Shown here: positions 1 through 64,000 of the stretch, piece by piece
How positions within the stretch are numbered: position 1 is the first letter of the stretch
Layout of the letters: each line of letters opens with the position of its first letter
Assembly: GCF_000240165.1 (NCBI RefSeq)
Contig: NC_017586.1
Span: forward strand, 6,027,228 to 6,091,227
From: Streptantibioticus cattleyicolor NRRL 8057 = DSM 46488
GTDB taxonomy: Bacteria > Actinomycetota > Actinomycetes > Streptomycetales > Streptomycetaceae
DNA: 64,000 nucleotides
Reading direction: 5' to 3'
Notes under the pieces: model-generated
Seen by the model: the letters and a program-made list of their open reading frames with translations, nothing else
Told to the model about the DNA's origin: nothing
Database searches by the model: none
Made by a program: the position numbers and the translations under genes

Positions 1-1096
1 CGGCACCGGCACCACCGGGCTGCTCACCGAACGCGACTGGTTCCTGCTGGCCCCCGCCGTCCGCCCCGGCCCGGTGTGGGAGGGCAACCACTTCGCCCGG
101 CTGCTCGCCCTCCTCGCGCTGCGCAAGAACCCCGCCCACCGCGGCGCGGTCCGGCGCACCCTCGAAGCGGTCACCGCCGATCTGCGGCCCGACGGCGGCC
201 TGCCGTTCATCACCGGCATGGACATCTTCGCCACCGCCATCGCCGGGCTCGCCCTCACCGGCCCCGCGGCCTGCGCCCACGCCGGCCACCGCCCGGTCCG
301 CTGCGGCACCGGCCCGCTCCCGGCCGCCATGGCCGACGCGCTCGCCACCCGCCAGAACCCCGACGGCGGCTTCGCCTTCACCCCCGGGGTGCGCCAGAGC
401 GACGTGGACGACACCTCGTACACCGTCGAGTTCCTGCGCGTCGCCGGCCCCTACCGGCACCGCAGCGCCATCGCCGCCGCGGAACGGTACCTGCTCGCCG
501 TGCGCAACCCGGACGGCGGCTTCCCCACCTTCGCCCGCGGCACCCCGTCCGAGATCGCCATGACGGCCGCCGCCGTCAACGCGCTCGCCCCCAACCCCGC
601 CCACCGCACGGTGGTCGACGAGGCGCTGGCCTTCCTCACCCGCAGACGCCAGCCCGACGGCATCCTGGAACGCAGTTGGAGCCGCAACGTCACCAACGCC
701 GTCTTCCGTACCACCCTGGCCTGCGCCGCCGCGGGCCCGGGCGCCCCGCCCGGCCTGAGCCGGGCCGCGGGCACCACCAAGCGCCAGGCCACCCGCTACC
801 TGGCCTCGGTCCAGAACCTGGACGGCGGCTGGGGTCACCACCCCGGCGACGCCAGTGACCCGATCAGCACCGCCTACGCCGTCATCGCGCTCAGCCGGGA
901 CGGCGGCCACCCCACCGCCCTGGCCCGCGCGCTCGACCACCTGGTCCGCGCCCAGCGCCCGGACGGCGGCTACCGCAGCAGGCCCGACCAGGCAGGGCCC
1001 CGGCCACTGCTCTACGACGTCCCGGCGCTGGCCGACGTCTGCGTCCTGCTGGGGCTGGCCCACGCCGTCGGACCGACGGCCCGCCCGCGTGTCTGA
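1..1096 (+). CDS. Class II terpene cyclase-like protein, 5' end outside window
   Basis: The reading frame is open from base 2, so about 364 C-terminal residues are seen and the start lies upstream; a GTG at 74 is only an internal candidate. Codons 401-412 read DVDD followed by T, the DxDD general-acid motif of class II (protonation-initiated) terpene cyclases such as copalyl or drimenyl diphosphate synthases and squalene-hopene cyclase. Degenerate QW-type repeats (RPDGG, NPDGGF twice, NLDGGW, RPDGGY) mark the alpha-barrel fold. No class I DDxxD motif is visible in this part. It heads a same-strand run of P450, ACP, ketosynthase and acyltransferase, which suggests it makes the scaffold of a small molecule. 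The substrate cannot be told from sequence; a non-catalytic prenyltransferase-repeat protein is possible but less likely given DVDD. Confidence 0.72.
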   Translation, partial: GTGTTGLLTERDWFLLAPAVRPGPVWEGNHFARLLALLALRKNPAHRGAVRRTLEAVTADLRPDGGLPFITGMDIFATAIAGLALTGPAACAHAGHRPVRCGTGPLPAAMADALATRQNPDGGFAFTPGVRQSDVDDTSYTVEFLRVAGPYRHRSAIAAAERYLLAVRNPDGGFPTFARGTPSEIAMTAAAVNALAPNPAHRTVVDEALAFLTRRRQPDGILERSWSRNVTNAVFRTTLACAAAGPGAPPGLSRAAGTTKRQATRYLASVQNLDGGWGHHPGDASDPISTAYAVIALSRDGGHPTALARALDHLVRAQRPDGGYRSRPDQAGPRPLLYDVPALADVCVLLGLAHAVGPTARPRV

Positions 1097-1189
1097 CCGG
1101 TCCCGGCCACGCCCACCCGCCCGTGTCCGGCCCCCGACCTGTGACACCCCCTCGGGCCCCGGCCCGCCCTGAAAGGACACGTTCCCACC

Positions 1190-2581
1190 ATGCCCCCCAA
1201 CACCGTCCCGACCCCGGTGCCAGGAGGCCGACCGCTGATCGGGCACGCCCGCCAACTGCTGTGGCGCAGGCTGCCGTTCCTGGAGTCGCTGCGGGACCAC
1301 GGCGACATCGTGGTGATCCGCCTCGGCCCGTGGCGGATCCATGTGCTCAACGACCCGGCGCTCGTCCGCGACGTCCTCACCAAACGCTCCCCGGACTTCG
1401 GGCTGAGCCCCCAGTTCCAGGTGATGAAACGCGTCATCGGCAACGGGCTCCTCGCCACCGACGGCCCCTTCCACCGCCGGCAGCGCAAACTGATCCTCCC
1501 CGCCCTGCACCACACCAGGATCCGCGCCTACGCCCGCACCATGACCCGCCTCGCCGACGCCCGTACCGCCCGCTGGCAGGACGGGCAGACCCTGCGCGTC
1601 GACGCGGAGTTCACCGAACTGGCCACCGAGATCGTGCTGCGCTGCCTGTTCTCCACCGAGATCGGCGGCGCCGACGTGGCCGCCGTGGTGGCCGCCCTGC
1701 CCGACCTGATGAGCTGGGCCGGCAGCCGCGGCCTCGACCCGACCGGGCTGCTCGGCGCCGTCCCCACCCCGCTGGGCCGCCGCTTCCGGCGCTCCATGGC
1801 GGTGCTGGACGCGCTGCTCGCCCGGGTCATCGGGGCCCGCCGGGCGGACGGCCCGGCCACCGACCACCCCGACCTGCTCGCCGCGCTGCTCGCCGCCCGC
1901 GACGCGGAGACCGGGGAGCCCATGTCCGACCGGCAGATCCGCGACGAGGCCATGTCGTTCCTGGTGGCCGGGGCCGAATCGGTCTCCCGCACCCTGACCT
2001 GGAGCGCCCTGCTGCTGGCCGGCGACCCCGAGGCGGCCCGCCGGCTCCACCAGGAGGCCGATCGCGAACTGTCCGGCCGCCCGGCCCACTTCGAGGACCT
2101 GCCGAGGCTGCGCCACACCCGCATGGTGCTCCAGGAGGCGCTGCGCCTGTACCCGCCCGGCTACCTGATCTCCCGGGCGGCGCTGCGCGACACCACGCTC
2201 GGCCCCTACCGCATCCCGGCCGGCGCCACCGTGATGTTCTCCTACTACGCCCTCCAGCGGGACCCCCGCCGCTTCCCGGACCCGGCCCGGTTCGACCCGT
2301 TGCGCTGGTCGCCCAAGCGCGGCGGCGCCGACCGGGAGGCGTTCACGCCGTTCGGCCTCGGCCCGCACGGCTGCCTCGGCGAGAGCTTCGCGTGGACCGA
2401 GATGTCCATCGTGCTCGCCACCCTCGCCGCCCGCTGGGAGCTGCGCTCCGCCTCGCCGCGCCCGGTGCGGCCGGTGCCCACCTTCTCCCTGACCATGGCC
2501 GGCGCCCCGATGACCGTCACCGCGCGGCCGGTGCGCACCGGCCCCGTCCACACCCTGCTGGCCAGCCGTAACGGAGGATGA
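1190..2581 (+). CDS. Cytochrome P450
   Basis: A 463-residue haem monooxygenase. The I-helix reads AGAES (residues 260-264), the K-helix ExxR is EALR (316-319), and the haem loop is FGLGPHGCLG with the thiolate ligand Cys395. A Glu-Ser pair stands in the I-helix where Glu/Asp-Thr is usual. The N-terminus has no clear membrane anchor and carries the PGG-P segment typical of CYP102/CYP4-like P450s. The ATG is preceded by GAAAGGA at a normal distance. It follows the terpene cyclase by 93 nt and its TGA lies 1 nt before the ACP start, so it probably oxidises the terpene product. No ferredoxin is adjacent, so electrons must come from elsewhere. Confidence 0.9.
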   Translation: MPPNTVPTPVPGGRPLIGHARQLLWRRLPFLESLRDHGDIVVIRLGPWRIHVLNDPALVRDVLTKRSPDFGLSPQFQVMKRVIGNGLLATDGPFHRRQRKLILPALHHTRIRAYARTMTRLADARTARWQDGQTLRVDAEFTELATEIVLRCLFSTEIGGADVAAVVAALPDLMSWAGSRGLDPTGLLGAVPTPLGRRFRRSMAVLDALLARVIGARRADGPATDHPDLLAALLAARDAETGEPMSDRQIRDEAMSFLVAGAESVSRTLTWSALLLAGDPEAARRLHQEADRELSGRPAHFEDLPRLRHTRMVLQEALRLYPPGYLISRAALRDTTLGPYRIPAGATVMFSYYALQRDPRRFPDPARFDPLRWSPKRGGADREAFTPFGLGPHGCLGESFAWTEMSIVLATLAARWELRSASPRPVRPVPTFSLTMAGAPMTVTARPVRTGPVHTLLASRNGG

Positions 2582-2582
2582 G

Positions 2583-2816
2583 TTGTCGTTCGACGAACTG
2601 AAGGACGTGCTGGTCGGGATGGGGATCCCGGCCCAGGACATCACCTCGCGCGCCACCCGCGAGGAGGCCGGCCTCGACTCGCTCGCCATCGCCGAACTGG
2701 TGCTGGTGCTCCGCCGCGAGCACGGCATCGGGGTCACCGAGGAGGAGGTGCACGAGGCCGTCACCGTCGCCGACGTGGCCGACCTGCTCGGTCGGTGCCG
2801 GACGGCGGCCCCGTGA
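2583..2816 (+). CDS. Stand-alone acyl carrier protein
   Basis: A 77-residue acidic protein with the phosphopantetheine motif LDSL; Ser33 is the expected attachment site, followed by a typical helix II (AIAELVLVLRREHGI). The TTG start is inferred: the P450 TGA is at 2579-2581, GGAGG at 2573-2577 is 5 nt before TTG, and the nearby ATG at 2578 is in another frame with a quick stop. Length matches discrete ACPs. It overlaps the ketosynthase start, so the two are translationally coupled. Its job is likely to carry an acyl or polyketide intermediate for the neighbouring ketosynthase and acyltransferase rather than primary fatty acid synthesis, because no other FAS genes are present. Confidence 0.87.
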   Translation: MSFDELKDVLVGMGIPAQDITSRATREEAGLDSLAIAELVLVLRREHGIGVTEEEVHEAVTVADVADLLGRCRTAAP

Positions 2817-4045
2817 CCGGCGCCGGCCCGGGATCCGGCGCGGACCAGGTGTGCGTCACCGGGATCGGCCTGTTCACCCCCGCCGGGGACGGCTGGGCGG
2901 CCACCTGGGAACAGGTCCGCAAAGGGGTGGCCACCACCGTGCTCGCGGAGGCGGCCGAACCGGTTCATCTCGCCTGCCGGGCACCGGCGTTCGACCCGGA
3001 CCGGCTCGGCCGCGCCCGGGCCGGCCGCCCCGACCGCTGCACCCGCTTCGCGCTGCTCGCCGCCGCCGAGGCGGTCGCCGACGCCGGACTCGACCCGGCC
3101 GGCTGGGACGGCGCCCGGGTCGCCGTGGTCATCGGCAGCGGGGCCGGCGGCGCCGGCACCCTGGAGGAGCAGCACCACGCGCTGCTCGCCGAAGGGCCGG
3201 CCGGGATGTCCCCGTTCGCGGTGCCCAGCGCGCTGGGCAACTCGGTCTCCGCGCAGGTGTCGATCGCGCTGCGCGCGACCGGGCCGTCGTCCACCATCAA
3301 CACCGCCTGCGCGGCCGGGGCGACGGCCCTGGGCACCGCCATGGACCTGCTGCGCCTGGGCCGCTGCGACATCGCGGTGGCCGGCGGCGCGGACGCCGCG
3401 CTCACCCCGTACTACGTCACCGGGTTCGACCGGCTCGGGGCGCTCTCCCGCCGGTTCCACGACCCCGGCGGGGCGCCGCGGCCGTTCGACGCGGAGCGGG
3501 ACGGCTTCGTGATGGGCGAGGGCGCCGGGGTGCTGGTGCTGGAGCGCGCGGCGCACGCGCGGGCCCGCGGCGCCCGGATCCGCGCCCGGCTGGCGGGGTA
3601 CGGCGCCTCGTGCGACGCCCATCACGTGGTCAAGCCCCGCCCGGACGGCGCGGGGCTGGCCGCCGCGGTACGCGCCGCGCTGGCCGACGCCGGGGCGCGC
3701 CCCGCCGACGTGGCCCACGTCAACGCGCACGGCACCGGCACCGTGCTCGGCGACCGCGCCGAGGCCGCCGTGCTGGCCCGGCTGCTGCCGCACCGCCCCC
3801 CGGTCAGCGCCACCAAGGGCGTCACCGGCCACCTGCTCGGCGCGGCCGGCGCGGTGGAGGCGGCGCTCACCGTGCTCACCGTCGAGCACGGCCGCGTACC
3901 GCCCACCGCCAACCTCACCGAGCGGTCCGCCGGCGTCGACCTCGACCTGCCGGTGCGCTGCCGTGCCGCCGACGTCCCCTTCGCCCTGTCCACCTCGGTG
4001 GGGTTCGGCGGACAGAACACCGTCCTCGCCGTCGCCCGCGCCTGA
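2813..4045 (+). CDS. Beta-ketoacyl-ACP synthase (FabF/KSalpha-like)
   Basis: A thiolase-fold condensing enzyme of 410 residues. The catalytic triad is intact: Cys166 in NTACAAG, His306 in NAHGTGT and His340 in GVTGHLLGAAG. The conserved GEGAG turn is near residue 235. This makes it an active condensing enzyme, not a chain-length factor. The GTG at 2813 overlaps the ACP stop as GTGA and gives a normal FabF-like N-terminus (QVCVTGIGLFTPAG); an in-frame GTG at 2795 would add six residues. No KSbeta partner, ketoreductase or dehydratase is nearby, so it may perform one or a few condensations on the adjacent ACP. Confidence 0.9.
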   Translation: MTGAGPGSGADQVCVTGIGLFTPAGDGWAATWEQVRKGVATTVLAEAAEPVHLACRAPAFDPDRLGRARAGRPDRCTRFALLAAAEAVADAGLDPAGWDGARVAVVIGSGAGGAGTLEEQHHALLAEGPAGMSPFAVPSALGNSVSAQVSIALRATGPSSTINTACAAGATALGTAMDLLRLGRCDIAVAGGADAALTPYYVTGFDRLGALSRRFHDPGGAPRPFDAERDGFVMGEGAGVLVLERAAHARARGARIRARLAGYGASCDAHHVVKPRPDGAGLAAAVRAALADAGARPADVAHVNAHGTGTVLGDRAEAAVLARLLPHRPPVSATKGVTGHLLGAAGAVEAALTVLTVEHGRVPPTANLTERSAGVDLDLPVRCRAADVPFALSTSVGFGGQNTVLAVARA

Positions 4046-4089
4046 CCGGGCCGCCCCTCGGCCCGCCCGCCCGCCGAAGAAAGGCCGCC

Positions 4090-5382
4090 ATGTCCCTCCG
4101 GGAACCGAGCCGAGCCCTCTGGCCACCGCTGTCGGTGCAGGACCGGCTCATCCTCGAACTCGCCCGCGTCTCCGCGGACACCTCGCTCCACCTGGGCGCC
4201 GTGCTCACCTTCGACGGCCCGCCGCCCGGCGCCGACCGGCTCGCCGCCCATCTGGAGGCGCGCCTGGCCGGGCTGCCGGAGCTGACGTTCCGTCTCGCCG
4301 GCACCGCGCGCCGGCCCCGCTGGGAACCCGACCCGTGCTTCGACGTACGCCGCCAGCTGCACGTCTACGACCTGCCCGACGGCCGCGCGGACGACCCGGA
4401 CCGGGTGCTCACCGCGATGCTCGGCCAACCCCTGCGCCGCGACCGGCCGTTGTGGGGCGTGTGGCTGGTCCGCGGGGCGGGCGGGTACGCGCTGTGCTAC
4501 CGGGCGCACCACGCCTTCCAGGACGGGCTGGCGGCGGCGGAGACGTGCGAGCGGCTCTTCGGTCCGCCGCCGGTGGTGCGGCCCCGCCGGAAGGGCGAGG
4601 TGCTTCCCGCGGTGCCGGAGCAGCGCGGCCGGAGCCGGCGGTCGGCGGTGTGGCGCGATCTGCTGCCGCCGGTGCGCCGCACCGCGCGCTGGTCCCCGCT
4701 GGACCGGCCGCTGAGCGGGGAACGCGTGGTGACCACCGCCGACGTGGAGCTGGCCCGGCTGCACACCATCGGCCGGGCCACCGGGGCCAGCGTCAACCAG
4801 GTCTGCCTGGCCGCCGTCACCGCCACGCTGCGCGCCTGGCACCCGGCCGACTGGTCCGGCACCGCCGTCCGCGACCTGCGGGCCACCCTGGCGATCAACG
4901 TCCGCTCGGCGCACGAGCCCTACCGGCTGCTCGGCAACCGCGGCGGCATCGCCAACATCGCCCTGCCGTGCGGCGAACCCGTCCCGTTGCGCGCCCTGGC
5001 CGAACTGAGGGAGCAGGTCACCTTCGCCCGCCTCGCCGACCTCGGCCGGCGCCACCGGGTGCTGTACCAGAAGATGCCCTACTGGTGCGGCCACCTCGGC
5101 CTCGGCCGCAGCATCGATCCCCGGTACACCCCGCTGACCGTGGCCGACGTGCGGATGCGCAAGCCGCTGGGGTTCGCCGGGCAGCCGGCCCGCACCCTGC
5201 ATCCGCTGCCGGTCTCGGTGCCCGGCCAGCCGCTGTTCATCGCCTGGTCCACGCATCGCGGCCGGCTGCACACCACGTTCCTGGCCGACGCCGCGGTGCG
5301 CGACCACCGCGAGCTGTCCGGGCGGTGGTACGAGGCGGTGGACGCCCTGGAGTCCGCGGTGCGGGCCGGCTGCGCGCCGTGA
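4090..5382 (+). CDS. WS/DGAT-type O-acyltransferase
   Basis: A 430-residue protein with HHAFQDG at residues 140-146, matching the HHxxxDG active-site motif of wax ester synthase/diacylglycerol acyltransferases and condensation domains. The length is close to the usual 450-480. The ATG has a GAAGAAAGG-like ribosome site just upstream and follows the ketosynthase by 44 nt. Family members move an acyl group from a thioester to an alcohol. In this setting it plausibly transfers the ACP- or CoA-bound acyl chain onto a hydroxyl made by the P450 on the terpene; that role is inference. Triacylglycerol or wax synthesis is the alternative. Confidence 0.8.
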   Translation: MSLREPSRALWPPLSVQDRLILELARVSADTSLHLGAVLTFDGPPPGADRLAAHLEARLAGLPELTFRLAGTARRPRWEPDPCFDVRRQLHVYDLPDGRADDPDRVLTAMLGQPLRRDRPLWGVWLVRGAGGYALCYRAHHAFQDGLAAAETCERLFGPPPVVRPRRKGEVLPAVPEQRGRSRRSAVWRDLLPPVRRTARWSPLDRPLSGERVVTTADVELARLHTIGRATGASVNQVCLAAVTATLRAWHPADWSGTAVRDLRATLAINVRSAHEPYRLLGNRGGIANIALPCGEPVPLRALAELREQVTFARLADLGRRHRVLYQKMPYWCGHLGLGRSIDPRYTPLTVADVRMRKPLGFAGQPARTLHPLPVSVPGQPLFIAWSTHRGRLHTTFLADAAVRDHRELSGRWYEAVDALESAVRAGCAP

Positions 5383-5394
5383 GCCGGCCGGCGG

Positions 5395-5826
5395 CTACCG
5401 CTCCCGTTCCACCAGCGCCTTGAGGCGTTCCAGATCGCGGTGGACCATCTCGTGGATGGCGTCGGACTGGGCGAAGCCGCGCGGTCCGCCGAACTCCTCG
5501 CGAGTGCGGTCGGGGTCGTAACGCACCCGTACCTGGACCTCGGTGCCGCCGTCGGCGAGTTGCCGCACCGAGAAGGCGCCTTCCAGATCGGGGCCCTCGG
5601 TGGTGTGCCACATCATCACCCGGCCGCCGCCGCGGTCGCTGAACTCGGCGTCGCAGCCGCGCCGCCGCCCGCCCGCCTCGATGTCCAGCCGGGCCCGGTG
5701 GGCCCCCTCGCGCCGGGCCCCGCGCACCCCGTCCACGAACTGCGGGTACGCGGAGACCTCGTGCAGCCGGTCCCAGACCACCTCGGGCGCGGCGCCGATC
5801 TCGATCTGGTCCTCCAGCACGCTCAT
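5395..5826 (-). CDS. SRPBCC (polyketide cyclase/START-like) family protein
   Basis: A 143-residue single-domain protein of the SRPBCC fold: an N-terminal beta strand and helix (EIGAAPEVVWDRLHEVSAYPQF), a beta-sheet core and a long C-terminal helix (AIHEMVHRDLERLKALVERER). The ATG at 5826 is preferred because GGAAGG sits 8 nt before it; a GTG nine bases upstream also exists. It converges on the acyltransferase with 12 nt between stop codons. The family binds hydrophobic ligands and includes polyketide cyclases and lipid-transfer proteins. It could serve the neighbouring pathway, but its strand is opposite and no specific function can be assigned. Confidence 0.75.
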   Translation of the reverse strand: MSVLEDQIEIGAAPEVVWDRLHEVSAYPQFVDGVRGARREGAHRARLDIEAGGRRRGCDAEFSDRGGGRVMMWHTTEGPDLEGAFSVRQLADGGTEVQVRVRYDPDRTREEFGGPRGFAQSDAIHEMVHRDLERLKALVERER

Positions 5827-5911
5827 CGCCGCCACCTTCCGCGCTCGACACCGTCCGCGCCCCGCCCCACCTCCACCATGCGCCGCCGGGGCCGCCGTCG
5901 CGACCCGGCCG

Positions 5912-6694
5912 TCAGCGGGCCGCGCGGACGAACGTGTGCGAGCGGCCGATCACGGTGAACCCGCGCCGCGCGTACCAGGCACGGGGCCAGTCCTCGGCGT
6001 ACGCGACCAGGAAGAGGCGGTGTCCGGCGGCGAGGCGGCGGGCGGTGGCCAGCAGGGTGTCGCCGTGGCCGCGCCGGGTGTGGCCCTCGGCGGTCACCAC
6101 CTCCTCGATCTGTGCCAGGCCCAGGGCGGGGGAGACGTAGAGATCGGCCCAGGCGGCCACCGTTCCGTCGGGTTCCCGGACGGTGAGGAAACGCACCTGC
6201 TCGGCGCCGCGCAGCCGGGCCGCGCGGCGCTCGGCGAGCTGGCGCACCACTTCCTCCGGAGCCTCCGGCATCCAACGGCGCAACTGGCGCCGGATCGCGG
6301 GCAACAGCACGTCGAGGCCGCACTCCTCGGCCCACGGGCCCGGCCCCGGGTCGCCCCGGGTGGTGTCGGCCATCACCACCTCGGGCTCGTGGCGGTACCC
6401 GGCCGCGCTCAGCGCGGGCAGGCAGGCGGCGCCGATCCGGTCGTCGAGCACTGTGATCCGGCGGTGCGGCAGGTGGCCGAGGAGTTCGTCGGCGAGGGCC
6501 GGCAGGGCGGCGTGATCGGGGTCCGCGGAGGCGTCGAGCACGAGCTGGTTGTGTTCCTGGGAGGCGGGCCACCTCTCGTGCAGCACCGCGAAGCCGCCGG
6601 GGAAGTCGGTGGTACGGGTGGCCTGGCGGCGGGCGAAGCGGGCTTGGAAGGCGGTGACGGCGGCGGCGAGTGCGGTGGTGTCGTGTTCGGCCAT
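5912..6694 (-). CDS. GNAT family N-acetyltransferase
   Basis: A 260-residue protein whose C-terminal half has the GNAT core: VAAWADLYV, the beta-4 segment AQIEEVVTAEGHTRRGHGDTLLATA with the acetyl-CoA loop R-R-G-H-G-D, and a final FTVIGRSHTFVR strand. The N-terminal half is a second, degenerate GNAT-like lobe. The ATG at 6694 is chosen because it begins a conserved-looking MAEHDTTALA; an upstream in-frame start would add 20 proline-rich residues. The acceptor substrate is unknown. It is a monocistronic gene between SRPBCC and the LysE gene. Confidence 0.8.
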   Translation of the reverse strand: MAEHDTTALAAAVTAFQARFARRQATRTTDFPGGFAVLHERWPASQEHNQLVLDASADPDHAALPALADELLGHLPHRRITVLDDRIGAACLPALSAAGYRHEPEVVMADTTRGDPGPGPWAEECGLDVLLPAIRRQLRRWMPEAPEEVVRQLAERRAARLRGAEQVRFLTVREPDGTVAAWADLYVSPALGLAQIEEVVTAEGHTRRGHGDTLLATARRLAAGHRLFLVAYAEDWPRAWYARRGFTVIGRSHTFVRAAR

Positions 6695-6758
6695 CGGCGG
6701 AGTGTAGGGCGTGACGTCCCGTGGCGCAGGCGGGTTTCCGGCGGCCGGGCGCACCGCG

Positions 6759-7415
6759 TCAGGCGATCGTGGCCGGGGCGCGGTCGGTGGCGAGTTCGAC
6801 GGCGAGGGCGCCGAGGACGGTGCCCATGATGTAGCGCTGGAGGCGGAGCCAGTTGGGGCGGCGGGTGAGGAAGGCGGAGACGGCGCCGGCGGTGAGGACG
6901 AGGGTGAGGTTGACCGCCAGGCTCACGGCGATCTGCACGGCGCCGAGGAGGAAGCCCTGGGCCATGAGGTGGCCGCGGCGCGCGTCGGTGAACTGGGGGA
7001 TGAGCGAGAGGTACATGACGGCGATCTTCGGGTTGAGCAGGTTGGTCAGCAGCCCCATGGCGAAGAGCCGGCGCGGCGGGTCGGCGGTGAGCTCGCGAGG
7101 GGCGAAGACGGCCGCGCCGCCGGGGCGCAGCGCCTGCCAGGCCAGCCAGGCGAGGTAGCCGGCCCCGGCCAGCTTGACCGCCAGGTACACCTGCGGCACC
7201 GCGACGAAGACCATGGACAGCCCGAGGTTGGCGGCGCACAGGTAGACCAGGAAGCCGGTGGCGACCCCGGCGAGGGAGAGCGCCCCGGCGCGGCGGCCCT
7301 GGGTGACGCTGCGGGAGACGAGGTACATCATGTTGGGCCCCGGGGTGAGCACCATGCCGAGGGAGACTGCCGCGACACCGGCGACCGCTGCGGTTGTGAT
7401 CATGACAGCAAGCAT
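6759..7415 (-). CDS. LysE/RhtB family amino-acid exporter
   Basis: A 218-residue membrane protein with five or six hydrophobic segments and the family signature near the N-terminus, GMVLTPGPNMMYLVSRSVTQGRRAGALSLAGVATG (P-G-P-N loop). These proteins export amino acids or homoserine-lactone-like molecules. The MarR gene lies just upstream on the same strand, and the 77-nt gap holds nested inverted repeats, so the exporter is probably under MarR control. A second in-frame ATG four codons later at 7403 is possible. Confidence 0.85.
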   Translation of the reverse strand: MLAVMITTAAVAGVAAVSLGMVLTPGPNMMYLVSRSVTQGRRAGALSLAGVATGFLVYLCAANLGLSMVFVAVPQVYLAVKLAGAGYLAWLAWQALRPGGAAVFAPRELTADPPRRLFAMGLLTNLLNPKIAVMYLSLIPQFTDARRGHLMAQGFLLGAVQIAVSLAVNLTLVLTAGAVSAFLTRRPNWLRLQRYIMGTVLGALAVELATDRAPATIA

Positions 7416-7430
7416 GGGGCGCGGTCACCC

Positions 7431-7478
7431 TTCAGCACCAGTGAAGGTTGCTGGGGTGATGGATTGAGCAACGCTGAA
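7431..7478. promoter_or_regulatory. Nested inverted repeat upstream of lysE-type gene
   Basis: TTCAGC (7431-7436) and GTTGCT (7447-7452) are mirrored by AGCAAC (7467-7472) and GCTGAA (7473-7478). The 48-bp element fills the gap between the MarR stop and the LysE start. It is a candidate operator for the MarR protein or a hairpin in a shared transcript; which is not decided by sequence. Confidence 0.45.
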
Positions 7479-7492
7479 CGGTGGCGTCCCGG

Positions 7493-8002
7493 TCAGGGCT
7501 CCACCCCGCCGATCCGGCCTTCGAGGAGGACGAGCAGTTCGGCGAGGCAGTCGGCGAGCTGGGTGCGGCGTTCCTCGCCGAGGCCGGAGAGGAGGGCGCG
7601 TTCGTAGCGCAGTTGGGCCGGCAGGAGGCGGTCGAGCAGGGCGCGGCCGTCGTCGGTGAGCGACAGGTGGGAGACCCGGCGGTCGCGGTCGTCGGGGCGG
7701 CGGGCGACCAGGCCGCGCTCTTCGAGCACCCGCAGCCGTTTGGTGACGGCGGCGCCGGAGGCGAAGGTCTCCCGGGCGATCCGGCCCGGGGTCAGCTCGC
7801 CGCTGGTGCGTCGCAGGGCGCCCAGGATGTCGAACTCGGCCCGGCTGAGCCCCTCTTGGGCCAGCGGGGCGTCGACGGCCTGTTGCAGCAGGGCGGTGCA
7901 GCGGTTCAGGCGGCCGATCACGGCCATCGGCGCGGTGTCGAGGCCGGGATCGGCCCGCTGCCACTGCCGCAGCACCCGCGCGACGATGTCCTCAGCCACC
8001 AT
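7493..8002 (-). CDS. MarR family transcriptional regulator
   Basis: A 169-residue winged-helix protein. The recognition region is LTPGRIARETFASGAAVTKRLRVLEERGLV and the wing is DDRDRRVSHLSLTDDGRALL, both typical of MarR. The start ATG has AGGAGAC just before it. It lies upstream of the LysE exporter on the same strand, 77 nt away, and probably controls that exporter and itself. The ligand is unknown. Confidence 0.9.
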   Translation of the reverse strand: MVAEDIVARVLRQWQRADPGLDTAPMAVIGRLNRCTALLQQAVDAPLAQEGLSRAEFDILGALRRTSGELTPGRIARETFASGAAVTKRLRVLEERGLVARRPDDRDRRVSHLSLTDDGRALLDRLLPAQLRYERALLSGLGEERRTQLADCLAELLVLLEGRIGGVEP

Positions 8003-8056
8003 GTCTCCTCTCGGCCGGGCCGGATCCGCGATGATCCGGTCGCAGCAATTGTGCCG

Positions 8057-9793
8057 TCAGGCGGCGAGCGGAGGCGCCGTGGCCAGCTCCACCAGCCGGC
8101 CGAGCACCTGGTGGCCGTCGCGTTCGGCCAGCGCGACCCGTTCCTCGGGCAGTGCCCGCTGCCACCATTCGCCGGCCGCCACGTCCATCGCCTCGCGCAG
8201 TTCGATCAGCGCGGTCATCAGCCGGTCGCGGGCGAGGCCGGCCTCGTCGTGGGCGGCCCGCAGCGCCGCGCCGGCGCTCCGCAGCCGCAGCGCCGCGCAC
8301 CGGGCCTCCAGCTCCAGCCCGGCGTCCTGCGCCCGGGCCACCCGTTCCAGCGCGCCGTGGAGCCGGTCGGCGGCCCGCCGGTTGGTCACCAGCACCGCGG
8401 CGAGCACCCCGACGACCGCGCCGACCACGGTGTCGGTCCACCGGTCGCGCACCAGCGTCCCGGCGCCCACCGAGGCGTTGCCGAACTGGCTGAGCAGCAG
8501 CGCCATCGGCGTCACGCACACGCTGCCCAGCCAGTAGTTGCGGCTGATCAGCGCCTCGGCGCCGAACTGGAAGGCCAGCGCGAGCAGCACCATCGCCAGG
8601 TGGCCGGTGCGGCTGAGCGGCAGCAGCGCGGTGAAGAGCAGCAGCCCCAGGAAGTTGCCGAGGGTGCGCTGCACCGCGCGCTGCCAGGAGAGCGTGATGT
8701 TGGCCTGGTGGATGGCGGCGGCGGTGACCACGGCCCAGTACGGGTGGCCGACGCCGAGCACCATGGAGAGCCAGCCGGCCGCGGTGCAGCCGACCGCCAC
8801 CCGGGCGCCGATGGGCAGCAGCGGTGAGCCGGGGCGCAGCCGGGCCAGGGCGGCGCGTACCCCGCGCGGTCCGGGGGCCGGGTGGTGCAGCGCCCGTTCC
8901 ACGGCGATGCCGGCGAGTTCGCCCTCGCCGCCCCGGCCCGGCGCGACGTCCGGCAGCGCACGCCCCTTGCGCAGGTCGCGCGCCCACCGCGTGAAGCGTT
9001 CCGCGTCCGCCACCGGCGCGACGGTCAGCGCCGTCTCGGCCCGCGCCAGCAGGCGTTCGAACGGGACGCGGGAGCGCCCCGCGGCGTGCGCCCGGGCGGG
9101 GACCAGGAAGAGCGTGTGCCAGGCGGCGTTGACCGCGGCGGCGGTGGCGTGCCGGGCCCGGGTGGTCTCCTCGGGGCCGGCGGTGAGCAGCCGGGCGGCG
9201 GCCTCCAGGGCGCGGGCGGTGGTGACCCGCTGCGGCCCGTCCGGGCGCACCAGCGCAGGCGCCATGCACACCGCCCAGGCCAGCGCGCCGCACGCCAGGG
9301 TGATCGCCAGGTGGCCGGGGACGTCGGCGAGCCGCTGCGGTACGAAGAAGGAGGTGGCGGCGACGAAGGTGACGATGATGTTGCCGGGCGGCCCGATCCG
9401 GGTGGCGTCGCAGACCATCTTGTGGACCGCGGCCAGCAGCGAGGCGGCGACCACCAGCACCGGCGCCGACCGGGTCAGCGAGGCGGCCGTCAGCGCCAGC
9501 CCCACGCTCGCCACCATGCCCAGCACCACCCACGCCAGCGCGCGCGCCCGGGCGGCGTACGGCAGCCCGTGCCCGTACAGCGCGGCGAGCGCGCCCGCCG
9601 AGGCGTACAGCGCCAGGTCGAGCCGGCCGACGGCGAGCAGGATCAGCTCCGGCGCGGCCGCGGCCACCAGCGCGCTGGAGGCGGGCTTGTGCCAGATGTC
9701 CAGCGCGCGTCCCAGGCGCACCGTGCTGCGCAGCGGAAGCGCCCGGACGAGCGGACCACGGGGCGTCGTCGGCGCGGGGGACTGCTTCACCAT
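8057..9793 (-). CDS. FUSC-type aromatic acid exporter-like membrane protein
   Basis: A 578-residue protein with two sets of hydrophobic helices separated by a soluble stretch. The second set contains LLPIGARVAVGCTAAGWLSMVLGVGHPYWAVVTAAAIHQANITLSWQRAVQRTLGNFLGLLL, the FUSC signature, followed by SVGAGTLVRDRWTDTVVGAVVGVLAAVLV. Related proteins (AaeB, YccS) export aromatic acids or stabilise the envelope. The C-terminal 100 residues form a long helical region. The ATG at 9793 lies just below an 18-bp inverted repeat. It is transcribed alone; nearby genes do not reveal the cargo. Confidence 0.8.
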   Translation of the reverse strand: MVKQSPAPTTPRGPLVRALPLRSTVRLGRALDIWHKPASSALVAAAAPELILLAVGRLDLALYASAGALAALYGHGLPYAARARALAWVVLGMVASVGLALTAASLTRSAPVLVVAASLLAAVHKMVCDATRIGPPGNIIVTFVAATSFFVPQRLADVPGHLAITLACGALAWAVCMAPALVRPDGPQRVTTARALEAAARLLTAGPEETTRARHATAAAVNAAWHTLFLVPARAHAAGRSRVPFERLLARAETALTVAPVADAERFTRWARDLRKGRALPDVAPGRGGEGELAGIAVERALHHPAPGPRGVRAALARLRPGSPLLPIGARVAVGCTAAGWLSMVLGVGHPYWAVVTAAAIHQANITLSWQRAVQRTLGNFLGLLLFTALLPLSRTGHLAMVLLALAFQFGAEALISRNYWLGSVCVTPMALLLSQFGNASVGAGTLVRDRWTDTVVGAVVGVLAAVLVTNRRAADRLHGALERVARAQDAGLELEARCAALRLRSAGAALRAAHDEAGLARDRLMTALIELREAMDVAAGEWWQRALPEERVALAERDGHQVLGRLVELATAPPLAA

Positions 9794-9798
9794 ACGTT

Positions 9799-9816
9799 AA
9801 ACATTACCAGGTGTTT
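9799..9816. promoter_or_regulatory. AT-rich inverted repeat in front of FUSC gene
   Basis: AAACA-TTACCAGG-TGTTT forms 5-bp arms around an 8-nt centre, ending 6 bases above the FUSC start codon. It is much more AT-rich than its surroundings, as expected of a promoter/operator. The binding protein is unknown. Confidence 0.4.
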
Positions 9817-9851
9817 TACATGGAAATTACCTCGCTGCGGGCGCCCGCCGG

Positions 9852-10859
9852 TCAGCGCATCGACGTCAGCTCCAGCGCCCGCGCCCGGCACTGAGCCACG
9901 CCGCCCCACGCCGACCGCAGCGCCCGCGCCTTCCCCAGCCACAACGACAGGTCGAACTCCGCGGTGTAACCGATCGCCCCGTGCAACTGGAGCGCCGCCC
10001 GCCCCGCCGCGTACGCCGCCTCACCCGCCTGCGCCTTGGCCACCGCCACCCGCGCCCCGGCGTCCGGTGCCGCCCCGGCGAGCGCCACCGCCGCGTCGTA
10101 CACCACCGGCCCGGCGAACTCCAGCGCCAGCAGCACGTCCGCCAGCCGGTGCTTGACCGCCTGGAACGAGCCCACCGGCCGCCCGAACTGGGTGCGCCGC
10201 CGCACCTGCGCGACGGTCCGGTCCAGCAGCGCCCGGCCGGCCCCCAGCGCCTGGGCCGCCACCGCCAGCCGTGCCCAGTCCAGCGCGTGGGCGGCGGCCC
10301 GGCGCACCGCCTCGCCCCGGGCGACCACCTCGCCGCCGGCCGCCGGGCGGGCGAGCCGCCGCGCCGGGTCCAGCGACGGCTGCACCGCGCCGTGGCCGGC
10401 GGCCACCCGCAGCCGGGTGCCGTCCTCGTCGACGGCGAAAACCACGTCGGCCGCGTCGGCGTCGAGCGCGTAGGGGCCGCCGCCGGGCGCCGCCAGCGTG
10501 GGCACCAGGCGCCCGTCGGCGATCCGCGGCAGCCACGCCCCGGCCGCCGCGCGCTCGCCGAGCCGCCCCAGCAGCGCCGCCACCGCGACCGCTTCGGCCA
10601 CCGGACCTGGCACCGCGTGCCGCCCCAGCTCCACGCAGGCGCAGACCACCTCCACCGGCAGCGGGCCGAGGCCCCCGTACCCCGTCGGCACCGCGAGCGC
10701 GAAGACCCCCGTGCCGGCCAGCCGGCCCCACAGCTCCCGGCCCGGCCCCGGCTCGCCCGCCGCCCAGGCCCGTACCACCGCGGGCGTCCCGGCGGCGGTC
10801 AGCAGGCGGTCGAGCGTGGCGGCGAACGCGGTCTGCTCGCCGTCCAGCGCGAAACGCAT
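9852..10859 (-). CDS. fadE32: Acyl-CoA dehydrogenase, FadE32-like small subunit
   Basis: A 335-residue protein of the short acyl-CoA dehydrogenase subunit type used in actinobacterial steroid degradation. The N-terminus MRFALDGEQTAFAATLDRLL, the VVRAWAAGEPGPGRELWGRLA segment and the C-terminal QLHGAIGYTAEFDLSLWL match what I recall of mycobacterial FadE32. Such proteins pair with FadE31 as alpha2-beta2 complexes, with FAD and active site shared between subunits. The start ATG overlaps the fadE31 stop (TGATG), so equal expression is likely. FadE33 is a close alternative name. Confidence 0.8.
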   Translation of the reverse strand: MRFALDGEQTAFAATLDRLLTAAGTPAVVRAWAAGEPGPGRELWGRLAGTGVFALAVPTGYGGLGPLPVEVVCACVELGRHAVPGPVAEAVAVAALLGRLGERAAAGAWLPRIADGRLVPTLAAPGGGPYALDADAADVVFAVDEDGTRLRVAAGHGAVQPSLDPARRLARPAAGGEVVARGEAVRRAAAHALDWARLAVAAQALGAGRALLDRTVAQVRRRTQFGRPVGSFQAVKHRLADVLLALEFAGPVVYDAAVALAGAAPDAGARVAVAKAQAGEAAYAAGRAALQLHGAIGYTAEFDLSLWLGKARALRSAWGGVAQCRARALELTSMR

Positions 10860-12022
10860 CAGCGGCGTCCCTTCGGCAGGCCGAGCAGGCGCTCGGCGAT
10901 GATGTCGCGCTGGATCTCGTTGGTGCCCGCGTAGATCGGCCCGGCGAGCGCGAAGACGTACCCCTCCGCCCAGCCGTCCGGGGCCTCGGCGGCCCGGTCG
11001 GCGAGTTCGCCCTGGGGGCCCAGCAGATCCAGCGCCGTCTCGTGCAGCGCGAGGTCGAGTTGGGACCAGAAGACCTTGTTGAGGCTGGCGGCGGCGACGG
11101 GGGGAGCGCCGGAGGCGGACCGGCAGGCGGCGGCGTAACCGAAGAGCCGGTAGGCGTGGGCCAGGGCCAGCACCCCGGCCACCCGGTCGCGCAGCGCGGT
11201 GTCGGCCGGGTCGGCCCGCTCCCGCCACGACGCGGCCAGCCGGCGGGCGGCGGCGGTGAAGCGCCCCGGGCTGCGCAACGTGAGCCCGCGTTCGTCACCG
11301 GCCGTGGACATCGCCACCCGCCAGCCGTCGTGCGCCCGGCCGATCACGTCCTCGTCGGGCACGAAGACCTCGTCCAGGAAGATCTCGGCGAACGCCGGAC
11401 GGCCGTCGAGCCGGGCGATCGGGCGGATGGTGACCCCGGGGGCGTCCAGCGCGAACATCACGTACGTCAGCCCCTGGTGCGGGCGTTCGGCCGGCGGGCG
11501 GCTGCGGAAGAGGCCGAAGGCGCGGTCGGCGAAGGCGGCCCGCGACGACCAGGTCTTGTGGCCGGTCAGCAGCCAGCCGCCGGTGGTGCGCCGCGCGGTG
11601 GAGCGCAGGCCGGCCAGGTCGGAACCGGCCTCGGGCTCCGACCACGCCTGCGCCCAGACCACCTCGCCGCGGGCCATCGGCGGCAGCACCCGGGCCCGCT
11701 GCTCGGCGGTGCCGTGCGCCAGGAGGGTCGGGGCCAGCAGGGCGATGCCGTTCTGCGCGACCCGGCCGGGGGCGCCGGCCGCCCAGTACTCCTCCTCGAA
11801 GAGCAGCCACCGCAGCAGCGACGCGCCCCGGCCGCCGTACCCGGCCGGCCAGGAGACCGCCGACCAGCGGTCCCGGCCCAGGACGCGCTCCCACTCCCGG
11901 TGGGCCGCGAACCCCTCCCGGGTCTCCAGCGAGGGCAGCGGCCGGGCGGGCACGTGCGCGGCGAGCCAGTCGCGGGCCTCGGCGCGGAACCCCTCGTCGC
12001 CTGCGGTGAGTTCCAGGTCCAT
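10859..12022 (-). CDS. fadE31: Acyl-CoA dehydrogenase, FadE31-like large subunit
   Basis: A 387-residue acyl-CoA dehydrogenase with AWSEPEAGSDLAGLRSTA (FAD/substrate loop), a WSSRAAFADRAFGLFRS segment and the C-terminal IYAGTNEIQRDIIAERLLGLP. The N-terminus and the FEEEYWAAGAPGRVAQNGIALLAPTLLAHGT stretch closely follow mycobacterial FadE31. In the KstR2 pathway FadE31 works with FadE32/33 on CoA thioesters formed after the steroid D ring is opened. The ATG overlaps the hydratase stop as TGATG. It is the middle gene of a three-gene operon led by an enoyl-CoA hydratase. Confidence 0.84.
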   Translation of the reverse strand: MDLELTAGDEGFRAEARDWLAAHVPARPLPSLETREGFAAHREWERVLGRDRWSAVSWPAGYGGRGASLLRWLLFEEEYWAAGAPGRVAQNGIALLAPTLLAHGTAEQRARVLPPMARGEVVWAQAWSEPEAGSDLAGLRSTARRTTGGWLLTGHKTWSSRAAFADRAFGLFRSRPPAERPHQGLTYVMFALDAPGVTIRPIARLDGRPAFAEIFLDEVFVPDEDVIGRAHDGWRVAMSTAGDERGLTLRSPGRFTAAARRLAASWRERADPADTALRDRVAGVLALAHAYRLFGYAAACRSASGAPPVAAASLNKVFWSQLDLALHETALDLLGPQGELADRAAEAPDGWAEGYVFALAGPIYAGTNEIQRDIIAERLLGLPKGRR

Positions 12023-12915
12023 CAGGCGCCCGCCTCCCCGGCGTCCTTCATCGCGGCGACGTCCATCCCGCCGAGCGGATCGCGCGCGGTCTCCGCGTTG
12101 TGCGCGTGCGCCAGGTGGTGCAGGGCGAAGGCGGCGTCCATGCCGGAGTGCAGGCCCTGGAGGTCCTCGGCCTGGTTGACCGCGCGCTTGGCCAACGCCA
12201 GCCCGAACCGCGGCATCCGCGCGACGGACGCTGCCAACTCCTCTGTTACAGCCGGTAGTTGATCGCGCGGCACGACCCGGTTGACCATCCCCACCTCGTA
12301 CGCCCGCCGGGCGGACATCCGCTCGCCGGTGAAGAGCAGCTCCTTGGCCACCCGGGGCGGCATCACCCACGGGTGGGCGAAGAACTCGACCCCGGGGATG
12401 CCCATGCGCACCACCGGGTCGGCGAAGAACGCGTCCTCACTCGCCACGATCAGGTCGCACGCCCAGGCGAGCATCAGCCCGCCGGCCACACAGGCGCCCT
12501 GCACCGAGGCGATCAGCGGCTTGGGCAGCTCCCGCCAGCGACGGCACATGCCCAGGTAGACCTCCGCCTCCCGGGCGAGCCGGCTCTCCGCGCCCGCCTT
12601 GCCGCAGTGGTCCCACCACAACGACGCCCGCCGTTCGAAGGGCAGATGGGCGTCGCGCCCCGGGGTGCCGATGTCGTGGCCGGCCGAGAAGTGCGGGCCC
12701 GCGCCGGCCAGCACCACGACCTTGACCTCGTCGTCCTCGGCCGCCCGGTAGAAGGCCCGGTCGAGCGCGTAGGTCATCGCCGAGTTCTGCGCGTTGCGGT
12801 ACTCGGGGCGGTTCATGGTGACCGTGGCGACCGGGCCCCGGCGGTCGTAGCGCACCGGTGCGGCCGGGTCCGAGGGGTCCACAGGGTCGTGCGGGCCGTG
12901 CTGGGCAGTGGGCAT
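12022..12915 (-). CDS. Enoyl-CoA hydratase/isomerase family protein
   Basis: A 297-residue crotonase-fold protein. The oxyanion-hole segments are LAGAGPHFSAGHDIGTP and VQGACVAGGLMLAWACDLIVASEDAFFADP. An insertion rich in Trp/Arg (SLWWDHCGKAGAESRLAREAEVYLGMCRRW) sits between them. ATG 12915 is chosen because GGAAGGAG lies 7 nt before it; the frame extends upstream through the operator and is not needed. It leads the fadE31-fadE32 operon and faces ipdF across a KstR2-like site. In mycobacteria this position holds fadD3, so this gene is an addition or replacement. Its exact substrate is unknown. Confidence 0.85.
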   Translation of the reverse strand: MPTAQHGPHDPVDPSDPAAPVRYDRRGPVATVTMNRPEYRNAQNSAMTYALDRAFYRAAEDDEVKVVVLAGAGPHFSAGHDIGTPGRDAHLPFERRASLWWDHCGKAGAESRLAREAEVYLGMCRRWRELPKPLIASVQGACVAGGLMLAWACDLIVASEDAFFADPVVRMGIPGVEFFAHPWVMPPRVAKELLFTGERMSARRAYEVGMVNRVVPRDQLPAVTEELAASVARMPRFGLALAKRAVNQAEDLQGLHSGMDAAFALHHLAHAHNAETARDPLGGMDVAAMKDAGEAGA

Positions 12916-12927
12916 CGCCGCTCCTTC

Positions 12928-12947
12928 CCTAACAAGTGTTTGGTAGG
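12928..12947. promoter_or_regulatory. KstR2-like operator between hydratase operon and ipdF
   Basis: The near-palindrome CCTAACAAGTGTTTGGTAGG lies in the 81-bp divergent gap. Its 14-bp core AACAAGTGTTTGGT (12931-12944) fits the mycobacterial KstR2 motif AnCAAGnnCTTGnT at all but one fixed position. A kstR2-like gene is 850 bp away. The site would let KstR2 repress both the hydratase-fadE31-fadE32 and ipdF-kstR2-fadA6 operons. Confidence 0.75.
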
Positions 12948-12996
12948 TTAACGTACCGTCGGAAGTGGCGTCGAGGGAGCCGAGGGGGCGCTGCGC

Positions 12997-13782
12997 GTGC
13001 ACTCACCGCCGCCGTACGTACCCGGCCACCGGTTGCTCGCCGGGCGCACCGCCGTGGTCACCGCCGCCGCCGGCACCGGTATCGGCGGGGCGACAGTCCG
13101 CCGGTTCCTGGAGGAGGGCGCCCGGGTCGTCCTCGGCGACGCGCACGCCGGCCGGCTGGCGGAGAGCGTGGCCGCGCTCGCCGGTGAGTTCGGCGAGGAG
13201 AACGTGGCCGGCGCCCCCTGCGACGTCACCGACGAGACGCAGGTGCGGGCGCTGCTCGACCTCGCCGAGGCCCGGCACGGCCGCCTCGACGTCCTCGTCA
13301 ACAACGCGGGCCTCGGCGGCACCGCGCGGCTCACCGAGATGACCGACGAGCAGTGGTCGCGCGTCCTGGAGACCACACTGACCGGCACTTTCCGCTGCGT
13401 ACGCGCCGCGCTGCGCCGGATGCGGGCGGCCGGCCACGGCGGCGTGATCGTCAACAACGCCTCGGTGCTCGGCTGGCGCGCCCAGGCCGGCCAGGCCCAC
13501 TACGCCGCCGCCAAGGCCGGGGTGATGGCGCTGACTCGCTGCGCCGCCGTGGAGGCCGCCGAGTACGGGGTACGGGTCAACGCGGTCGCCCCCAGCCTCG
13601 CCCTCCACCCCCACCTGGCCAAGGTCACCACCCCGGAACTGCTGGCCGAACTCACCGCCCGGGAAGCCTTCGGCCGCGCCGCCGAGCCCTGGGAGGTGGC
13701 CAACGTCATCGTCTTCCTGGCCGGCGACTACTCCTCGTACATGACGGGGGAGACGGTCTCGGTCAGCAGCCGGCGGGCGTGA
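12997..13782 (+). CDS. ipdF: Short-chain dehydrogenase IpdF-like
   Basis: A 261-residue SDR. The cofactor loop is TAAAGTGIGGATV, the NNAG motif is VLVNNAGLGG, and the catalytic Tyr-Lys is HYAAAKAG. The segments VIVNNASVLGWRAQ, ALTRCAAVEAAEYGVRVNAVAPS and EAFGRAAEPWEV closely follow mycobacterial IpdF (Rv3559c), the dehydrogenase/reductase acting on 5-hydroxy-HIP intermediates of steroid C/D-ring degradation. The GTG start has GAGGGGG upstream. It begins a three-gene operon with kstR2 15 nt downstream. Confidence 0.86.
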   Translation: MHSPPPYVPGHRLLAGRTAVVTAAAGTGIGGATVRRFLEEGARVVLGDAHAGRLAESVAALAGEFGEENVAGAPCDVTDETQVRALLDLAEARHGRLDVLVNNAGLGGTARLTEMTDEQWSRVLETTLTGTFRCVRAALRRMRAAGHGGVIVNNASVLGWRAQAGQAHYAAAKAGVMALTRCAAVEAAEYGVRVNAVAPSLALHPHLAKVTTPELLAELTAREAFGRAAEPWEVANVIVFLAGDYSSYMTGETVSVSSRRA

Positions 13783-13797
13783 GCCGACAATGGCGGT

Positions 13798-14484
13798 GTG
13801 CCCGAGAACAAGCAGCCGAAGAGCCCGCAGAAGAACCCCGCCGCGCGGACGAAGGACCCCGCCGCACCACCGCGGAACGCCGTCCGCCGGAAGGGCGCCG
13901 TGAACGCCGCGCCCCGGCGCCGTGGCGAACTGCTCGCCGTCGCCGCCGAGGTCTTCGCCGCCCAGGGGTACGACGCCACCACCGTGCGGGAGATCGCGGA
14001 CGCCGCGGGGCTCCTCGCGGGCAGCCTCTACTACCACTTCGACTCCAAGGAGTCGATGCTGGACGAGATCCTCAGCACCTTCCTCGGCGAACTGTGGGCC
14101 GGGTACGACGCGGTGCTCGCCGCCGGTCTCGGGCCCAGGGAGACCATCGAGGCGCTGGTGACCGAGTCGTTCCGGGAGATCGACCGGCACCGGGCGGCCG
14201 TCGCCATCTACCAGAAGGAATCGCGCCGCCTGACCGACCAGCCGCGCTTCGGCTACCTGGCCGACTCGCAGCGCAGGTTCGAGCAGGCGTGGCTGGGCAC
14301 CCTGGAGCGCGGGGTGACCGCCGGGGTCTTCCGCGCCGACCTCGACGTCCGGCTCACCTACCGCTTCGTGCGCGACACCGTCTGGGTCGCCGCGTCCTGG
14401 TACCGGCCGGGCGGACAGCACAGCCCGGAGGAGATCGCCCGGCAGTACCTGTCGATGGTGCTGGACGGCATTGCCACCGGGTGA
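13798..14484 (+). CDS. kstR2: TetR regulator KstR2-like
   Basis: A 228-residue TetR repressor. The DNA-binding half reads RRGELLAVAAEVFAAQGYDATTVREIADAAGLLAGSLYYHFDSKESMLDEIL, and the ligand half contains HRAAVAIYQKESRRLTDQPRFGYL and YRFVRDTVWVAASWYRPGG, close to mycobacterial KstR2 over its whole length. KstR2 represses the HIP degradation genes and is released by HIP-CoA. The GTG at 13798 follows ipdF by 15 nt but lacks a ribosome site and adds a Lys/Pro/Ala-rich tail. An in-frame GTG at 13900, with GGAAGGG just before it, would give a 194-residue protein of normal KstR2 length. Confidence 0.88.
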   Translation: MPENKQPKSPQKNPAARTKDPAAPPRNAVRRKGAVNAAPRRRGELLAVAAEVFAAQGYDATTVREIADAAGLLAGSLYYHFDSKESMLDEILSTFLGELWAGYDAVLAAGLGPRETIEALVTESFREIDRHRAAVAIYQKESRRLTDQPRFGYLADSQRRFEQAWLGTLERGVTAGVFRADLDVRLTYRFVRDTVWVAASWYRPGGQHSPEEIARQYLSMVLDGIATG

Positions 14485-14532
14485 CACCGACAACCGGCGG
14501 GTCGCGCCGGATCAGCCGAAGGAGAGGGAGTC

Positions 14533-15690
14533 ATGGCGGAGGCGTACATCGTCGGAGCGGTCCGCACCCCGGTCGGCCGGCGCGGCGGGGGGCTCGCCGC
14601 CGCCCACCCCGCCGACCTCGGCGCCCATGTGCTGCGGGCCCTGCTGGAACGTACCGGGGCCGACCCGGCCGCCGTCGAGGACGTGGTCTTCGGCTGCCTG
14701 GACACCGTGGGGCCGCAGGCCGGCGACATCGCCCGCACCAGCTGGCTGGCGGCCGGCCTGCCCGACCACGTCCCCGGGGTCACCGTGGACCGGCAGTGCG
14801 GCTCCTCCCAGCAGGCCGTCCACTTCGCCGCCCAGGCGGTGCTCTCCGGCACCCAGGACCTGGTGGTGGCCGGCGGCACGCAGAACATGTCGCAGGTGCC
14901 GATCGGCTACGCCAGCCGGCAGGCCGCGGTGCCGCTCGGGCTCGACCAGGGCCCGTTCGCCGGCTCGGCGGGCTGGCGGGCGCGCTACGGCGACCAGCCG
15001 GTCAGCCAGTTCCACGGCGCCGAGATGGTCGCCGAGCAGTGGGGGCTCGACCGCGAGCGGCTGGAGGAGTTCGCGCTCACCTCGCACCGGCGGGCGGTGC
15101 GGGCGATCGACGAGGGGCGGTTCGCCGCGGAGACGGTCCGGTACGGCGACGTGGTCCACGACGAGGGGCCGCGCCGGGACACCTCGGCGGCGAAGATGGC
15201 CGCGCTGCCCCCGCTGGCCGCGGGCGGACGGCTCACCGCCGCGCTCGCCTCCCAGGTCTCCGACGGCGCCGCCGCGCTGCTGCTGGCGAGCGAACGCGCG
15301 GTACGCGACCACGGGCTCACCCCGCGGGCCCGGATGCACCACCTGTCGGTGCGCGGCGAGGACCCGATCCGGATGCTCACCGCGCCCATCCCGGCCACCG
15401 CCCACGCGCTGAAGAGGGCCGGGCTCACCATCGACGACATCGACCTGGTGGAGATCAACGAGGCGTTCGCCCCGGTGGTGCTGGCCTGGCTGCGGGAGAC
15501 CGGGGCCGACCCGGAGCGGGTCAACGTCAACGGCGGCGCCATCGCGCTGGGCCACCCGCTCGGCGCCACCGGTGCCCGGCTGATGACCACCTTGCTGCAC
15601 GAACTGGAGCGCACCGGCGGCCGTTACGGCCTCCAGACCATGTGCGAGGGCGGCGGCCAGGCCAACGTCACCATCATCGAACGTCTGTGA
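14533..15690 (+). CDS. fadA6: Acetyl-CoA acetyltransferase FadA6-like thiolase
   Basis: A 385-residue degradative thiolase with nucleophile Cys in DRQCGSSQQA, NVNGGAIALGHPLGATGARL with the catalytic His, and the final TMCEGGGQANVTIIERL with the second Cys. FadA6 catalyses a late thiolytic step in steroid C/D-ring breakdown. GGAGAGGGAG precedes the ATG. It is the third gene of the ipdF-kstR2-fadA6 operon. Its last 17 nt overlap the 3' end of ipdC on the other strand. Confidence 0.87.
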   Translation: MAEAYIVGAVRTPVGRRGGGLAAAHPADLGAHVLRALLERTGADPAAVEDVVFGCLDTVGPQAGDIARTSWLAAGLPDHVPGVTVDRQCGSSQQAVHFAAQAVLSGTQDLVVAGGTQNMSQVPIGYASRQAAVPLGLDQGPFAGSAGWRARYGDQPVSQFHGAEMVAEQWGLDRERLEEFALTSHRRAVRAIDEGRFAAETVRYGDVVHDEGPRRDTSAAKMAALPPLAAGGRLTAALASQVSDGAAALLLASERAVRDHGLTPRARMHHLSVRGEDPIRMLTAPIPATAHALKRAGLTIDDIDLVEINEAFAPVVLAWLRETGADPERVNVNGGAIALGHPLGATGARLMTTLLHELERTGGRYGLQTMCEGGGQANVTIIERL

Positions 15691-16765
15691 GCCGCATCGC
15701 GGAGAGCGTCCGCAGCACCTGGTGGGCCTCGGTCATCACCCGCTCCACCAGCTCGGCGCAGGACGGCACGTCGGTGATGACCCCGGCCACCTGGCCGGCG
15801 GCCATCACCCCGGTGTCGGTGCGCCCGTCCACCATGGCCGCCTTGAGCAGCATCGGCGTGCCGGCCGCCAACATGACCTGACTGAGCGTCAGTTCACGGT
15901 GGCGCCGCATCGCCAGCCCGTCGCGCACCATCCGCGGCCAACTCGCCCCGAGGACCTGGCGCAACGCCACCGCGTGGCGCACCGCGCGCAGCAGCGCGCC
16001 CGCCCGCCCGGACCGCTCCAGCCCCGCCACCAGCTCGCTGCGGAGCATCCGGTGCGGCAGCCCGTCCACCTTGGTGGTGACGGTGACGTCGGTGACCGAG
16101 GCCGCCAGGTAGCGCGCCTTGACCGGCTCCGGCACCGTGGACTCGGCGGTGAGCAGGAAACGGGTGCCCATGGCGATCCCGGCGGCGCCGTACGCCAGCG
16201 CCGACACCAGCCCGCGCCCGTCGAAGAAGCCGCCGGCGGCCACCACCGGGATCCCCACCGCGTCCACCACCTGCGGCAGCAGCACGCTGGTGGCCACGCC
16301 GCCGGTGTGCCCGCCGCCCTCGCCGCCCTGCACCACCACCGCGTCCGCCCCCCACGCCGCCACCTTCTCGGCGTGCCGGCGCGCCCCCACCGACGGGATC
16401 ACCACCACCCCGGCGTCCTTCAGCCGGGCGATCAGCTCCCGGGACGGCGCCAGCGCGAACGAGGCCACCGGCACCCCCTCCTCGATCAGGATCCGCACCC
16501 GCTCGGCGGCGTCGGCGGCGTCCGCCCGCAGGTTGACCCCGAACGGCGCCCCGGTACGCGACCGCACCTCCCGCACCGCCTCCCGCAGCCGCCGCGGGGA
16601 CATGGTCGCCGACGCCAGGATGCCCAGCGCGCCCGCCTCGGCCGCCGCCGACACCAGCCGGGGCCCGGCCACCCAGCCCATCCCGGTCTGCACGATCGGA
16701 TGGCGCACCCCGGTCAGCCGGGTCAGCGCGGTGGGCAGCGACGGGGCCGGCGGCGCGGCGGTCAC
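15674..16765 (-). CDS. ipdC: Nitronate monooxygenase-like flavoprotein IpdC
   Basis: A 363-residue TIM-barrel FMN protein of the 2-nitropropane dioxygenase family: GVRHPIVQTGMGWVAG at the N-terminus, ADAVVVQGGEGGGHTGG (phosphate-binding) and GIPVVAAGGFFDGRGLVSALAYGAAGIAMGTRFLLTAEST. In the KstR2 pathway IpdC is an FMN-dependent reductase of the HIP route. The GTG at 16765 overlaps the ipdB stop as GTGA, which fixes the start. Last gene of echA20-ipdA-ipdB-ipdC, with its 3' end overlapping fadA6 tail to tail. Confidence 0.85.
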   Translation of the reverse strand: MTAAPPAPSLPTALTRLTGVRHPIVQTGMGWVAGPRLVSAAAEAGALGILASATMSPRRLREAVREVRSRTGAPFGVNLRADAADAAERVRILIEEGVPVASFALAPSRELIARLKDAGVVVIPSVGARRHAEKVAAWGADAVVVQGGEGGGHTGGVATSVLLPQVVDAVGIPVVAAGGFFDGRGLVSALAYGAAGIAMGTRFLLTAESTVPEPVKARYLAASVTDVTVTTKVDGLPHRMLRSELVAGLERSGRAGALLRAVRHAVALRQVLGASWPRMVRDGLAMRRHRELTLSQVMLAAGTPMLLKAAMVDGRTDTGVMAAGQVAGVITDVPSCAELVERVMTEAHQVLRTLSAMRLTDVR

Positions 16766-17526
16766 GACGCCACCTCGCGCTCCCGCAAGGCCCTCGGGTC
16801 GACGACCTCCCGGATCAGCCGCAGCTCCTCGGCGGTCGGCTCCCGGGTGGGCGGCACCTCGTCCGGCATCGCCAGCGGAAACCCGGTCGCCGCCACGATC
16901 CGTCCGACCGGCACCCCGGGGTGGCGGGAGACCAGCCGCATGGTGCCGTCCGGGCCGGCGAAGTCCAGCACCGCCAGATCGGTGACCACCCGCACGAGCC
17001 GGTGGAAGCGGGACGCCGACGGGCCGGCCGCCGCCGCCCGGTCGTTGCCCACCCCGCACACCATGTCCACCTCGGGCACGAAGACCCGCCGGGTGTGCCG
17101 GGGCACCCAGTAACTCACCGCGTTGTTGAGGGTGTTGACGGGGGCGCCGCGCACCCCGAGCAGTTGCCGGTCGGGGCGGTGCCAGTCGCCGACGCACGAG
17201 ATGTTCTGGTTGCCGTACCGGTCGAGCTGGGCGGCGCCCATCATCACGTGCCGCCGCCCGCCGGTGACCAGCGCCAGGTGGGCGCGGTACGGCAGCCACC
17301 CCTCGACCACGGCCGGGGCGCCGCCGAGCGGTGGCACGTCGCCCATGAGCAGCGCCTCGCCGTCGGTGAGCAGCAGCTCGGGGGAGAAGGTGAGCTTCGC
17401 CAGCCGGGCGGCGACGGTGGGGACGGTGCCCATCGGGCTCGCCAGGATCTCGCCCGCGCCGCGCCACGCCTCGGCGCAGGCGACCACGGCGTACTCGGCC
17501 CGGGTGGGGGCTGCGGTGCCGGTCAT
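16762..17526 (-). CDS. ipdB: CoA-transferase-like subunit IpdB
   Basis: A 254-residue beta subunit of the class I CoA-transferase fold. RRHVMMGAAQLDRYGNQNIS, GVRGAPVNTLNN and IREVVDPRALREREV closely follow mycobacterial IpdB (Rv3552). With IpdA it forms the hydrolase that opens the last carbocyclic ring, COCHEA-CoA, in steroid degradation; despite the fold it is not a true CoA transferase. The ATG overlaps the ipdA stop (ATGA) and its own stop overlaps the ipdC start, so the three genes are translationally coupled. Confidence 0.87.
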   Translation of the reverse strand: MTGTAAPTRAEYAVVACAEAWRGAGEILASPMGTVPTVAARLAKLTFSPELLLTDGEALLMGDVPPLGGAPAVVEGWLPYRAHLALVTGGRRHVMMGAAQLDRYGNQNISCVGDWHRPDRQLLGVRGAPVNTLNNAVSYWVPRHTRRVFVPEVDMVCGVGNDRAAAAGPSASRFHRLVRVVTDLAVLDFAGPDGTMRLVSRHPGVPVGRIVAATGFPLAMPDEVPPTREPTAEELRLIREVVDPRALREREVAS

Positions 17527-18383
17527 CGGCGCTCCTCGGTGAAGGCCGCCACCGCCGCCCGGTAGCCCGCCTCGTCACCGGTGAGGAAGCGGTCGGTGAA
17601 GGCACGCCAGGCGGCCGGGTCCGCCGCGGCCTCGGCGTAGGCGCGCTGGAAGGGCTCGTCCCGGCCGTAGTCGGGCACGCAGGAGGTGAAGTGGGCGCCG
17701 CCCGGGGCCGCCACCACACCGGCGACCGAGTGGCGTCGCACCAGCAGCGTCTGCGGCGGTCCGGCGGCGGCGAACCCGGCCGTCTGCACCAGGCGTTCGC
17801 AGGAGACGTAGGCCGCCGACGCCGCCTCGCAGAACAGGTCGTCGAAGTAGGGGTCGGGGCCCAGGTACTGCCCGTTGCCGTGCCGGTCGGCCCGGTTGAG
17901 GTGGACCAGCGCCGCGTCCAGGGTGAGCGCCGGCACCGCGACCAGCTCCTCGCCGTCCGGGTAGGGCGAACGCACCGTCCGCAGCGCGGGGTTGACCCGC
18001 ATCACGTCCGAACCGAGCCCGGCCCGCACCGGCAGGAACGGCAGCCGGTGGACGGCGGCGGTCAGCCCCCACATCATCATCGCCTCGTCCAGCTCGACCA
18101 GTTCGAGGTCACCGCGCTGCCGGGCGGCCCGGAAGTGCGGCTCCAGCGCGATGGAGTCCAGCGTGGCGAACGCGGTGACCAGCTTGCGGATCTTCCCGGC
18201 CGCCGCCAGCAGCCCGACGTCCGGACCGCCGTAGGAGACCACCGTCAACTCCCGTACCGGGGACCGCAGCACCGCCCGGACCAGGGCCATCGGCTTGCGG
18301 CGCGAACCCCAGCCGCCGATCCCCACGGTCATGCCGCTGCGCAGCCGCGAGGCCACCTCGTCCGCCGTCATCACCTTGGTCAC
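17523..18383 (-). CDS. ipdA: CoA-transferase-like subunit IpdA
   Basis: A 286-residue alpha subunit. MTADEVASRLRSGMTVGIGGWGSRRKPMALVRAVL and ELTVVSYGGPDVGLLAAAGKI are typical of IpdA, and LDEAMMMWGL matches the family core. It partners IpdB in hydrolytic ring opening of COCHEA-CoA. The GTG at 18383 overlaps the echA20 stop (GTGA); an ATG four codons further in (18371) is an alternative. It is co-transcribed with echA20, ipdB and ipdC. Confidence 0.87.
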   Translation of the reverse strand: MTKVMTADEVASRLRSGMTVGIGGWGSRRKPMALVRAVLRSPVRELTVVSYGGPDVGLLAAAGKIRKLVTAFATLDSIALEPHFRAARQRGDLELVELDEAMMMWGLTAAVHRLPFLPVRAGLGSDVMRVNPALRTVRSPYPDGEELVAVPALTLDAALVHLNRADRHGNGQYLGPDPYFDDLFCEAASAAYVSCERLVQTAGFAAAGPPQTLLVRRHSVAGVVAAPGGAHFTSCVPDYGRDEPFQRAYAEAAADPAAWRAFTDRFLTGDEAGYRAAVAAFTEERR

Positions 18384-19132
18384 CGGCGCTCCTTTTCGGC
18401 CGTGAAGGCGGCCCGGTGGCGGTCGGCGAGGCCGGCCAGCGCCGCCTCGAAGGTGAACCCCTGCTCGTAGCGGTAGGAGCGGCGCACGTCCACCGGGTCG
18501 ATGCCGTTGATCGCCGCCTTGGCCAGCCGCAGCAGCCCGCCGTCCTTGGCCGCGATCCGCCGGGCCAGCTCCAGCGCCGCGTCGGGCAGCCGGTCGCGCG
18601 GCACCACCTGCCACACCGAGCCGTGACGGTGCAGCTCGGCTGCGGTGACGGTGGCGGAGGTGTAGTACAGCGCGCGCATCAGGTGCTGCGGGACGAGCCG
18701 GGCCAGATGGGTGGCGGCGCCCAGCGCCCCGCGGTCCAGCTCGGGCAGGCCGAAGACGGCGTCCTCGCTGGCCACTACGGCGTCCGCGTTGCCGACCAGG
18801 CCGATCCCGCCGCCCAGGCAGTGGCCGTGCACCGCGGCGACCACCGGCACCTGGCACTCGTAGACCGCGGCGAACGCCTCCGCGCAGCCGTGGTTGGCCC
18901 CGATGAGCGCGGTGTGGCCGGGGCCGCGCTGGATCTCCTTCAGATCCACACCGGCGTTGAAGCCGCGTCCGGCGGCGGCCAGGACCACACAGCGCACCTC
19001 CGGGTCGCGGCCCGCGGCGCGCAACGCGTCGGCCAGCGCGTACCAGCCGCTCACCGGCAGCGCGTTGACGGGCGGATGGTCGACGGTGACGACGGCGACG
19101 CCCCGGTCGGGGGCGGTGGTGGAGACACCCAT
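18380..19132 (-). CDS. echA20: Enoyl-CoA hydratase-fold hydrolase EchA20-like
   Basis: A 250-residue crotonase-fold protein. VDHPPVNALPVSGWYALADAL, GRGFNAGVDLKEIQRGPGHTALIGANHGC, VHGHCLGGGIGLVGNADAVVASEDAVFGLPELDRGALGAATHLARLVPQHLMRALYYT and SYRYEQGFTFEAALAG closely follow mycobacterial EchA20 (Rv3550). EchA20 hydrolyses the D ring of 5-OH-HIC-type CoA esters just before IpdAB acts. First gene of the echA20-ipdABC operon; a KstR2-like site lies 19-38 bp above its start. Confidence 0.87.
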   Translation of the reverse strand: MGVSTTAPDRGVAVVTVDHPPVNALPVSGWYALADALRAAGRDPEVRCVVLAAAGRGFNAGVDLKEIQRGPGHTALIGANHGCAEAFAAVYECQVPVVAAVHGHCLGGGIGLVGNADAVVASEDAVFGLPELDRGALGAATHLARLVPQHLMRALYYTSATVTAAELHRHGSVWQVVPRDRLPDAALELARRIAAKDGGLLRLAKAAINGIDPVDVRRSYRYEQGFTFEAALAGLADRHRAAFTAEKERR

Positions 19133-19150
19133 GGGCAGATCCGCTACCTT

Positions 19151-19170
19151 TCCACCAAACGTTTGTTAGG
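19151..19170. promoter_or_regulatory. KstR2-like operator between echA20 and SDR operon
   Basis: TCCACCAAACGTTTGTTAGG in the 82-bp divergent gap has core ACCAAACGTTTGTT (19154-19167), which fits the KstR2 motif AnCAAGnnCTTGnT with two changes. It shares ACCAAACnnTTGTTAGG with the reverse complement of the site at 12928-12947. The paired location, one site per divergent promoter of the cluster, supports a common repressor. Confidence 0.75.
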
Positions 19171-19214
19171 TACGACGGTAGCAGCGGCCCGTCCGCTGCG
19201 GGAGGTGAGCGCGC

Positions 19215-20009
19215 ATGGGCTTGACCGTCGAACTGGCCGGCCGCGTCGTCGTCGTCACCGGAGGCACCCGCGGGGTCGGCGCCGGGATCGCCCAGGCCTT
19301 CCTCGCCGCCGGCGCCGAGGTGGTCACCCTGGCCCGCCATCCGCCCGGCCACCCGCTCACCGTGGCCGGCCGCACCGCCCGCCACCACCAGGCCGACCTG
19401 CGCGACACCGCCGCGGTACGCCGCCGGATCGAGGAGATCGCCACCGCCCACGGACGCCTCGACTGCCTGGTCAACAACGCCGGCGGCACGCCCTACCGAC
19501 TGCTCGCCGACGCCGGCCCGGAACGCCACGCCCGGGTGGTCGAACTCAACCTGCTCGCCCCGCTGACCGCCTCCCTCGCGGCCTACGAGGTGATGCGCCA
19601 CCAGGCGAGCGGCGGCTGCGTGCTCATGGTCGGCAGCGTCAGCGGCACCCGCCCCTCCCCGGGCACCGCCGCCTACGGCGCGGCCAAGGCGGGGCTGGAG
19701 AACCTGGCCCGCTCGATGGCGGTCGAATGGGCCCCGCTGATCCGGGTCAACACCGTGGTCCCCGGCATGGTCCGCACCGAGCGCGCGGAACGCCACTACG
19801 GGGACGCGGACGGGGTCGCCGCGGTCGCCCGCACCGTACCGCTCGGCCGGCTCGCCGAACCCGCCGACGTCGGCGACGCCTGCGTCTTCCTCGCCTCCGA
19901 CCACGCCGCCTACATCTCCGGCGCCGCCCTCCTCGTCCACGGCGGCGGCGAGCGCCCGGCCTTCCTCGCCGCCGCCACCGCAAACCAGCCCGCTCACAGG
20001 GAGAATTGA
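19215..20009 (+). CDS. Short-chain dehydrogenase (Rv3549c-like)
   Basis: A 264-residue SDR with cofactor loop TGGTRGVGAGI, CLVNNAGG and catalytic YGAAKAG. The cluster position matches Rv3549c in the mycobacterial KstR2 regulon, divergent from echA20 and followed by a second SDR. GGGAGGTGAG lies upstream of the ATG. Its pathway step is not fixed; it probably oxidises a hydroxyacyl-CoA or ring hydroxyl intermediate of HIP breakdown. One nucleotide separates its stop from the next start. Confidence 0.83.
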   Translation: MGLTVELAGRVVVVTGGTRGVGAGIAQAFLAAGAEVVTLARHPPGHPLTVAGRTARHHQADLRDTAAVRRRIEEIATAHGRLDCLVNNAGGTPYRLLADAGPERHARVVELNLLAPLTASLAAYEVMRHQASGGCVLMVGSVSGTRPSPGTAAYGAAKAGLENLARSMAVEWAPLIRVNTVVPGMVRTERAERHYGDADGVAAVARTVPLGRLAEPADVGDACVFLASDHAAYISGAALLVHGGGERPAFLAAATANQPAHREN

Positions 20010-20010
20010 C

Positions 20011-20940
20011 ATGCCATCAGACTTGTTGTGCGCCGGCCGGGTGGTGGCGGTCACCGGGGCCGGCCGGGGCCTCGGCCGCGCCCACGCCCTCGCCTTCGCC
20101 GCGGCCGGCGCCAAGGTGGTCGTCAACGACCTCGGCGTACGACGGGACGGACGCGGCCCGCACCACCCCGCCACCGGCGGCCCCGCGCACGACGTCGCCG
20201 AGGCCATCCGCGCGCGCGGCGGCGAGGCCGTCGCCCACACCGGGGACGTCGCCACCGACGAGGGCGCCGCCGCCGTGGTGCGCACCGCCCTCGACGCCTT
20301 CGGACGCCTCGACACCCTGGTCAACAACGCCGGCTTCCTGCGCGACCGGATGCTGGTCAACCTCGGTGAGGACGACTGGGACGCGGTGATCCGCGTCCAC
20401 CTCAAGGGGCACTTCCTCCCGCTGCGGCACGCCGCCGCGCACTGGCGCGCCGAGACCAAGGCGGGGCGCGTGCCGGACGCCCGGATCGTCAACACCACCT
20501 CGGGCGCCGGCCTGCTGGGCAGCGTCGGCCAGGGCAGCTACTCCGCCGCCAAGGCCGGTGTCGTCGCGCTCACCCTGGTCGCCGCGGCCGAACTGGCCGG
20601 GTACGGCGTCCAGGTCAACGCCGTCGCCCCGGCCGCCCGCACCCGGATGACCGAGGCCGCGTTCGCCGACGCCATGGCCGCCCCGCCGGCCGGCGCCTTC
20701 GACGCGATGGCCCCGGAGAACGTGGCACCCCTGGTGGTCTGGCTCGGCTCGGCCGGCAGCACCGGCGTCACCGGCCGGGTCTTCGAGGCCGAGGGGGGCC
20801 GCATCACCGTCATGCACGGCTGGCGCCGCGGCCCCGGCGAGGACACCGGCGCCCGGCGCACCCCGGCGCAGGCCGGCGCCACCGTCCGGCGGTTGCTCGC
20901 CGAAGCGGAGCCCGCGCTGCCGGTCTACGGCGCGCGGTGA
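20011..20940 (+). CDS. Short-chain dehydrogenase, MFE-2/Rv3548c-like
   Basis: A 309-residue SDR of the peroxisomal multifunctional enzyme type: TGAGRGLGRAHALAFAAAGAKVVVNDLG, a long insertion with GGPAHDVAEAIRARGGEAVAHTGDV, LVNNAGFLRDRML and YSAAKAG. This class oxidises 3-hydroxyacyl-CoA. It is the last gene of the SDR pair and is the equivalent of Rv3548c by order. AGGGAG precedes the ATG. A strong hairpin directly downstream ends the operon. Confidence 0.85.
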   Translation: MPSDLLCAGRVVAVTGAGRGLGRAHALAFAAAGAKVVVNDLGVRRDGRGPHHPATGGPAHDVAEAIRARGGEAVAHTGDVATDEGAAAVVRTALDAFGRLDTLVNNAGFLRDRMLVNLGEDDWDAVIRVHLKGHFLPLRHAAAHWRAETKAGRVPDARIVNTTSGAGLLGSVGQGSYSAAKAGVVALTLVAAAELAGYGVQVNAVAPAARTRMTEAAFADAMAAPPAGAFDAMAPENVAPLVVWLGSAGSTGVTGRVFEAEGGRITVMHGWRRGPGEDTGARRTPAQAGATVRRLLAEAEPALPVYGAR

Positions 20941-20947
20941 CGGAGAA

Positions 20948-20988
20948 GGGGGCGCGCCCCGCCGTACGCGACGGCGAAGCGCGCCCCC
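20948..20988. terminator. Bidirectional terminator hairpin
   Basis: GGGGGCGCGC (20948-20957) pairs perfectly with GCGCGCCCCC (20979-20988); inside the loop GCCGT and ACGGC can form a further 5-bp stem. It sits between two convergent genes and marks the right edge of the steroid cluster. There is no U-run, as is usual in streptomycetes. Confidence 0.75.
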
Positions 20989-21018
20989 GAGGCCCGGCGT
21001 CGGACCCGGCTCACCGCG

Positions 21019-21240
21019 TCACGGACGCGGACCCACCACCGAGTCGCCGTCGCGCACCGTGATCGCGGACATCGGGCAGGAGTCCGCCGCGTCCAGCGCG
21101 GTCTCGTCCGGCTCGATCCGTCCCCGCAGCACCCGGGCGTGCGCGCCGTCCAGCTCGAACAGCTCCGGCGCGAGCCCGGCGCACATCCCCGAGGCGATGC
21201 ACCGGTGCTCGTCCACCTCGACCCGCCAGGCCACGTTCAC
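21019..21240 (-). CDS. 3Fe-4S-type ferredoxin partner of P450
   Basis: A 73-residue ferredoxin. The ligands are CIASGMC and the distal SCPMSA, the Cx5C...CP arrangement of single-cluster [3Fe-4S] ferredoxins that serve bacterial P450s. The GTG at 21240 overlaps the P450 stop as GTGA and gives the normal N-terminus (WRVEVDEHRC); upstream extension is not needed. It is made with the adjacent P450, to which it should pass electrons. Confidence 0.9.
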   Translation of the reverse strand: MNVAWRVEVDEHRCIASGMCAGLAPELFELDGAHARVLRGRIEPDETALDAADSCPMSAITVRDGDSVVGPRP

Positions 21241-22451
21241 CACCCCACCGGCAGCGTGCGCGGCCCGCGGACCAGCATCTGCGTCTTCCACTCGATGTCA
21301 CCGGCGATCCGCAGACCCGGCAGCCGCCGCAGCAGCGCGCCCAGCGCCTCCTGCAACTCCAGCCGGGCCAGCGGCGCCCCGAGGCAGTGGTGGACGCCAT
21401 GGCCGAACCCGAGGTGCTGGTTGCCCTCCCGGGCCAGGTCCAGCTCCTGCGGCGCGTCGAACCTGGCCGGGTCGCGGTTGGCCGCCCCGACCGCCACCAG
21501 CACCGGCTCCCCGGCGCGCACCAGCGTGCCGCCGACCTCCACGTCCTCGGTGGCGTACCGCGGGAACGAGGCACCGCTGCCCAGCGGCACGAAACGCATC
21601 AGCTCCTCGACCGCGGTCGGGACCAGCTCCGGGTCCTCCCGCAGCCGGTTCCACTGCTCGGGCCGGTCCAGCAGCGTCACCACGAAGTTGGGGATCTGCG
21701 TGGCGGTGGTCTCGTGGCCGGCCACCAGGATGCCGACGCACAGGTCCACCAACTCCTGCTCGGTCAGCCGGTCGTCGCGGTCCCGGGCCTCGATCAGCCC
21801 GGTGATCAGGTCCTCACGCGGACGCGCCCGGTGATCCTCGATCAACCCCCGCATGTAGGCCCGCAGTTCCTCCTGGTTGGCGTCGAACTCCTCGGCCGTC
21901 AGGGAACTGGTGGACAGCGCCGCGTCGCTCCACGCCCGGAAGCGCGGACGGTCCTCGACCGGCACGCCGAGCAGCTGGCAGATCACCCCGACCGGCACCG
22001 GCAGCGCGAACTCCTCGACCAGGTCGACCGGGGCGCCGGTGGCGACCATCTTGTCGATCAGCTCGTCGGCCAGCTCCCGCACCGCCGGGCGCAACTTCTC
22101 CACCTGGTGCATGGTGAACGCCTTGGCCACCAGGGTGCGCAACCGGGTGTGGTCCGGCGGGTCCATGCTGAGGATCCCGCTGTCGCGGCGCCCCTCGGAC
22201 TGGCGCGGCTCGTCGTGCCGGGCGCCCTCGGCCCGGCTGAAGCGCCGGTCGCCCAGGACCAGCCGGGCGTCGGCGTACCGGGTGGCGAGCCAGGCCGGCT
22301 CACCGTAGGCCATCCGGACCCGCAGCAGCCCGGGCTGCTCGCGGGCCTCCTCGTAGGCGTCGGCCAGGGAGATGCCGTCCGCCTCGTTGAACGGGTACGG
22401 AACGGGTTCGGCGTCGGCGGTCCCGGCCGGTTCTGCTGTGTGTAAGCGCAT
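21237..22451 (-). CDS. Cytochrome P450 (CYP105/107-like)
   Basis: A 404-residue soluble P450. AGHETT is at 244-249, ExxR at 283-286 (ELMR), and the haem loop FGHGVHHCLGAPLARLE carries Cys356. The N-terminal layout and SMDPPDHTRLRTLVAKAFT are typical of streptomycete biotransformation P450s. A ferredoxin follows by a GTGA overlap. The start ATG lies in the centre of a 7-bp inverted repeat with no ribosome site, which suggests a leaderless transcript. The divergent TetR gene is the likely controller. A catabolic link to the steroid module next door is possible but unproven. Confidence 0.9.
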   Translation of the reverse strand: MRLHTAEPAGTADAEPVPYPFNEADGISLADAYEEAREQPGLLRVRMAYGEPAWLATRYADARLVLGDRRFSRAEGARHDEPRQSEGRRDSGILSMDPPDHTRLRTLVAKAFTMHQVEKLRPAVRELADELIDKMVATGAPVDLVEEFALPVPVGVICQLLGVPVEDRPRFRAWSDAALSTSSLTAEEFDANQEELRAYMRGLIEDHRARPREDLITGLIEARDRDDRLTEQELVDLCVGILVAGHETTATQIPNFVVTLLDRPEQWNRLREDPELVPTAVEELMRFVPLGSGASFPRYATEDVEVGGTLVRAGEPVLVAVGAANRDPARFDAPQELDLAREGNQHLGFGHGVHHCLGAPLARLELQEALGALLRRLPGLRIAGDIEWKTQMLVRGPRTLPVGW

Positions 22452-22458
22452 GCTTACA
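22441..22458. promoter_or_regulatory. Palindromic operator over P450 start codon
   Basis: TGTAAGC-GCAT-GCTTACA has perfect 7-bp arms. The P450 start ATG (22451-22449, minus strand) lies in the 4-nt centre. It is the only clear palindrome between the P450 and the divergent TetR gene, so it is the likely TetR operator. Confidence 0.65.
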
Positions 22459-22567
22459 GACGCTATGCCCCTCGCTGGCGCGGGTCAACGGTGAGTACGC
22501 GAGCCGCTTGCGATCCGGGCCGCTATCCTGTCGCCTTCGCAGGCGGGCGCCGGGGGAGAGGGACGAC

Positions 22568-23170
22568 ATGGGCGAGGACGACCAGCGGCGCGGCGGGCGG
22601 CGCGGGGACGCCGACGCCACCCGGCAGGCCCTGCTGGACGCGGCCTCCGTGCTCTTCGCCGAACGCGGCTACGAACGCACCACGGTACGGGCGATCGCCG
22701 CCCGCGCCGGGGCCAACCAGGCGCTGCTCTTCCGCTACTTCGGCTCCAAACGCGCCCTGTTCGGCGAGGTGATGGCCCGCAACGGACGCCAGCGGCTGCT
22801 GGCCACCGAACCGGAACGCCTGCTGGAGGTGGCGCTGCGCGGGCTCCTCCCGGACGACGAGGACGGCCCCTGCGACCGTTCCCTGGAGGCGTTCTTGCGC
22901 TCGGCGGGCTCCACCGACGAGGTCGGCGCCGCCGGCCGCCTGCTCGGCGAGGAGTACGCCCGCGCCCTGGGCACCCTCAGCGACGCCGACGACGCCGCGC
23001 TCCGCGCCGACCTGGTCCTCGCCTGGCTGCTCGGCATCGGGCTGACCCGCGTGGTGGTGCGCAAGGAACCCCTGGCCGGCGCGGTCCCCGACGACATCTG
23101 CGCCCTGGTGCTGCCCGCCGCCCGCTCGCTGCTGGAAGGGCTCGCCCCGCCGGCCCGGCCGGAGCGCTGA
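22568..23170 (+). CDS. TetR family regulator
   Basis: A 200-residue TetR protein with the HTH segment ALLDAASVLFAERGYERTTVRAIAARAGANQALLFRYFGSKRALFGEVM. The ATG at 22568 has GGGGGAGAGGG at the right distance; an earlier in-frame start would add 20 residues. It is divergent from the P450-ferredoxin pair and probably represses it through the palindrome at 22441-22458. The ligand is unknown. Confidence 0.88.
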   Translation: MGEDDQRRGGRRGDADATRQALLDAASVLFAERGYERTTVRAIAARAGANQALLFRYFGSKRALFGEVMARNGRQRLLATEPERLLEVALRGLLPDDEDGPCDRSLEAFLRSAGSTDEVGAAGRLLGEEYARALGTLSDADDAALRADLVLAWLLGIGLTRVVVRKEPLAGAVPDDICALVLPAARSLLEGLAPPARPER

Positions 23171-23189
23171 GGCCCGCTCCGCTCAGCGC
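23164..23189. terminator. Hairpin covering two convergent stop codons
   Basis: GCGCTGAG (23164-23171) pairs with CTCAGCGC (23182-23189). Each arm contains one of the two facing stop codons (TetR TGA and the DUF2267 gene TGA), giving a compact bidirectional terminator. Confidence 0.6.
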
Positions 23190-32977: not shown

Positions 32978-34456
32978 TCAGCGGTTTTCGGCCACCGGTC
33001 CACACCACCGGGTCAGCGCCCGGCGCAACTCCCCGGCCGCGAACGGCGCCGACGCCGCCCACGCCACGTATCCGTCCGGACGCACCAGCGCCACCGGGCC
33101 CGCCCCGCCCGCCGGTGTCACCCACCGCACCCGGTCCGCCCACGGCGCCGCCACGTCCGCCCGCGTCGCCGGACCGAGGAGGACGAACGTGCCCTCCCGC
33201 AGCGCCTCGTAGAGCCGCCCGGGGCCGCCCGACCCGGCGCCGTCCAGCGCCACGTCCACCGCCCGCGCGCCCGTCAGCGGATGGGCCCCGCGCGATCCGC
33301 GGCGCCGGTAGTCGATCCCGGCGCCGGAGACCGTGCCGAGCACCTTGCGTGCCGTCGGGCCGAACGCCAGGGCCGCCCGCACGGCCAGCGTGCGTGCCGC
33401 GCGCTGCGGGGCGGTGCGCAGCAGCACCATGCGTACCAGGGCGCCGCTGGACCGCAGCACCAGTTTGCCGACCGGATGGCGCTCGCCGTGGTAGGTGTCC
33501 AACAGGGCGTCGGGCGCCCGCCCGGCGAGCACGGCGGCCAGCTTCCAGCCGAGGTTGAAGGCGTCCTGGATGCCGGTGTTCATCCCCTGGCCGCCGGCGG
33601 GGGAGTGGGTGTGCGCGGCGTCCCCGGCGAGGAAGACCCGGCCGGTGCGGTAACGCGGCACCTGGCGTTCGTCGCTGTGGAACCGCGACAGCCAGCGCGG
33701 CTCGCCCATGCCGAGGTCGCTGCCGAGCGCCCGGCGCAGTACGTCGCGGACCTGCGCCGGGTCCACCGGGGCGTCGTCCGGCCGCTGGTCGTGCCGGTCC
33801 CAGGCGAAGACCCGGTACCACCCGTCGCCGAACGGGGCGGTGAAGGCGAAGCAGTCGCCGACCGCCCCGGCGGTCAGCACCTCGCCGGGCGGCTCGGCCA
33901 GCCGCACGTCGGCGAGCATCATCGAGCGCACCACCGAGACGCCCGGGAACGGCAGCCCGAGCGCCTGGCGCACCCGGCTGCGCACCCCGTCGGCGCCGAC
34001 CGCGTACGACGCGCGCACCGTGCGGCCGTCGGCGAGACGTACCTCGACCCCCGAGGCGTCCTGGGCCACGTCGCACACCTCCGCCCCGGTCACCAGCCGG
34101 GCGCCGGCCTTCTCGGCCCGCTGCCGCAGCACCCGTTCCACGTTGTACTGCGGGGTGACCAGGACGTACGGGAAGCGGCTGGGCAGCCGGCCGAGGTCGA
34201 GGCGGGCGGCGTCGGCGAACCGGATGTGCCGCACCCGGGTGCCGGTGGCGATCAGCTCGTCGGCGAGCCCGCGCGCGTCGAGGAGTTCGAGGGTGCGGGC
34301 GTGCACCGCGAAGGCCCGCGTCAGATTGGACTCCTCGCCGCGGCGCTCCAGCACCGTGGTGCGCACCCCGGCCGCCGCCAGCTCTCCGGCGAGGGTCAGC
34401 CCGGTGGGCCCGGCGCCCACCACGATCACGTCCGTGTCCTCAAGGAAGGCAGCCAT
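32978..34456 (-). CDS. Class A FAD-dependent aromatic monooxygenase
   Basis: A 492-residue flavoprotein hydroxylase. The FAD loop is VIVVGAGPTGLTLAGELAAAG, the DG motif GADGVRSRVRQALG, and the GD motif VFLAGDAAHTHSPAGGQGMNTGIQDAFNLGWKLA. A C-terminal thioredoxin-like part completes the RdmE/PgaE/rifampicin monooxygenase type. It hydroxylates or inactivates polycyclic aromatic compounds using NAD(P)H and O2. Three operator-like repeats lie directly above its start, which suggests induction by a drug-like ligand. Confidence 0.88.
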   Translation of the reverse strand: MAAFLEDTDVIVVGAGPTGLTLAGELAAAGVRTTVLERRGEESNLTRAFAVHARTLELLDARGLADELIATGTRVRHIRFADAARLDLGRLPSRFPYVLVTPQYNVERVLRQRAEKAGARLVTGAEVCDVAQDASGVEVRLADGRTVRASYAVGADGVRSRVRQALGLPFPGVSVVRSMMLADVRLAEPPGEVLTAGAVGDCFAFTAPFGDGWYRVFAWDRHDQRPDDAPVDPAQVRDVLRRALGSDLGMGEPRWLSRFHSDERQVPRYRTGRVFLAGDAAHTHSPAGGQGMNTGIQDAFNLGWKLAAVLAGRAPDALLDTYHGERHPVGKLVLRSSGALVRMVLLRTAPQRAARTLAVRAALAFGPTARKVLGTVSGAGIDYRRRGSRGAHPLTGARAVDVALDGAGSGGPGRLYEALREGTFVLLGPATRADVAAPWADRVRWVTPAGGAGPVALVRPDGYVAWAASAPFAAGELRRALTRWCGPVAENR

Positions 34457-34469
34457 GCGGACTCCTCGT

Positions 34470-34536
34470 CAACGCTTGTTGGCCAACGCTTGTTGTCAAC
34501 GGTAGGCGTCGGGCAAAGGTGTGTCAACGCGTGTTG
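34470..34536. promoter_or_regulatory. Three-copy operator array above FAD monooxygenase
   Basis: CAACGCTTGTTG occurs at 34470-34481 and 34484-34495, and CAACGCGTGTTG at 34525-34536, with a CAACG half site at 34497-34501. Each is near-palindromic. The array begins 14 bp above the monooxygenase start codon. No regulator gene is next to it, so the repressor is encoded elsewhere. Confidence 0.7.
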
Positions 34537-34551
34537 GCACCGGCTCCCGGG

Positions 34552-35508
34552 TCAGCCGCGCGCGGCGTACCGGTCCGCCGCGGCCACCAGCAGGTCGGTC
34601 ACCCCGGAGGCACCGGAGTCGTGTCCCGCGTCGTCGACCAGGCGCAGCTCGCTGCCGGGCCAGGCGGCGGTCAGCAGCCAGGGGGTGCCCAGCAGGTTGC
34701 CGAGGTCGAGGCCGCCCTGGACGACCGTGCCCGGGATCCCGGCCAGATCGGCCGCCCGGCTCAGCACGATCCCGTCCTCGCCGAACCAATGGCCGTTGGC
34801 CCAGTAGTGGGTCACCAGCCGCGCGAAGCCGAGCCGGAACCGCGGGTCGAGGTAGCGGGGGAGGGGCTGCGGCTGTGCGGGGACCATCGCCGACTCCCAG
34901 GCGCACCAGTCCCGGGCGGCTTTCTCCCGCACGTCCGGATCCGGGTCGGCCAGCAGCCGGGCGTACGCGGCGGCCAGGTCGCCGTCGCGCTCGGCCGGCG
35001 GGACCCCGTCCCGGAACGCGGCCCACGCCCGCGGGAAGAACGCGCCCGCCCCGCGCACCAGCAGATCCACCTCGGCCTGCCGCCCGGTGGCCAGCGCGGT
35101 GAGGAGCAGCTCCGTGACCCGCTCCGGGAACCGCTGCGCGTAACGCAACGCCAGCGCCGACCCCCACGACACCCCCCACACCAGCCACCGCTCGATCCCC
35201 AACAGCCGCCGCAGCGCCTCCAGATCGCCCATCAGGTGATCGGCGGTGTTGTCGCGCAGCGCCGCCGTCGTCTCCCCGGCGTGCGGGGTGCTGCGCCCGC
35301 AGCCGCGCTGGTCCATCAGTACGATCCGGTACACCGCCGGATCGAAGTAGCGCCGGTGCGCGGGCGTGCACCCGGAGCCCGGTCCGCCGTGCAGCACGAC
35401 CGCGGGCCGTCCCGCCGGGTTGCCGCACACCTCCCAGTACACGTGGTGGCCGTCGCCGGTGTCGAGCATGCCGTGCTCGTACGGTTCGATCTCCGGATGG
35501 AGCCCCAT
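34552..35508 (-). CDS. pip: Proline iminopeptidase
   Basis: A 318-residue alpha/beta hydrolase of peptidase family S33. HGGPGSGCTPAHRRYFDPAVYRIVLMDQRGCGRSTPH is the family signature; the nucleophile is Ser114 in GVSWGSALAL, and the acid and base lie in QGGLDLGN and DDAGHD. It releases N-terminal proline from peptides in the cytoplasm. Length is normal. It lies upstream of the FAD monooxygenase on the same strand but is separated from it by the operator array. Confidence 0.9.
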   Translation of the reverse strand: MGLHPEIEPYEHGMLDTGDGHHVYWEVCGNPAGRPAVVLHGGPGSGCTPAHRRYFDPAVYRIVLMDQRGCGRSTPHAGETTAALRDNTADHLMGDLEALRRLLGIERWLVWGVSWGSALALRYAQRFPERVTELLLTALATGRQAEVDLLVRGAGAFFPRAWAAFRDGVPPAERDGDLAAAYARLLADPDPDVREKAARDWCAWESAMVPAQPQPLPRYLDPRFRLGFARLVTHYWANGHWFGEDGIVLSRAADLAGIPGTVVQGGLDLGNLLGTPWLLTAAWPGSELRLVDDAGHDSGASGVTDLLVAAADRYAARG

Positions 35509-35533
35509 GGCCGGTCGTCCCCTCCTGCCGTGT

Positions 35534-35562
35534 CCGGCGTGCCGCCGTGTGCGGCACGCCGG
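35534..35562 (-). terminator. Terminator between SDR gene and pip
   Basis: CCGGCGTGCCG (35534-35544) pairs perfectly over 11 bp with CGGCACGCCGG (35552-35562), loop 7 nt. It lies 43 bp past the SDR stop. Confidence 0.75.
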
Positions 35563-35604
35563 GTCGCGGGGGCGGAGACTACCGGCCGGGCGGTGGGGCT
35601 GGGG

Positions 35605-36369
35605 TCACATGTGGGTGCCGCCGTCGATGCGGATCTCGGTGCCGGTGATGAACGCGCCGTCCTCGGAGGCGAGCATGGCGATCACCCCGGCGACCGTCTC
35701 CGGCCCGGCGAACCCGGCGCCGATCGCCGGCGAGAGCTTGGCCAGGAGGCTGTGGTCGGTGTCGGCGGGGAGCCCCGGGTTGTGCGTCATACCGCTGGAG
35801 ATGCTGCCGGGCGCCACGCACACCGCGCGCAGCCCCTGCTTGGCGTACTCCTGCGCTATCGCGTGCGTGAAGGACTGGATGCCGCCCTTGGTGGCCGCGT
35901 ACGCCGCCATGTAGGGGTGGGCGAAGGAGGCCGACGTGGAGCTGAAGTTGACGATCACCCCACCGCCGCCGGCCAGCAGCGCGGGCAGCGCCTCCCGGGT
36001 CATCAGGAAGGTGCCGGTCAGGTTGACCGCCAGCACCGTGTTCCAGAAGTCCAGCGTCATCTCGTGGGTGTGCGCCGAGCGCAGGATGCCGGCCGCGTTG
36101 ACCAGGACGTCCAGACCGCCGAGGTCCTCGACCGCGGCGGCCGTGCCGGCCCGGACGGCCGCCTCGTCGGCGATGTCGAGGACGGTGGTGGTCAGCCGCT
36201 CGGCGGTGCCGTCCGCGGTGGCGCGGTCGGCGGTGGCCGCCAGCCCCGAGGTGTTGACGTCCGCCGCGACGACCCGGCCGCCCTCGGCCAGGATCCGGTG
36301 GACGGTGGCCTGGCCGATGCCCGATCCGGCACCGGTGATCAGAACCTTGCGTCCGAGGAAGCGCTGCAT
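35605..36369 (-). CDS. Short-chain dehydrogenase/reductase
   Basis: A 254-residue SDR with TGAGSGIGQATV, VLVNAAGI, catalytic YAATKGG and final GTEIRIDGGTHM. This is the FabG-like classical group; the substrate is unknown. ATG 36369 has GGAG 7 nt before it. It is divergent from a TetR gene, with a palindrome between, so it is probably repressed by that protein and induced by its own substrate. Confidence 0.88.
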   Translation of the reverse strand: MQRFLGRKVLITGAGSGIGQATVHRILAEGGRVVAADVNTSGLAATADRATADGTAERLTTTVLDIADEAAVRAGTAAAVEDLGGLDVLVNAAGILRSAHTHEMTLDFWNTVLAVNLTGTFLMTREALPALLAGGGGVIVNFSSTSASFAHPYMAAYAATKGGIQSFTHAIAQEYAKQGLRAVCVAPGSISSGMTHNPGLPADTDHSLLAKLSPAIGAGFAGPETVAGVIAMLASEDGAFITGTEIRIDGGTHM

Positions 36370-36425
36370 GGTGGGACTCCGTTTCCGCTGGGGGTGAGGG
36401 GCGCGGACGCGGTGGTCCGCCACCT

Positions 36426-36459
36426 ATGGCACGTTACGCCTCAATGGCACGTCGTGCCA
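36426..36459. promoter_or_regulatory. TetR-type operator between SDR and TetR genes
   Basis: TGGCACG-T-CGTGCCA at 36445-36459 is a perfect 15-bp palindrome. ATGGCACGT occurs at 36426-36434 and 36444-36452, an 18-bp-spaced direct repeat. It lies in the divergent gap and is the likely binding site of the adjacent TetR protein. Confidence 0.7.
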
Positions 36460-36517
36460 CTCTGCCTCGGGACGGCACCCCTAAGCTGGCCCCGTCGACA
36501 GTCAGGAGTTCCGCGCC

Positions 36518-37156
36518 ATGACCCCAGTGCCGCCCGCGGGCGCCCAGCTCTCGCTCACCGAGCGCCGCCGGGCCGAGACGCAGATGGAGATCGCGCGCGC
36601 CGCCGCCGTCCTCTTCGCCGAGCAGGGCGCCGACGCGACCACGGCCGAGGACATCGCCCGCGCCTCCGGGGTCGCGCTGCGCACCTTCTACCGCTACTTC
36701 CGCACCAAGGAGGAGGCGGTGGCCCCGCTGCTGGCCACCGGCGGCCGGCGGTGGGTGGAGTCGCTGGCCCGCACCGCCCGGGAGCTGCCGATCGCCGAAG
36801 CGCTCGAACAGGCCGCCGTCGAGGCGCTGACCGTCCGCGACGAGCAGGCCCGCGAGGCGCTGGAGACCAGTCGCCGGCTGCTCACCGACCCCGGGCTGGC
36901 CGGCGTGTGGCAGCGCGTCCACCACGACTGCGAACGGGAGTTGGCCGCGCTGCTGACCGGGCGCGACGCCCCCGGCGCGGTCGCCGACCCGCTGCGGATA
37001 CGCCTGCTCGCCGCCGCTGCCGCCACCGCCATCCGGGTCGCCCTGGAGAGCTGGGCCGCCACCGACGCACCCCCGGCGGGCCCCGGCTCACCGGCCGAAC
37101 TCGTCGTCCGCTGCATGCGTGAGCTGACGGCCGGGGTGGCCGGGGCGACGGGCTGA
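36518..37156 (+). CDS. TetR family regulator
   Basis: A 212-residue TetR protein. The HTH is EIARAAAVLFAEQGADATTAEDIARASGVALRTFYRYFRTKEEAVAPLL, with the MftR-like FYRYFRTKEE recognition helix. The start ATG follows AGGAG. It is divergent from the SDR gene with a shared palindrome. The ligand is unknown. Confidence 0.88.
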   Translation: MTPVPPAGAQLSLTERRRAETQMEIARAAAVLFAEQGADATTAEDIARASGVALRTFYRYFRTKEEAVAPLLATGGRRWVESLARTARELPIAEALEQAAVEALTVRDEQAREALETSRRLLTDPGLAGVWQRVHHDCERELAALLTGRDAPGAVADPLRIRLLAAAAATAIRVALESWAATDAPPAGPGSPAELVVRCMRELTAGVAGATG

Positions 37157-37363
37157 GAGCGGTCCTCGGAGCCCTCTCGCCGACGGCGCCCGGCGCGCTC
37201 GAGCCGTCCTTTCCCGGCGTGCTCCGCCGGCATCTTTGATTGCTATATTGCGCAACTATGCAACCTGGTCCGGGTGGCGAACGTCTATCCGGACAGGGGG
37301 GAAACAACCGCCGACGGCACGTCGCCGCGGCGGGCCAGGGACGCGGCCGACAGTGGATGAGGG

Positions 37364-37903
37364 ATGCGGATGACGGGCCAACGGGCCGACGCCACCGGCG
37401 AGGAGACCGAGTGGTGGCCGAAGGAGGCCGCACCCGCCGGTGTCACCGTGGGGGTGCCCGAACCCAGGGAGTCGGACCGCCCGGCACGGCCGTCGGCGCC
37501 CGCCGCCCGGCAAGGCGCCCGGACCCGTACCGCGCGCACGGCACCGCTCGTCCTGGCCCTGCCGCCGGCCGGAGCCGTGGCCGACCTGGTCCTCGGCCAC
37601 CGGATCGGCTGGGGACTGGCCGGCGCCATGGCGCTGGCCGCGCTGCTCGCGGCCGTCGCGGCCCGGCGCCCGGCCACCTGGGTCCTGCTCGCCGCACCAC
37701 CCCTGGTGGCGGCCGTCCTCACGGCGGTCGCCGAAGTGGCCGGCGGTGCCACCCCGCTGCACACCGGTGTCCGGCTGACGACCGCGGCGGTGCGCTGGGG
37801 GGTGGACGCCTTCCCGGCGATGGCGCTGGCCGAGATGGTCGTGGCCGCCGTCCTGGTGGCACGCGGGATCGGCCGTGCCGCGCGGCGCGGACGGCACCGA
37901 TGA
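37364..37903 (+). CDS. DUF6542-like membrane protein
   Basis: A 179-residue protein with a polar, Pro/Arg-rich N-terminus (about 60 residues) and four hydrophobic segments (LVLALPPAGAVADLVLG, GLAGAMALAALLAAVAA, WVLLAAPPLVAAVLTAVA, MALAEMVVAAVLVARG). The layout matches small streptomycete DUF6542 proteins. ATG 37364 or ATG 37370 are both possible. It lies 57 nt upstream of an LCP gene on the same strand, so a cell-envelope role is likely. Confidence 0.65.
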   Translation: MRMTGQRADATGEETEWWPKEAAPAGVTVGVPEPRESDRPARPSAPAARQGARTRTARTAPLVLALPPAGAVADLVLGHRIGWGLAGAMALAALLAAVAARRPATWVLLAAPPLVAAVLTAVAEVAGGATPLHTGVRLTTAAVRWGVDAFPAMALAEMVVAAVLVARGIGRAARRGRHR

Positions 37904-37960
37904 GCGATCCGGTGGACGGCACCGGGCGGTACGACGGGAACGAGGGGCGAGGGGCGACAG

Positions 37961-39535
37961 GTGACGCGTAACACCACGGACGACGGCCGGACGGAACGGG
38001 CCCGGTCCACCAGGACCGGCCGCAAGGGCGGGACCCGGCCCCGTTCCTCCCCGCTCGCGGTCACCGCCCGCGCCGCGGTCTGCGTGGCCTCCGCCGCCGT
38101 CCTCGTCGCCAGCGCCGTCTCCTGGACCGCGTACCACTGGGTGACCAGCGGCCTCAACACCTCCGACGCGCTCGACGCGATCGGCAAGGGCGCCCCGAGG
38201 CACCTGGACAACTCGGTGAACCTGCTGCTCATCGGGCTCGACTCGCGCAAGGACATGGACGGCAACGACCTGCCCAGGGAGTTCGTGCAGAGCCAACTGC
38301 ACGCCGGGTCCAGCGAGATCGGCTACTACAACACCAACACCCTGATCCTGATGCACATCCCGGCCGGCGGCGGACGGGTCACCGCCTTCTCCATCCCCCG
38401 CGACGACTACGTCGAGACGCTCGACGGCGACGGCACCTCGCAGGGCGAACACAAGATCAAGGAGGCGTACGCCAACGCCTACACGGTCCGCCACGACAAG
38501 CTCTCCGCCCAGGGCGTCACCGGCCCCGACCTGGAACACCGCAGCCGGGAAGCGGGCCGGGAAGCCACCCTGGCCACCGTGCAGCACCTGCTCGGTGTGC
38601 CGATCGACCACTTCGCCGAGGTCAACCTGCTCGGCTTCTACGACATCGCCAAGGTGCTCCAACCCATCCGGGTGTGCCTCAAGCACGCGGTGCACGACAC
38701 CTACTCCGGCGCCGACTTCCCGGCCGGGCCGCAGGACCTCGACCCCAGGCAGGCGCTGGCCTTCGTACGGCAGCGCCACGGCCTCGACGGCGGCGACCTG
38801 GACCGCACCCGCCGACAGCAGGCGTTCCTCTCCTCGGTGACCCAGAAGCTGAAGACCGAGGGCGTCTTCGGCGACCTCGGCAAGCTCCAGGGGCTCTTCG
38901 GGGTGGTCCAGAAGGACCTGGTGATCGACCACGGCTTCGACGTGCTCGACTTCGCCCAGCAGGCCACCAACCTCACCGGCGGCAACGTGGAGTTCCACAC
39001 CCTGCCCATCACCGGCTTCGCGATGCGCAAGGGCGAGGACGTCAACCTGGTCGACCCGGCACGGATCAGGGAGATCGTGCAGGCCATGATCGGCCACGAC
39101 CCGGCCGGCGCCGCGACCCCCGGAACCCCGGCGGCGTCCACCCCGGCCCAGCCCCCCGCCCCGGCCACCGTCGACGTGGCCAACGGCTCCTCCCGCACCG
39201 GCGCCGCCGCCGCGGAACTGAAGGCCCTCGGCGCGCTCGGCTACACCCCCGGCACCTACTCCAACGCGCCCGCGCAGAGCGCGACCACGGTCACCTACGG
39301 AACCGGCGCGGCAACCGCGGCCGGGCAGATCGCCGGCCGGCTGCACACCGCCGCGGCCCGCCCCGACCCCGCCGTTCCGGCCGGCCACGTACGCGTCGTG
39401 CTCGGCGCCGACTTCACCCCGCGGTCCACCACCCCGCCAACCACCCGACCCCCGGCCGCCCCGCCGACCACCGTCCCACCGAGCGCCTTCTCCGGCGACG
39501 CGGTACGGATGGGCGGCATCCCCTGCGTCGACTGA
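37961..39535 (+). CDS. LytR-CpsA-Psr (LCP) family cell-wall polymer ligase
   Basis: A 524-residue membrane-anchored protein. A basic N-terminus and one membrane helix (about 38-60) precede the LCP domain: NLLLIGLDSRKD, NTNTLILMHIPAGGGRVTAFSIPRDDYVE, HFAEVNLLGFYDIAKVL and DPRQALAFVRQRHGL. These hold the Arg/Asp residues that bind the polyprenyl pyrophosphate. After a Pro/Ala linker, a LytR_C domain (about 405-490) follows and then a Pro/Thr tail. It attaches glycopolymers to peptidoglycan. The GTG start has GAGGGG upstream. Confidence 0.92.
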   Translation: MTRNTTDDGRTERARSTRTGRKGGTRPRSSPLAVTARAAVCVASAAVLVASAVSWTAYHWVTSGLNTSDALDAIGKGAPRHLDNSVNLLLIGLDSRKDMDGNDLPREFVQSQLHAGSSEIGYYNTNTLILMHIPAGGGRVTAFSIPRDDYVETLDGDGTSQGEHKIKEAYANAYTVRHDKLSAQGVTGPDLEHRSREAGREATLATVQHLLGVPIDHFAEVNLLGFYDIAKVLQPIRVCLKHAVHDTYSGADFPAGPQDLDPRQALAFVRQRHGLDGGDLDRTRRQQAFLSSVTQKLKTEGVFGDLGKLQGLFGVVQKDLVIDHGFDVLDFAQQATNLTGGNVEFHTLPITGFAMRKGEDVNLVDPARIREIVQAMIGHDPAGAATPGTPAASTPAQPPAPATVDVANGSSRTGAAAAELKALGALGYTPGTYSNAPAQSATTVTYGTGAATAAGQIAGRLHTAAARPDPAVPAGHVRVVLGADFTPRSTTPPTTRPPAAPPTTVPPSAFSGDAVRMGGIPCVD

Positions 39536-39935
39536 CGCCACATCGCCGTCCGGCGAAACGATGCCTCACCCCACGCGCCCGCCCGACTCCCTTGCCGCCA
39601 CCGCGCGTTGCGCCGAGTCGGCGGGCCGCGGCGGGCCTTGGGCCGGCCGGCACCGGCGAGATCGGCCCGGCCGGGAGACAGGCGGGCTGCCGGTGCTTGC
39701 GGGTTCCGAAGTCGGCCCGCACGTCGTCGAGTTGACCGCACGCCTGAGTCCGGTGGTCACCGCCGGATCCGTCCTCACCGCGACCGAACGGACCGTGCCC
39801 GCCGTGCCGTTGGTGCTCACCCTCGCCGCCTCTGGGCAAGCAGCGTGTTCCCGGATCGCTGCCTGGTGCACGTAGGGTGGCAGCGACCCCACCGCCCCCG
39901 TACCGCATTCGTACGCGCCTGCCGAGGAAGAACCG
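39536..39935. other. Intergenic region without supported gene
   Basis: The 400-bp stretch between the LCP and rRNA methyltransferase genes has only short overlapping frames in all phases. A weak hairpin (TCGCCGTCCGGCGA, 39544-39557) follows the LCP stop. Promoter elements for the methyltransferase are expected here but none is convincing. Confidence 0.5.
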
Positions 39936-40874
39936 ATGCCGCGATCCCGTACCGAGCCGCAGACCACCCCCGCCGGGGACGGCACGGGGAGCGTGGGGCC
40001 GACGGGTGATGTGCCGGGGCCGCCGCCGGCGTTCAGCCCCGCGCTGCTCGACGTGCTGTGGTGTCCGCTGTGCCACGGCGGCCTCGGGCCGGCCGGACGC
40101 TCGTTGCGCTGCGCCGGGCGCCACACCTTCGACATCGCGCGCCAGGGGTACGTCAGTCTGCTCACCGGCAAGCAGGCGCCGAGTGCGGACACCGCGGGGA
40201 TGGTCGAGGCCCGCGCCGGGTTCCTCGCCGCCGGCCACTACACGCGGGCTGCCCGGTGGCTGGCCGGCGCGGTGGCCCCGCTGTGCCCGGCGGACGGTGT
40301 CGTCCTCGACGCCGGCACCGGCACCGGTCACTACCTCGCGGCCGTGCTGGACGCCGTCCCGGGCGCCGTGGGCCTTGGCGTCGACGCCTCCAAGTACGCG
40401 GTACGCCGCGCCGCCCGGGCCCATCCGCGTGCCGCGGCGGCCGTCGCCGACGTGTGGCAGCCGTTGCCGGTGCGCACCGGCTCGGTCGATCTGCTGCTCA
40501 ACGTGTTCGCCCCGCGTCACCCCGCCGAGTTCCGCCGCGTGCTGCGCCCCGGCGGCGTGCTGGCCGTCGTCACCCCGACGCCCCGTCACCTCGCCGAGGC
40601 GCGCGAGGCGATGGGGTTGCTGGAGGTCGACCCGGCCAAGGAGGCACGGCTGGAGCGGGCGTTCTCGTCCGCCTTCCGACCCGACGGGCCGCACACCGCC
40701 GCCGAGTGCGAATACCCGGTGAGCCTGAGCGCGGCGCAGCTGGAACAACTCGTCCTGATGGGACCGACGGCCCACCACCGCTCGCCCGAGGAGGTACGGG
40801 ACCGGGTCGCCCGGATGCGTACGCCGCTGACGGTGACGGTGTCGTTCCGGCTGTCGGTGCACCGGCCCCGTTGA
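39936..40874 (+). CDS. RlmA/TlrB-type 23S rRNA (guanine-N1) methyltransferase
   Basis: A 312-residue protein. An N-terminal zinc finger has CPLCHGGL and LRCAGRHTFDIARQGYVSLL (C-C-C-H set), the hallmark of RlmA-type enzymes. A SAM-dependent domain follows with VLDAGTGTGHYLAAVL, VGLGVDASKYAVRRAAR, and DLLLNVFAPRHPAEFRRVLRPGG. These methylate G745/G748 of 23S rRNA; some give tylosin or mycinamicin resistance. No antibiotic cluster is next to it, so a housekeeping role is as likely. Start ATG follows GAGGAAG. Confidence 0.88.
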   Translation: MPRSRTEPQTTPAGDGTGSVGPTGDVPGPPPAFSPALLDVLWCPLCHGGLGPAGRSLRCAGRHTFDIARQGYVSLLTGKQAPSADTAGMVEARAGFLAAGHYTRAARWLAGAVAPLCPADGVVLDAGTGTGHYLAAVLDAVPGAVGLGVDASKYAVRRAARAHPRAAAAVADVWQPLPVRTGSVDLLLNVFAPRHPAEFRRVLRPGGVLAVVTPTPRHLAEAREAMGLLEVDPAKEARLERAFSSAFRPDGPHTAAECEYPVSLSAAQLEQLVLMGPTAHHRSPEEVRDRVARMRTPLTVTVSFRLSVHRPR

Positions 40875-40890
40875 GGAAGCCTGCGCGCGG

Positions 40891-41739
40891 TCAGGGCGCG
40901 TCGGCGGTGGCGGCGCGTGCGCCGGTGAACTCGGCGATGTGCCGGGCGAGTCGGACGGGCTGGTCCTCCGGGATCAGCATGTAGCTGTCGGGGATCTCGA
41001 CGAGCCGGCCGCGCGGCAGCAGTTCCGCCAGCCTGCGGCCGTGCTCCCGGGGGTTCATCCGGTCCTCCGGGGCCCACACGACCAGGGCGGGGCGGTCGAA
41101 CGACGGCAGGGCCTCGGCGGTCCGCAGCATGACGTCCGGGGTGACCGCGGCCATGAACGCACCCAGATCACGCCGGATCGCCGGATCCCGCAACGGCCGG
41201 ACCCAGCCGTCGAAGACCTCGTCGGGCACCGGGCGTTTGGACATCCACCCGAAGGTGAACGGCAGCCGGCGGAACGCGCGGATCCGCAGCAGCCAGGACA
41301 TCATCAGCAGACCACCCGGAAGCCTGCCGCTCAACTCCGCCACCTTGCCGGGCAGTCCCGGCGGATAGTTGTCGAACGCCTCCTGCGCTGTCAGCACCAA
41401 CCGCCCGATGTGCCGCGGGTGGTACGCGGCGACCATCTGCGCCAGCCCGATGTCGTTGCCGACCAGCGTGACGTCCTCGGCCCCGAGCCGTTCGACGAAC
41501 TCCGCGAGCAACTCCGCCACCCGGTGCGGAGACAGCCCGCAGTCCGGACGCATCGGCAGCCGGTGCGCACCCAACGGCAACGTCGGCACCACGCACCGGT
41601 GATCGCCGCGCAGCTCCGCGACCACCTTGCGCCACACCGTCCCGTTCATCACCAGCCCGTGGACCAGCACGACCACCGGACCACCGCCGCCGGTGTCCTC
41701 GTACTCGACCGTTCCCCCGGACAACCGCATCTCAGGCAT
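40891..41739 (-). CDS. Haloalkane dehalogenase-like alpha/beta hydrolase
   Basis: A 282-residue alpha/beta hydrolase. The HGxx motif is VLVHGLVMNGTVW. The nucleophile elbow reads GNDIGLAQ with Asp96 in place of Ser, as in dehalogenases. Near the end, IPDSYMLIPEDQP occupies the site where a catalytic His would be, and none is seen there. It is divergent from a TetR/LmrA-type gene with an operator between them. Such hydrolase/TetR pairs are common in actinobacteria; the substrate is unknown. Confidence 0.8.
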   Translation of the reverse strand: MPEMRLSGGTVEYEDTGGGGPVVVLVHGLVMNGTVWRKVVAELRGDHRCVVPTLPLGAHRLPMRPDCGLSPHRVAELLAEFVERLGAEDVTLVGNDIGLAQMVAAYHPRHIGRLVLTAQEAFDNYPPGLPGKVAELSGRLPGGLLMMSWLLRIRAFRRLPFTFGWMSKRPVPDEVFDGWVRPLRDPAIRRDLGAFMAAVTPDVMLRTAEALPSFDRPALVVWAPEDRMNPREHGRRLAELLPRGRLVEIPDSYMLIPEDQPVRLARHIAEFTGARAATADAP

Positions 41740-41802
41740 GGCGCCTCACGCTCCTGGATCCACTCGCCGTTCCAACGGATTTACAGGCTGGACCGGAATT
41801 GA

Positions 41803-41826
41803 TAGATCGCTCTACTGAGAGAGTAG
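41803..41826. promoter_or_regulatory. LmrA/YxaF-type operator
   Basis: TAGATCGCTCTA (41803-41814) is an inverted repeat of TAGA/TCTA around 4 nt, overlapping a second one, CTACT-GAGAG-AGTAG (41812-41826). It lies between the hydrolase and the TetR gene and resembles the LmrA/YxaF operator. Confidence 0.6.
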
Positions 41827-41885
41827 CTATCATGGGAGAGGGGCGCAACGGACCACGACGACGGGATCGGACGGAGACAGGCCAC

Positions 41886-42455
41886 GTGGGTGACACCAAG
41901 GAGCGGATCGTCAGCGCCGGTGCGACGCTCTTCCGCCGCCAGGGCTACACCGGCACCGGGGTCAAGCAGATCGTCGCCGAGGCCAAGGCGCCCTTCGGCT
42001 CCCTCTACCACTTCTTCCCCGGTGGCAAGGAACAACTGGGCGAGGAGGTCGTCCGCTGGTCGGGCGCGCTGTACGGGCGCCTGGTGGACGCCGTCTTCGA
42101 CCCGGCGCCCGACGTGGTCACCGCGCTGGAGAACGCCTTCGCCGGCGCCGCCGAGACCCTCGTCGACACCGACTACGCCGACGCCTGCCCGATCGCCACC
42201 ATCGCCCTGGAGGTGGCAAGCAGCAACGAGACGCTGCGGCAGGCCACCGCCGACGTCTTCGAAAGCTGGATCGCCGCGATCGCCGACCGCCTGGCCGCCG
42301 CCGGCATCCCCGCCGACCGCGCCCGCGACCTCGCCGTCGCCACCCTGTCCGCGCTGGAAGGCGCCTTCATCCTGTGCCGGGCCACCCGAAGCACCACCCC
42401 GCTCGCCCAGGCCGGCGCGATGGTGGTGGACGCGGTACGGAGGGCGTTGCCGTAG
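41886..42455 (+). CDS. TetR/LmrA family regulator
   Basis: A 189-residue repressor. DTKERIVSAGATLFRRQGYTGTGVKQIVAEAKAPFGSLYHFFPGGKEQLGEEVV is the LmrA/YxaF signature (SLYHFFPGGKE). The GTG at 41886 is preferred because MGDTKERI is the usual family start and GGAGACAGG lies upstream; ATG 41832 would begin next to the operator. It is divergent from the hydrolase and probably represses it and itself. Confidence 0.88.
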   Translation: MGDTKERIVSAGATLFRRQGYTGTGVKQIVAEAKAPFGSLYHFFPGGKEQLGEEVVRWSGALYGRLVDAVFDPAPDVVTALENAFAGAAETLVDTDYADACPIATIALEVASSNETLRQATADVFESWIAAIADRLAAAGIPADRARDLAVATLSALEGAFILCRATRSTTPLAQAGAMVVDAVRRALP

Positions 42456-42578
42456 TCACGGTGCTGCCGTGACGGACAGGGGCGCCTGCGTCGAATCCCC
42501 GCTCTCCCGCCCGGACTTGGCGCGAAGCGTGGGACACGTGTCGTTGACGCCCTCCGGCGCCGGCTCCAGGGTGGAGGG

Positions 42579-43550
42579 GTGGAGCAGCGCCGCATCGTCT
42601 TCGTGATCTTCGAGGGCTTCCAGTCCCTCGACCTCTTCGGCCCGTACGAGGTGTTCCAGCACGCCCACAAGCTGGCCGGCGGGTACTCCTGCCGGATCAC
42701 GGCACCACGGCCGGGCACGGTCCGGTCCGGCAGCGGCCTTTCGGTCCACGTCCCCCACGGCGTGGCCGACGTGGACCCCACGGGGATCGACACCGTGGTG
42801 GTGGCGGGCGGCGTCGGGGTCGACCAGGCCCGGCAGGACCCCGCGCTGACCCGCTGGATCGCCGACGCCGGGGCCGGCGCCCGCCGGATCACCTCCGTGT
42901 GCAGCGGGGTGTTCCTGCTCGCCGCCGCCGGTCTCCTCCAAGGACGCAGGGTGACCACCCACTGGGCGCGTGAACAGCAGCTCGTCCAGGACCACCCCGA
43001 ACTGGTCGTCGACTGCGATCCGATCTTCCTCCGGGACGGGCCGGTGTGGACGTCGGCCGGTGTGACGGCCGGGATGGACCTCGCACTCGCCCTGGTCGAG
43101 GACGACTTGGGCCGGGAGGTCGCCCACACCGTCGCGCAGGAGATGGTGCTGTTTCTGCGCCGCCCCGGAAGCCAGTCGCAGTTCAGCGTGGCGTTGTGGT
43201 CCACGCAGCCGGCCACCGACCCCATCCGTGCCGTGGTCGCGGCCATCCACGCCGACCCCGGCGCCGGCCACGGCATCCCCGACCTCGCCTCCCGCGCCGG
43301 ACTGAGCCCCCGTCACCTCCAGCGCAGGTTCACCGCCGAACTCGGCATCCCGCCCGCCACCTACGTCGAGCGGGTACGCGTCGAGGCCGCCAAGCGCGCG
43401 CTCGCCGACAGCGACCACCCCATGGACACCATCGCACGCCGGTACGGCTTCGGCACCGCCGAGACGCTGCGCCGCGCGTTCCACCGGCACGTCGGCGTCG
43501 CGCCCTCCGACTACCGCGAACGATTCCGATCCACCAGGGAGCACATATGA
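42579..43550 (+). CDS. GlxA family regulator (DJ-1/PfpI plus AraC HTH)
   Basis: A 323-residue regulator. Residues 1-195 form a DJ-1/PfpI domain (VFVIFEGFQSLDLFGPYEVF, VVVAGGVGVDQAR, ITSVCSGVFLLAAAGLLQGRRVTTHW with the elbow Cys). Residues 215-318 carry an AraC double helix-turn-helix (IPDLASRAGLSPRHLQRRFTAELG, YGFGTAETLRRAFHRHVGVAPSDYR). The GTG start is within a GGAGGGGTGG run. Its stop overlaps the next DJ-1 gene (ATGA), so it forms an operon with a stand-alone DJ-1 protein. Confidence 0.88.
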   Translation: MEQRRIVFVIFEGFQSLDLFGPYEVFQHAHKLAGGYSCRITAPRPGTVRSGSGLSVHVPHGVADVDPTGIDTVVVAGGVGVDQARQDPALTRWIADAGAGARRITSVCSGVFLLAAAGLLQGRRVTTHWAREQQLVQDHPELVVDCDPIFLRDGPVWTSAGVTAGMDLALALVEDDLGREVAHTVAQEMVLFLRRPGSQSQFSVALWSTQPATDPIRAVVAAIHADPGAGHGIPDLASRAGLSPRHLQRRFTAELGIPPATYVERVRVEAAKRALADSDHPMDTIARRYGFGTAETLRRAFHRHVGVAPSDYRERFRSTREHI

Positions 43551-44188
43551 CCACCTACGGACTGCTGGTCTTCGACGGAGCGGAGGAACTGGACTTCGCC
43601 GGGCCGTGGGAGGTGTTCACCGCCTCCGCCATGCTGCGCGACCACGCCGACACCGCGCTGCTCGTCGCCGAACACCCCGGCGCCGTCCGCTGCAACAAGG
43701 GCATGCGGGTCCTGCCGGACCACACCCTGGACGACCACCCTCCGCTGGACGTCCTGCTGGTTCCGGGGGGCAACGGAACCCGCCGTGAAGTGTCCAACCC
43801 CGTCGTCCTCGACTGGATCCGCACCACCGCCGCCACCGCCGCCTGGACCACCAGCGTGTGCACCGGGGCCCTGCTGCTCCACGAGGCGGGTCCGGCCCGC
43901 GGCCACCGGGTCGCGACCCACCATCTCTTCGAGGACACCCTGCGGGCCAGGGGCGACATCACCGTGGTCCGCGACGCCCGCTACGTCGTCGACGGCAACC
44001 TGGTCACCAGCCAGGGCGTCTCGGCCGGGATCGACATGGCCCTGTGGCTCGTCGGCCACCTCCACGGCCGCGACCACGCCCGCGCCGTCCGCCGGTACAT
44101 CCAGTACGACCCCGCCCCGCCCTACCTCGCCGACGAACCCCTGGTGACGGTACGGGAGACCGGGGAGGCCGCCACGGCGGCGCCCTGA
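43547..44188 (+). CDS. DJ-1/PfpI family protein
   Basis: A 213-residue stand-alone DJ-1/PfpI protein. LLVFDGAEELDFAGPWEVF and the elbow TTSVCTGALLLHEAG carry the conserved Glu and Cys. The family includes isonitrile hydratase, glyoxalase III and deglycase-like proteins; the DFAGPWEVF element leans to the isonitrile hydratase branch. ATGA overlap with the GlxA gene couples the two. It is probably the enzyme controlled by that regulator. Confidence 0.87.
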   Translation: MTTYGLLVFDGAEELDFAGPWEVFTASAMLRDHADTALLVAEHPGAVRCNKGMRVLPDHTLDDHPPLDVLLVPGGNGTRREVSNPVVLDWIRTTAATAAWTTSVCTGALLLHEAGPARGHRVATHHLFEDTLRARGDITVVRDARYVVDGNLVTSQGVSAGIDMALWLVGHLHGRDHARAVRRYIQYDPAPPYLADEPLVTVRETGEAATAAP

Positions 44189-44200
44189 GGGCCGTGGCCC

Positions 44201-44243
44201 GGCACCGGCGGCGGACGGATGCCTTCCCGCCGCCACCGGTGCC
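44201..44243. terminator. Hairpin between convergent DJ-1 and APC genes
   Basis: GGCACCGG (44201-44208) plus CGGCGG (44209-44214) pair with CCGCCG (44227-44232) and CCGGTGCC (44236-44243), with a small bulge. It lies between two convergent stop codons. Confidence 0.65.
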
Positions 44244-44263
44244 TCCCCGTGTCGTGCCGCCGT

Positions 44264-46234
44264 TCAGCCCACGTGGACCCGCGGACGCCGGCCGCGGTCC
44301 GGCTCCGCCTCCCGCAGCACCTCACGGGTGACCGGAGCCACCTCACCCTGCCCGAACAGGAAGAACCGCAGGAACTGCGCGAACGGGTTCCCCTCCGTCC
44401 ACTCGAAGTAGATGTGGGGCCGCTGTCCCGTCATGTCCCGCACGTGCAGCAGCAACGCGCCCAGCGCGTTCGGGATGCTGGAACTCTCCACCGACAACAC
44501 CCGGTAACGGCCGTGCAGCACCTCGCCCCGCACCCGCAACTCCGCCTCGAAGTCCGACGGGTCCCGCACGGTCACCTCGACGAAGACCAGGTCGTCCTCG
44601 GCCGGTATGTCGTTGTCGGCGCGGATCTGCCGCAACTTGTCGCGGTACTCGGCGAAATCACGGCGATCCGGCTCGTTGGCGATGAACCGGATCGTCCGGT
44701 GCGCGCAGTCCCGCACGAACCGCTCCGCCATGTCGTCCAGCACCACGCTGGTCACCCGCAGTTCGAACGACCGGGCCAGCCGCGACGCCAGCGACACCAG
44801 GATGATCGCCGCGATGAAGCACGCGCCGATCTTCACACCGTCCGGCCGCTCCACCACGTTCACCGCCGTGGTGTACAGGAAGACCACCGCGATGACCCCG
44901 AACGCGATCGTCCACCCACGCTGCCGGGCCCGCCGCGCCGCGATCGTCACCGCGATCGCCGCAGAGGTGATCAACACCAGCACACCGGTCGCGTAGGCGC
45001 CGCCCTGCGCGTCCACGTCCGCGTTGAACAGCCACGTCACCAGGAACGCGACCGCCGTCAGCACCAGCACCATCGGGCGCACCGCCCGCGCCCAGTGCGG
45101 CGCCATCCCGTACCGGGGCAGATAGCGCGGCATGAGGTTGAGCAGCCCCGCCATGGCCGACGCGCCCGCGAACCACAGGATCAGGATCGTCGAAGCGTCG
45201 TACACACTCCCGAACCCGGACCCCAGATACTGGTGGGCCAGATACGCCAGCGCACGCCCGTTGGCCTGACCACCGGGCTTGAACTCCTTCGCCGGGATCA
45301 GCAGCGTCGTGATCACGCTACTGGTGACCAGGAAGACGGACATGATCAGCGCGGCGGTGGTGAGCAGCTTCTTGGTGCCGCGGATCCGCCCGACCGGACG
45401 CTCCTCGGTGTCACCCGGCTCGCCCTCGATGTGCGGCATGACCGCCACACCGGTCTCGAACCCCGACAGGCCCAGCGCCAGCTTCGGGAAGACCACCAGC
45501 GCCACGCCCACCATCACCAGCGGGTTGCCGTGCTGCACGGTGAGCGCGTGCGTCCAGTCGTTGAACAGACGCGGCGCCTGGAACACATGCCACAACCCCG
45601 TGACCACGACGACCGCGTTGAGGACCAGATAGGCCGCCACCAGCACCAACGCCAGCCCTATGGCCTCACTGAACCCCTTCAGGAAGACCGCGCCGAGCAA
45701 CGCCACCAGCACCAGCGTGATCAGCACCTGATGACCATGGAGCGCGCCGGTCAGATGCGGGTTCTCCACCAGGTGGGCCGTCGCGTCCGCCGCCGACAGC
45801 GTGATCGTGATCAGGAAGTCGGTCGCCGCGAACCCCAGCAGGACCAGCACGAACAGCTTGCCCTGCCAGAACGACAGCAACCGCTCCAGCATGGCGATCG
45901 AGCCCTCGCCCCGCGGGCTCTCCTCGGCCACCCGCCGGTACACCGGCAGCGCCCCGATCAGGGTCACCACCACCAGCACCACCGTCGCCACCGGCGAGAG
46001 CAGCCCGGCCGCCAGCGCGGCGATGCCCGGCTGATACCCCAGCGTCGAGAAGTAGTCCAGACCGGTCAGGCACATGACCTTCCACCAGCGCTGCCCCCGA
46101 TGCGCGGGGGCCTGCGCGTGTGGTCCTGGATGCTGCTTGGCCATGTCGGCCAGGCCATCCAGCAGCCACGCGCGTAGGCGATGTCGTGCCGTGTCCGCGG
46201 AACCCGAATCCGCAGAGGCGGAGGTGGCCACCAT
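44264..46234 (-). CDS. APC-superfamily permease with large cytoplasmic C-domain
   Basis: A 656-residue transporter. The first 50 residues are polar; [28 protein letters not shown] starts the membrane region, which has about 12 helices to residue 480. The last 170 residues form a soluble domain. The layout resembles KimA/YdaO and KUP-like potassium importers rather than amino-acid carriers, but the substrate is not certain. Length is far above simple amino-acid permeases. GGGAGTG precedes the ATG. Confidence 0.82.
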
Positions 46235-47289
46235 TCACTCCCGTCATACCGCAATCGAACTTGCCGTCGACGAGACGGCCAGGTCAGAGTATGCGACCCG
46301 ATCGCTCCCTACACCCTGCCTCCGTCCTGTGTTCGACGTGCCGTCCCCGCCCGGCCCGCGGTGCCCCCGGCGGCGGCTCACCTCCCCCTCGCACCCCCAC
46401 GGCACCGGACGAACGCCTTCCACCCGCGCCTACCCGCCCGACCGGCCGGTTTCACCACCCCGGACACCCCACCCGCCTACCCGGCCCGCGCCGGAACCAC
46501 CCCTCCGCCTTCCCCCGACCCCATCCCCTTTCTTTGTCCTCTCTTTGTCACCGCTTTGGGCGCCGCTTCCGCGAGCCTCGCGGGGCGGCCTTGCGTTGCG
46601 GGTCGCCGACGGAGCGACGTCCGCCCCGTCGACGCCTTTGTCCGCTGCGGCCCGCCAGGCTGTGGACGGAGCCGGCCCCGGGGCCATGCCGTGACCGACG
46701 CCGTCCCGGAGGCGGAGGAGCGCCGATGGCGCCGGGGCCCGCGGCGGCTTGGACGCGGGCGACGGACTTCCCGATCTGGCCTGCGGGACAGGCGGAGTTG
46801 ACACCGTCGCGTGGATGTGGCGCCAGGGATGGCGGGTGCCGTCGTCGGGTGTCCGCTGCGGGACCACCGGGGGGCCGTGGGTGCGGCGCTCTTGGACGCG
46901 GTGCGGGAAGACGCCGGGCAGCCGGGCCCCGGAGTCGGCGTCGCATCTCGCCCAGCCCCCTCCGTCGGGGGTGGTCCCGACCGCGACGGTCGCGCCCTCC
47001 GGGGAGGACACCAGCGCCCGCCCCGGGAACCGGGGCGTGGGCTTGACCAGCCGGTTGGCGAGCCGGTGCCGTGGGCGACGCAGTGGCTGACCAATTCCCG
47101 CAACTGTGCGAAGTGCCGTCGTTGGAGCAGAGGTTGGCGCGTCTCCGATGCTTCCGGGCGGACGTCGACGGTTGCGGCCCGCCGGCGGCTGCTGTGCGAG
47201 TTTTGCGACGGGCCACCGTCCGGACTCGTCGAGACGCCTCGCCCACGCGCTGTCGCATGCCGCGCAGCCCGGCTCGTACGGCCCCGGAC
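46235..47289. other. One-kilobase gene-poor region
   Basis: Many overlapping frames exist in all phases, none with a ribosome site, recognisable domain or consistent codon pattern. The first 100 bp hold the permease promoter. The minus frame around 46600-47060 has some less-arginine-rich stretches (PGRALVSSPEGATVAVG) that might be a decayed gene, but I cannot support a call. Confidence 0.5.
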
Positions 47290-48279
47290 CTACCGCGTAT
47301 GCGCGGTGGGGGAGGACCGGAACGCCCTGCGGTAGGCGGAGGGGGTGGTGTCCAGGGTGTCGCGCATGTGTTGCCGTAGGTTCGTCCCGCTGCCCAGGCC
47401 GGCCCTGGCGGCGATGTCGTCCACGGGCAGTTCGGTCGATTCCAGCAGGTGGCGTGCGTGCTTCAGGCGGGCGGAGGTGAGCCAGGCGGCGGGGGAGAGC
47501 CCGGTCTCCTGCCGGAACCGCCTGGTGAAGGTCCGCACGCTCATGTGGCACTGCGCCGCGAGGTCCTTGAGGGAGAGCCGCCGGTCCAGGTGCTCCGTCA
47601 TCAGTGCTCGCGCCCCGGCCGTCGAGGTCCCCGCGTCCTCCCGGACCGGGTGCTCGATGTACTGAGCCTGGCCGCCGTCCCGCATCGGCGCGACGACGTT
47701 GTACCGGGCCACGCGGTTCGCCACGGAACTGCCATGATCCTCCCGGACCAGGTGCAGGCACAGATCGATGGCCGCCGCACCGCCCGCCGAGGTCAGGATC
47801 CCGCGATCGGCGACGTACAACGGGTTGGTGTCGAGGTCGACCGTGGGGAAGAGCCGTCTGAACTGCTGGGCATAACGCCAGTGGGTCGCGGCCCGGCCGC
47901 CGTCCAGCAGACCGGCCGCCGCGAGGACGAACGAGCCGGTGCACAAGGACACCAGCCGGGCGCGCTGCCGGGCCGCACGCAACGCCTCCGCGACACCGGC
48001 GTCCACCGCTCCCTTCTCCACCACGTCCGGGCAGCGGGTCCCCGCGACGATCACGGTGTCGGCGTGCTCCAGCAGGGACAGGTCGCCCTGGGGCGTGACG
48101 CCGTACCCGTTCACCGTCGGCACCGGCGAGCCGTCCGGGGACAGGGTGCGCACCTCGTAGGCCGCCTGTCCCGCCCGGGTCTCGACCCCGGTCAGCATCT
48201 GGGCCGGGATGCTGAGGTCGAAGGCCACCACCGGCGCGAGGGCGAGAACGGCCACATGATGAGGTGTCGCAACGGTCAT
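47290..48279 (-). CDS. GlxA family regulator (DJ-1/PfpI plus AraC HTH)
   Basis: A 329-residue regulator with a DJ-1/PfpI domain (VAVLALAPVVAFDLSIPAQML, TVIVAGTRCPDVV, LVSLCTGSFVLAAAGLLDGGRAATHW) and an AraC HTH (LKDLAAQCHMSVRTFTRRFRQETG, AGLGSGTNLRQHMRDTLDTTPSAYRRAF). ATG 48279 gives the family's normal start; the longer frame upstream runs through a divergent promoter. No ribosome site precedes it, so the message may be leaderless. It is divergent from an HSL-family esterase and probably controls it. Confidence 0.88.
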   Translation of the reverse strand: MTVATPHHVAVLALAPVVAFDLSIPAQMLTGVETRAGQAAYEVRTLSPDGSPVPTVNGYGVTPQGDLSLLEHADTVIVAGTRCPDVVEKGAVDAGVAEALRAARQRARLVSLCTGSFVLAAAGLLDGGRAATHWRYAQQFRRLFPTVDLDTNPLYVADRGILTSAGGAAAIDLCLHLVREDHGSSVANRVARYNVVAPMRDGGQAQYIEHPVREDAGTSTAGARALMTEHLDRRLSLKDLAAQCHMSVRTFTRRFRQETGLSPAAWLTSARLKHARHLLESTELPVDDIAARAGLGSGTNLRQHMRDTLDTTPSAYRRAFRSSPTAHTR

Positions 48280-48409
48280 GGCCCAATAGTTGCAGATGGT
48301 GGCCCCATGGCCACTTCTGCGCCGCTGGAGATCGGCAGAGACTGAGGTCAGTTCCGCACACCAGCACCGGGCACGACCCGGTCCGCACCCGGAAGGTGGC
48401 CATCCAGCC

Positions 48410-49348
48410 ATGCCCGTCCCCGCAGTCGACCCCGAGATCCAGACCCTGCTGGAGACCGCCGACACCGGCATCTTCCCCGTCTACGGCCTCGACGCGGTCC
48501 TTGCCGACCCCCAGCGCTACGCACTCCTGCGCGCCCGCCCCGACACCCCCGCCGACGACCAGGTCACGGTGCGGGACCTGCACATCCCCGGCCCCGCCGG
48601 AGACCTGCGGCTGCGCGTCTACCGGCCCGACACCACCGAAGCCCTGCCGATGATCCTCTACATCCACGGCGGCGCCTTCACCTACGGATCTCCCGAGGCC
48701 GAGGAGGGACGCTCCCTGCGCTACGCCCGCGACGCCCGGGCCGTCGTCGTCTCCGTCGACTACCGCCTCGCCCCCGAACACCCCTACCCCGCCGCGGCCG
48801 ACGACGCCTACGCCGCCCTGCTCTGGATCGCCGCCAACCCGGCCGAACTCGGCGGCGACCGGGCACGCATCGCCGTGGCCGGCGGCAGCGCCGGCGGCAA
48901 TATCGCCGCCTCCACCGTGCTGCGCGCCCGCGACCAGGCAGGCCCGCACATCCTCTTCCAGCTGCTGACCTACCCGGGCGTGGACGGCAGCCTGACCTCC
49001 GCCTCGGTGCGCGAGTTCACCGACACCCCCGTCCTCAACCGGGGCGCGATGGAACTGGCCTGGCAGTACTACGCCAAGGACACCCACCCCGACCCCTACG
49101 CCTCCCCGATCCGCACCACCGACCTGGGCGCACTGCCGCCCACCTACATCGCCGTGGCGGAGATCGACCCGCTGCGCGACGAGGGCCGCGACTACGCCGC
49201 ACGCCTGTCCGCCGCCGGTGTCACCACCGAACTCGTCCAAGTACCCGGCGCCGTCCACGGCTTCGACCTCCTCTTCCCCTCCGCCCGCATCAGCGAACGC
49301 AGCCTGGCCGACCAAGTACGCGCCCTACACGACGCCCTCCACTCCTGA
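48410..49348 (+). CDS. HSL-family alpha/beta hydrolase (esterase)
   Basis: A 312-residue hormone-sensitive-lipase-type hydrolase. The oxyanion HGG is at 86-88 (YIHGGAF), the nucleophile Ser160 in GGSAGG, and the acid and base in EIDPLRDEG and GAVHGFD. SVDYRLAPEHPYPAAADDAYAAL is the family signature. It is cytoplasmic and hydrolyses small acyl esters. GGAAGGTGG precedes the ATG. It is divergent from a GlxA regulator, its likely controller. Confidence 0.9.
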   Translation: MPVPAVDPEIQTLLETADTGIFPVYGLDAVLADPQRYALLRARPDTPADDQVTVRDLHIPGPAGDLRLRVYRPDTTEALPMILYIHGGAFTYGSPEAEEGRSLRYARDARAVVVSVDYRLAPEHPYPAAADDAYAALLWIAANPAELGGDRARIAVAGGSAGGNIAASTVLRARDQAGPHILFQLLTYPGVDGSLTSASVREFTDTPVLNRGAMELAWQYYAKDTHPDPYASPIRTTDLGALPPTYIAVAEIDPLRDEGRDYAARLSAAGVTTELVQVPGAVHGFDLLFPSARISERSLADQVRALHDALHS

Positions 49349-49892
49349 CATCCCCGCACCCGCGACGTCGCCTCAACGCACCCGGCCACTCCCCTCACTC
49401 ACCGGCCTCGCGACTGCGCCGACTCCGTCGAGCACGGTGACCGGGGCGTCCGGCTCCAGGAGCGCTTCCCCACGGTGAGGGAGACCCGTGCCGCACGTTC
49501 ACCGAGTCCCGGGGACACTCTCCCGATCGGGACGCCGTGCCGGTGAACTCTCCCGGGATCGTGCCCGAGGACACCGCCAAGTGCCTCGGGCCCATCCCGG
49601 GGCGGCAAGGGGAAGCCGCTCGGCGACATCCGCGGACAGCAGCTGCGCTACGTGCACCCGAACCGCACCGCCGCGATCTCCAGGCCGACCCGGTCGCGAA
49701 GACCGCCCAGGCTTCCCCTGAGACCTTCACTGCTGGGCGACGCACCCCACCGCAGCGGCCGGGACCTCCTTCGCCGACATCAGGACCGGGCCTCGACCTC
49801 GAAGAACTTCAGCAGCAGCGCGAACCCCGGCCGGGTCGCGCCCTGGACTTGTTCCGCACTCTCTTCATCGGATCGGGGACGCTTCCGCCGCG
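49349..49892. other. Intergenic region, possibly decayed coding DNA
   Basis: No supported gene. Frames such as the one through 49600-49680 (LGDIRGQQLRYVHPNRTAAI) look partly protein-like but have no start or domain. It lies between the esterase and the convergent response regulator. Codon use is less extreme than in neighbouring genes. Confidence 0.4.
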
Positions 49893-50546
49893 TCACTCCG
49901 GCCGCGCAACACCCAGGAAGCGAAGCACGGCGAGCACACGGCGATGGTCGGCGTCGGTCTTCGGCAGATCCAGCTTGGTCATGATGCTGTTGATGTGCTT
50001 CGCCACCGCACTCTCGCTGATCACCAACTCCCTTGCGATACCGGCGTTGGACCGGCCACTCGCCATCAGCTCCAAAACCTCCCGTTCGCGCGCAGTCAAC
50101 CGGTCCAGCGGATCACTGTGCCGACGAACCAGAAGCTGTGAGACCACCTGGGGGTCGAGTACCGTCCCGCCCTCCGCCACCTGCCGCAACGCTTCGACGA
50201 ACTCCTCCACATCAGCCACTCGCTGCTTGAGCAGATACCCGACGCCCGCGGTGTCGGCCGACAGCAGATCCGCCGCGTACCGTTCCTCCACGTACTGCGA
50301 GAGCAACAGCACCGAGGTCTTGGGCCACTGCCGGCGGATGACCAGTGCCGCCCGTACCCCCTCGTCCCGGAAGTCGGGTGGCATCCGCACATCGACCACG
50401 GCGATGTCCGGCTGATGCTCCTCCACGGCTGCCAGCAACGCCTCGGGGTCGGCGACCTCGGCGGCCACCTCGAAGCCGGCCATCTGAAGCACTTTGACGA
50501 CCCCGATCCGAAGCAGAAGGGAATCCTCGGCGATCACGGCGCGCAC
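49893..50546 (-). CDS. NarL/LuxR-type response regulator
   Basis: A 217-residue response regulator. The receiver domain has AEDSLLLR and phospho-acceptor Asp52 in VVDVRMPP; the LuxR HTH is LTAREREVLELMASGRSNAGIARELVISESAVAKHINSIMTKL. It overlaps the upstream histidine kinase gene by 13 nt and is its partner. The target genes are unknown; the nearby membrane protein gene is a candidate. Confidence 0.92.
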   Translation of the reverse strand: MRAVIAEDSLLLRIGVVKVLQMAGFEVAAEVADPEALLAAVEEHQPDIAVVDVRMPPDFRDEGVRAALVIRRQWPKTSVLLLSQYVEERYAADLLSADTAGVGYLLKQRVADVEEFVEALRQVAEGGTVLDPQVVSQLLVRRHSDPLDRLTAREREVLELMASGRSNAGIARELVISESAVAKHINSIMTKLDLPKTDADHRRVLAVLRFLGVARPE

Positions 50547-51799
50547 GGCAACTCCACGGTGAGGACGGTCGGGCCCCCGACGGGGCTGCTGACGGAGAAC
50601 GTGCCGTCGACCGAGGCCACCCGCTTGGCGAGCCCCGACAACCCGGTGCCGGCGGTTGCATCGGCACCCCCGACACCGTCGTCCGCGACGACGACCAGCA
50701 GTGTGTCACCTATGCGCTCGACCGTGACATCGGCCCCGGACGCCGAGGCGTGCTTGACCGCATTGGTCAGAGCCTCCGAGACCACGAAATAGGCCACGGC
50801 CTCCACCGTTGGCGACGGCCGGGACGGCAGATCCACCGATAGCCGTACCGGTATCGGAACCCGTGCGGCCACCGCGGAGAGCGCCGCGTCGAGGCCCCGG
50901 TCCTCGAGGACGGCCGGATGGAGCCCCCGCACCAGGTCGCTCAGCTCGGCGATGGCCTCCTTCGCTTCCCGGTGGGCCTCGTCGATCACCGCGCGTGCCT
51001 GGTCCGGCAGATCCGTGAGAGTGGCCTTGGCCATGCCCAGGTTGACGGCGAGGGACACCAGGCGTTGCTGCGCGCCGTCGTGCAGATCCCGTTCTATACG
51101 GCGCCGTTCGGTGTCCGCCGCGTCCAGGACCCCGGCACGGCTTTGCGTGAGGTCTTCCACGCGACGGGCCAATTGCTGGGCGGGGCTCGGGCCGAGCAGG
51201 CTCGTGGCGGCCTGGACGTCGAGCCGCACCAGCTTCCGTGACAGCGTGGGCAGCAGGCACAGCACCACGATCCCGCCGGCCGTGACGTACCCGACCTGCG
51301 TCGAGTAACCGTGGTGGGCCAGGCGCCAGTCCACCGGCACGGCCCATACCCATGCACAGGAGGTCGCGGCGACGGCGGCTGGGAGCCACAGCAGCAAGGT
51401 CAACACCCCGCCGAGCGCGATGAGCGGGCCGATCAACAAGTGGTAGCCGAGCTGCCGCCATTCCGCCGAGGGATCCAGGGACATCGGTATGCCGGCCAAC
51501 CCCGCCGGGCGGGTGGACTCGGTGGCCGGGACGGGGATGTCGACGCCGAGCTGGAGCCTGAATCGCAGGCGCTGCGCCTTGCTCAGCACAGGAGCGGCCA
51601 CTACCAGGAACGCCAGCGGTATGACCACGGCGACCGTTATGGCGGCCATCGACGCCGGAACGAAGTAGAGCCAGGGTGAAGCCATGATGGCCAGCGCGGT
51701 GAACTGGATCAGCAGACCCGTCACAAGGAACTTGGTGTCCCGTGCCAGGCCCTCGACGGTCTGCGGAGCAAGGCGCCGCAGTCGGGCGGTGTATCGCAT
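50534..51799 (-). CDS. NarL-type sensor histidine kinase
   Basis: A 421-residue sensor kinase. Four to six membrane helices fill residues 20-190. The HisKA_3 box is ERRRIERDLHDGAQQRLVSLAVNLG with His240; the ATPase part has SEALTNAVKHASAS, VADDGVGGA and GLSGLAKRVASVDGTF. ATG 51799 is preferred over an upstream TTG. No ribosome site is evident, so it may be leaderless. It is divergent from a membrane protein gene. Confidence 0.9.
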   Translation of the reverse strand: MRYTARLRRLAPQTVEGLARDTKFLVTGLLIQFTALAIMASPWLYFVPASMAAITVAVVIPLAFLVVAAPVLSKAQRLRFRLQLGVDIPVPATESTRPAGLAGIPMSLDPSAEWRQLGYHLLIGPLIALGGVLTLLLWLPAAVAATSCAWVWAVPVDWRLAHHGYSTQVGYVTAGGIVVLCLLPTLSRKLVRLDVQAATSLLGPSPAQQLARRVEDLTQSRAGVLDAADTERRRIERDLHDGAQQRLVSLAVNLGMAKATLTDLPDQARAVIDEAHREAKEAIAELSDLVRGLHPAVLEDRGLDAALSAVAARVPIPVRLSVDLPSRPSPTVEAVAYFVVSEALTNAVKHASASGADVTVERIGDTLLVVVADDGVGGADATAGTGLSGLAKRVASVDGTFSVSSPVGGPTVLTVELPCAP

Positions 51800-51970
51800 G
51801 GTGAGAACGGTAGGGCGGTTGGTCAGGAACAAGCCATGGTGACAGTATCCGACTTGAGGGTGTACCTGGTGCCACCCCGAAGACGGATACCTGAGCTACC
51901 GACATGGCGGCGTCAGCGGCGGAACCTGGAGAACGTGCAGGAGAACCCGGCCGACAAGGACAACCGACCC

Positions 51971-52750
51971 ATGAACGCGCTTCAGCTCCCCCTCTCGACC
52001 CCGCCCACGCAATCGCCCGCCTCCGCCGGTGCCGGCCGCTCCCGCCTCGGCGCTGACGGCTCCGGAGCCGACTCCGTTGCCGGATCCGCTTCCGTCTCCG
52101 GCCCCCGCTCCGGCGCCATCGCGGAGACCGTCCCCGGAATGGGCCCGGCCATGGATACGGTCTCCGTCGCGGAAGCGGCCACACATACCGTGTCCTATTC
52201 CGGCAAGGATGTTGGTCCCGACGAGGGTTCGGACGGTTCCGGCACCCGCGCCGAGATCATCGATCTGTTCGGCACCGATTCCTCCATGGACGCGCCCGGA
52301 AGGACCGGAGGCCGGGACGAGAGATCCGGCGACCGAAGCCATCGTTCCCGGCGCACCGCTGCGCGCCGGCTGGCACCTGGCCTCATCGGATACGGACTGA
52401 TCGGGTGCGGAGTGCTTCTGCTGCCCTGGCTCGTCGTGCTGGCGACGGGTCTGCCGTCCACGGCAACGGCCTCGCACTGGGCCACGGCCTGGGTCGGGCT
52501 CGACGCCTTCGAAGCGTTGGGCTTGATCAGCACAGGCGTACTGGCCGTCCGCGGAGATCACCGACGCACACCGGTCGCCGTGGCGACGGCGACGCTGCTG
52601 TTGGTCGACGCGTGGTTCGACACCACGACCGCGTCCGTCGGAAGCGACATACATTCGGCTCTGGTGATGGCCGTCGGAGCGGAAGTCCCGTTGGCTGTCC
52701 TCTGCATAGTCCTGGCCTTCCGAGGCCACCCCGGGCGGGACGCGTCCTGA
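51971..52750 (+). CDS. Hypothetical four-helix membrane protein
   Basis: A 259-residue protein. The first 125 residues are disordered, rich in Ser, Gly, Asp and Ala; about residues 140-255 hold four membrane helices (LIGYGLIGCGVLLLPWLVVLATG, ATAWVGLDAFEALGLISTGVLAV, VAVATATLLLVDAWFD, ALVMAVGAEVPLAVLCIVLAF). ATG 51971 is preferred because the region just above it holds the divergent promoter; an ATG at 51836 is in frame. No family name is recognised. It is divergent from the two-component genes and may be under their control. Confidence 0.65.
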   Translation: MNALQLPLSTPPTQSPASAGAGRSRLGADGSGADSVAGSASVSGPRSGAIAETVPGMGPAMDTVSVAEAATHTVSYSGKDVGPDEGSDGSGTRAEIIDLFGTDSSMDAPGRTGGRDERSGDRSHRSRRTAARRLAPGLIGYGLIGCGVLLLPWLVVLATGLPSTATASHWATAWVGLDAFEALGLISTGVLAVRGDHRRTPVAVATATLLLVDAWFDTTTASVGSDIHSALVMAVGAEVPLAVLCIVLAFRGHPGRDAS

Positions 52751-53175
52751 CCGCGACGCACTCGCCAGATCCCCGGCCTACTCGTCCGCGGCGTAGTCGC
52801 CACCGAGGGGGCGCCCGACCCCCAGAACGCCTGGGTCTTCCGCGAACGCGAGCAGGCCAAAGCGCCAACGCCATCGTCCTGTTGGACAGGGCGTGCCAGC
52901 CTGACGGCACTCGGGCGGAACCGCCGGCCAGCCGACTCACGGCCCGGACGACAGGGGTTCCATTTGCCCTTCCGTATCGGACTCCACTTCCGTTCCCACC
53001 CCGATCGGCGGGTCAGCCAACCTCAAGCGCGGAAGTGAAATCTCCGGTCGGACGGAGCCTTCCATACCGCTTTTTTCTCTGCCCATGGCCGACTACGGCC
53101 GAATATCACCCCGTCGTTCGAACGTTTGACGCGTCCTACTGCCTGATCGATTGCACAACCGATGGGAGAAGAACC
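52751..53175. other. Intergenic region upstream of methyltransferase
   Basis: No supported gene. A short stretch near 52800-52860 (DPQNAWVFREREQAKA) looks like a coding remnant. The last 60 bp are more AT-rich, with TTGACG at 53127-53132, and likely hold the methyltransferase promoter. Confidence 0.4.
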
Positions 53176-53847
53176 ATGAGCACCACCAGCGTCCTCACCG
53201 GAGCCCGGATGCGATGGGCCCTCGCGGCGGGCGCCGCAGCCGCCGCCGGCTACTGGTGGTTCGGAGACAAAGCGCCTTATCCCTACGCTCAGTGCCGTCT
53301 GCTGGACCTGCCTTTGCCCTTCCTGACCTCGGACCGGCTCGACACCGTCCTGGAGCCCCGTCGCGGTGAGCGCATCCTGGAGGTCGGTCCTGGCACCGGG
53401 CTCCAGTCGCTGCACATCGCGCCCCAACTCGGGCCGCAGGGGCGGCTCGACGTGCTGGACGTTCAGTCGGAGATGTTGGATCACGTGATGCGACGCGCCG
53501 CGGAGCAGGAGTTGGACAACGTCTTCCCGACCCGATCGGATGCGCGGGAACTTCCCTTTGAGGACGGCACGTTCGATGCGATGTATCTGGTGACCGCGCT
53601 TGGCGAGATCCCCGAGCCCGAGCGGGTGCTCTCCGAAGCGGCACGCGTGCTTGCGCCGGGAGGCAGGCTGGTGGTGGGGGAGTTCTTCGACCGGCACTGG
53701 ATACCGTTCGGCAGGCTGCACCGGCTGGCCGACAGTTCCGGGCTCCATCTCCAGACACGCTCGGGGTCAACTCTGGCTTACCTGGCCCGGTTCAGTCCCT
53801 GCGCGGCAGGTCCGGGTAGCGCGGAGCCGTCACTGGTCGGGGTATAG
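53176..53847 (+). CDS. SAM-dependent methyltransferase with N-terminal membrane segment
   Basis: A 223-residue class I methyltransferase. After one hydrophobic helix ([19 protein letters not shown]), motif I is [42 protein letters not shown], then [31 protein letters not shown] and [12 protein letters not shown]. The [17 protein letters not shown] segment is typical of membrane-associated lipid or quinone-type methyltransferases. GGGAGAAG precedes the ATG. The substrate is unknown. Confidence 0.83.
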
Positions 53848-54247
53848 GGGCCGGAGGCGCGGCGACAACCGGTAGGAGCACGGGGTAGCGTCGCCCGGCA
53901 GGCCCGGCAGGCCCGGCAGGCCCGGCAGGCCCGGCAGGCCCGGCAGGCCCGGCAGGCCCGGCAGGCCCGGCAGGCCCGGCAGGCCCGGCAGGCCCGGCAG
54001 GCCCGGCAGGCCCGGCAGGCCCGGCAGGCCCGGCAGGCCCGGCAGGCCCGGCGACACCGGGGCTCAGGGGGAGCAGCGGACGATGGCGCGCTGGGCACAA
54101 CAGGTAGGCACGGATTCCCACCGATCGCTCGCTTTGTGTCCATGACAATTTCACTGTGAAGAGCCTTCCGGCGTATCTACGCGCGTGGTGCCCTGGTCGG
54201 GCGCCGGTCAGCTCAGGCCGGCGTCCAACCAGCCAGGGGAGGCCAGC
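53848..54247. other. Repeat-containing intergenic region
   Basis: Holds the 17-copy minisatellite at 53897-54049 and the upstream region of the phospholipase D gene, with palindrome TTCACTGTGAA at 54150-54160. Several frames through the repeat would code collagen-like GLP or AGP triplets, but none has a ribosome site. Confidence 0.55.
53897..54049. repeat. Perfect 17 x 9-bp minisatellite
   Basis: The unit GGCAGGCCC repeats 17 times in tandem with no mismatch. Perfect identity means recent expansion or ongoing slippage. Each frame is open because 9 is a multiple of 3. It lies between a methyltransferase and a secreted phospholipase D gene and is likely to vary in copy number between strains. 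Confidence 0.95.
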
Positions 54248-55231
54248 ATGGCCCGCAGTGTCCTTCGCCACGTCGCGGTCGCCGCCACCGCGTGCACCGC
54301 GGTGCTCGCCACCGCCGTCACCGCGCACGCCACCGGCACGTACTCCGCGTTCGCCTTCTCGCTCAGCAGCAGCGAGCAGACGATCTACAGCTTCATCAAC
54401 TCGGCGACTCGCAGCCTCGACATGACGATGTACGAGCTCAGCGACTCGACCGCCGTCTCCGACCTGGTCAACCTGGAGAAGCGGGGGGTGAAAGTGAGAG
54501 TCATCCTGGACGGTACGAAGACCACGGTGAACGGGTCCGCGTACAACACGCTCGAGAGTGCGGGGGTAGGGGTGGTGTGGTCCTCGTCCCAGTACGTGTA
54601 CACCCACCAGAAGACCATCACCGTGGACGGAACGAAGTCACTGGTCCTCACCGGCAACCTCACCGCCAAGTACTACCCGACCAGCCGTGACTACGGTGTC
54701 TTCGACAACGACCCCAATGACGTGGCGGCGATAGAGAACGTCTTCGCCGCGGACTACACCGGGGCGTCGGTGACGCCGGACGACGGTGACAACCTGCTGT
54801 GGTCGCCCACGGATTCGCGGGCGCGGCTGCTCTCGGTGATCGACTCGGCCACCCAGACCCTGGACGTCGAGGAGGAGGAGTTCAGCGACAGCGCGGTGGT
54901 GGACGCGATAGCGGCTCGGGCGCAGGCCGGGGTGACGGTGCGCGTGGTGGTGGAGCACCCCTCGTCGTACAGCACCCAGATAGCGGAGGTGGAGAACGCC
55001 GGAGCCACGGTCGTCGGCTACTCGTCCAGCACCGGGTTCTACATACACGCCAAGGCCATAGTCGCCGACTACGGGCTGTCGACCGCGCAGGTGGAGGCCG
55101 GTTCGATGAACATCACGTCCAACTCCCTCGACAACAACCGGGAACTGGGGATCATCCTCAAGGACACGGGGGTCGAGTCGGCGATAGAGAACTCGTTCAA
55201 CAGCGATTACGCCGGAGGCACCCCCGCCTGA
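54248..55231 (+). CDS. Secreted phospholipase D family protein
   Basis: A 327-residue protein with a Sec signal (residues 1-29, ending TAHA). Two HKD motifs are complete: H120-x-K122-x4-D127 ([10 protein letters not shown]) and H267-x-K269-x4-D274 ([10 protein letters not shown]), each followed by a Gly/Ser-Asn element (LTGN, GSMN). This is the two-motif PLD fold acting outside the cell on a phosphodiester. It is shorter than classic Streptomyces PLD (about 500) and closer to the cardiolipin-synthase/nuclease-like group. GGGGAGG precedes the ATG. Confidence 0.87.
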
Positions 55232-55526
55232 GACCTGACCGCTGGGGCGACGCGCCTGGGTGCGGATGCCTGGGTCAAGGGGCAGGGCCGTCCGGGCACC
55301 ACGAACGGGGGTGAGTGTCCGGACGGTTGGCCCAGGGGGTCCCGGGCCGGGGCGGCGGCCCCTCGGCCATGGTGACGACCTGGGGCACGGCTGGCTCGTC
55401 GGGGTCGGCGCGGACAGCGCGTGGTGATCGTCGCGGGAGCGGCCCGCGGTGCGTGGCCGGTGGTGGACGCCGGGCGGCCCAGCCCAGTCTGGACCGATCC
55501 GATCCGTCCCGACCGGCGGCCGGGCG

Positions 55527-56390
55527 TCAACTCGGCGTCGTGGCCTCCTCGGACGCGGCGCGCACGGTGTGGTCGAGGAGCAGCGCGGTGGTGACCGGGC
55601 CGACGCCACCGGGGACGGGGGTGAGCGCGGCGGCGAGAGGCGTGACGGACGCGGCGTCCACGTCGCCGGTGAGGCCGCCGTCCTCGGTGGGGTTGGTGCC
55701 GACGTCGATCACCACGGCACCGGGACGGACGTGTTCGGCGGTGACCAGGCCGGCGCGGCCGACCGCGGCGACCACGATGTCGGCACGGGAGGTGATGGCC
55801 GAAAGGTCCGCGGTGCGGGAGTGGCAGACGGTGACGGTCGCGTTCCGGGCCAGGAGCAGATGGGCGGCGGGCTTGCCGACGACGTTCGAGCGGCCGATCA
55901 CGGTGACGTGGCGGCCGGCGAGTTCGACACCGTGGTGGTCGAGCAGGGCGACGACGGCTTGCGCGGTCGCCGGGGCGAAGGCGGGCAGTCCGGCGGCGAG
56001 CCGGCCGAGGGAAAGGGGGTTGGCACCGTCGACGTCCTTGGCGAACGCGATGGCGGACGCGAGGTCTTCCAGGGCGGCGCCGGCGGGCAGCGGGGTCTGC
56101 AGGATGATGCCGTGGACGCCATCGTCGGCGCTCAGCTTCTCCAGCGTCGCGCGGATGGCGTCGGGGGTGGAGTCCGGGCGGAGGTCGGCGATGTCGCAGA
56201 CGATGCCGGCCTTGGTGGCGGCCTTGGCGATCGAGCGGACGTACCAGGCGCTGGACGGGTCGTCGGTGGCGGTCACGACGGTGAGCTTGGGCGTCCGGCC
56301 AGCGGCGGTGAGGTGTGCGGCACGGTCCGCGGCGGAGGTGCGGATGGCGGCGGCGAGTTCCTTGCCGGACAGGGGAGTGGCGGTGCTCAT
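55527..56390 (-). CDS. folD: FolD-like methylenetetrahydrofolate dehydrogenase, cyclohydrolase Lys missing
   Basis: A 287-residue FolD-fold protein. The catalytic segment SSAWYVRSIAKA aligns Tyr50 with E. coli Tyr50, but position 54 is Ile (codon 56229-56231) where Lys is essential for the cyclohydrolase. Gln98 (ILQTPLP) and Asp121 (KDVDG) are kept, as is the NADP loop VIGRSNVVGKPAA. So the dehydrogenase part may work and the cyclohydrolase part should not. Its start overlaps the stop of a cyclodeaminase/cyclohydrolase-family gene (ATGA), which could supply the missing step. Confidence 0.88.
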   Translation of the reverse strand: MSTATPLSGKELAAAIRTSAADRAAHLTAAGRTPKLTVVTATDDPSSAWYVRSIAKAATKAGIVCDIADLRPDSTPDAIRATLEKLSADDGVHGIILQTPLPAGAALEDLASAIAFAKDVDGANPLSLGRLAAGLPAFAPATAQAVVALLDHHGVELAGRHVTVIGRSNVVGKPAAHLLLARNATVTVCHSRTADLSAITSRADIVVAAVGRAGLVTAEHVRPGAVVIDVGTNPTEDGGLTGDVDAASVTPLAAALTPVPGGVGPVTTALLLDHTVRAASEEATTPS

Positions 56391-57007
56391 CGGTTGATCT
56401 CCTTGCGGACCGCGGTGGTCACCTGGTCGGCCCGGGTGACGATGCCGTCGGTGACGGCGGCGCGGGCGGTGAGATCGGCGCGGACGGCGGGGTCCTTGAT
56501 GCCGGTGAGGTTGATCTCGACGTTGATCCGTGCGGTGGTCGCCGCGGCGCGGGCGGCTTCGGTGGCGGCGGCCACATCCGTGATCACGTTGCGGTTGGCG
56601 ATGGGCAGCAGTTCCTCGGCGTACTCGACGGCGGCCAGGGAGGCGGCGAGGACCTGGGCCGGGGGCTCGGCCGCGGCGGCGAGCGCGGCGGCGATGGCGG
56701 CGGAACGGGCCGTCTTCTCCTCGGCGGTGGACCTGGGCAGCCGGTAGGCGTCGGTGACCGCGGTGAACGCCGCCGCGTCCTGTTCGGCGAGGCGCAGGGC
56801 GGTCTCCCGCAGCCGGTCGGTGCCCTCGATCACGCGTTGCACCGTGGCGGCGTGTTCGGCGTACTTGTCGCCGGTGCTGTACCGCGCGACCATGCCCAGC
56901 AGCGCGGCTGCCTGGGCGGCGTGGAGCGCTGCCGACGCGCCGCCGCCGGGGGCCGGGATGCGGTCGGCGAGGGTGTCCAGGAAGTCACCGATGGTCTGGT
57001 CGCGCAT
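56387..57007 (-). CDS. Cyclodeaminase/cyclohydrolase (FTCD_C/FchA-like) protein
   Basis: A 206-residue helical protein of the formiminotransferase-cyclodeaminase C-domain family: IGDFLDTLADRIPAPGGGASAALHAAQAAALLGMVARYS and ANRNVITDVAAATEAARAAATTARINVEINLTGIKD. Stand-alone members are FchA-type methenyl-THF cyclohydrolases. ATG 57007 has GGAGG 9 nt before it. Translational coupling to the Lys-deficient FolD supports a cyclohydrolase role. Confidence 0.87.
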   Translation of the reverse strand: MRDQTIGDFLDTLADRIPAPGGGASAALHAAQAAALLGMVARYSTGDKYAEHAATVQRVIEGTDRLRETALRLAEQDAAAFTAVTDAYRLPRSTAEEKTARSAAIAAALAAAAEPPAQVLAASLAAVEYAEELLPIANRNVITDVAAATEAARAAATTARINVEINLTGIKDPAVRADLTARAAVTDGIVTRADQVTTAVRKEINR

Positions 57008-57078
57008 CAGCGCCTGCCTCCGCATGGTGTGTCGTCCGGGTGCCCGCGCATTGTGTCACGTCGCCGGGGCCGGTCAGG

Positions 57079-57477
57079 TCACGCGGAGCGTCGTGCCAGT
57101 CGAAGCAGGACCTCGACGGCCTCCGCCGCGCGTTCGACGGGGACGAACAGGTGGTCGTGGTGGAAGCCGGCGACCACGTTGCAGCTCAGGCCGACGGCGG
57201 TCAGCTCGCGGGCGACGGCGGCGGTCAGCCCGACCGCGTCGAGGGCGGAGTGCACGCGCAGCGTGATCCAGCCGGCCACGTACTCGTACGGCAGGCCGGC
57301 CGCGTCGGCCTCCTCCTGGCGGACCACCAGGGTCAGCCCTTCGGGTTCGCGGACGGTCGCCACGGGGTCCACGCCGGAGGGGATGGCGGAGCGGATGGTG
57401 GTGAAGACGTAGCGGCCCGGGTTGAGTTGGGGGCGCAGGCCGGTCAGCAGGGCGCGCAGATCGGTTTCACCGTTCAT
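57079..57477 (-). CDS. ACT domain-containing protein
   Basis: A 132-residue protein with an N-terminal strand region (RYVFTTIRSAIPSGVDPVATVREPEGLTLVVRQEEADAAGLPY) and a C-terminal ACT-like fold (WITLRVHSALDAVGLTAAVARELTAVGLSCNVVAGFHHDHLFVPVERAAEAVEVL). Such ACT_7-type proteins sense amino acids or folate-pathway ligands. It sits 10 nt after the MocR gene and before the cyclodeaminase-folD pair, as part of one minus-strand operon. Confidence 0.82.
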   Translation of the reverse strand: MNGETDLRALLTGLRPQLNPGRYVFTTIRSAIPSGVDPVATVREPEGLTLVVRQEEADAAGLPYEYVAGWITLRVHSALDAVGLTAAVARELTAVGLSCNVVAGFHHDHLFVPVERAAEAVEVLLRLARRSA

Positions 57478-57487
57478 GGGCACCAGG

Positions 57488-58873
57488 CTATGCGTCGGGC
57501 CGGGCGCGACCGGGGCGGGCGCCGGCGGGAACGGCCGCGCCGAGAACGGCGGCGACGCGGTCGAGGGTCTCGGGGGGAGGGGTGTAGGGGACGCGCAGGT
57601 AGTGGGCGAGGGTGGCGTCGGCGGCGAAGACCGGTCCGGGGGACAGGTGCAGCCCCTCGGCGGCGGCGCGGGCGGTGACGGCGTCGGCCCGTTCCCGGGT
57701 GAGCCGCAGCCACAGCGTCAGGCCGCCCGCCGGCAGGGCGAACCGCCAGCGGTCGTCCCCGTCGAGCAGCGCGGCGAGGTGATCGCGTTGTCGCCGCAGC
57801 GTGTTCCGGCGCCGGGCGAGGAGTCCGTCGTCGTCGGCGAGCAGTTCCACGGCGGTCAGTTGCTGCATGGGCGAGGGGGCGAGCGGCCCGTGCAGCGGGT
57901 GGCGGGCGAGGTCGTCCACCATGGCGGCCGGGGCGCGCAGCCAGCCGATCCGCAGCCCGCCCCAGACCGTCTTGCTGGTCGAACCGATCAGCAGGGCGCG
58001 GGCGATGCGGGGCAACGGCACCGGTTCGTCGCGCAGATCCAGGTCGCGCAGGGTCTCGTCGGCGATGACGGTGACCTGGTGGCGGGCGGCCAGTTCGGCG
58101 ACGGTGCGCCGGGTGCCGGGGGACATCAGGGCGCCGGTGGGGTTGTGGAAGTCCGGGGTCAGATAGGCGATGTGGCCGGCCGCGGCCCGGAAGGCGTCGT
58201 GCAGTTGCTCCGGATCCCAGCCGGAGCCGGTCACCCGGCAGCCGACCGGCCGGGTGCCGCCGGTGCGCAGTGTGGTCAGCGCGTCGACGTAGGTGGGGAC
58301 CTCCACCGCCGCGACCCGGGGCCGCAGCCGGGCGCAGAGCAGGGTGAGGGCGGCCCGCGCCCCCGAGGTGACGAGGATCTGGCCGGGCAGGGTCGGCAGT
58401 CCCTCGGCGGTGTAACGGGCGGCGAGCAGTTCGCGCAACTCCGGTAGTCCTGGCCCCGGTTCGCCGTCCAGCGCCAGCAACGGACCGGACCGCTGCGCCG
58501 CGCGGGCCATCGCCGCCTGGTACGCGGCCTGCGGCGCGGCCGGCACGGCACGCCGCAGATCGATGGTGCCCGCTTCGCCGGTGGCGGTCAGCGGGGCGAT
58601 CCGGCCGGCCGCGACCGGTGGCAGCCGCAGGACGCTGGCGCTGCCGTGCCGGGTGCGCACCCAGCCGTCCTCGCGCAGTGCGGCCAGCGCGGCGGTCAGC
58701 GTGCCACGGCTGACGCCGAGCGCCACGGCCAGCCGGCGTTCGGCGGGCAACGCGCTGCCCGGACGCAGCCGTCCGTCGAGCACGGCGGCGCGGACCGCGT
58801 CCGCGAGCGCCGCCGCCAACGGCGCACCGGGCCGTCGCCACTCGCCGAGCGCCCCGACGACCTGGCCCTCCAT
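57488..58873 (-). CDS. MocR family PLP-dependent regulator
   Basis: A 461-residue GntR/aminotransferase fusion. The GntR HTH is at 15-75 (ALADAVRAAVLDGRLRPGSALPAERRLAVALGVSRGTLTAALAALREDGWV), and the aminotransferase-like domain has TSGARAALTLL, YLTPDFHNPTGALM and the PLP lysine in GSTSKTVWGGLRIGW. ATG 58873 is preferred over GTG 58885, which overlaps the operator. It is divergent from a PLP decarboxylase and leads the ACT-cyclodeaminase-folD run. Confidence 0.9.
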   Translation of the reverse strand: MEGQVVGALGEWRRPGAPLAAALADAVRAAVLDGRLRPGSALPAERRLAVALGVSRGTLTAALAALREDGWVRTRHGSASVLRLPPVAAGRIAPLTATGEAGTIDLRRAVPAAPQAAYQAAMARAAQRSGPLLALDGEPGPGLPELRELLAARYTAEGLPTLPGQILVTSGARAALTLLCARLRPRVAAVEVPTYVDALTTLRTGGTRPVGCRVTGSGWDPEQLHDAFRAAAGHIAYLTPDFHNPTGALMSPGTRRTVAELAARHQVTVIADETLRDLDLRDEPVPLPRIARALLIGSTSKTVWGGLRIGWLRAPAAMVDDLARHPLHGPLAPSPMQQLTAVELLADDDGLLARRRNTLRRQRDHLAALLDGDDRWRFALPAGGLTLWLRLTRERADAVTARAAAEGLHLSPGPVFAADATLAHYLRVPYTPPPETLDRVAAVLGAAVPAGARPGRARPDA

Positions 58874-58884
58874 CACCGCACGCA

Positions 58885-58912
58885 CTGGTCCACTCTTTCA
58901 CGATTGGACCAG
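58885..58912. promoter_or_regulatory. MocR operator, 8-bp inverted repeat
   Basis: CTGGTCCA (58885-58892) and TGGACCAG (58905-58912) are perfect 8-bp arms with a 12-nt spacer, in the gap between the MocR gene and the divergent decarboxylase. It is the likely binding site controlling both. Confidence 0.7.
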
Positions 58913-59028
58913 GCCCGGTCGCGCGGCCCACGGCTACCGTCGCTCTCCGGCGCGCCGGACGCGCCGCGCATGCCGACTCCGACCGGTCTCCGGGGCGGAC
59001 GGCCGGAACGAGGATGGGAGATTCGCCG

Positions 59029-60423
59029 ATGGACGCCACGCTCGCCGCCGATCTGGAGGGGCTGCCCGGTCTGCTGGAACGGGTCCGCGCCCAGGCCGTC
59101 GACTTCCTCGACGGTCTGCCGGAGCGTCCGGTCGTCGTGCCGTCGCAGCCGCCCGGGGCGGTGCCGCTGCCGGAACGCGGGATGGGGCTGGGCCGCGCGC
59201 TGGAGGTCTACGCCGAGCGGTGGGAACCGCTGTTCTCGGCCAGCGCCGGGCCGCGCTACCTCGGGTTCGTCACCGGCGGGGCGACCCCGGCGGCGCTCGC
59301 GGGCGACTGGCTGACCTCGGTGGCGGACCAGAACTCGACCTCCGCCCTGGACGCCGCCGGTCACCACCTGGAACAGGCGACGCTGGAGTGGCTGCGCGAG
59401 CTGTTCGGGCTGTCACCGGCCCAACAGGGAACGTTCGTCACCGGCGCCACGATGTCGAACACGGTGGGGCTGGCCATCGCCCGCGAGTGGCTCGGCGCAT
59501 CGCGAGGCGTCTCGGTGGCCGAGTCCGGCGCCGGGGCGCTGGGCCGGGTGCGGGTGCTGTCGGGCAGCGCGCATTCGAGCGTGGCCAAGGCGCTGTCGAT
59601 GCTGGGCCTCGGGCGGTCCGCGCTGGTCCCGGTCGCCACCCTGCCCGACCGGGAGGCGGTGGATCCGGCGGCGCTGGAAGCGGCGTTGCTGGAGGCCCGG
59701 GAGGCGGGCGAGGCATGCGTGGTGGTGGCCAACGCGGGGACCGTCAACACCGTTGACTTCGACGACCTGTCGGCGCTGGCCGCACTGCGCGACCGGTACG
59801 GCTGCTGGCTCCACGTGGACGCCGCCTTCGGTGCCTTCGGGGCGCTCTCGCCCGACCACGAGCACTTGCTGCGCGGACTGGACGCGGCCGACTCGATCTG
59901 CGTCGACCTGCACAAGTGGCTCAACGTGCCGTACGACGCGGCCGTGCAGTTCACCCGCCACCGGGAGTTGCAGGTGAGGGTCTTCCGGAACGCCGCCGCC
60001 TACCTCGGCCCGCTCGGCGAGTCGCCCGACCCGGTCCACCTGACCCCGGAGAACTCCCGCCGGCTGCGGGCGCTGCCGGCCTGGTTCACGCTGCTCGCCT
60101 ACGGGCGCGAGGGCTACCGCGAGATCGTCACCCGCTGCGCCGCCAACGCCCGCGCCCTCGGCGACGCCGTCGAAAGCACCCCGGAACTACGGCTGTTGGC
60201 GCCGGTGCGGTTCAACGTGGTCTGCTTCACCCTCGCCACGGATCCGACCCCGGAAGCGCTGGCCCGGCTCGCCGCCGACGTGGGTCGCGAGGTCTTCGTC
60301 ACGCCGACGGTGTACGCGGGGGTGCCGGCGCTGCGGGCCGCGTTCAGCAACTGGCGGACGACCTCGCGCGACGTGGAGCGCGTCGCCCGGGCGTTGCGGG
60401 AGCGCGTGGCCCACGACGGATGA
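59029..60423 (+). CDS. Group II PLP-dependent decarboxylase
   Basis: A 464-residue fold-type I enzyme. The PLP lysine is Lys296 in ICVDLHKWLNVPYD; GSAHSSVAKA carries the PLP-stacking His, and HVDAAFGAF the Asp that binds the pyridine nitrogen. The family includes DOPA, tyrosine, glutamate and 2,4-diaminobutyrate decarboxylases; the substrate is not fixed. ATG 59029 with GGGAG 8 nt upstream is preferred over ATG 59014. It is divergent from a MocR regulator, its probable controller. Confidence 0.88.
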   Translation: MDATLAADLEGLPGLLERVRAQAVDFLDGLPERPVVVPSQPPGAVPLPERGMGLGRALEVYAERWEPLFSASAGPRYLGFVTGGATPAALAGDWLTSVADQNSTSALDAAGHHLEQATLEWLRELFGLSPAQQGTFVTGATMSNTVGLAIAREWLGASRGVSVAESGAGALGRVRVLSGSAHSSVAKALSMLGLGRSALVPVATLPDREAVDPAALEAALLEAREAGEACVVVANAGTVNTVDFDDLSALAALRDRYGCWLHVDAAFGAFGALSPDHEHLLRGLDAADSICVDLHKWLNVPYDAAVQFTRHRELQVRVFRNAAAYLGPLGESPDPVHLTPENSRRLRALPAWFTLLAYGREGYREIVTRCAANARALGDAVESTPELRLLAPVRFNVVCFTLATDPTPEALARLAADVGREVFVTPTVYAGVPALRAAFSNWRTTSRDVERVARALRERVAHDG

Positions 60424-60586
60424 CCGGGGACCACCGGGGGCACGCACCGCGCACCGGGGCGGGCCGTCTCCGTCCGGCGCACGGGACTCTCCAACCGCGG
60501 GTGGAGGCCCGGGCGCCGCCATCTCCACCCGGCGCTCCGCCCGCGGGTCGATCCCCGTGAGCGCCGTGTTCCGTAGCGTCACGGAC

Positions 60587-61216
60587 ATGAGAACACACGA
60601 AGCCGTGCCCACGCGGACGGACGGCAAGGCCACCACCGGTACGCGCCGGGCCAAGGCGATCTCGCTCGCCTGCGACGCGGGTCTGTCTCCGGCCACCTTC
60701 TACGCGGGCCAGGCCGCCGGCCTCTCCGTGACCGCCTCCCTGCTGGCCGCGACGGGTGTGGCCGGGGCGTGGCTGTTGTGGACGGCGTACCGCAAGCGCC
60801 GGATCGACGCCTTGGCCGGGCTCATGCTCGCCACCTACGCCCTCATGCTCGTCATCGCGCTGCTCGCCCGGGACGAACGCATGCTGCTGCTGCGGGACCC
60901 GGCCACCAGCGCCCTGGCCGGTCTGGTCTTCCTGGCCAGCTGCGCCACCCCGACCCCGGCGCTGGCGTACCTGGGCCGGCGGCTGCACGGCCGGCCGCTG
61001 CCGGACGACCCGGGTATGCGTCGGTCCGTGCGGATGCAGACCGCGGTGTGGGGCGGCGGACTCGTCGCGGAGGCCGCGGTACGCGCCGCGATGCTGTTCC
61101 TGTTGCCGGTCACGGTGACCGCCGGCCTGTCGACCGTGATCGAACTGTCCGTCATCGGCGCCCTGTTGGTCTGGTCGGCGTGGTGCCGCCGACGCGCCAG
61201 GCTCGCCCTCGCCTGA
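60587..61216 (+). CDS. VC0807-like membrane protein
   Basis: A 209-residue protein with five hydrophobic segments (about residues 40-62, 68-90, 95-125, 150-175, 180-200). DALAGLMLATYALMLVIALLARDERMLLLRDPATSALAGLVFLASC resembles the VC0807 family. Its function is unknown. ATG 60587 has no ribosome site and may be leaderless; an upstream GTG adds ten residues. It stands alone between the decarboxylase and the galactocerebrosidase genes. Confidence 0.7.
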   Translation: MRTHEAVPTRTDGKATTGTRRAKAISLACDAGLSPATFYAGQAAGLSVTASLLAATGVAGAWLLWTAYRKRRIDALAGLMLATYALMLVIALLARDERMLLLRDPATSALAGLVFLASCATPTPALAYLGRRLHGRPLPDDPGMRRSVRMQTAVWGGGLVAEAAVRAAMLFLLPVTVTAGLSTVIELSVIGALLVWSAWCRRRARLALA

Positions 61217-61483
61217 GCGTCGCACCACGGACGACCGGACCGATCCGGCCGCCGTCCGCCGCCTCGTACGAACTCGTGGGCTGCGACGATCGCCCCCTCT
61301 CCACCCTGCTCTCCTCCCACCGGTTCGGGCGGCGGGGCGCCGGACGGTCGTCGTGGCCGTCGGCGTCCCCGTCGCGCCCCAACCCCGGATCCGTGTCCGA
61401 TGTCGTCATACCCGGCACAACTCATCGGTGTCGCACGGTTGTTCCTCACCTCCCAAGAGATCACCTCTACGGGTGAACGCGAT

Positions 61484-63985
61484 TCAGCTCACCTTGACGA
61501 GTTGCCACTGCTGGTTGGTGCCGCCGTCGGCGGGCCACTGGATGACCGAGGCGCCCTGCGTGGTGGCGGCGCCGTCGACGTCGGCGAGTTCGGCGGTGTC
61601 GCGGCTCTCGACGGTGTAGTAGCCGTCGCGGGCGGGGACGACGAGCCATTGCTGCGCCGTTGTGCCGTCGGGGGTGCGCAGGTCGAGCTGGGTGCCGGCG
61701 ACGGTGGTGTGGTCGGGGACGTCCAGGGCCTTGCCGCTGCCGACGCCGGTGAGGGTGTAGTAGCCGTCACCGGTGGCCGTCAGCCGCCATTCCTGGTTGG
61801 CGCCGCCGTTGTCCGGCCACTGGATGACCGGCGTGCCGTCGGCCGTCCCGGCACCCTTGGCGTCCAGCACCTGACCGCTGTTGCGGCTGACCAGACGGTA
61901 GGTCCCGGACAGATCGGCCGCCGCCCCGGGCGTCACGCCCAGGTTGTCGAACTGGGCGCCCACGTAACCGGAGGTGCCGATGCCGACCTGCCCCGAGCCG
62001 TACGCGGTGTCGGTGACCGAGGCGAGCCGCACCCCGTCCACGGCGGCCGTGACGGATCCGCCGGCGAAGGTGAGCGCGAGGGTGTGCCAGGTACCGGTTC
62101 CGGGCGCCTTGACCGAGCCGTTCGCCAGCGTGGTCACCGTTCCCGAGGCGCTGCCGCGCAGCAGGGACCAGCCGCCGTCGGCACCGAGCACGAGGCGGTA
62201 GGCGTCGATGTCGGCGGGGTCGAAGCCGTGCTGGAGGCCGACCCGGCCCAGCAGTTCGGCCGAACCCGCCTGTTCCAGCATGGTGTCGACGGAGACGGTG
62301 TAGTCGCTCCACGACAGGTCGCCCGCCGTGGCGTAGGGGTCGCTGGGGCTGTCCCAGGCGATCGGCGCCGTGGGCGCCATCTGCCGGACGCAGGTCCCGT
62401 GCCGTCCGCCGCCGCAGGGCACCGCCTCGAACGAGCCGTTCATGTCGGCGAGGTACCGGGCCTCGCCGCCGACCGGTGTGGTGTCGAAGGAGTCGCGGTA
62501 CGGCAGGGCCAGCCGGCTGCGCGCGGGGGAGACGGCGGTGCCGGCGCCCTGCCCGGTCGTGGTGGTGACGGTGTAGACGTGACCGGGCTGGAGCGTCAGC
62601 GCGTACACCCCGCCGCCGGGCGTCAGGTCGGCGCTGTGCACCAGGTAGTCGCGCTGGGACGGCGAGGAGAGGTCACTGGACCACACGTGCAGCGTGCCTC
62701 CGGGCAGCCCGCCGGTGACCTTGAAGGTGACCGGCTGCGCCGCCGTGGCGTCGAGGGTCTCCAGCACCGTGCTCCAGGCCCGGCGGTCCGGCGAACGGTA
62801 CGTCACGTAGCTGCCGTTGGCCCGCGAACCGCCGAGGTAGCCGCCGGCCGGGTCCACGTAGCTCCAGCCCGGCCGGGTGAACTGGGTGGTGTGGGCGACC
62901 GCCCAGGTGCTCCTGCCGACCCGGTACGCGCCCGACCACGGCTGCGAGGCGGTGACCAGGCCCATCGTGTTGTACGGCAGGTTCTGGTAAACGGCGGCCA
63001 CCAGCGGCCAGTTGATGAACGCGGTGAACTTGGCGTCGAGGTAACCGCGGTTGAGGGCACGGGCGATCGGGGCGCCGCCGGTGTCGAAGTCCTCCGAGCC
63101 GTTCTCGCTGGCCCACAGCGGTTTGCCGGAGGCCAGCGCGGCCGGGGTGGTCGAGCAGGACGTCATCGCCGACATGTAGCCGCACGGGTAGTGCGCCCCG
63201 ACCACGTCCACCGAGCCGGCGAAGGCGGGGTCGGCGGCCATCGCGTCCGCCACGCCCCAGTCGCTGTCGGCCCCGACGACCTTGGTGGGGTAGCCGTCGG
63301 CGGCCATCGTGGCGTGGAGCTTCTCGTACCACGCCTTGTCGTAGCCGCGTTCGTTCCAGCCGCCGAGGTAGTCGACGGTGAGCCCGTGGGACTTGGCGCA
63401 GCCCAGCCAGGAGACCAGGTAGTCGATCATGTCCTGGGACCAGAAGTGGCCGCCGCCGATCCAGCCGGGGGCGCCCCAGGCGAGCCCGTACAGCTTGATG
63501 CCGGGGTTGCGGGCCTTGGCCTGGGCCATCAGCCACCACTCGTAGCCGCGGTCGCAGTCGACGGCGCCGCGGGTGTGTTCGTGGCTGGGCTCGGCGCCGT
63601 CGGTGGAGTTGGTGTCGCCGCCGATCTCGACCTTGAGGATCTGGAGCGCCGCGCCGTAGCCGGGCTTGAACAAGTAGTCCAGGATCCGGGAGCGTTGGGG
63701 CTCGGGGTAGTCCGCCAGCAGCCGGGAGTTGCCGCCGCCACCGCTGATCGCGCCGACGCCGTCGAAGACGCGCCCGTCGGCGTCGCCGTCGACGGTGATC
63801 GCGGTCGGGATGGCGGCCCGGGCGGCCGTGGGCTTCGCCACCAGCGGCGCCGCCGCGACCAGCAGCAGCGCCACGGCCGCCGCGGCCCACCGCGAACCCC
63901 GGACGGACCAGGGCGGTCGGGCCGGGGGCGCGTGCCCGGCGGACGTGGGGACGGGGAGCGGGCGTGACACGGGCGGTCTCGGCAT
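61484..63985 (-). CDS. Secreted GH59 galactocerebrosidase with ricin-type domain
   Basis: An 833-residue secreted enzyme. A basic stretch and hydrophobic signal end near TAARA (about 57). The GH59 barrel begins FDGVGAISGGGGNSRLL and holds the proton donor Glu212 (GGWNERGYDK) and the nucleophile Glu294 (LWASENGSEDF). A central beta-sandwich (to about 690) precedes a ricin-type beta-trefoil (about 690-833) with three QxW motifs. It should cleave galactosyl groups from galactolipids or galactans; the target in bacteria is not established. GGAGGGAG precedes the ATG, so the gene is complete. Confidence 0.88.
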   Translation of the reverse strand: MPRPPVSRPLPVPTSAGHAPPARPPWSVRGSRWAAAAVALLLVAAAPLVAKPTAARAAIPTAITVDGDADGRVFDGVGAISGGGGNSRLLADYPEPQRSRILDYLFKPGYGAALQILKVEIGGDTNSTDGAEPSHEHTRGAVDCDRGYEWWLMAQAKARNPGIKLYGLAWGAPGWIGGGHFWSQDMIDYLVSWLGCAKSHGLTVDYLGGWNERGYDKAWYEKLHATMAADGYPTKVVGADSDWGVADAMAADPAFAGSVDVVGAHYPCGYMSAMTSCSTTPAALASGKPLWASENGSEDFDTGGAPIARALNRGYLDAKFTAFINWPLVAAVYQNLPYNTMGLVTASQPWSGAYRVGRSTWAVAHTTQFTRPGWSYVDPAGGYLGGSRANGSYVTYRSPDRRAWSTVLETLDATAAQPVTFKVTGGLPGGTLHVWSSDLSSPSQRDYLVHSADLTPGGGVYALTLQPGHVYTVTTTTGQGAGTAVSPARSRLALPYRDSFDTTPVGGEARYLADMNGSFEAVPCGGGRHGTCVRQMAPTAPIAWDSPSDPYATAGDLSWSDYTVSVDTMLEQAGSAELLGRVGLQHGFDPADIDAYRLVLGADGGWSLLRGSASGTVTTLANGSVKAPGTGTWHTLALTFAGGSVTAAVDGVRLASVTDTAYGSGQVGIGTSGYVGAQFDNLGVTPGAAADLSGTYRLVSRNSGQVLDAKGAGTADGTPVIQWPDNGGANQEWRLTATGDGYYTLTGVGSGKALDVPDHTTVAGTQLDLRTPDGTTAQQWLVVPARDGYYTVESRDTAELADVDGAATTQGASVIQWPADGGTNQQWQLVKVS

Positions 63986-64000
63986 GGGGACTCCCTCCGC

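Follow-up and report, generated by a model that had tools for sequence, protein, structure and literature searches.

What use are genes for opening steroid rings C and D to a bacterium whose genome gave no match to four markers for the breakdown of rings A and B? The question was raised by a 64,000-nucleotide stretch of the Streptantibioticus cattleyicolor NRRL 8057 genome (the window), in which positions 9852-20940 held a twelve-gene KstR2-type cluster with all frames open. Clusters of this type act on HIP, the indane-dione propanoate that remains once rings A and B are gone. The window cluster contained two SDR genes, echA20, ipdA, ipdB, ipdC, fadA6, kstR2, ipdF, an echA13-type crotonase gene, and fadE31- and fadE32-type dehydrogenase genes. 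A first-pass annotation of this DNA had announced twelve genes and all were present, but its list named only eleven; the twelfth was the crotonase gene at 12022-12915. The mycobacterial gene order that it proposed was borne out through Nocardia, which was searched in place of M. tuberculosis H37Rv and whose order, shared with Mycobacterium, was kept in the cluster. The overlapping starts that it described were measured as four-base overlaps at echA20/ipdA, ipdA/ipdB, and ipdB/ipdC and one-base overlaps at echA13/fadE31 and fadE31/fadE32. Since all of the 80 loci that were retrieved with ipdA (those most like the window IpdA, the best 80 of at least 581) had echA20, ipdA, ipdB, and ipdC side by side, the cluster was not a chance grouping. 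In addition, dN/dS values of 0.17 to 0.47 in all 36 comparisons of cluster genes indicated that the twelve frames were under purifying selection.

The ring-C hydrolase was assigned from solved structures. The nearest solved relatives of the products of ipdA (17523-18383, minus strand; COCHEA-CoA hydrolase alpha subunit) and ipdB (16762-17526, minus strand; beta subunit) were the IpdAB structures, with 6co6 first (chain A, E of 6e-99; chain B, E of 9e-87) and 6con next. Glutaconate CoA-transferase followed far behind at 5e-22 and 3e-11, which placed both proteins in the ring-hydrolase clade rather than with the CoA-transferases; the first-pass annotation would have been abandoned had they fallen outside the IpdAB clade. 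IpdA also retained a Glu, changed to Ala in the 6coj variant, that we take to be the catalytic residue. The identity of echA20 (18380-19132, minus strand; ring-D hydrolase) likewise stood, with 411 bits against NF005925 (cut-off of 260) and 70% identity to the syntenic Nocardia gene; a search for a close solved structure chain found none for EchA20.

EchA20, IpdC, IpdF, and FadA6 adjoined IpdAB in the known order. The ipdC gene (15674-16765, minus strand) encoded a putative flavin-type 5-OH-HIC-CoA oxidoreductase with the nitronate-monooxygenase fold (PF03060 NMO, 272 bits), 63% identical to the syntenic Nocardia protein and 62% identical to that of Tsukamurella; its best NCBIfam model was FabK, under the cut-off. 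The ipdF gene (12991-13782, plus strand), for a 5-oxo-HIC-CoA oxidase of the SDR type, scored 439 bits against NF005880 (cut-off of 336), and fadA6 (14533-15690, plus strand), for a beta-keto-CoA thiolase, scored 689 bits against NF005865 (cut-off of 591). Identities to the syntenic Nocardia genes were 67% and 66%, respectively. The fadE31-type, IpdE1-like acyl-CoA dehydrogenase gene (10859-12022, minus strand) had three acyl-CoA dehydrogenase domains and 65% identity to its syntenic Nocardia counterpart, with which its product clustered in the tree, separate from FadE30. The fadE32-type acyl-CoA dehydrogenase gene (9852-10859, minus strand; IpdE2-like small subunit) was named from its position and from a comparison with its syntenic Nocardia counterpart (53% identity); the top NCBIfam model, NF050027 (IpdE2), gave 127 bits, under its cut-off of 450. 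The echA13-type crotonase gene (12022-12915, minus strand) scored 442 bits against NF006140 (PRK08290; cut-off of 280) and was 70% identical to a Nocardia gene lying between fadD3 and the fadE31-type gene.

At the other end of the cluster, the Rv3549c-type SDR gene (19215-20009, plus strand), whose Rv name came from its position, scored 384 bits against NF005893 (cut-off of 255) and shared 59% identity with its syntenic Nocardia counterpart. The Rv3548c-type SDR gene (20011-20940, plus strand) scored 451 bits against NF005861 (cut-off of 373). Its product may act as hydroxyacyl-CoA dehydrogenase on the HIP side chain, because that role is given for RHA1_RS22710 in a table of PMC8399759 and we infer, by counting locus tags, that RHA1_RS22710 equals Rv3548c. 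We did not extend the cluster to the cytochrome P450, ferredoxin, and TetR genes that follow (21019-23170), because a P450 match was found in 0 of the 80 loci at 45% identity and in 1 at 40%. At this lower limit, the counts of other genes were unchanged except for one additional HsaD.

The regulatory features of the cluster were those of the KstR2 regulon. The best structure match of the TetR repressor encoded by kstR2 (13798-14484, plus strand) was 2ibd, an unnamed regulator (E of 3e-65), followed by the KstR2 structures 4w1u and 4w97 (both E of 6e-59). Its C-terminal stretch read RDTVWVAASWYRPGG, compared with RDTTWVSVRWYRPGG in 4w1u, and it was 58% identical to the syntenic Nocardia protein. 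The true start may be internal to the annotated frame because homology began at about residue 35. Both divergent promoters carried a predicted operator resembling the KstR2 motif AnCAAGnnCTTGnT, as the motif is printed in Kendall 2010, an arrangement with a chance probability of 0.02. The site between echA13 and ipdF, AACAAGTGTTTGGT (12931-12944), was one letter from the strict motif, and the site between echA20 and the SDR gene, ACCAAACGTTTGTT (19154-19167), was two letters from it. The latter lay at the place corresponding to the Rv3549c/Rv3550 site for which an EMSA is described in Kendall 2010. Over the 80 related loci, 141 KstR2-like sites were found in 1.6 Mb; 74 were upstream of echA20 and 64 between ipdF/fadE30 and echA13/fadE31, which accounted for 138 of the 141.

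Genes for the first steps were absent from the cluster. Activation of HIP and the first steps on its side chain belong to fadD3, fadE30, and fadE33. All three were present in the Nocardia cluster and missing here, and neither a FadD3-type ligase nor an additional fadE gene was matched across the 64-kb window at 1e-20; fadD3 and fadE30 were thus not part of the window regulon. Genes, strands, repressor, and operator type were nonetheless shared with the KstR2 regulon of Mycobacterium, Rhodococcus, and Nocardia (Kendall 2010; Crowe 2017), which has three operators in the mycobacterial and R. jostii genomes, going by the sites listed there, whereas the window cluster had two. The host genome differed as well. 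The first-pass annotation had found no full upper pathway in the window and guessed that C/D-ring acids came from other sources. When the whole genome was searched, KshA gave no match, HsaA none at 1e-60 (4 of 16 first-look candidates were scored), HsaC none at 1e-15, and KstD none at 1e-20, and each query recovered its targets in other records or genomes. At these cut-offs, by which absence was judged, the genome did not hold the four-gene set of a complete 9,10-seco steroid degrader, the route for which the four genes are markers. The guess of an outside source was strengthened by these four results.

The missing ligase and dehydrogenase had relatives elsewhere. A FadD3-family ligase gene (C2:2480169-2481758) and a FadE30-type dehydrogenase gene (C2:2505507-2506658) were located 3.5 Mb from the window in a conserved second locus, which also had a FadE33-like gene. 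The ligase passed the NF005801 model (781 bits; cut-off of 657), as did the steroid-cluster FadD3 proteins of Nocardia (835 bits) and Streptomyces sp. NBC_00841 (703 bits), and a HIP-CoA ligase activity is predicted. Steroid-cluster genes of Nocardia and NBC_00841 were among the best matches of both second-locus genes in the plasmid collection. FadD3, sought with the same query and threshold in both sets, was found in 79 of 80 genomes with ipdA and in 1 of 80 without it; FadE30 was found in 77 of 80 and 1 of 80, respectively. These were raw genome counts, which a few evolutionary events may underlie. The low counts in genomes without ipdA ruled out the idea that the second locus was plain core genome. 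In 1 of the 80 loci (L104), a ligase of the FadD3 type, 52% identical to that of our genome, stood beside a C/D cluster with no fadE30 or A/B genes in the stretch covered, and 8 of the 80 carried ligases at just 29 to 35% identity when three FadD3 queries were run with no identity limit.

Other features set the second locus apart. No KstR2-like site was found in its 78.5 kb, and it had a different palindromic operator of its own, which did not support joint control of the two loci. For its TetR protein, neither a solved relative (at 1e-8) nor an NCBIfam match (at 1e-12) was found. The second-locus FadD3 and FadE30 proteins each formed their own clade, so their substrate could differ from that of the steroid-cluster enzymes; the fork linking this FadE30 to the steroid-cluster rows was weak, and that of FadD3 was among the open forks of its tree (8 of 14 inner forks). 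FadD3-type matches with no steroid cluster in the stretch covered were found in M. branderi and Rhodococcus RDE2 (plasmid collection), and the family name therefore does not prove a HIP substrate. The second locus also encoded an Ltp-type thiolase, a ChsH2 OB-fold protein, and F420-type oxidoreductases, which HIP breakdown does not call for.

To place the cluster in its family, we used an even draw of 394 Streptomycetaceae genomes. IpdA of the window type was found in 205 of the 394. HsaA above the curated cut-off was found in 9, all within the 205; any HsaA-family match at 1e-60 was found in 150, and three genomes (G271, G177, and G329) had HsaA-like matches of 369 to 379 bits beneath the cut-off. 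KstD-like matches of 43 to 46% were present in two genomes without HsaA (G375 and G109). Judged by one marker gene per half, about half of the sampled family thus showed the C/D half without the A/B half, which suggests feeding on steroid leftovers released by other bacteria. Among the 80 loci closest by IpdA, 16 had KshA and 18 had HsaE, a label given by position to a gene with no NCBIfam model match at 1e-100. The form of the cluster that lacks fadE30 was also present in S. cinnamoneus JCM 4633 and S. griseocarneus JCM 4580. The first-pass annotation had taken the conserved order as a sign of inheritance or transfer as a unit; because the window cluster sat among family relatives in the tree, there was no indication that it had recently been acquired whole from mycobacteria.

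Two known systems offered a comparison. The full steroid cluster on a megaplasmid of NBC_00841 (L006) had the same two operators, and its C/D genes were 74 to 85% identical to those of the window (65% for the fadE32-type gene). Unlike the window, it included within 41 kb KshA, two HsaA genes, HsaD, HsaF- and HsaG-type genes, fadE30, and a FadD3-family ligase, together with HsaC- and KstD-type genes that were both under the model cut-offs. The HIP cluster of Steroidobacter denitrificans, as summarized in Crowe 2017, is likewise without fadD3 and has a homologue elsewhere in the genome; unlike for the window cluster, upregulation on testosterone is described there, so it serves a degrader of whole steroids.

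Taken together, these results are best explained by a C/D-ring salvage pathway that is split over two loci and fed by the release of HIP-type acids from other steroid degraders, an explanation to which we assign a probability of about 70%. What we infer here are the individual reactions, the substrate, and its supply from outside. The window would encode the ring-cleaving half. A HIP-type acid (HIP itself or its hydroxylated bile-acid forms) would be taken up from outside and converted to the CoA ester by the second-locus FadD3-family ligase, and the FadE30-type dehydrogenase, perhaps with the FadE33-like partner, would carry out the first side-chain step. HIP-CoA would free KstR2 from the two operators and turn on the four window transcription units. 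The SDRs and FadA6 would then complete the side chain, IpdF and IpdC would yield HIEC-CoA, EchA20 would open ring D and IpdAB ring C, and FadA6 with FadE31/32 would bring the remaining chain into central metabolism. HIP is reportedly metabolized by Streptomyces rubescens, judging by the title of a 1977 paper.

A narrower form of this salvage pathway, whose odds overlap with it, is that the cluster is tuned to what is left of the bile acids cholate and chenodeoxycholate, namely 3'-hydroxy- and 7-hydroxy-HIP. Such hydroxy-HIPs would bypass the FadE30/FadE33 step, which would make those two genes dispensable in the cluster, and EchA13 would take off the 7-OH. The loss of fadE30 and fadE33 from a cluster that retained echA13 and the Rv3548c-type SDR gene fits this idea, as do the statements in PMC6678751, PMC8399759, and PMC5380842 that 3'-OH-HIP could bypass the acyl-CoA dehydrogenase and hydratase step and that echA13 is linked to bile-acid degraders. 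However, FadE30-type and FadE33-like genes were present in the second locus, FadE30 co-occurred with ipdA, and some loci without fadE30 also lacked echA13. We regard this specialization as unlikely.

It is less probable still that the target is another bicyclic natural product, such as an indane-skeleton terpenoid or polyketide, and that steroid HIP is incidental. The presence of IpdA in half of the sampled family, mostly without HsaA, and the aldolase-type Ltp/ChsH2 genes and separate operator of the second locus would suit such a target, but the enzyme order, KstR2, and the operator were those of the steroid regulon and the same C/D genes occurred in the full NBC_00841 cluster. An extension that we consider similarly unlikely is a two-locus, two-operator streptomycete pathway for indane-type acids that are not primarily steroid-borne, in which Ltp/ChsH2-type cleavage by the second locus would shorten the side chain of some bicyclic natural product, the window cluster would open the rings, and the C/D module of steroid degraders would be derived from such a pathway, not the reverse. 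Finally, full clusters in some streptomycetes and the loss of fadE30, fadD3, and fadE33 here could be read as the decay of a once-full pathway, but this is very improbable given twelve open frames under purifying selection, a fadE30-less C/D-only form on several deep tree branches, and FadD3 and FadE30 relatives retained alongside ipdA.

The kinds of enzyme and regulator in the proposed salvage pathway were already known; its new aspects are the decoupling of the C/D half from the A/B half, the prevalence of this state, and the two-locus layout. An earlier survey (Bergstrand 2016, PMC4810484) counted 55 of 57 Streptomyces genomes as lacking a steroid pathway. Attention is also drawn to the second locus, which combines FadD3- and FadE30-type genes with a palindromic operator. 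If roughly one in two members of the family has the C/D half alone, surveys for whole pathways would miss such bacteria, and they may finish off sterols and bile acids whose breakdown others have begun.

The first-pass annotation described a twelve-gene KstR2-type cluster at window positions 9852-20940, and twelve open genes were present there. Strand and spacing suggested four transcription units. The predicted minus-strand units were echA20, ipdA, ipdB, and ipdC, with four-base overlaps, and echA13, a fadE31-type gene, and a fadE32-type gene, with one-base overlaps, which bore out the overlapping starts that had been claimed. The predicted plus-strand units were ipdF, kstR2, and fadA6 and, separately, two SDR genes. 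Solved IpdAB enzymes matched the window IpdA and IpdB far better than any CoA-transferase, in agreement with the proposed clade, and the glutamate replaced by alanine in the 6coj variant was retained in the window IpdA. EchA20, IpdF, FadA6, both SDRs, and the extra, echA13-type crotonase passed NCBIfam cut-offs; IpdC and both acyl-CoA dehydrogenases were assigned by domain and by position relative to Nocardia. The TetR protein matched KstR2 structures at 6e-59, ranking them behind 2ibd, an unnamed regulator (3e-65). The dN/dS values of window genes were 0.17-0.47 in all 36 comparisons with three hand-picked relatives.

The cluster was immediately adjoined by ferredoxin, cytochrome P450, and TetR genes (21019-23170), and the P450 was matched in none of 80 related loci at 45% identity and in one at 40%. 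A FUSC-type membrane protein gene (8057-9793) lay immediately 3' of the fadE32-type gene and was beside the cluster in 3 of the 80 loci. Two further stretches of the window (26348-31806 and 61484-63985) encoded an alpha-galactosidase with a ricin-type lectin domain, a beta-lactamase-fold protein, a GH18 enzyme that also has a carbohydrate-binding domain, and a GH59 enzyme of the galactocerebrosidase type that carries lectin domains.

Operators were sought with ANCAARNNYTTGNT, a relaxed version of the KstR2 motif AnCAAGnnCTTGnT given in Kendall 2010 (PMC3068626). The 64-kb window contained two sites (0.02 expected), at 12931 and 19154, positioned in the cluster's two divergent promoters. Across 1.6 Mb from the 80 related loci there were 141 sites. 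Of these, 74 lay upstream of echA20, 64 fell in the gap bounded by ipdF or fadE30 on one side and echA13 or the fadE31-type gene on the other, and 3 were elsewhere. Two sites were found in 60 loci, one in 18, three in 1, and none in 1. In the case of fadE30/fadD3, the operator listed for M. tuberculosis in that paper is AACCTACCAAGCACTTGCTTTGTT (PMC3068626), and two streptomycete loci (L005 and L006) carried TAACCTACCAAACACTTGTTAGGGAA at the equivalent position.

In Nocardia farcinica (L149), the order was fadA6, kstR2, ipdF, fadE30, then fadD3, echA13, fadE31-type, fadE32-type, and fadE33, with KshA, HsaA, HsaD, and HsaC slightly beyond fadE33. The gene order in the window was identical, but fadE30, fadD3, and fadE33 were missing, and these had no match elsewhere in the window either. 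As outlined in a review (PMC8399759), R. jostii activates HIP, the C/D-ring acid remaining once steroid rings A and B are gone, with FadD3, and its side-chain dehydrogenase pair is RHA1_RS22390 and RS22415, loci listed as fadE33 and fadE30 in Crowe 2017 (PMC5380842). Given these roles, the window cluster lacked only the start of the side-chain branch, and the ring branch was whole.

The whole genome (G000; 8.1 Mb, completeness 100) was also searched for kshA, kstD, and hsaC, as the first-pass annotation had proposed, and none matched at the thresholds used. Specifically, KshA_C PF19298 was unmatched, as were HsaA NF045629 at 1e-60 (4 of 16 first-look candidates scored) and HsaC NF045631 at 1e-15 (all 14 candidates scored). 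The KstD-type protein of Streptomyces sp. NBC_00841 likewise had no match at 1e-20 (all 36 scored). The KshA query had hits in the records of Nocardia and NBC_00841 and a weak one (3e-19) in Streptomyces sp. BHT-5-2 plasmid p1, and the HsaA query was positive in 9 genomes. The HsaC query was positive in 5 of 15 genomes, none above the model cut-off. Of 15 genomes, 6 matched the KstD query, three of them strongly and the others at 43-46% over pieces. At the NBC_00841 locus (L006), the steroid cluster was complete and included two HsaA genes that exceeded the cut-off; it lay on a 1.5-Mb linear megaplasmid typed as mobilizable.

A FadD3-family ligase gene was found on contig C2 of G000 (C2:2480169-2481758). 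Its product scored 781 bits on NF005801 (cut-off 657), compared with 835 bits for the FadD3 of the Nocardia steroid cluster and 703 bits for that of the NBC_00841 cluster. The ligase gene lay 25 kb from a FadE30-type dehydrogenase gene (C2:2505507-2506658) and, like that gene, 3.5 Mb from the window. Genes between and around both included those for an Ltp-type and a second thiolase, a ChsH2 OB-fold protein, a FadE33-like dehydrogenase (40% identity), crotonases, F420-type oxidoreductases, and an SDR. The region C2:2469927-2515137, outside the window, was a conserved lipid-type catabolic locus, and the block was syntenic in four further genomes (G375, G051, G003, and G153), picked because their FadD3 and FadE30 genes shared one contig. 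Against a plasmid collection, the G000 FadD3 had a top group at 45-54% identity, followed by a drop to 39% or less. This group included the Nocardia and NBC_00841 steroid-cluster genes and a Novosphingobium gene adjoining a steroid Delta-isomerase, as well as genes around which the examined stretch showed no steroid cluster. In trees, the FadD3 and FadE30 of this type each formed a separate streptomycete clade; the fork to the steroid-cluster rows was weakly supported for FadE30 and not settled by the tree for FadD3.

The second locus also contained CTGACGnnnCGTCAG-type palindromes: 8 in G000 (78.5 kb around C2:2469927-2515137), 7 in G375, 7 in G051, 9 in G003, and 8 in G153, with 0 to 0.1 expected (first-order random sequence, 20 draws each). 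Of these, 37 of 39 were between labelled genes, and the window had none. A TetR gene of the locus, 78-92% identical across the four further genomes, had no solved relative at 1e-8; our guess is that its product is a candidate repressor for these palindromes.

FadD3 was found in 79 of 80 ipdA-positive genomes (all but G296) versus 1 of 80 ipdA-negative genomes (G024) with the same query and threshold, and FadE30 in 77 of 80 (all but G145, G285, and G296) versus 1 of 80 (again G024). Within one genus (g9), FadD3 was found in 65 of 66 ipdA-positive versus 0 of 26 ipdA-negative genomes. The positive set was random plus G000, the negative set was non-random, and the pattern could trace back to a small number of evolutionary events. 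These counts refer to protein families and not always to the second locus; in the HsaA-positive genome G011, for example, the FadD3 match adjoined that genome's own FadE30. In G024, the only such case among the 80 ipdA-negative genomes, FadE30-like and FadD3-like genes were side by side (L145, C1:92000-111999), there was no second-locus palindrome, and the FadD3 clustered with that of Mycobacterium branderi.

IpdA matched at 1e-60 in 205 of 394 sampled genomes of the family (weakest match 6.5e-95). In one of them the ipdA coordinates were identical to those on Streptomyces sp. BHT-5-2 plasmid p1, which makes the family very probably Streptomycetaceae. HsaA was above its curated cut-off in 9 of 394, all ipdA-positive, and thus 196 of the 205 were without HsaA at the cut-off. 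Any HsaA-family match at 1e-60 was seen in 150 of 394, those 9 included, and we read the sub-cut-off matches as putative other flavin monooxygenases. Bergstrand 2016 gives the steroid pathway as absent in 55 of 57 Streptomyces genomes (PMC4810484). In the open-access papers surveyed, we found no report of a C/D-only module in Streptomyces. G000 was the sole genome returned by a search of its own genus, which is therefore little sampled.

Among the 80 loci closest to the window IpdA (11 shorter than 20 kb), echA20, ipdA, ipdB, and ipdC were each found in all 80, the Rv3548c-type SDR in 78, fadA6 in 67, ipdF in 66, the fadE31-type gene in 62, kstR2 in 58, the fadE32-type gene in 53, echA13 in 44, fadE30 in 34, fadE33 in 17, and KshA in 16. 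A FadD3-type ligase was near the cluster in one (L104, Streptomyces sp. NBC_01306; L104:5425-7092); it was 52% identical to the second-locus ligase and adjoined a C/D-only cluster without fadE30. Ten loci (L044-L049, L051, L053, L056, and L117), forming one clade with S. violaceusniger, showed six genes only (two SDRs, echA20, and ipdABC) in the stretch examined, from which kstR2, fadA6, ipdF, and the fadE genes were absent. In a FastTree of EchA20, IpdA, IpdB, and IpdC rooted on Nocardia and Tsukamurella, the window lay on a deep branch among family members, and C/D-only forms without fadE30 occupied several deep branches. The three cluster-type labels changed 19 times, with gain and loss indistinguishable from the tree. 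Loci titled Microtetraspora glauca (L065) and Streptosporangium nondiastaticum (L107) nested within Streptomyces, reflecting either mislabelled genomes or transfer.

As described in three papers (PMC5380842, PMC8399759, and PMC6678751), FadD3 makes HIP-CoA, which relieves KstR2. Side-chain shortening gives 5-OH-HIC-CoA, IpdF and IpdC produce HIEC-CoA, EchA20 opens ring D to give COCHEA-CoA, IpdAB opens ring C, and a thiolase yields MOODA-CoA, which is taken on by FadE32 and others. The gene set spread over the two loci could supply these steps. Because there was no A/B-ring marker, the acid, if steroidal, must come from outside. One of these papers mentions a mutant whose culture broth accumulates HIP forms (PMC6678751), and a 1977 paper, by its title, has Streptomyces rubescens forming metabolites from HIP. 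The substrate assigned to the cluster is a prediction from its genes. The system is of a known kind, and what is new is its layout, the decoupling of the A/B-ring from the C/D-ring genes, and its frequency.
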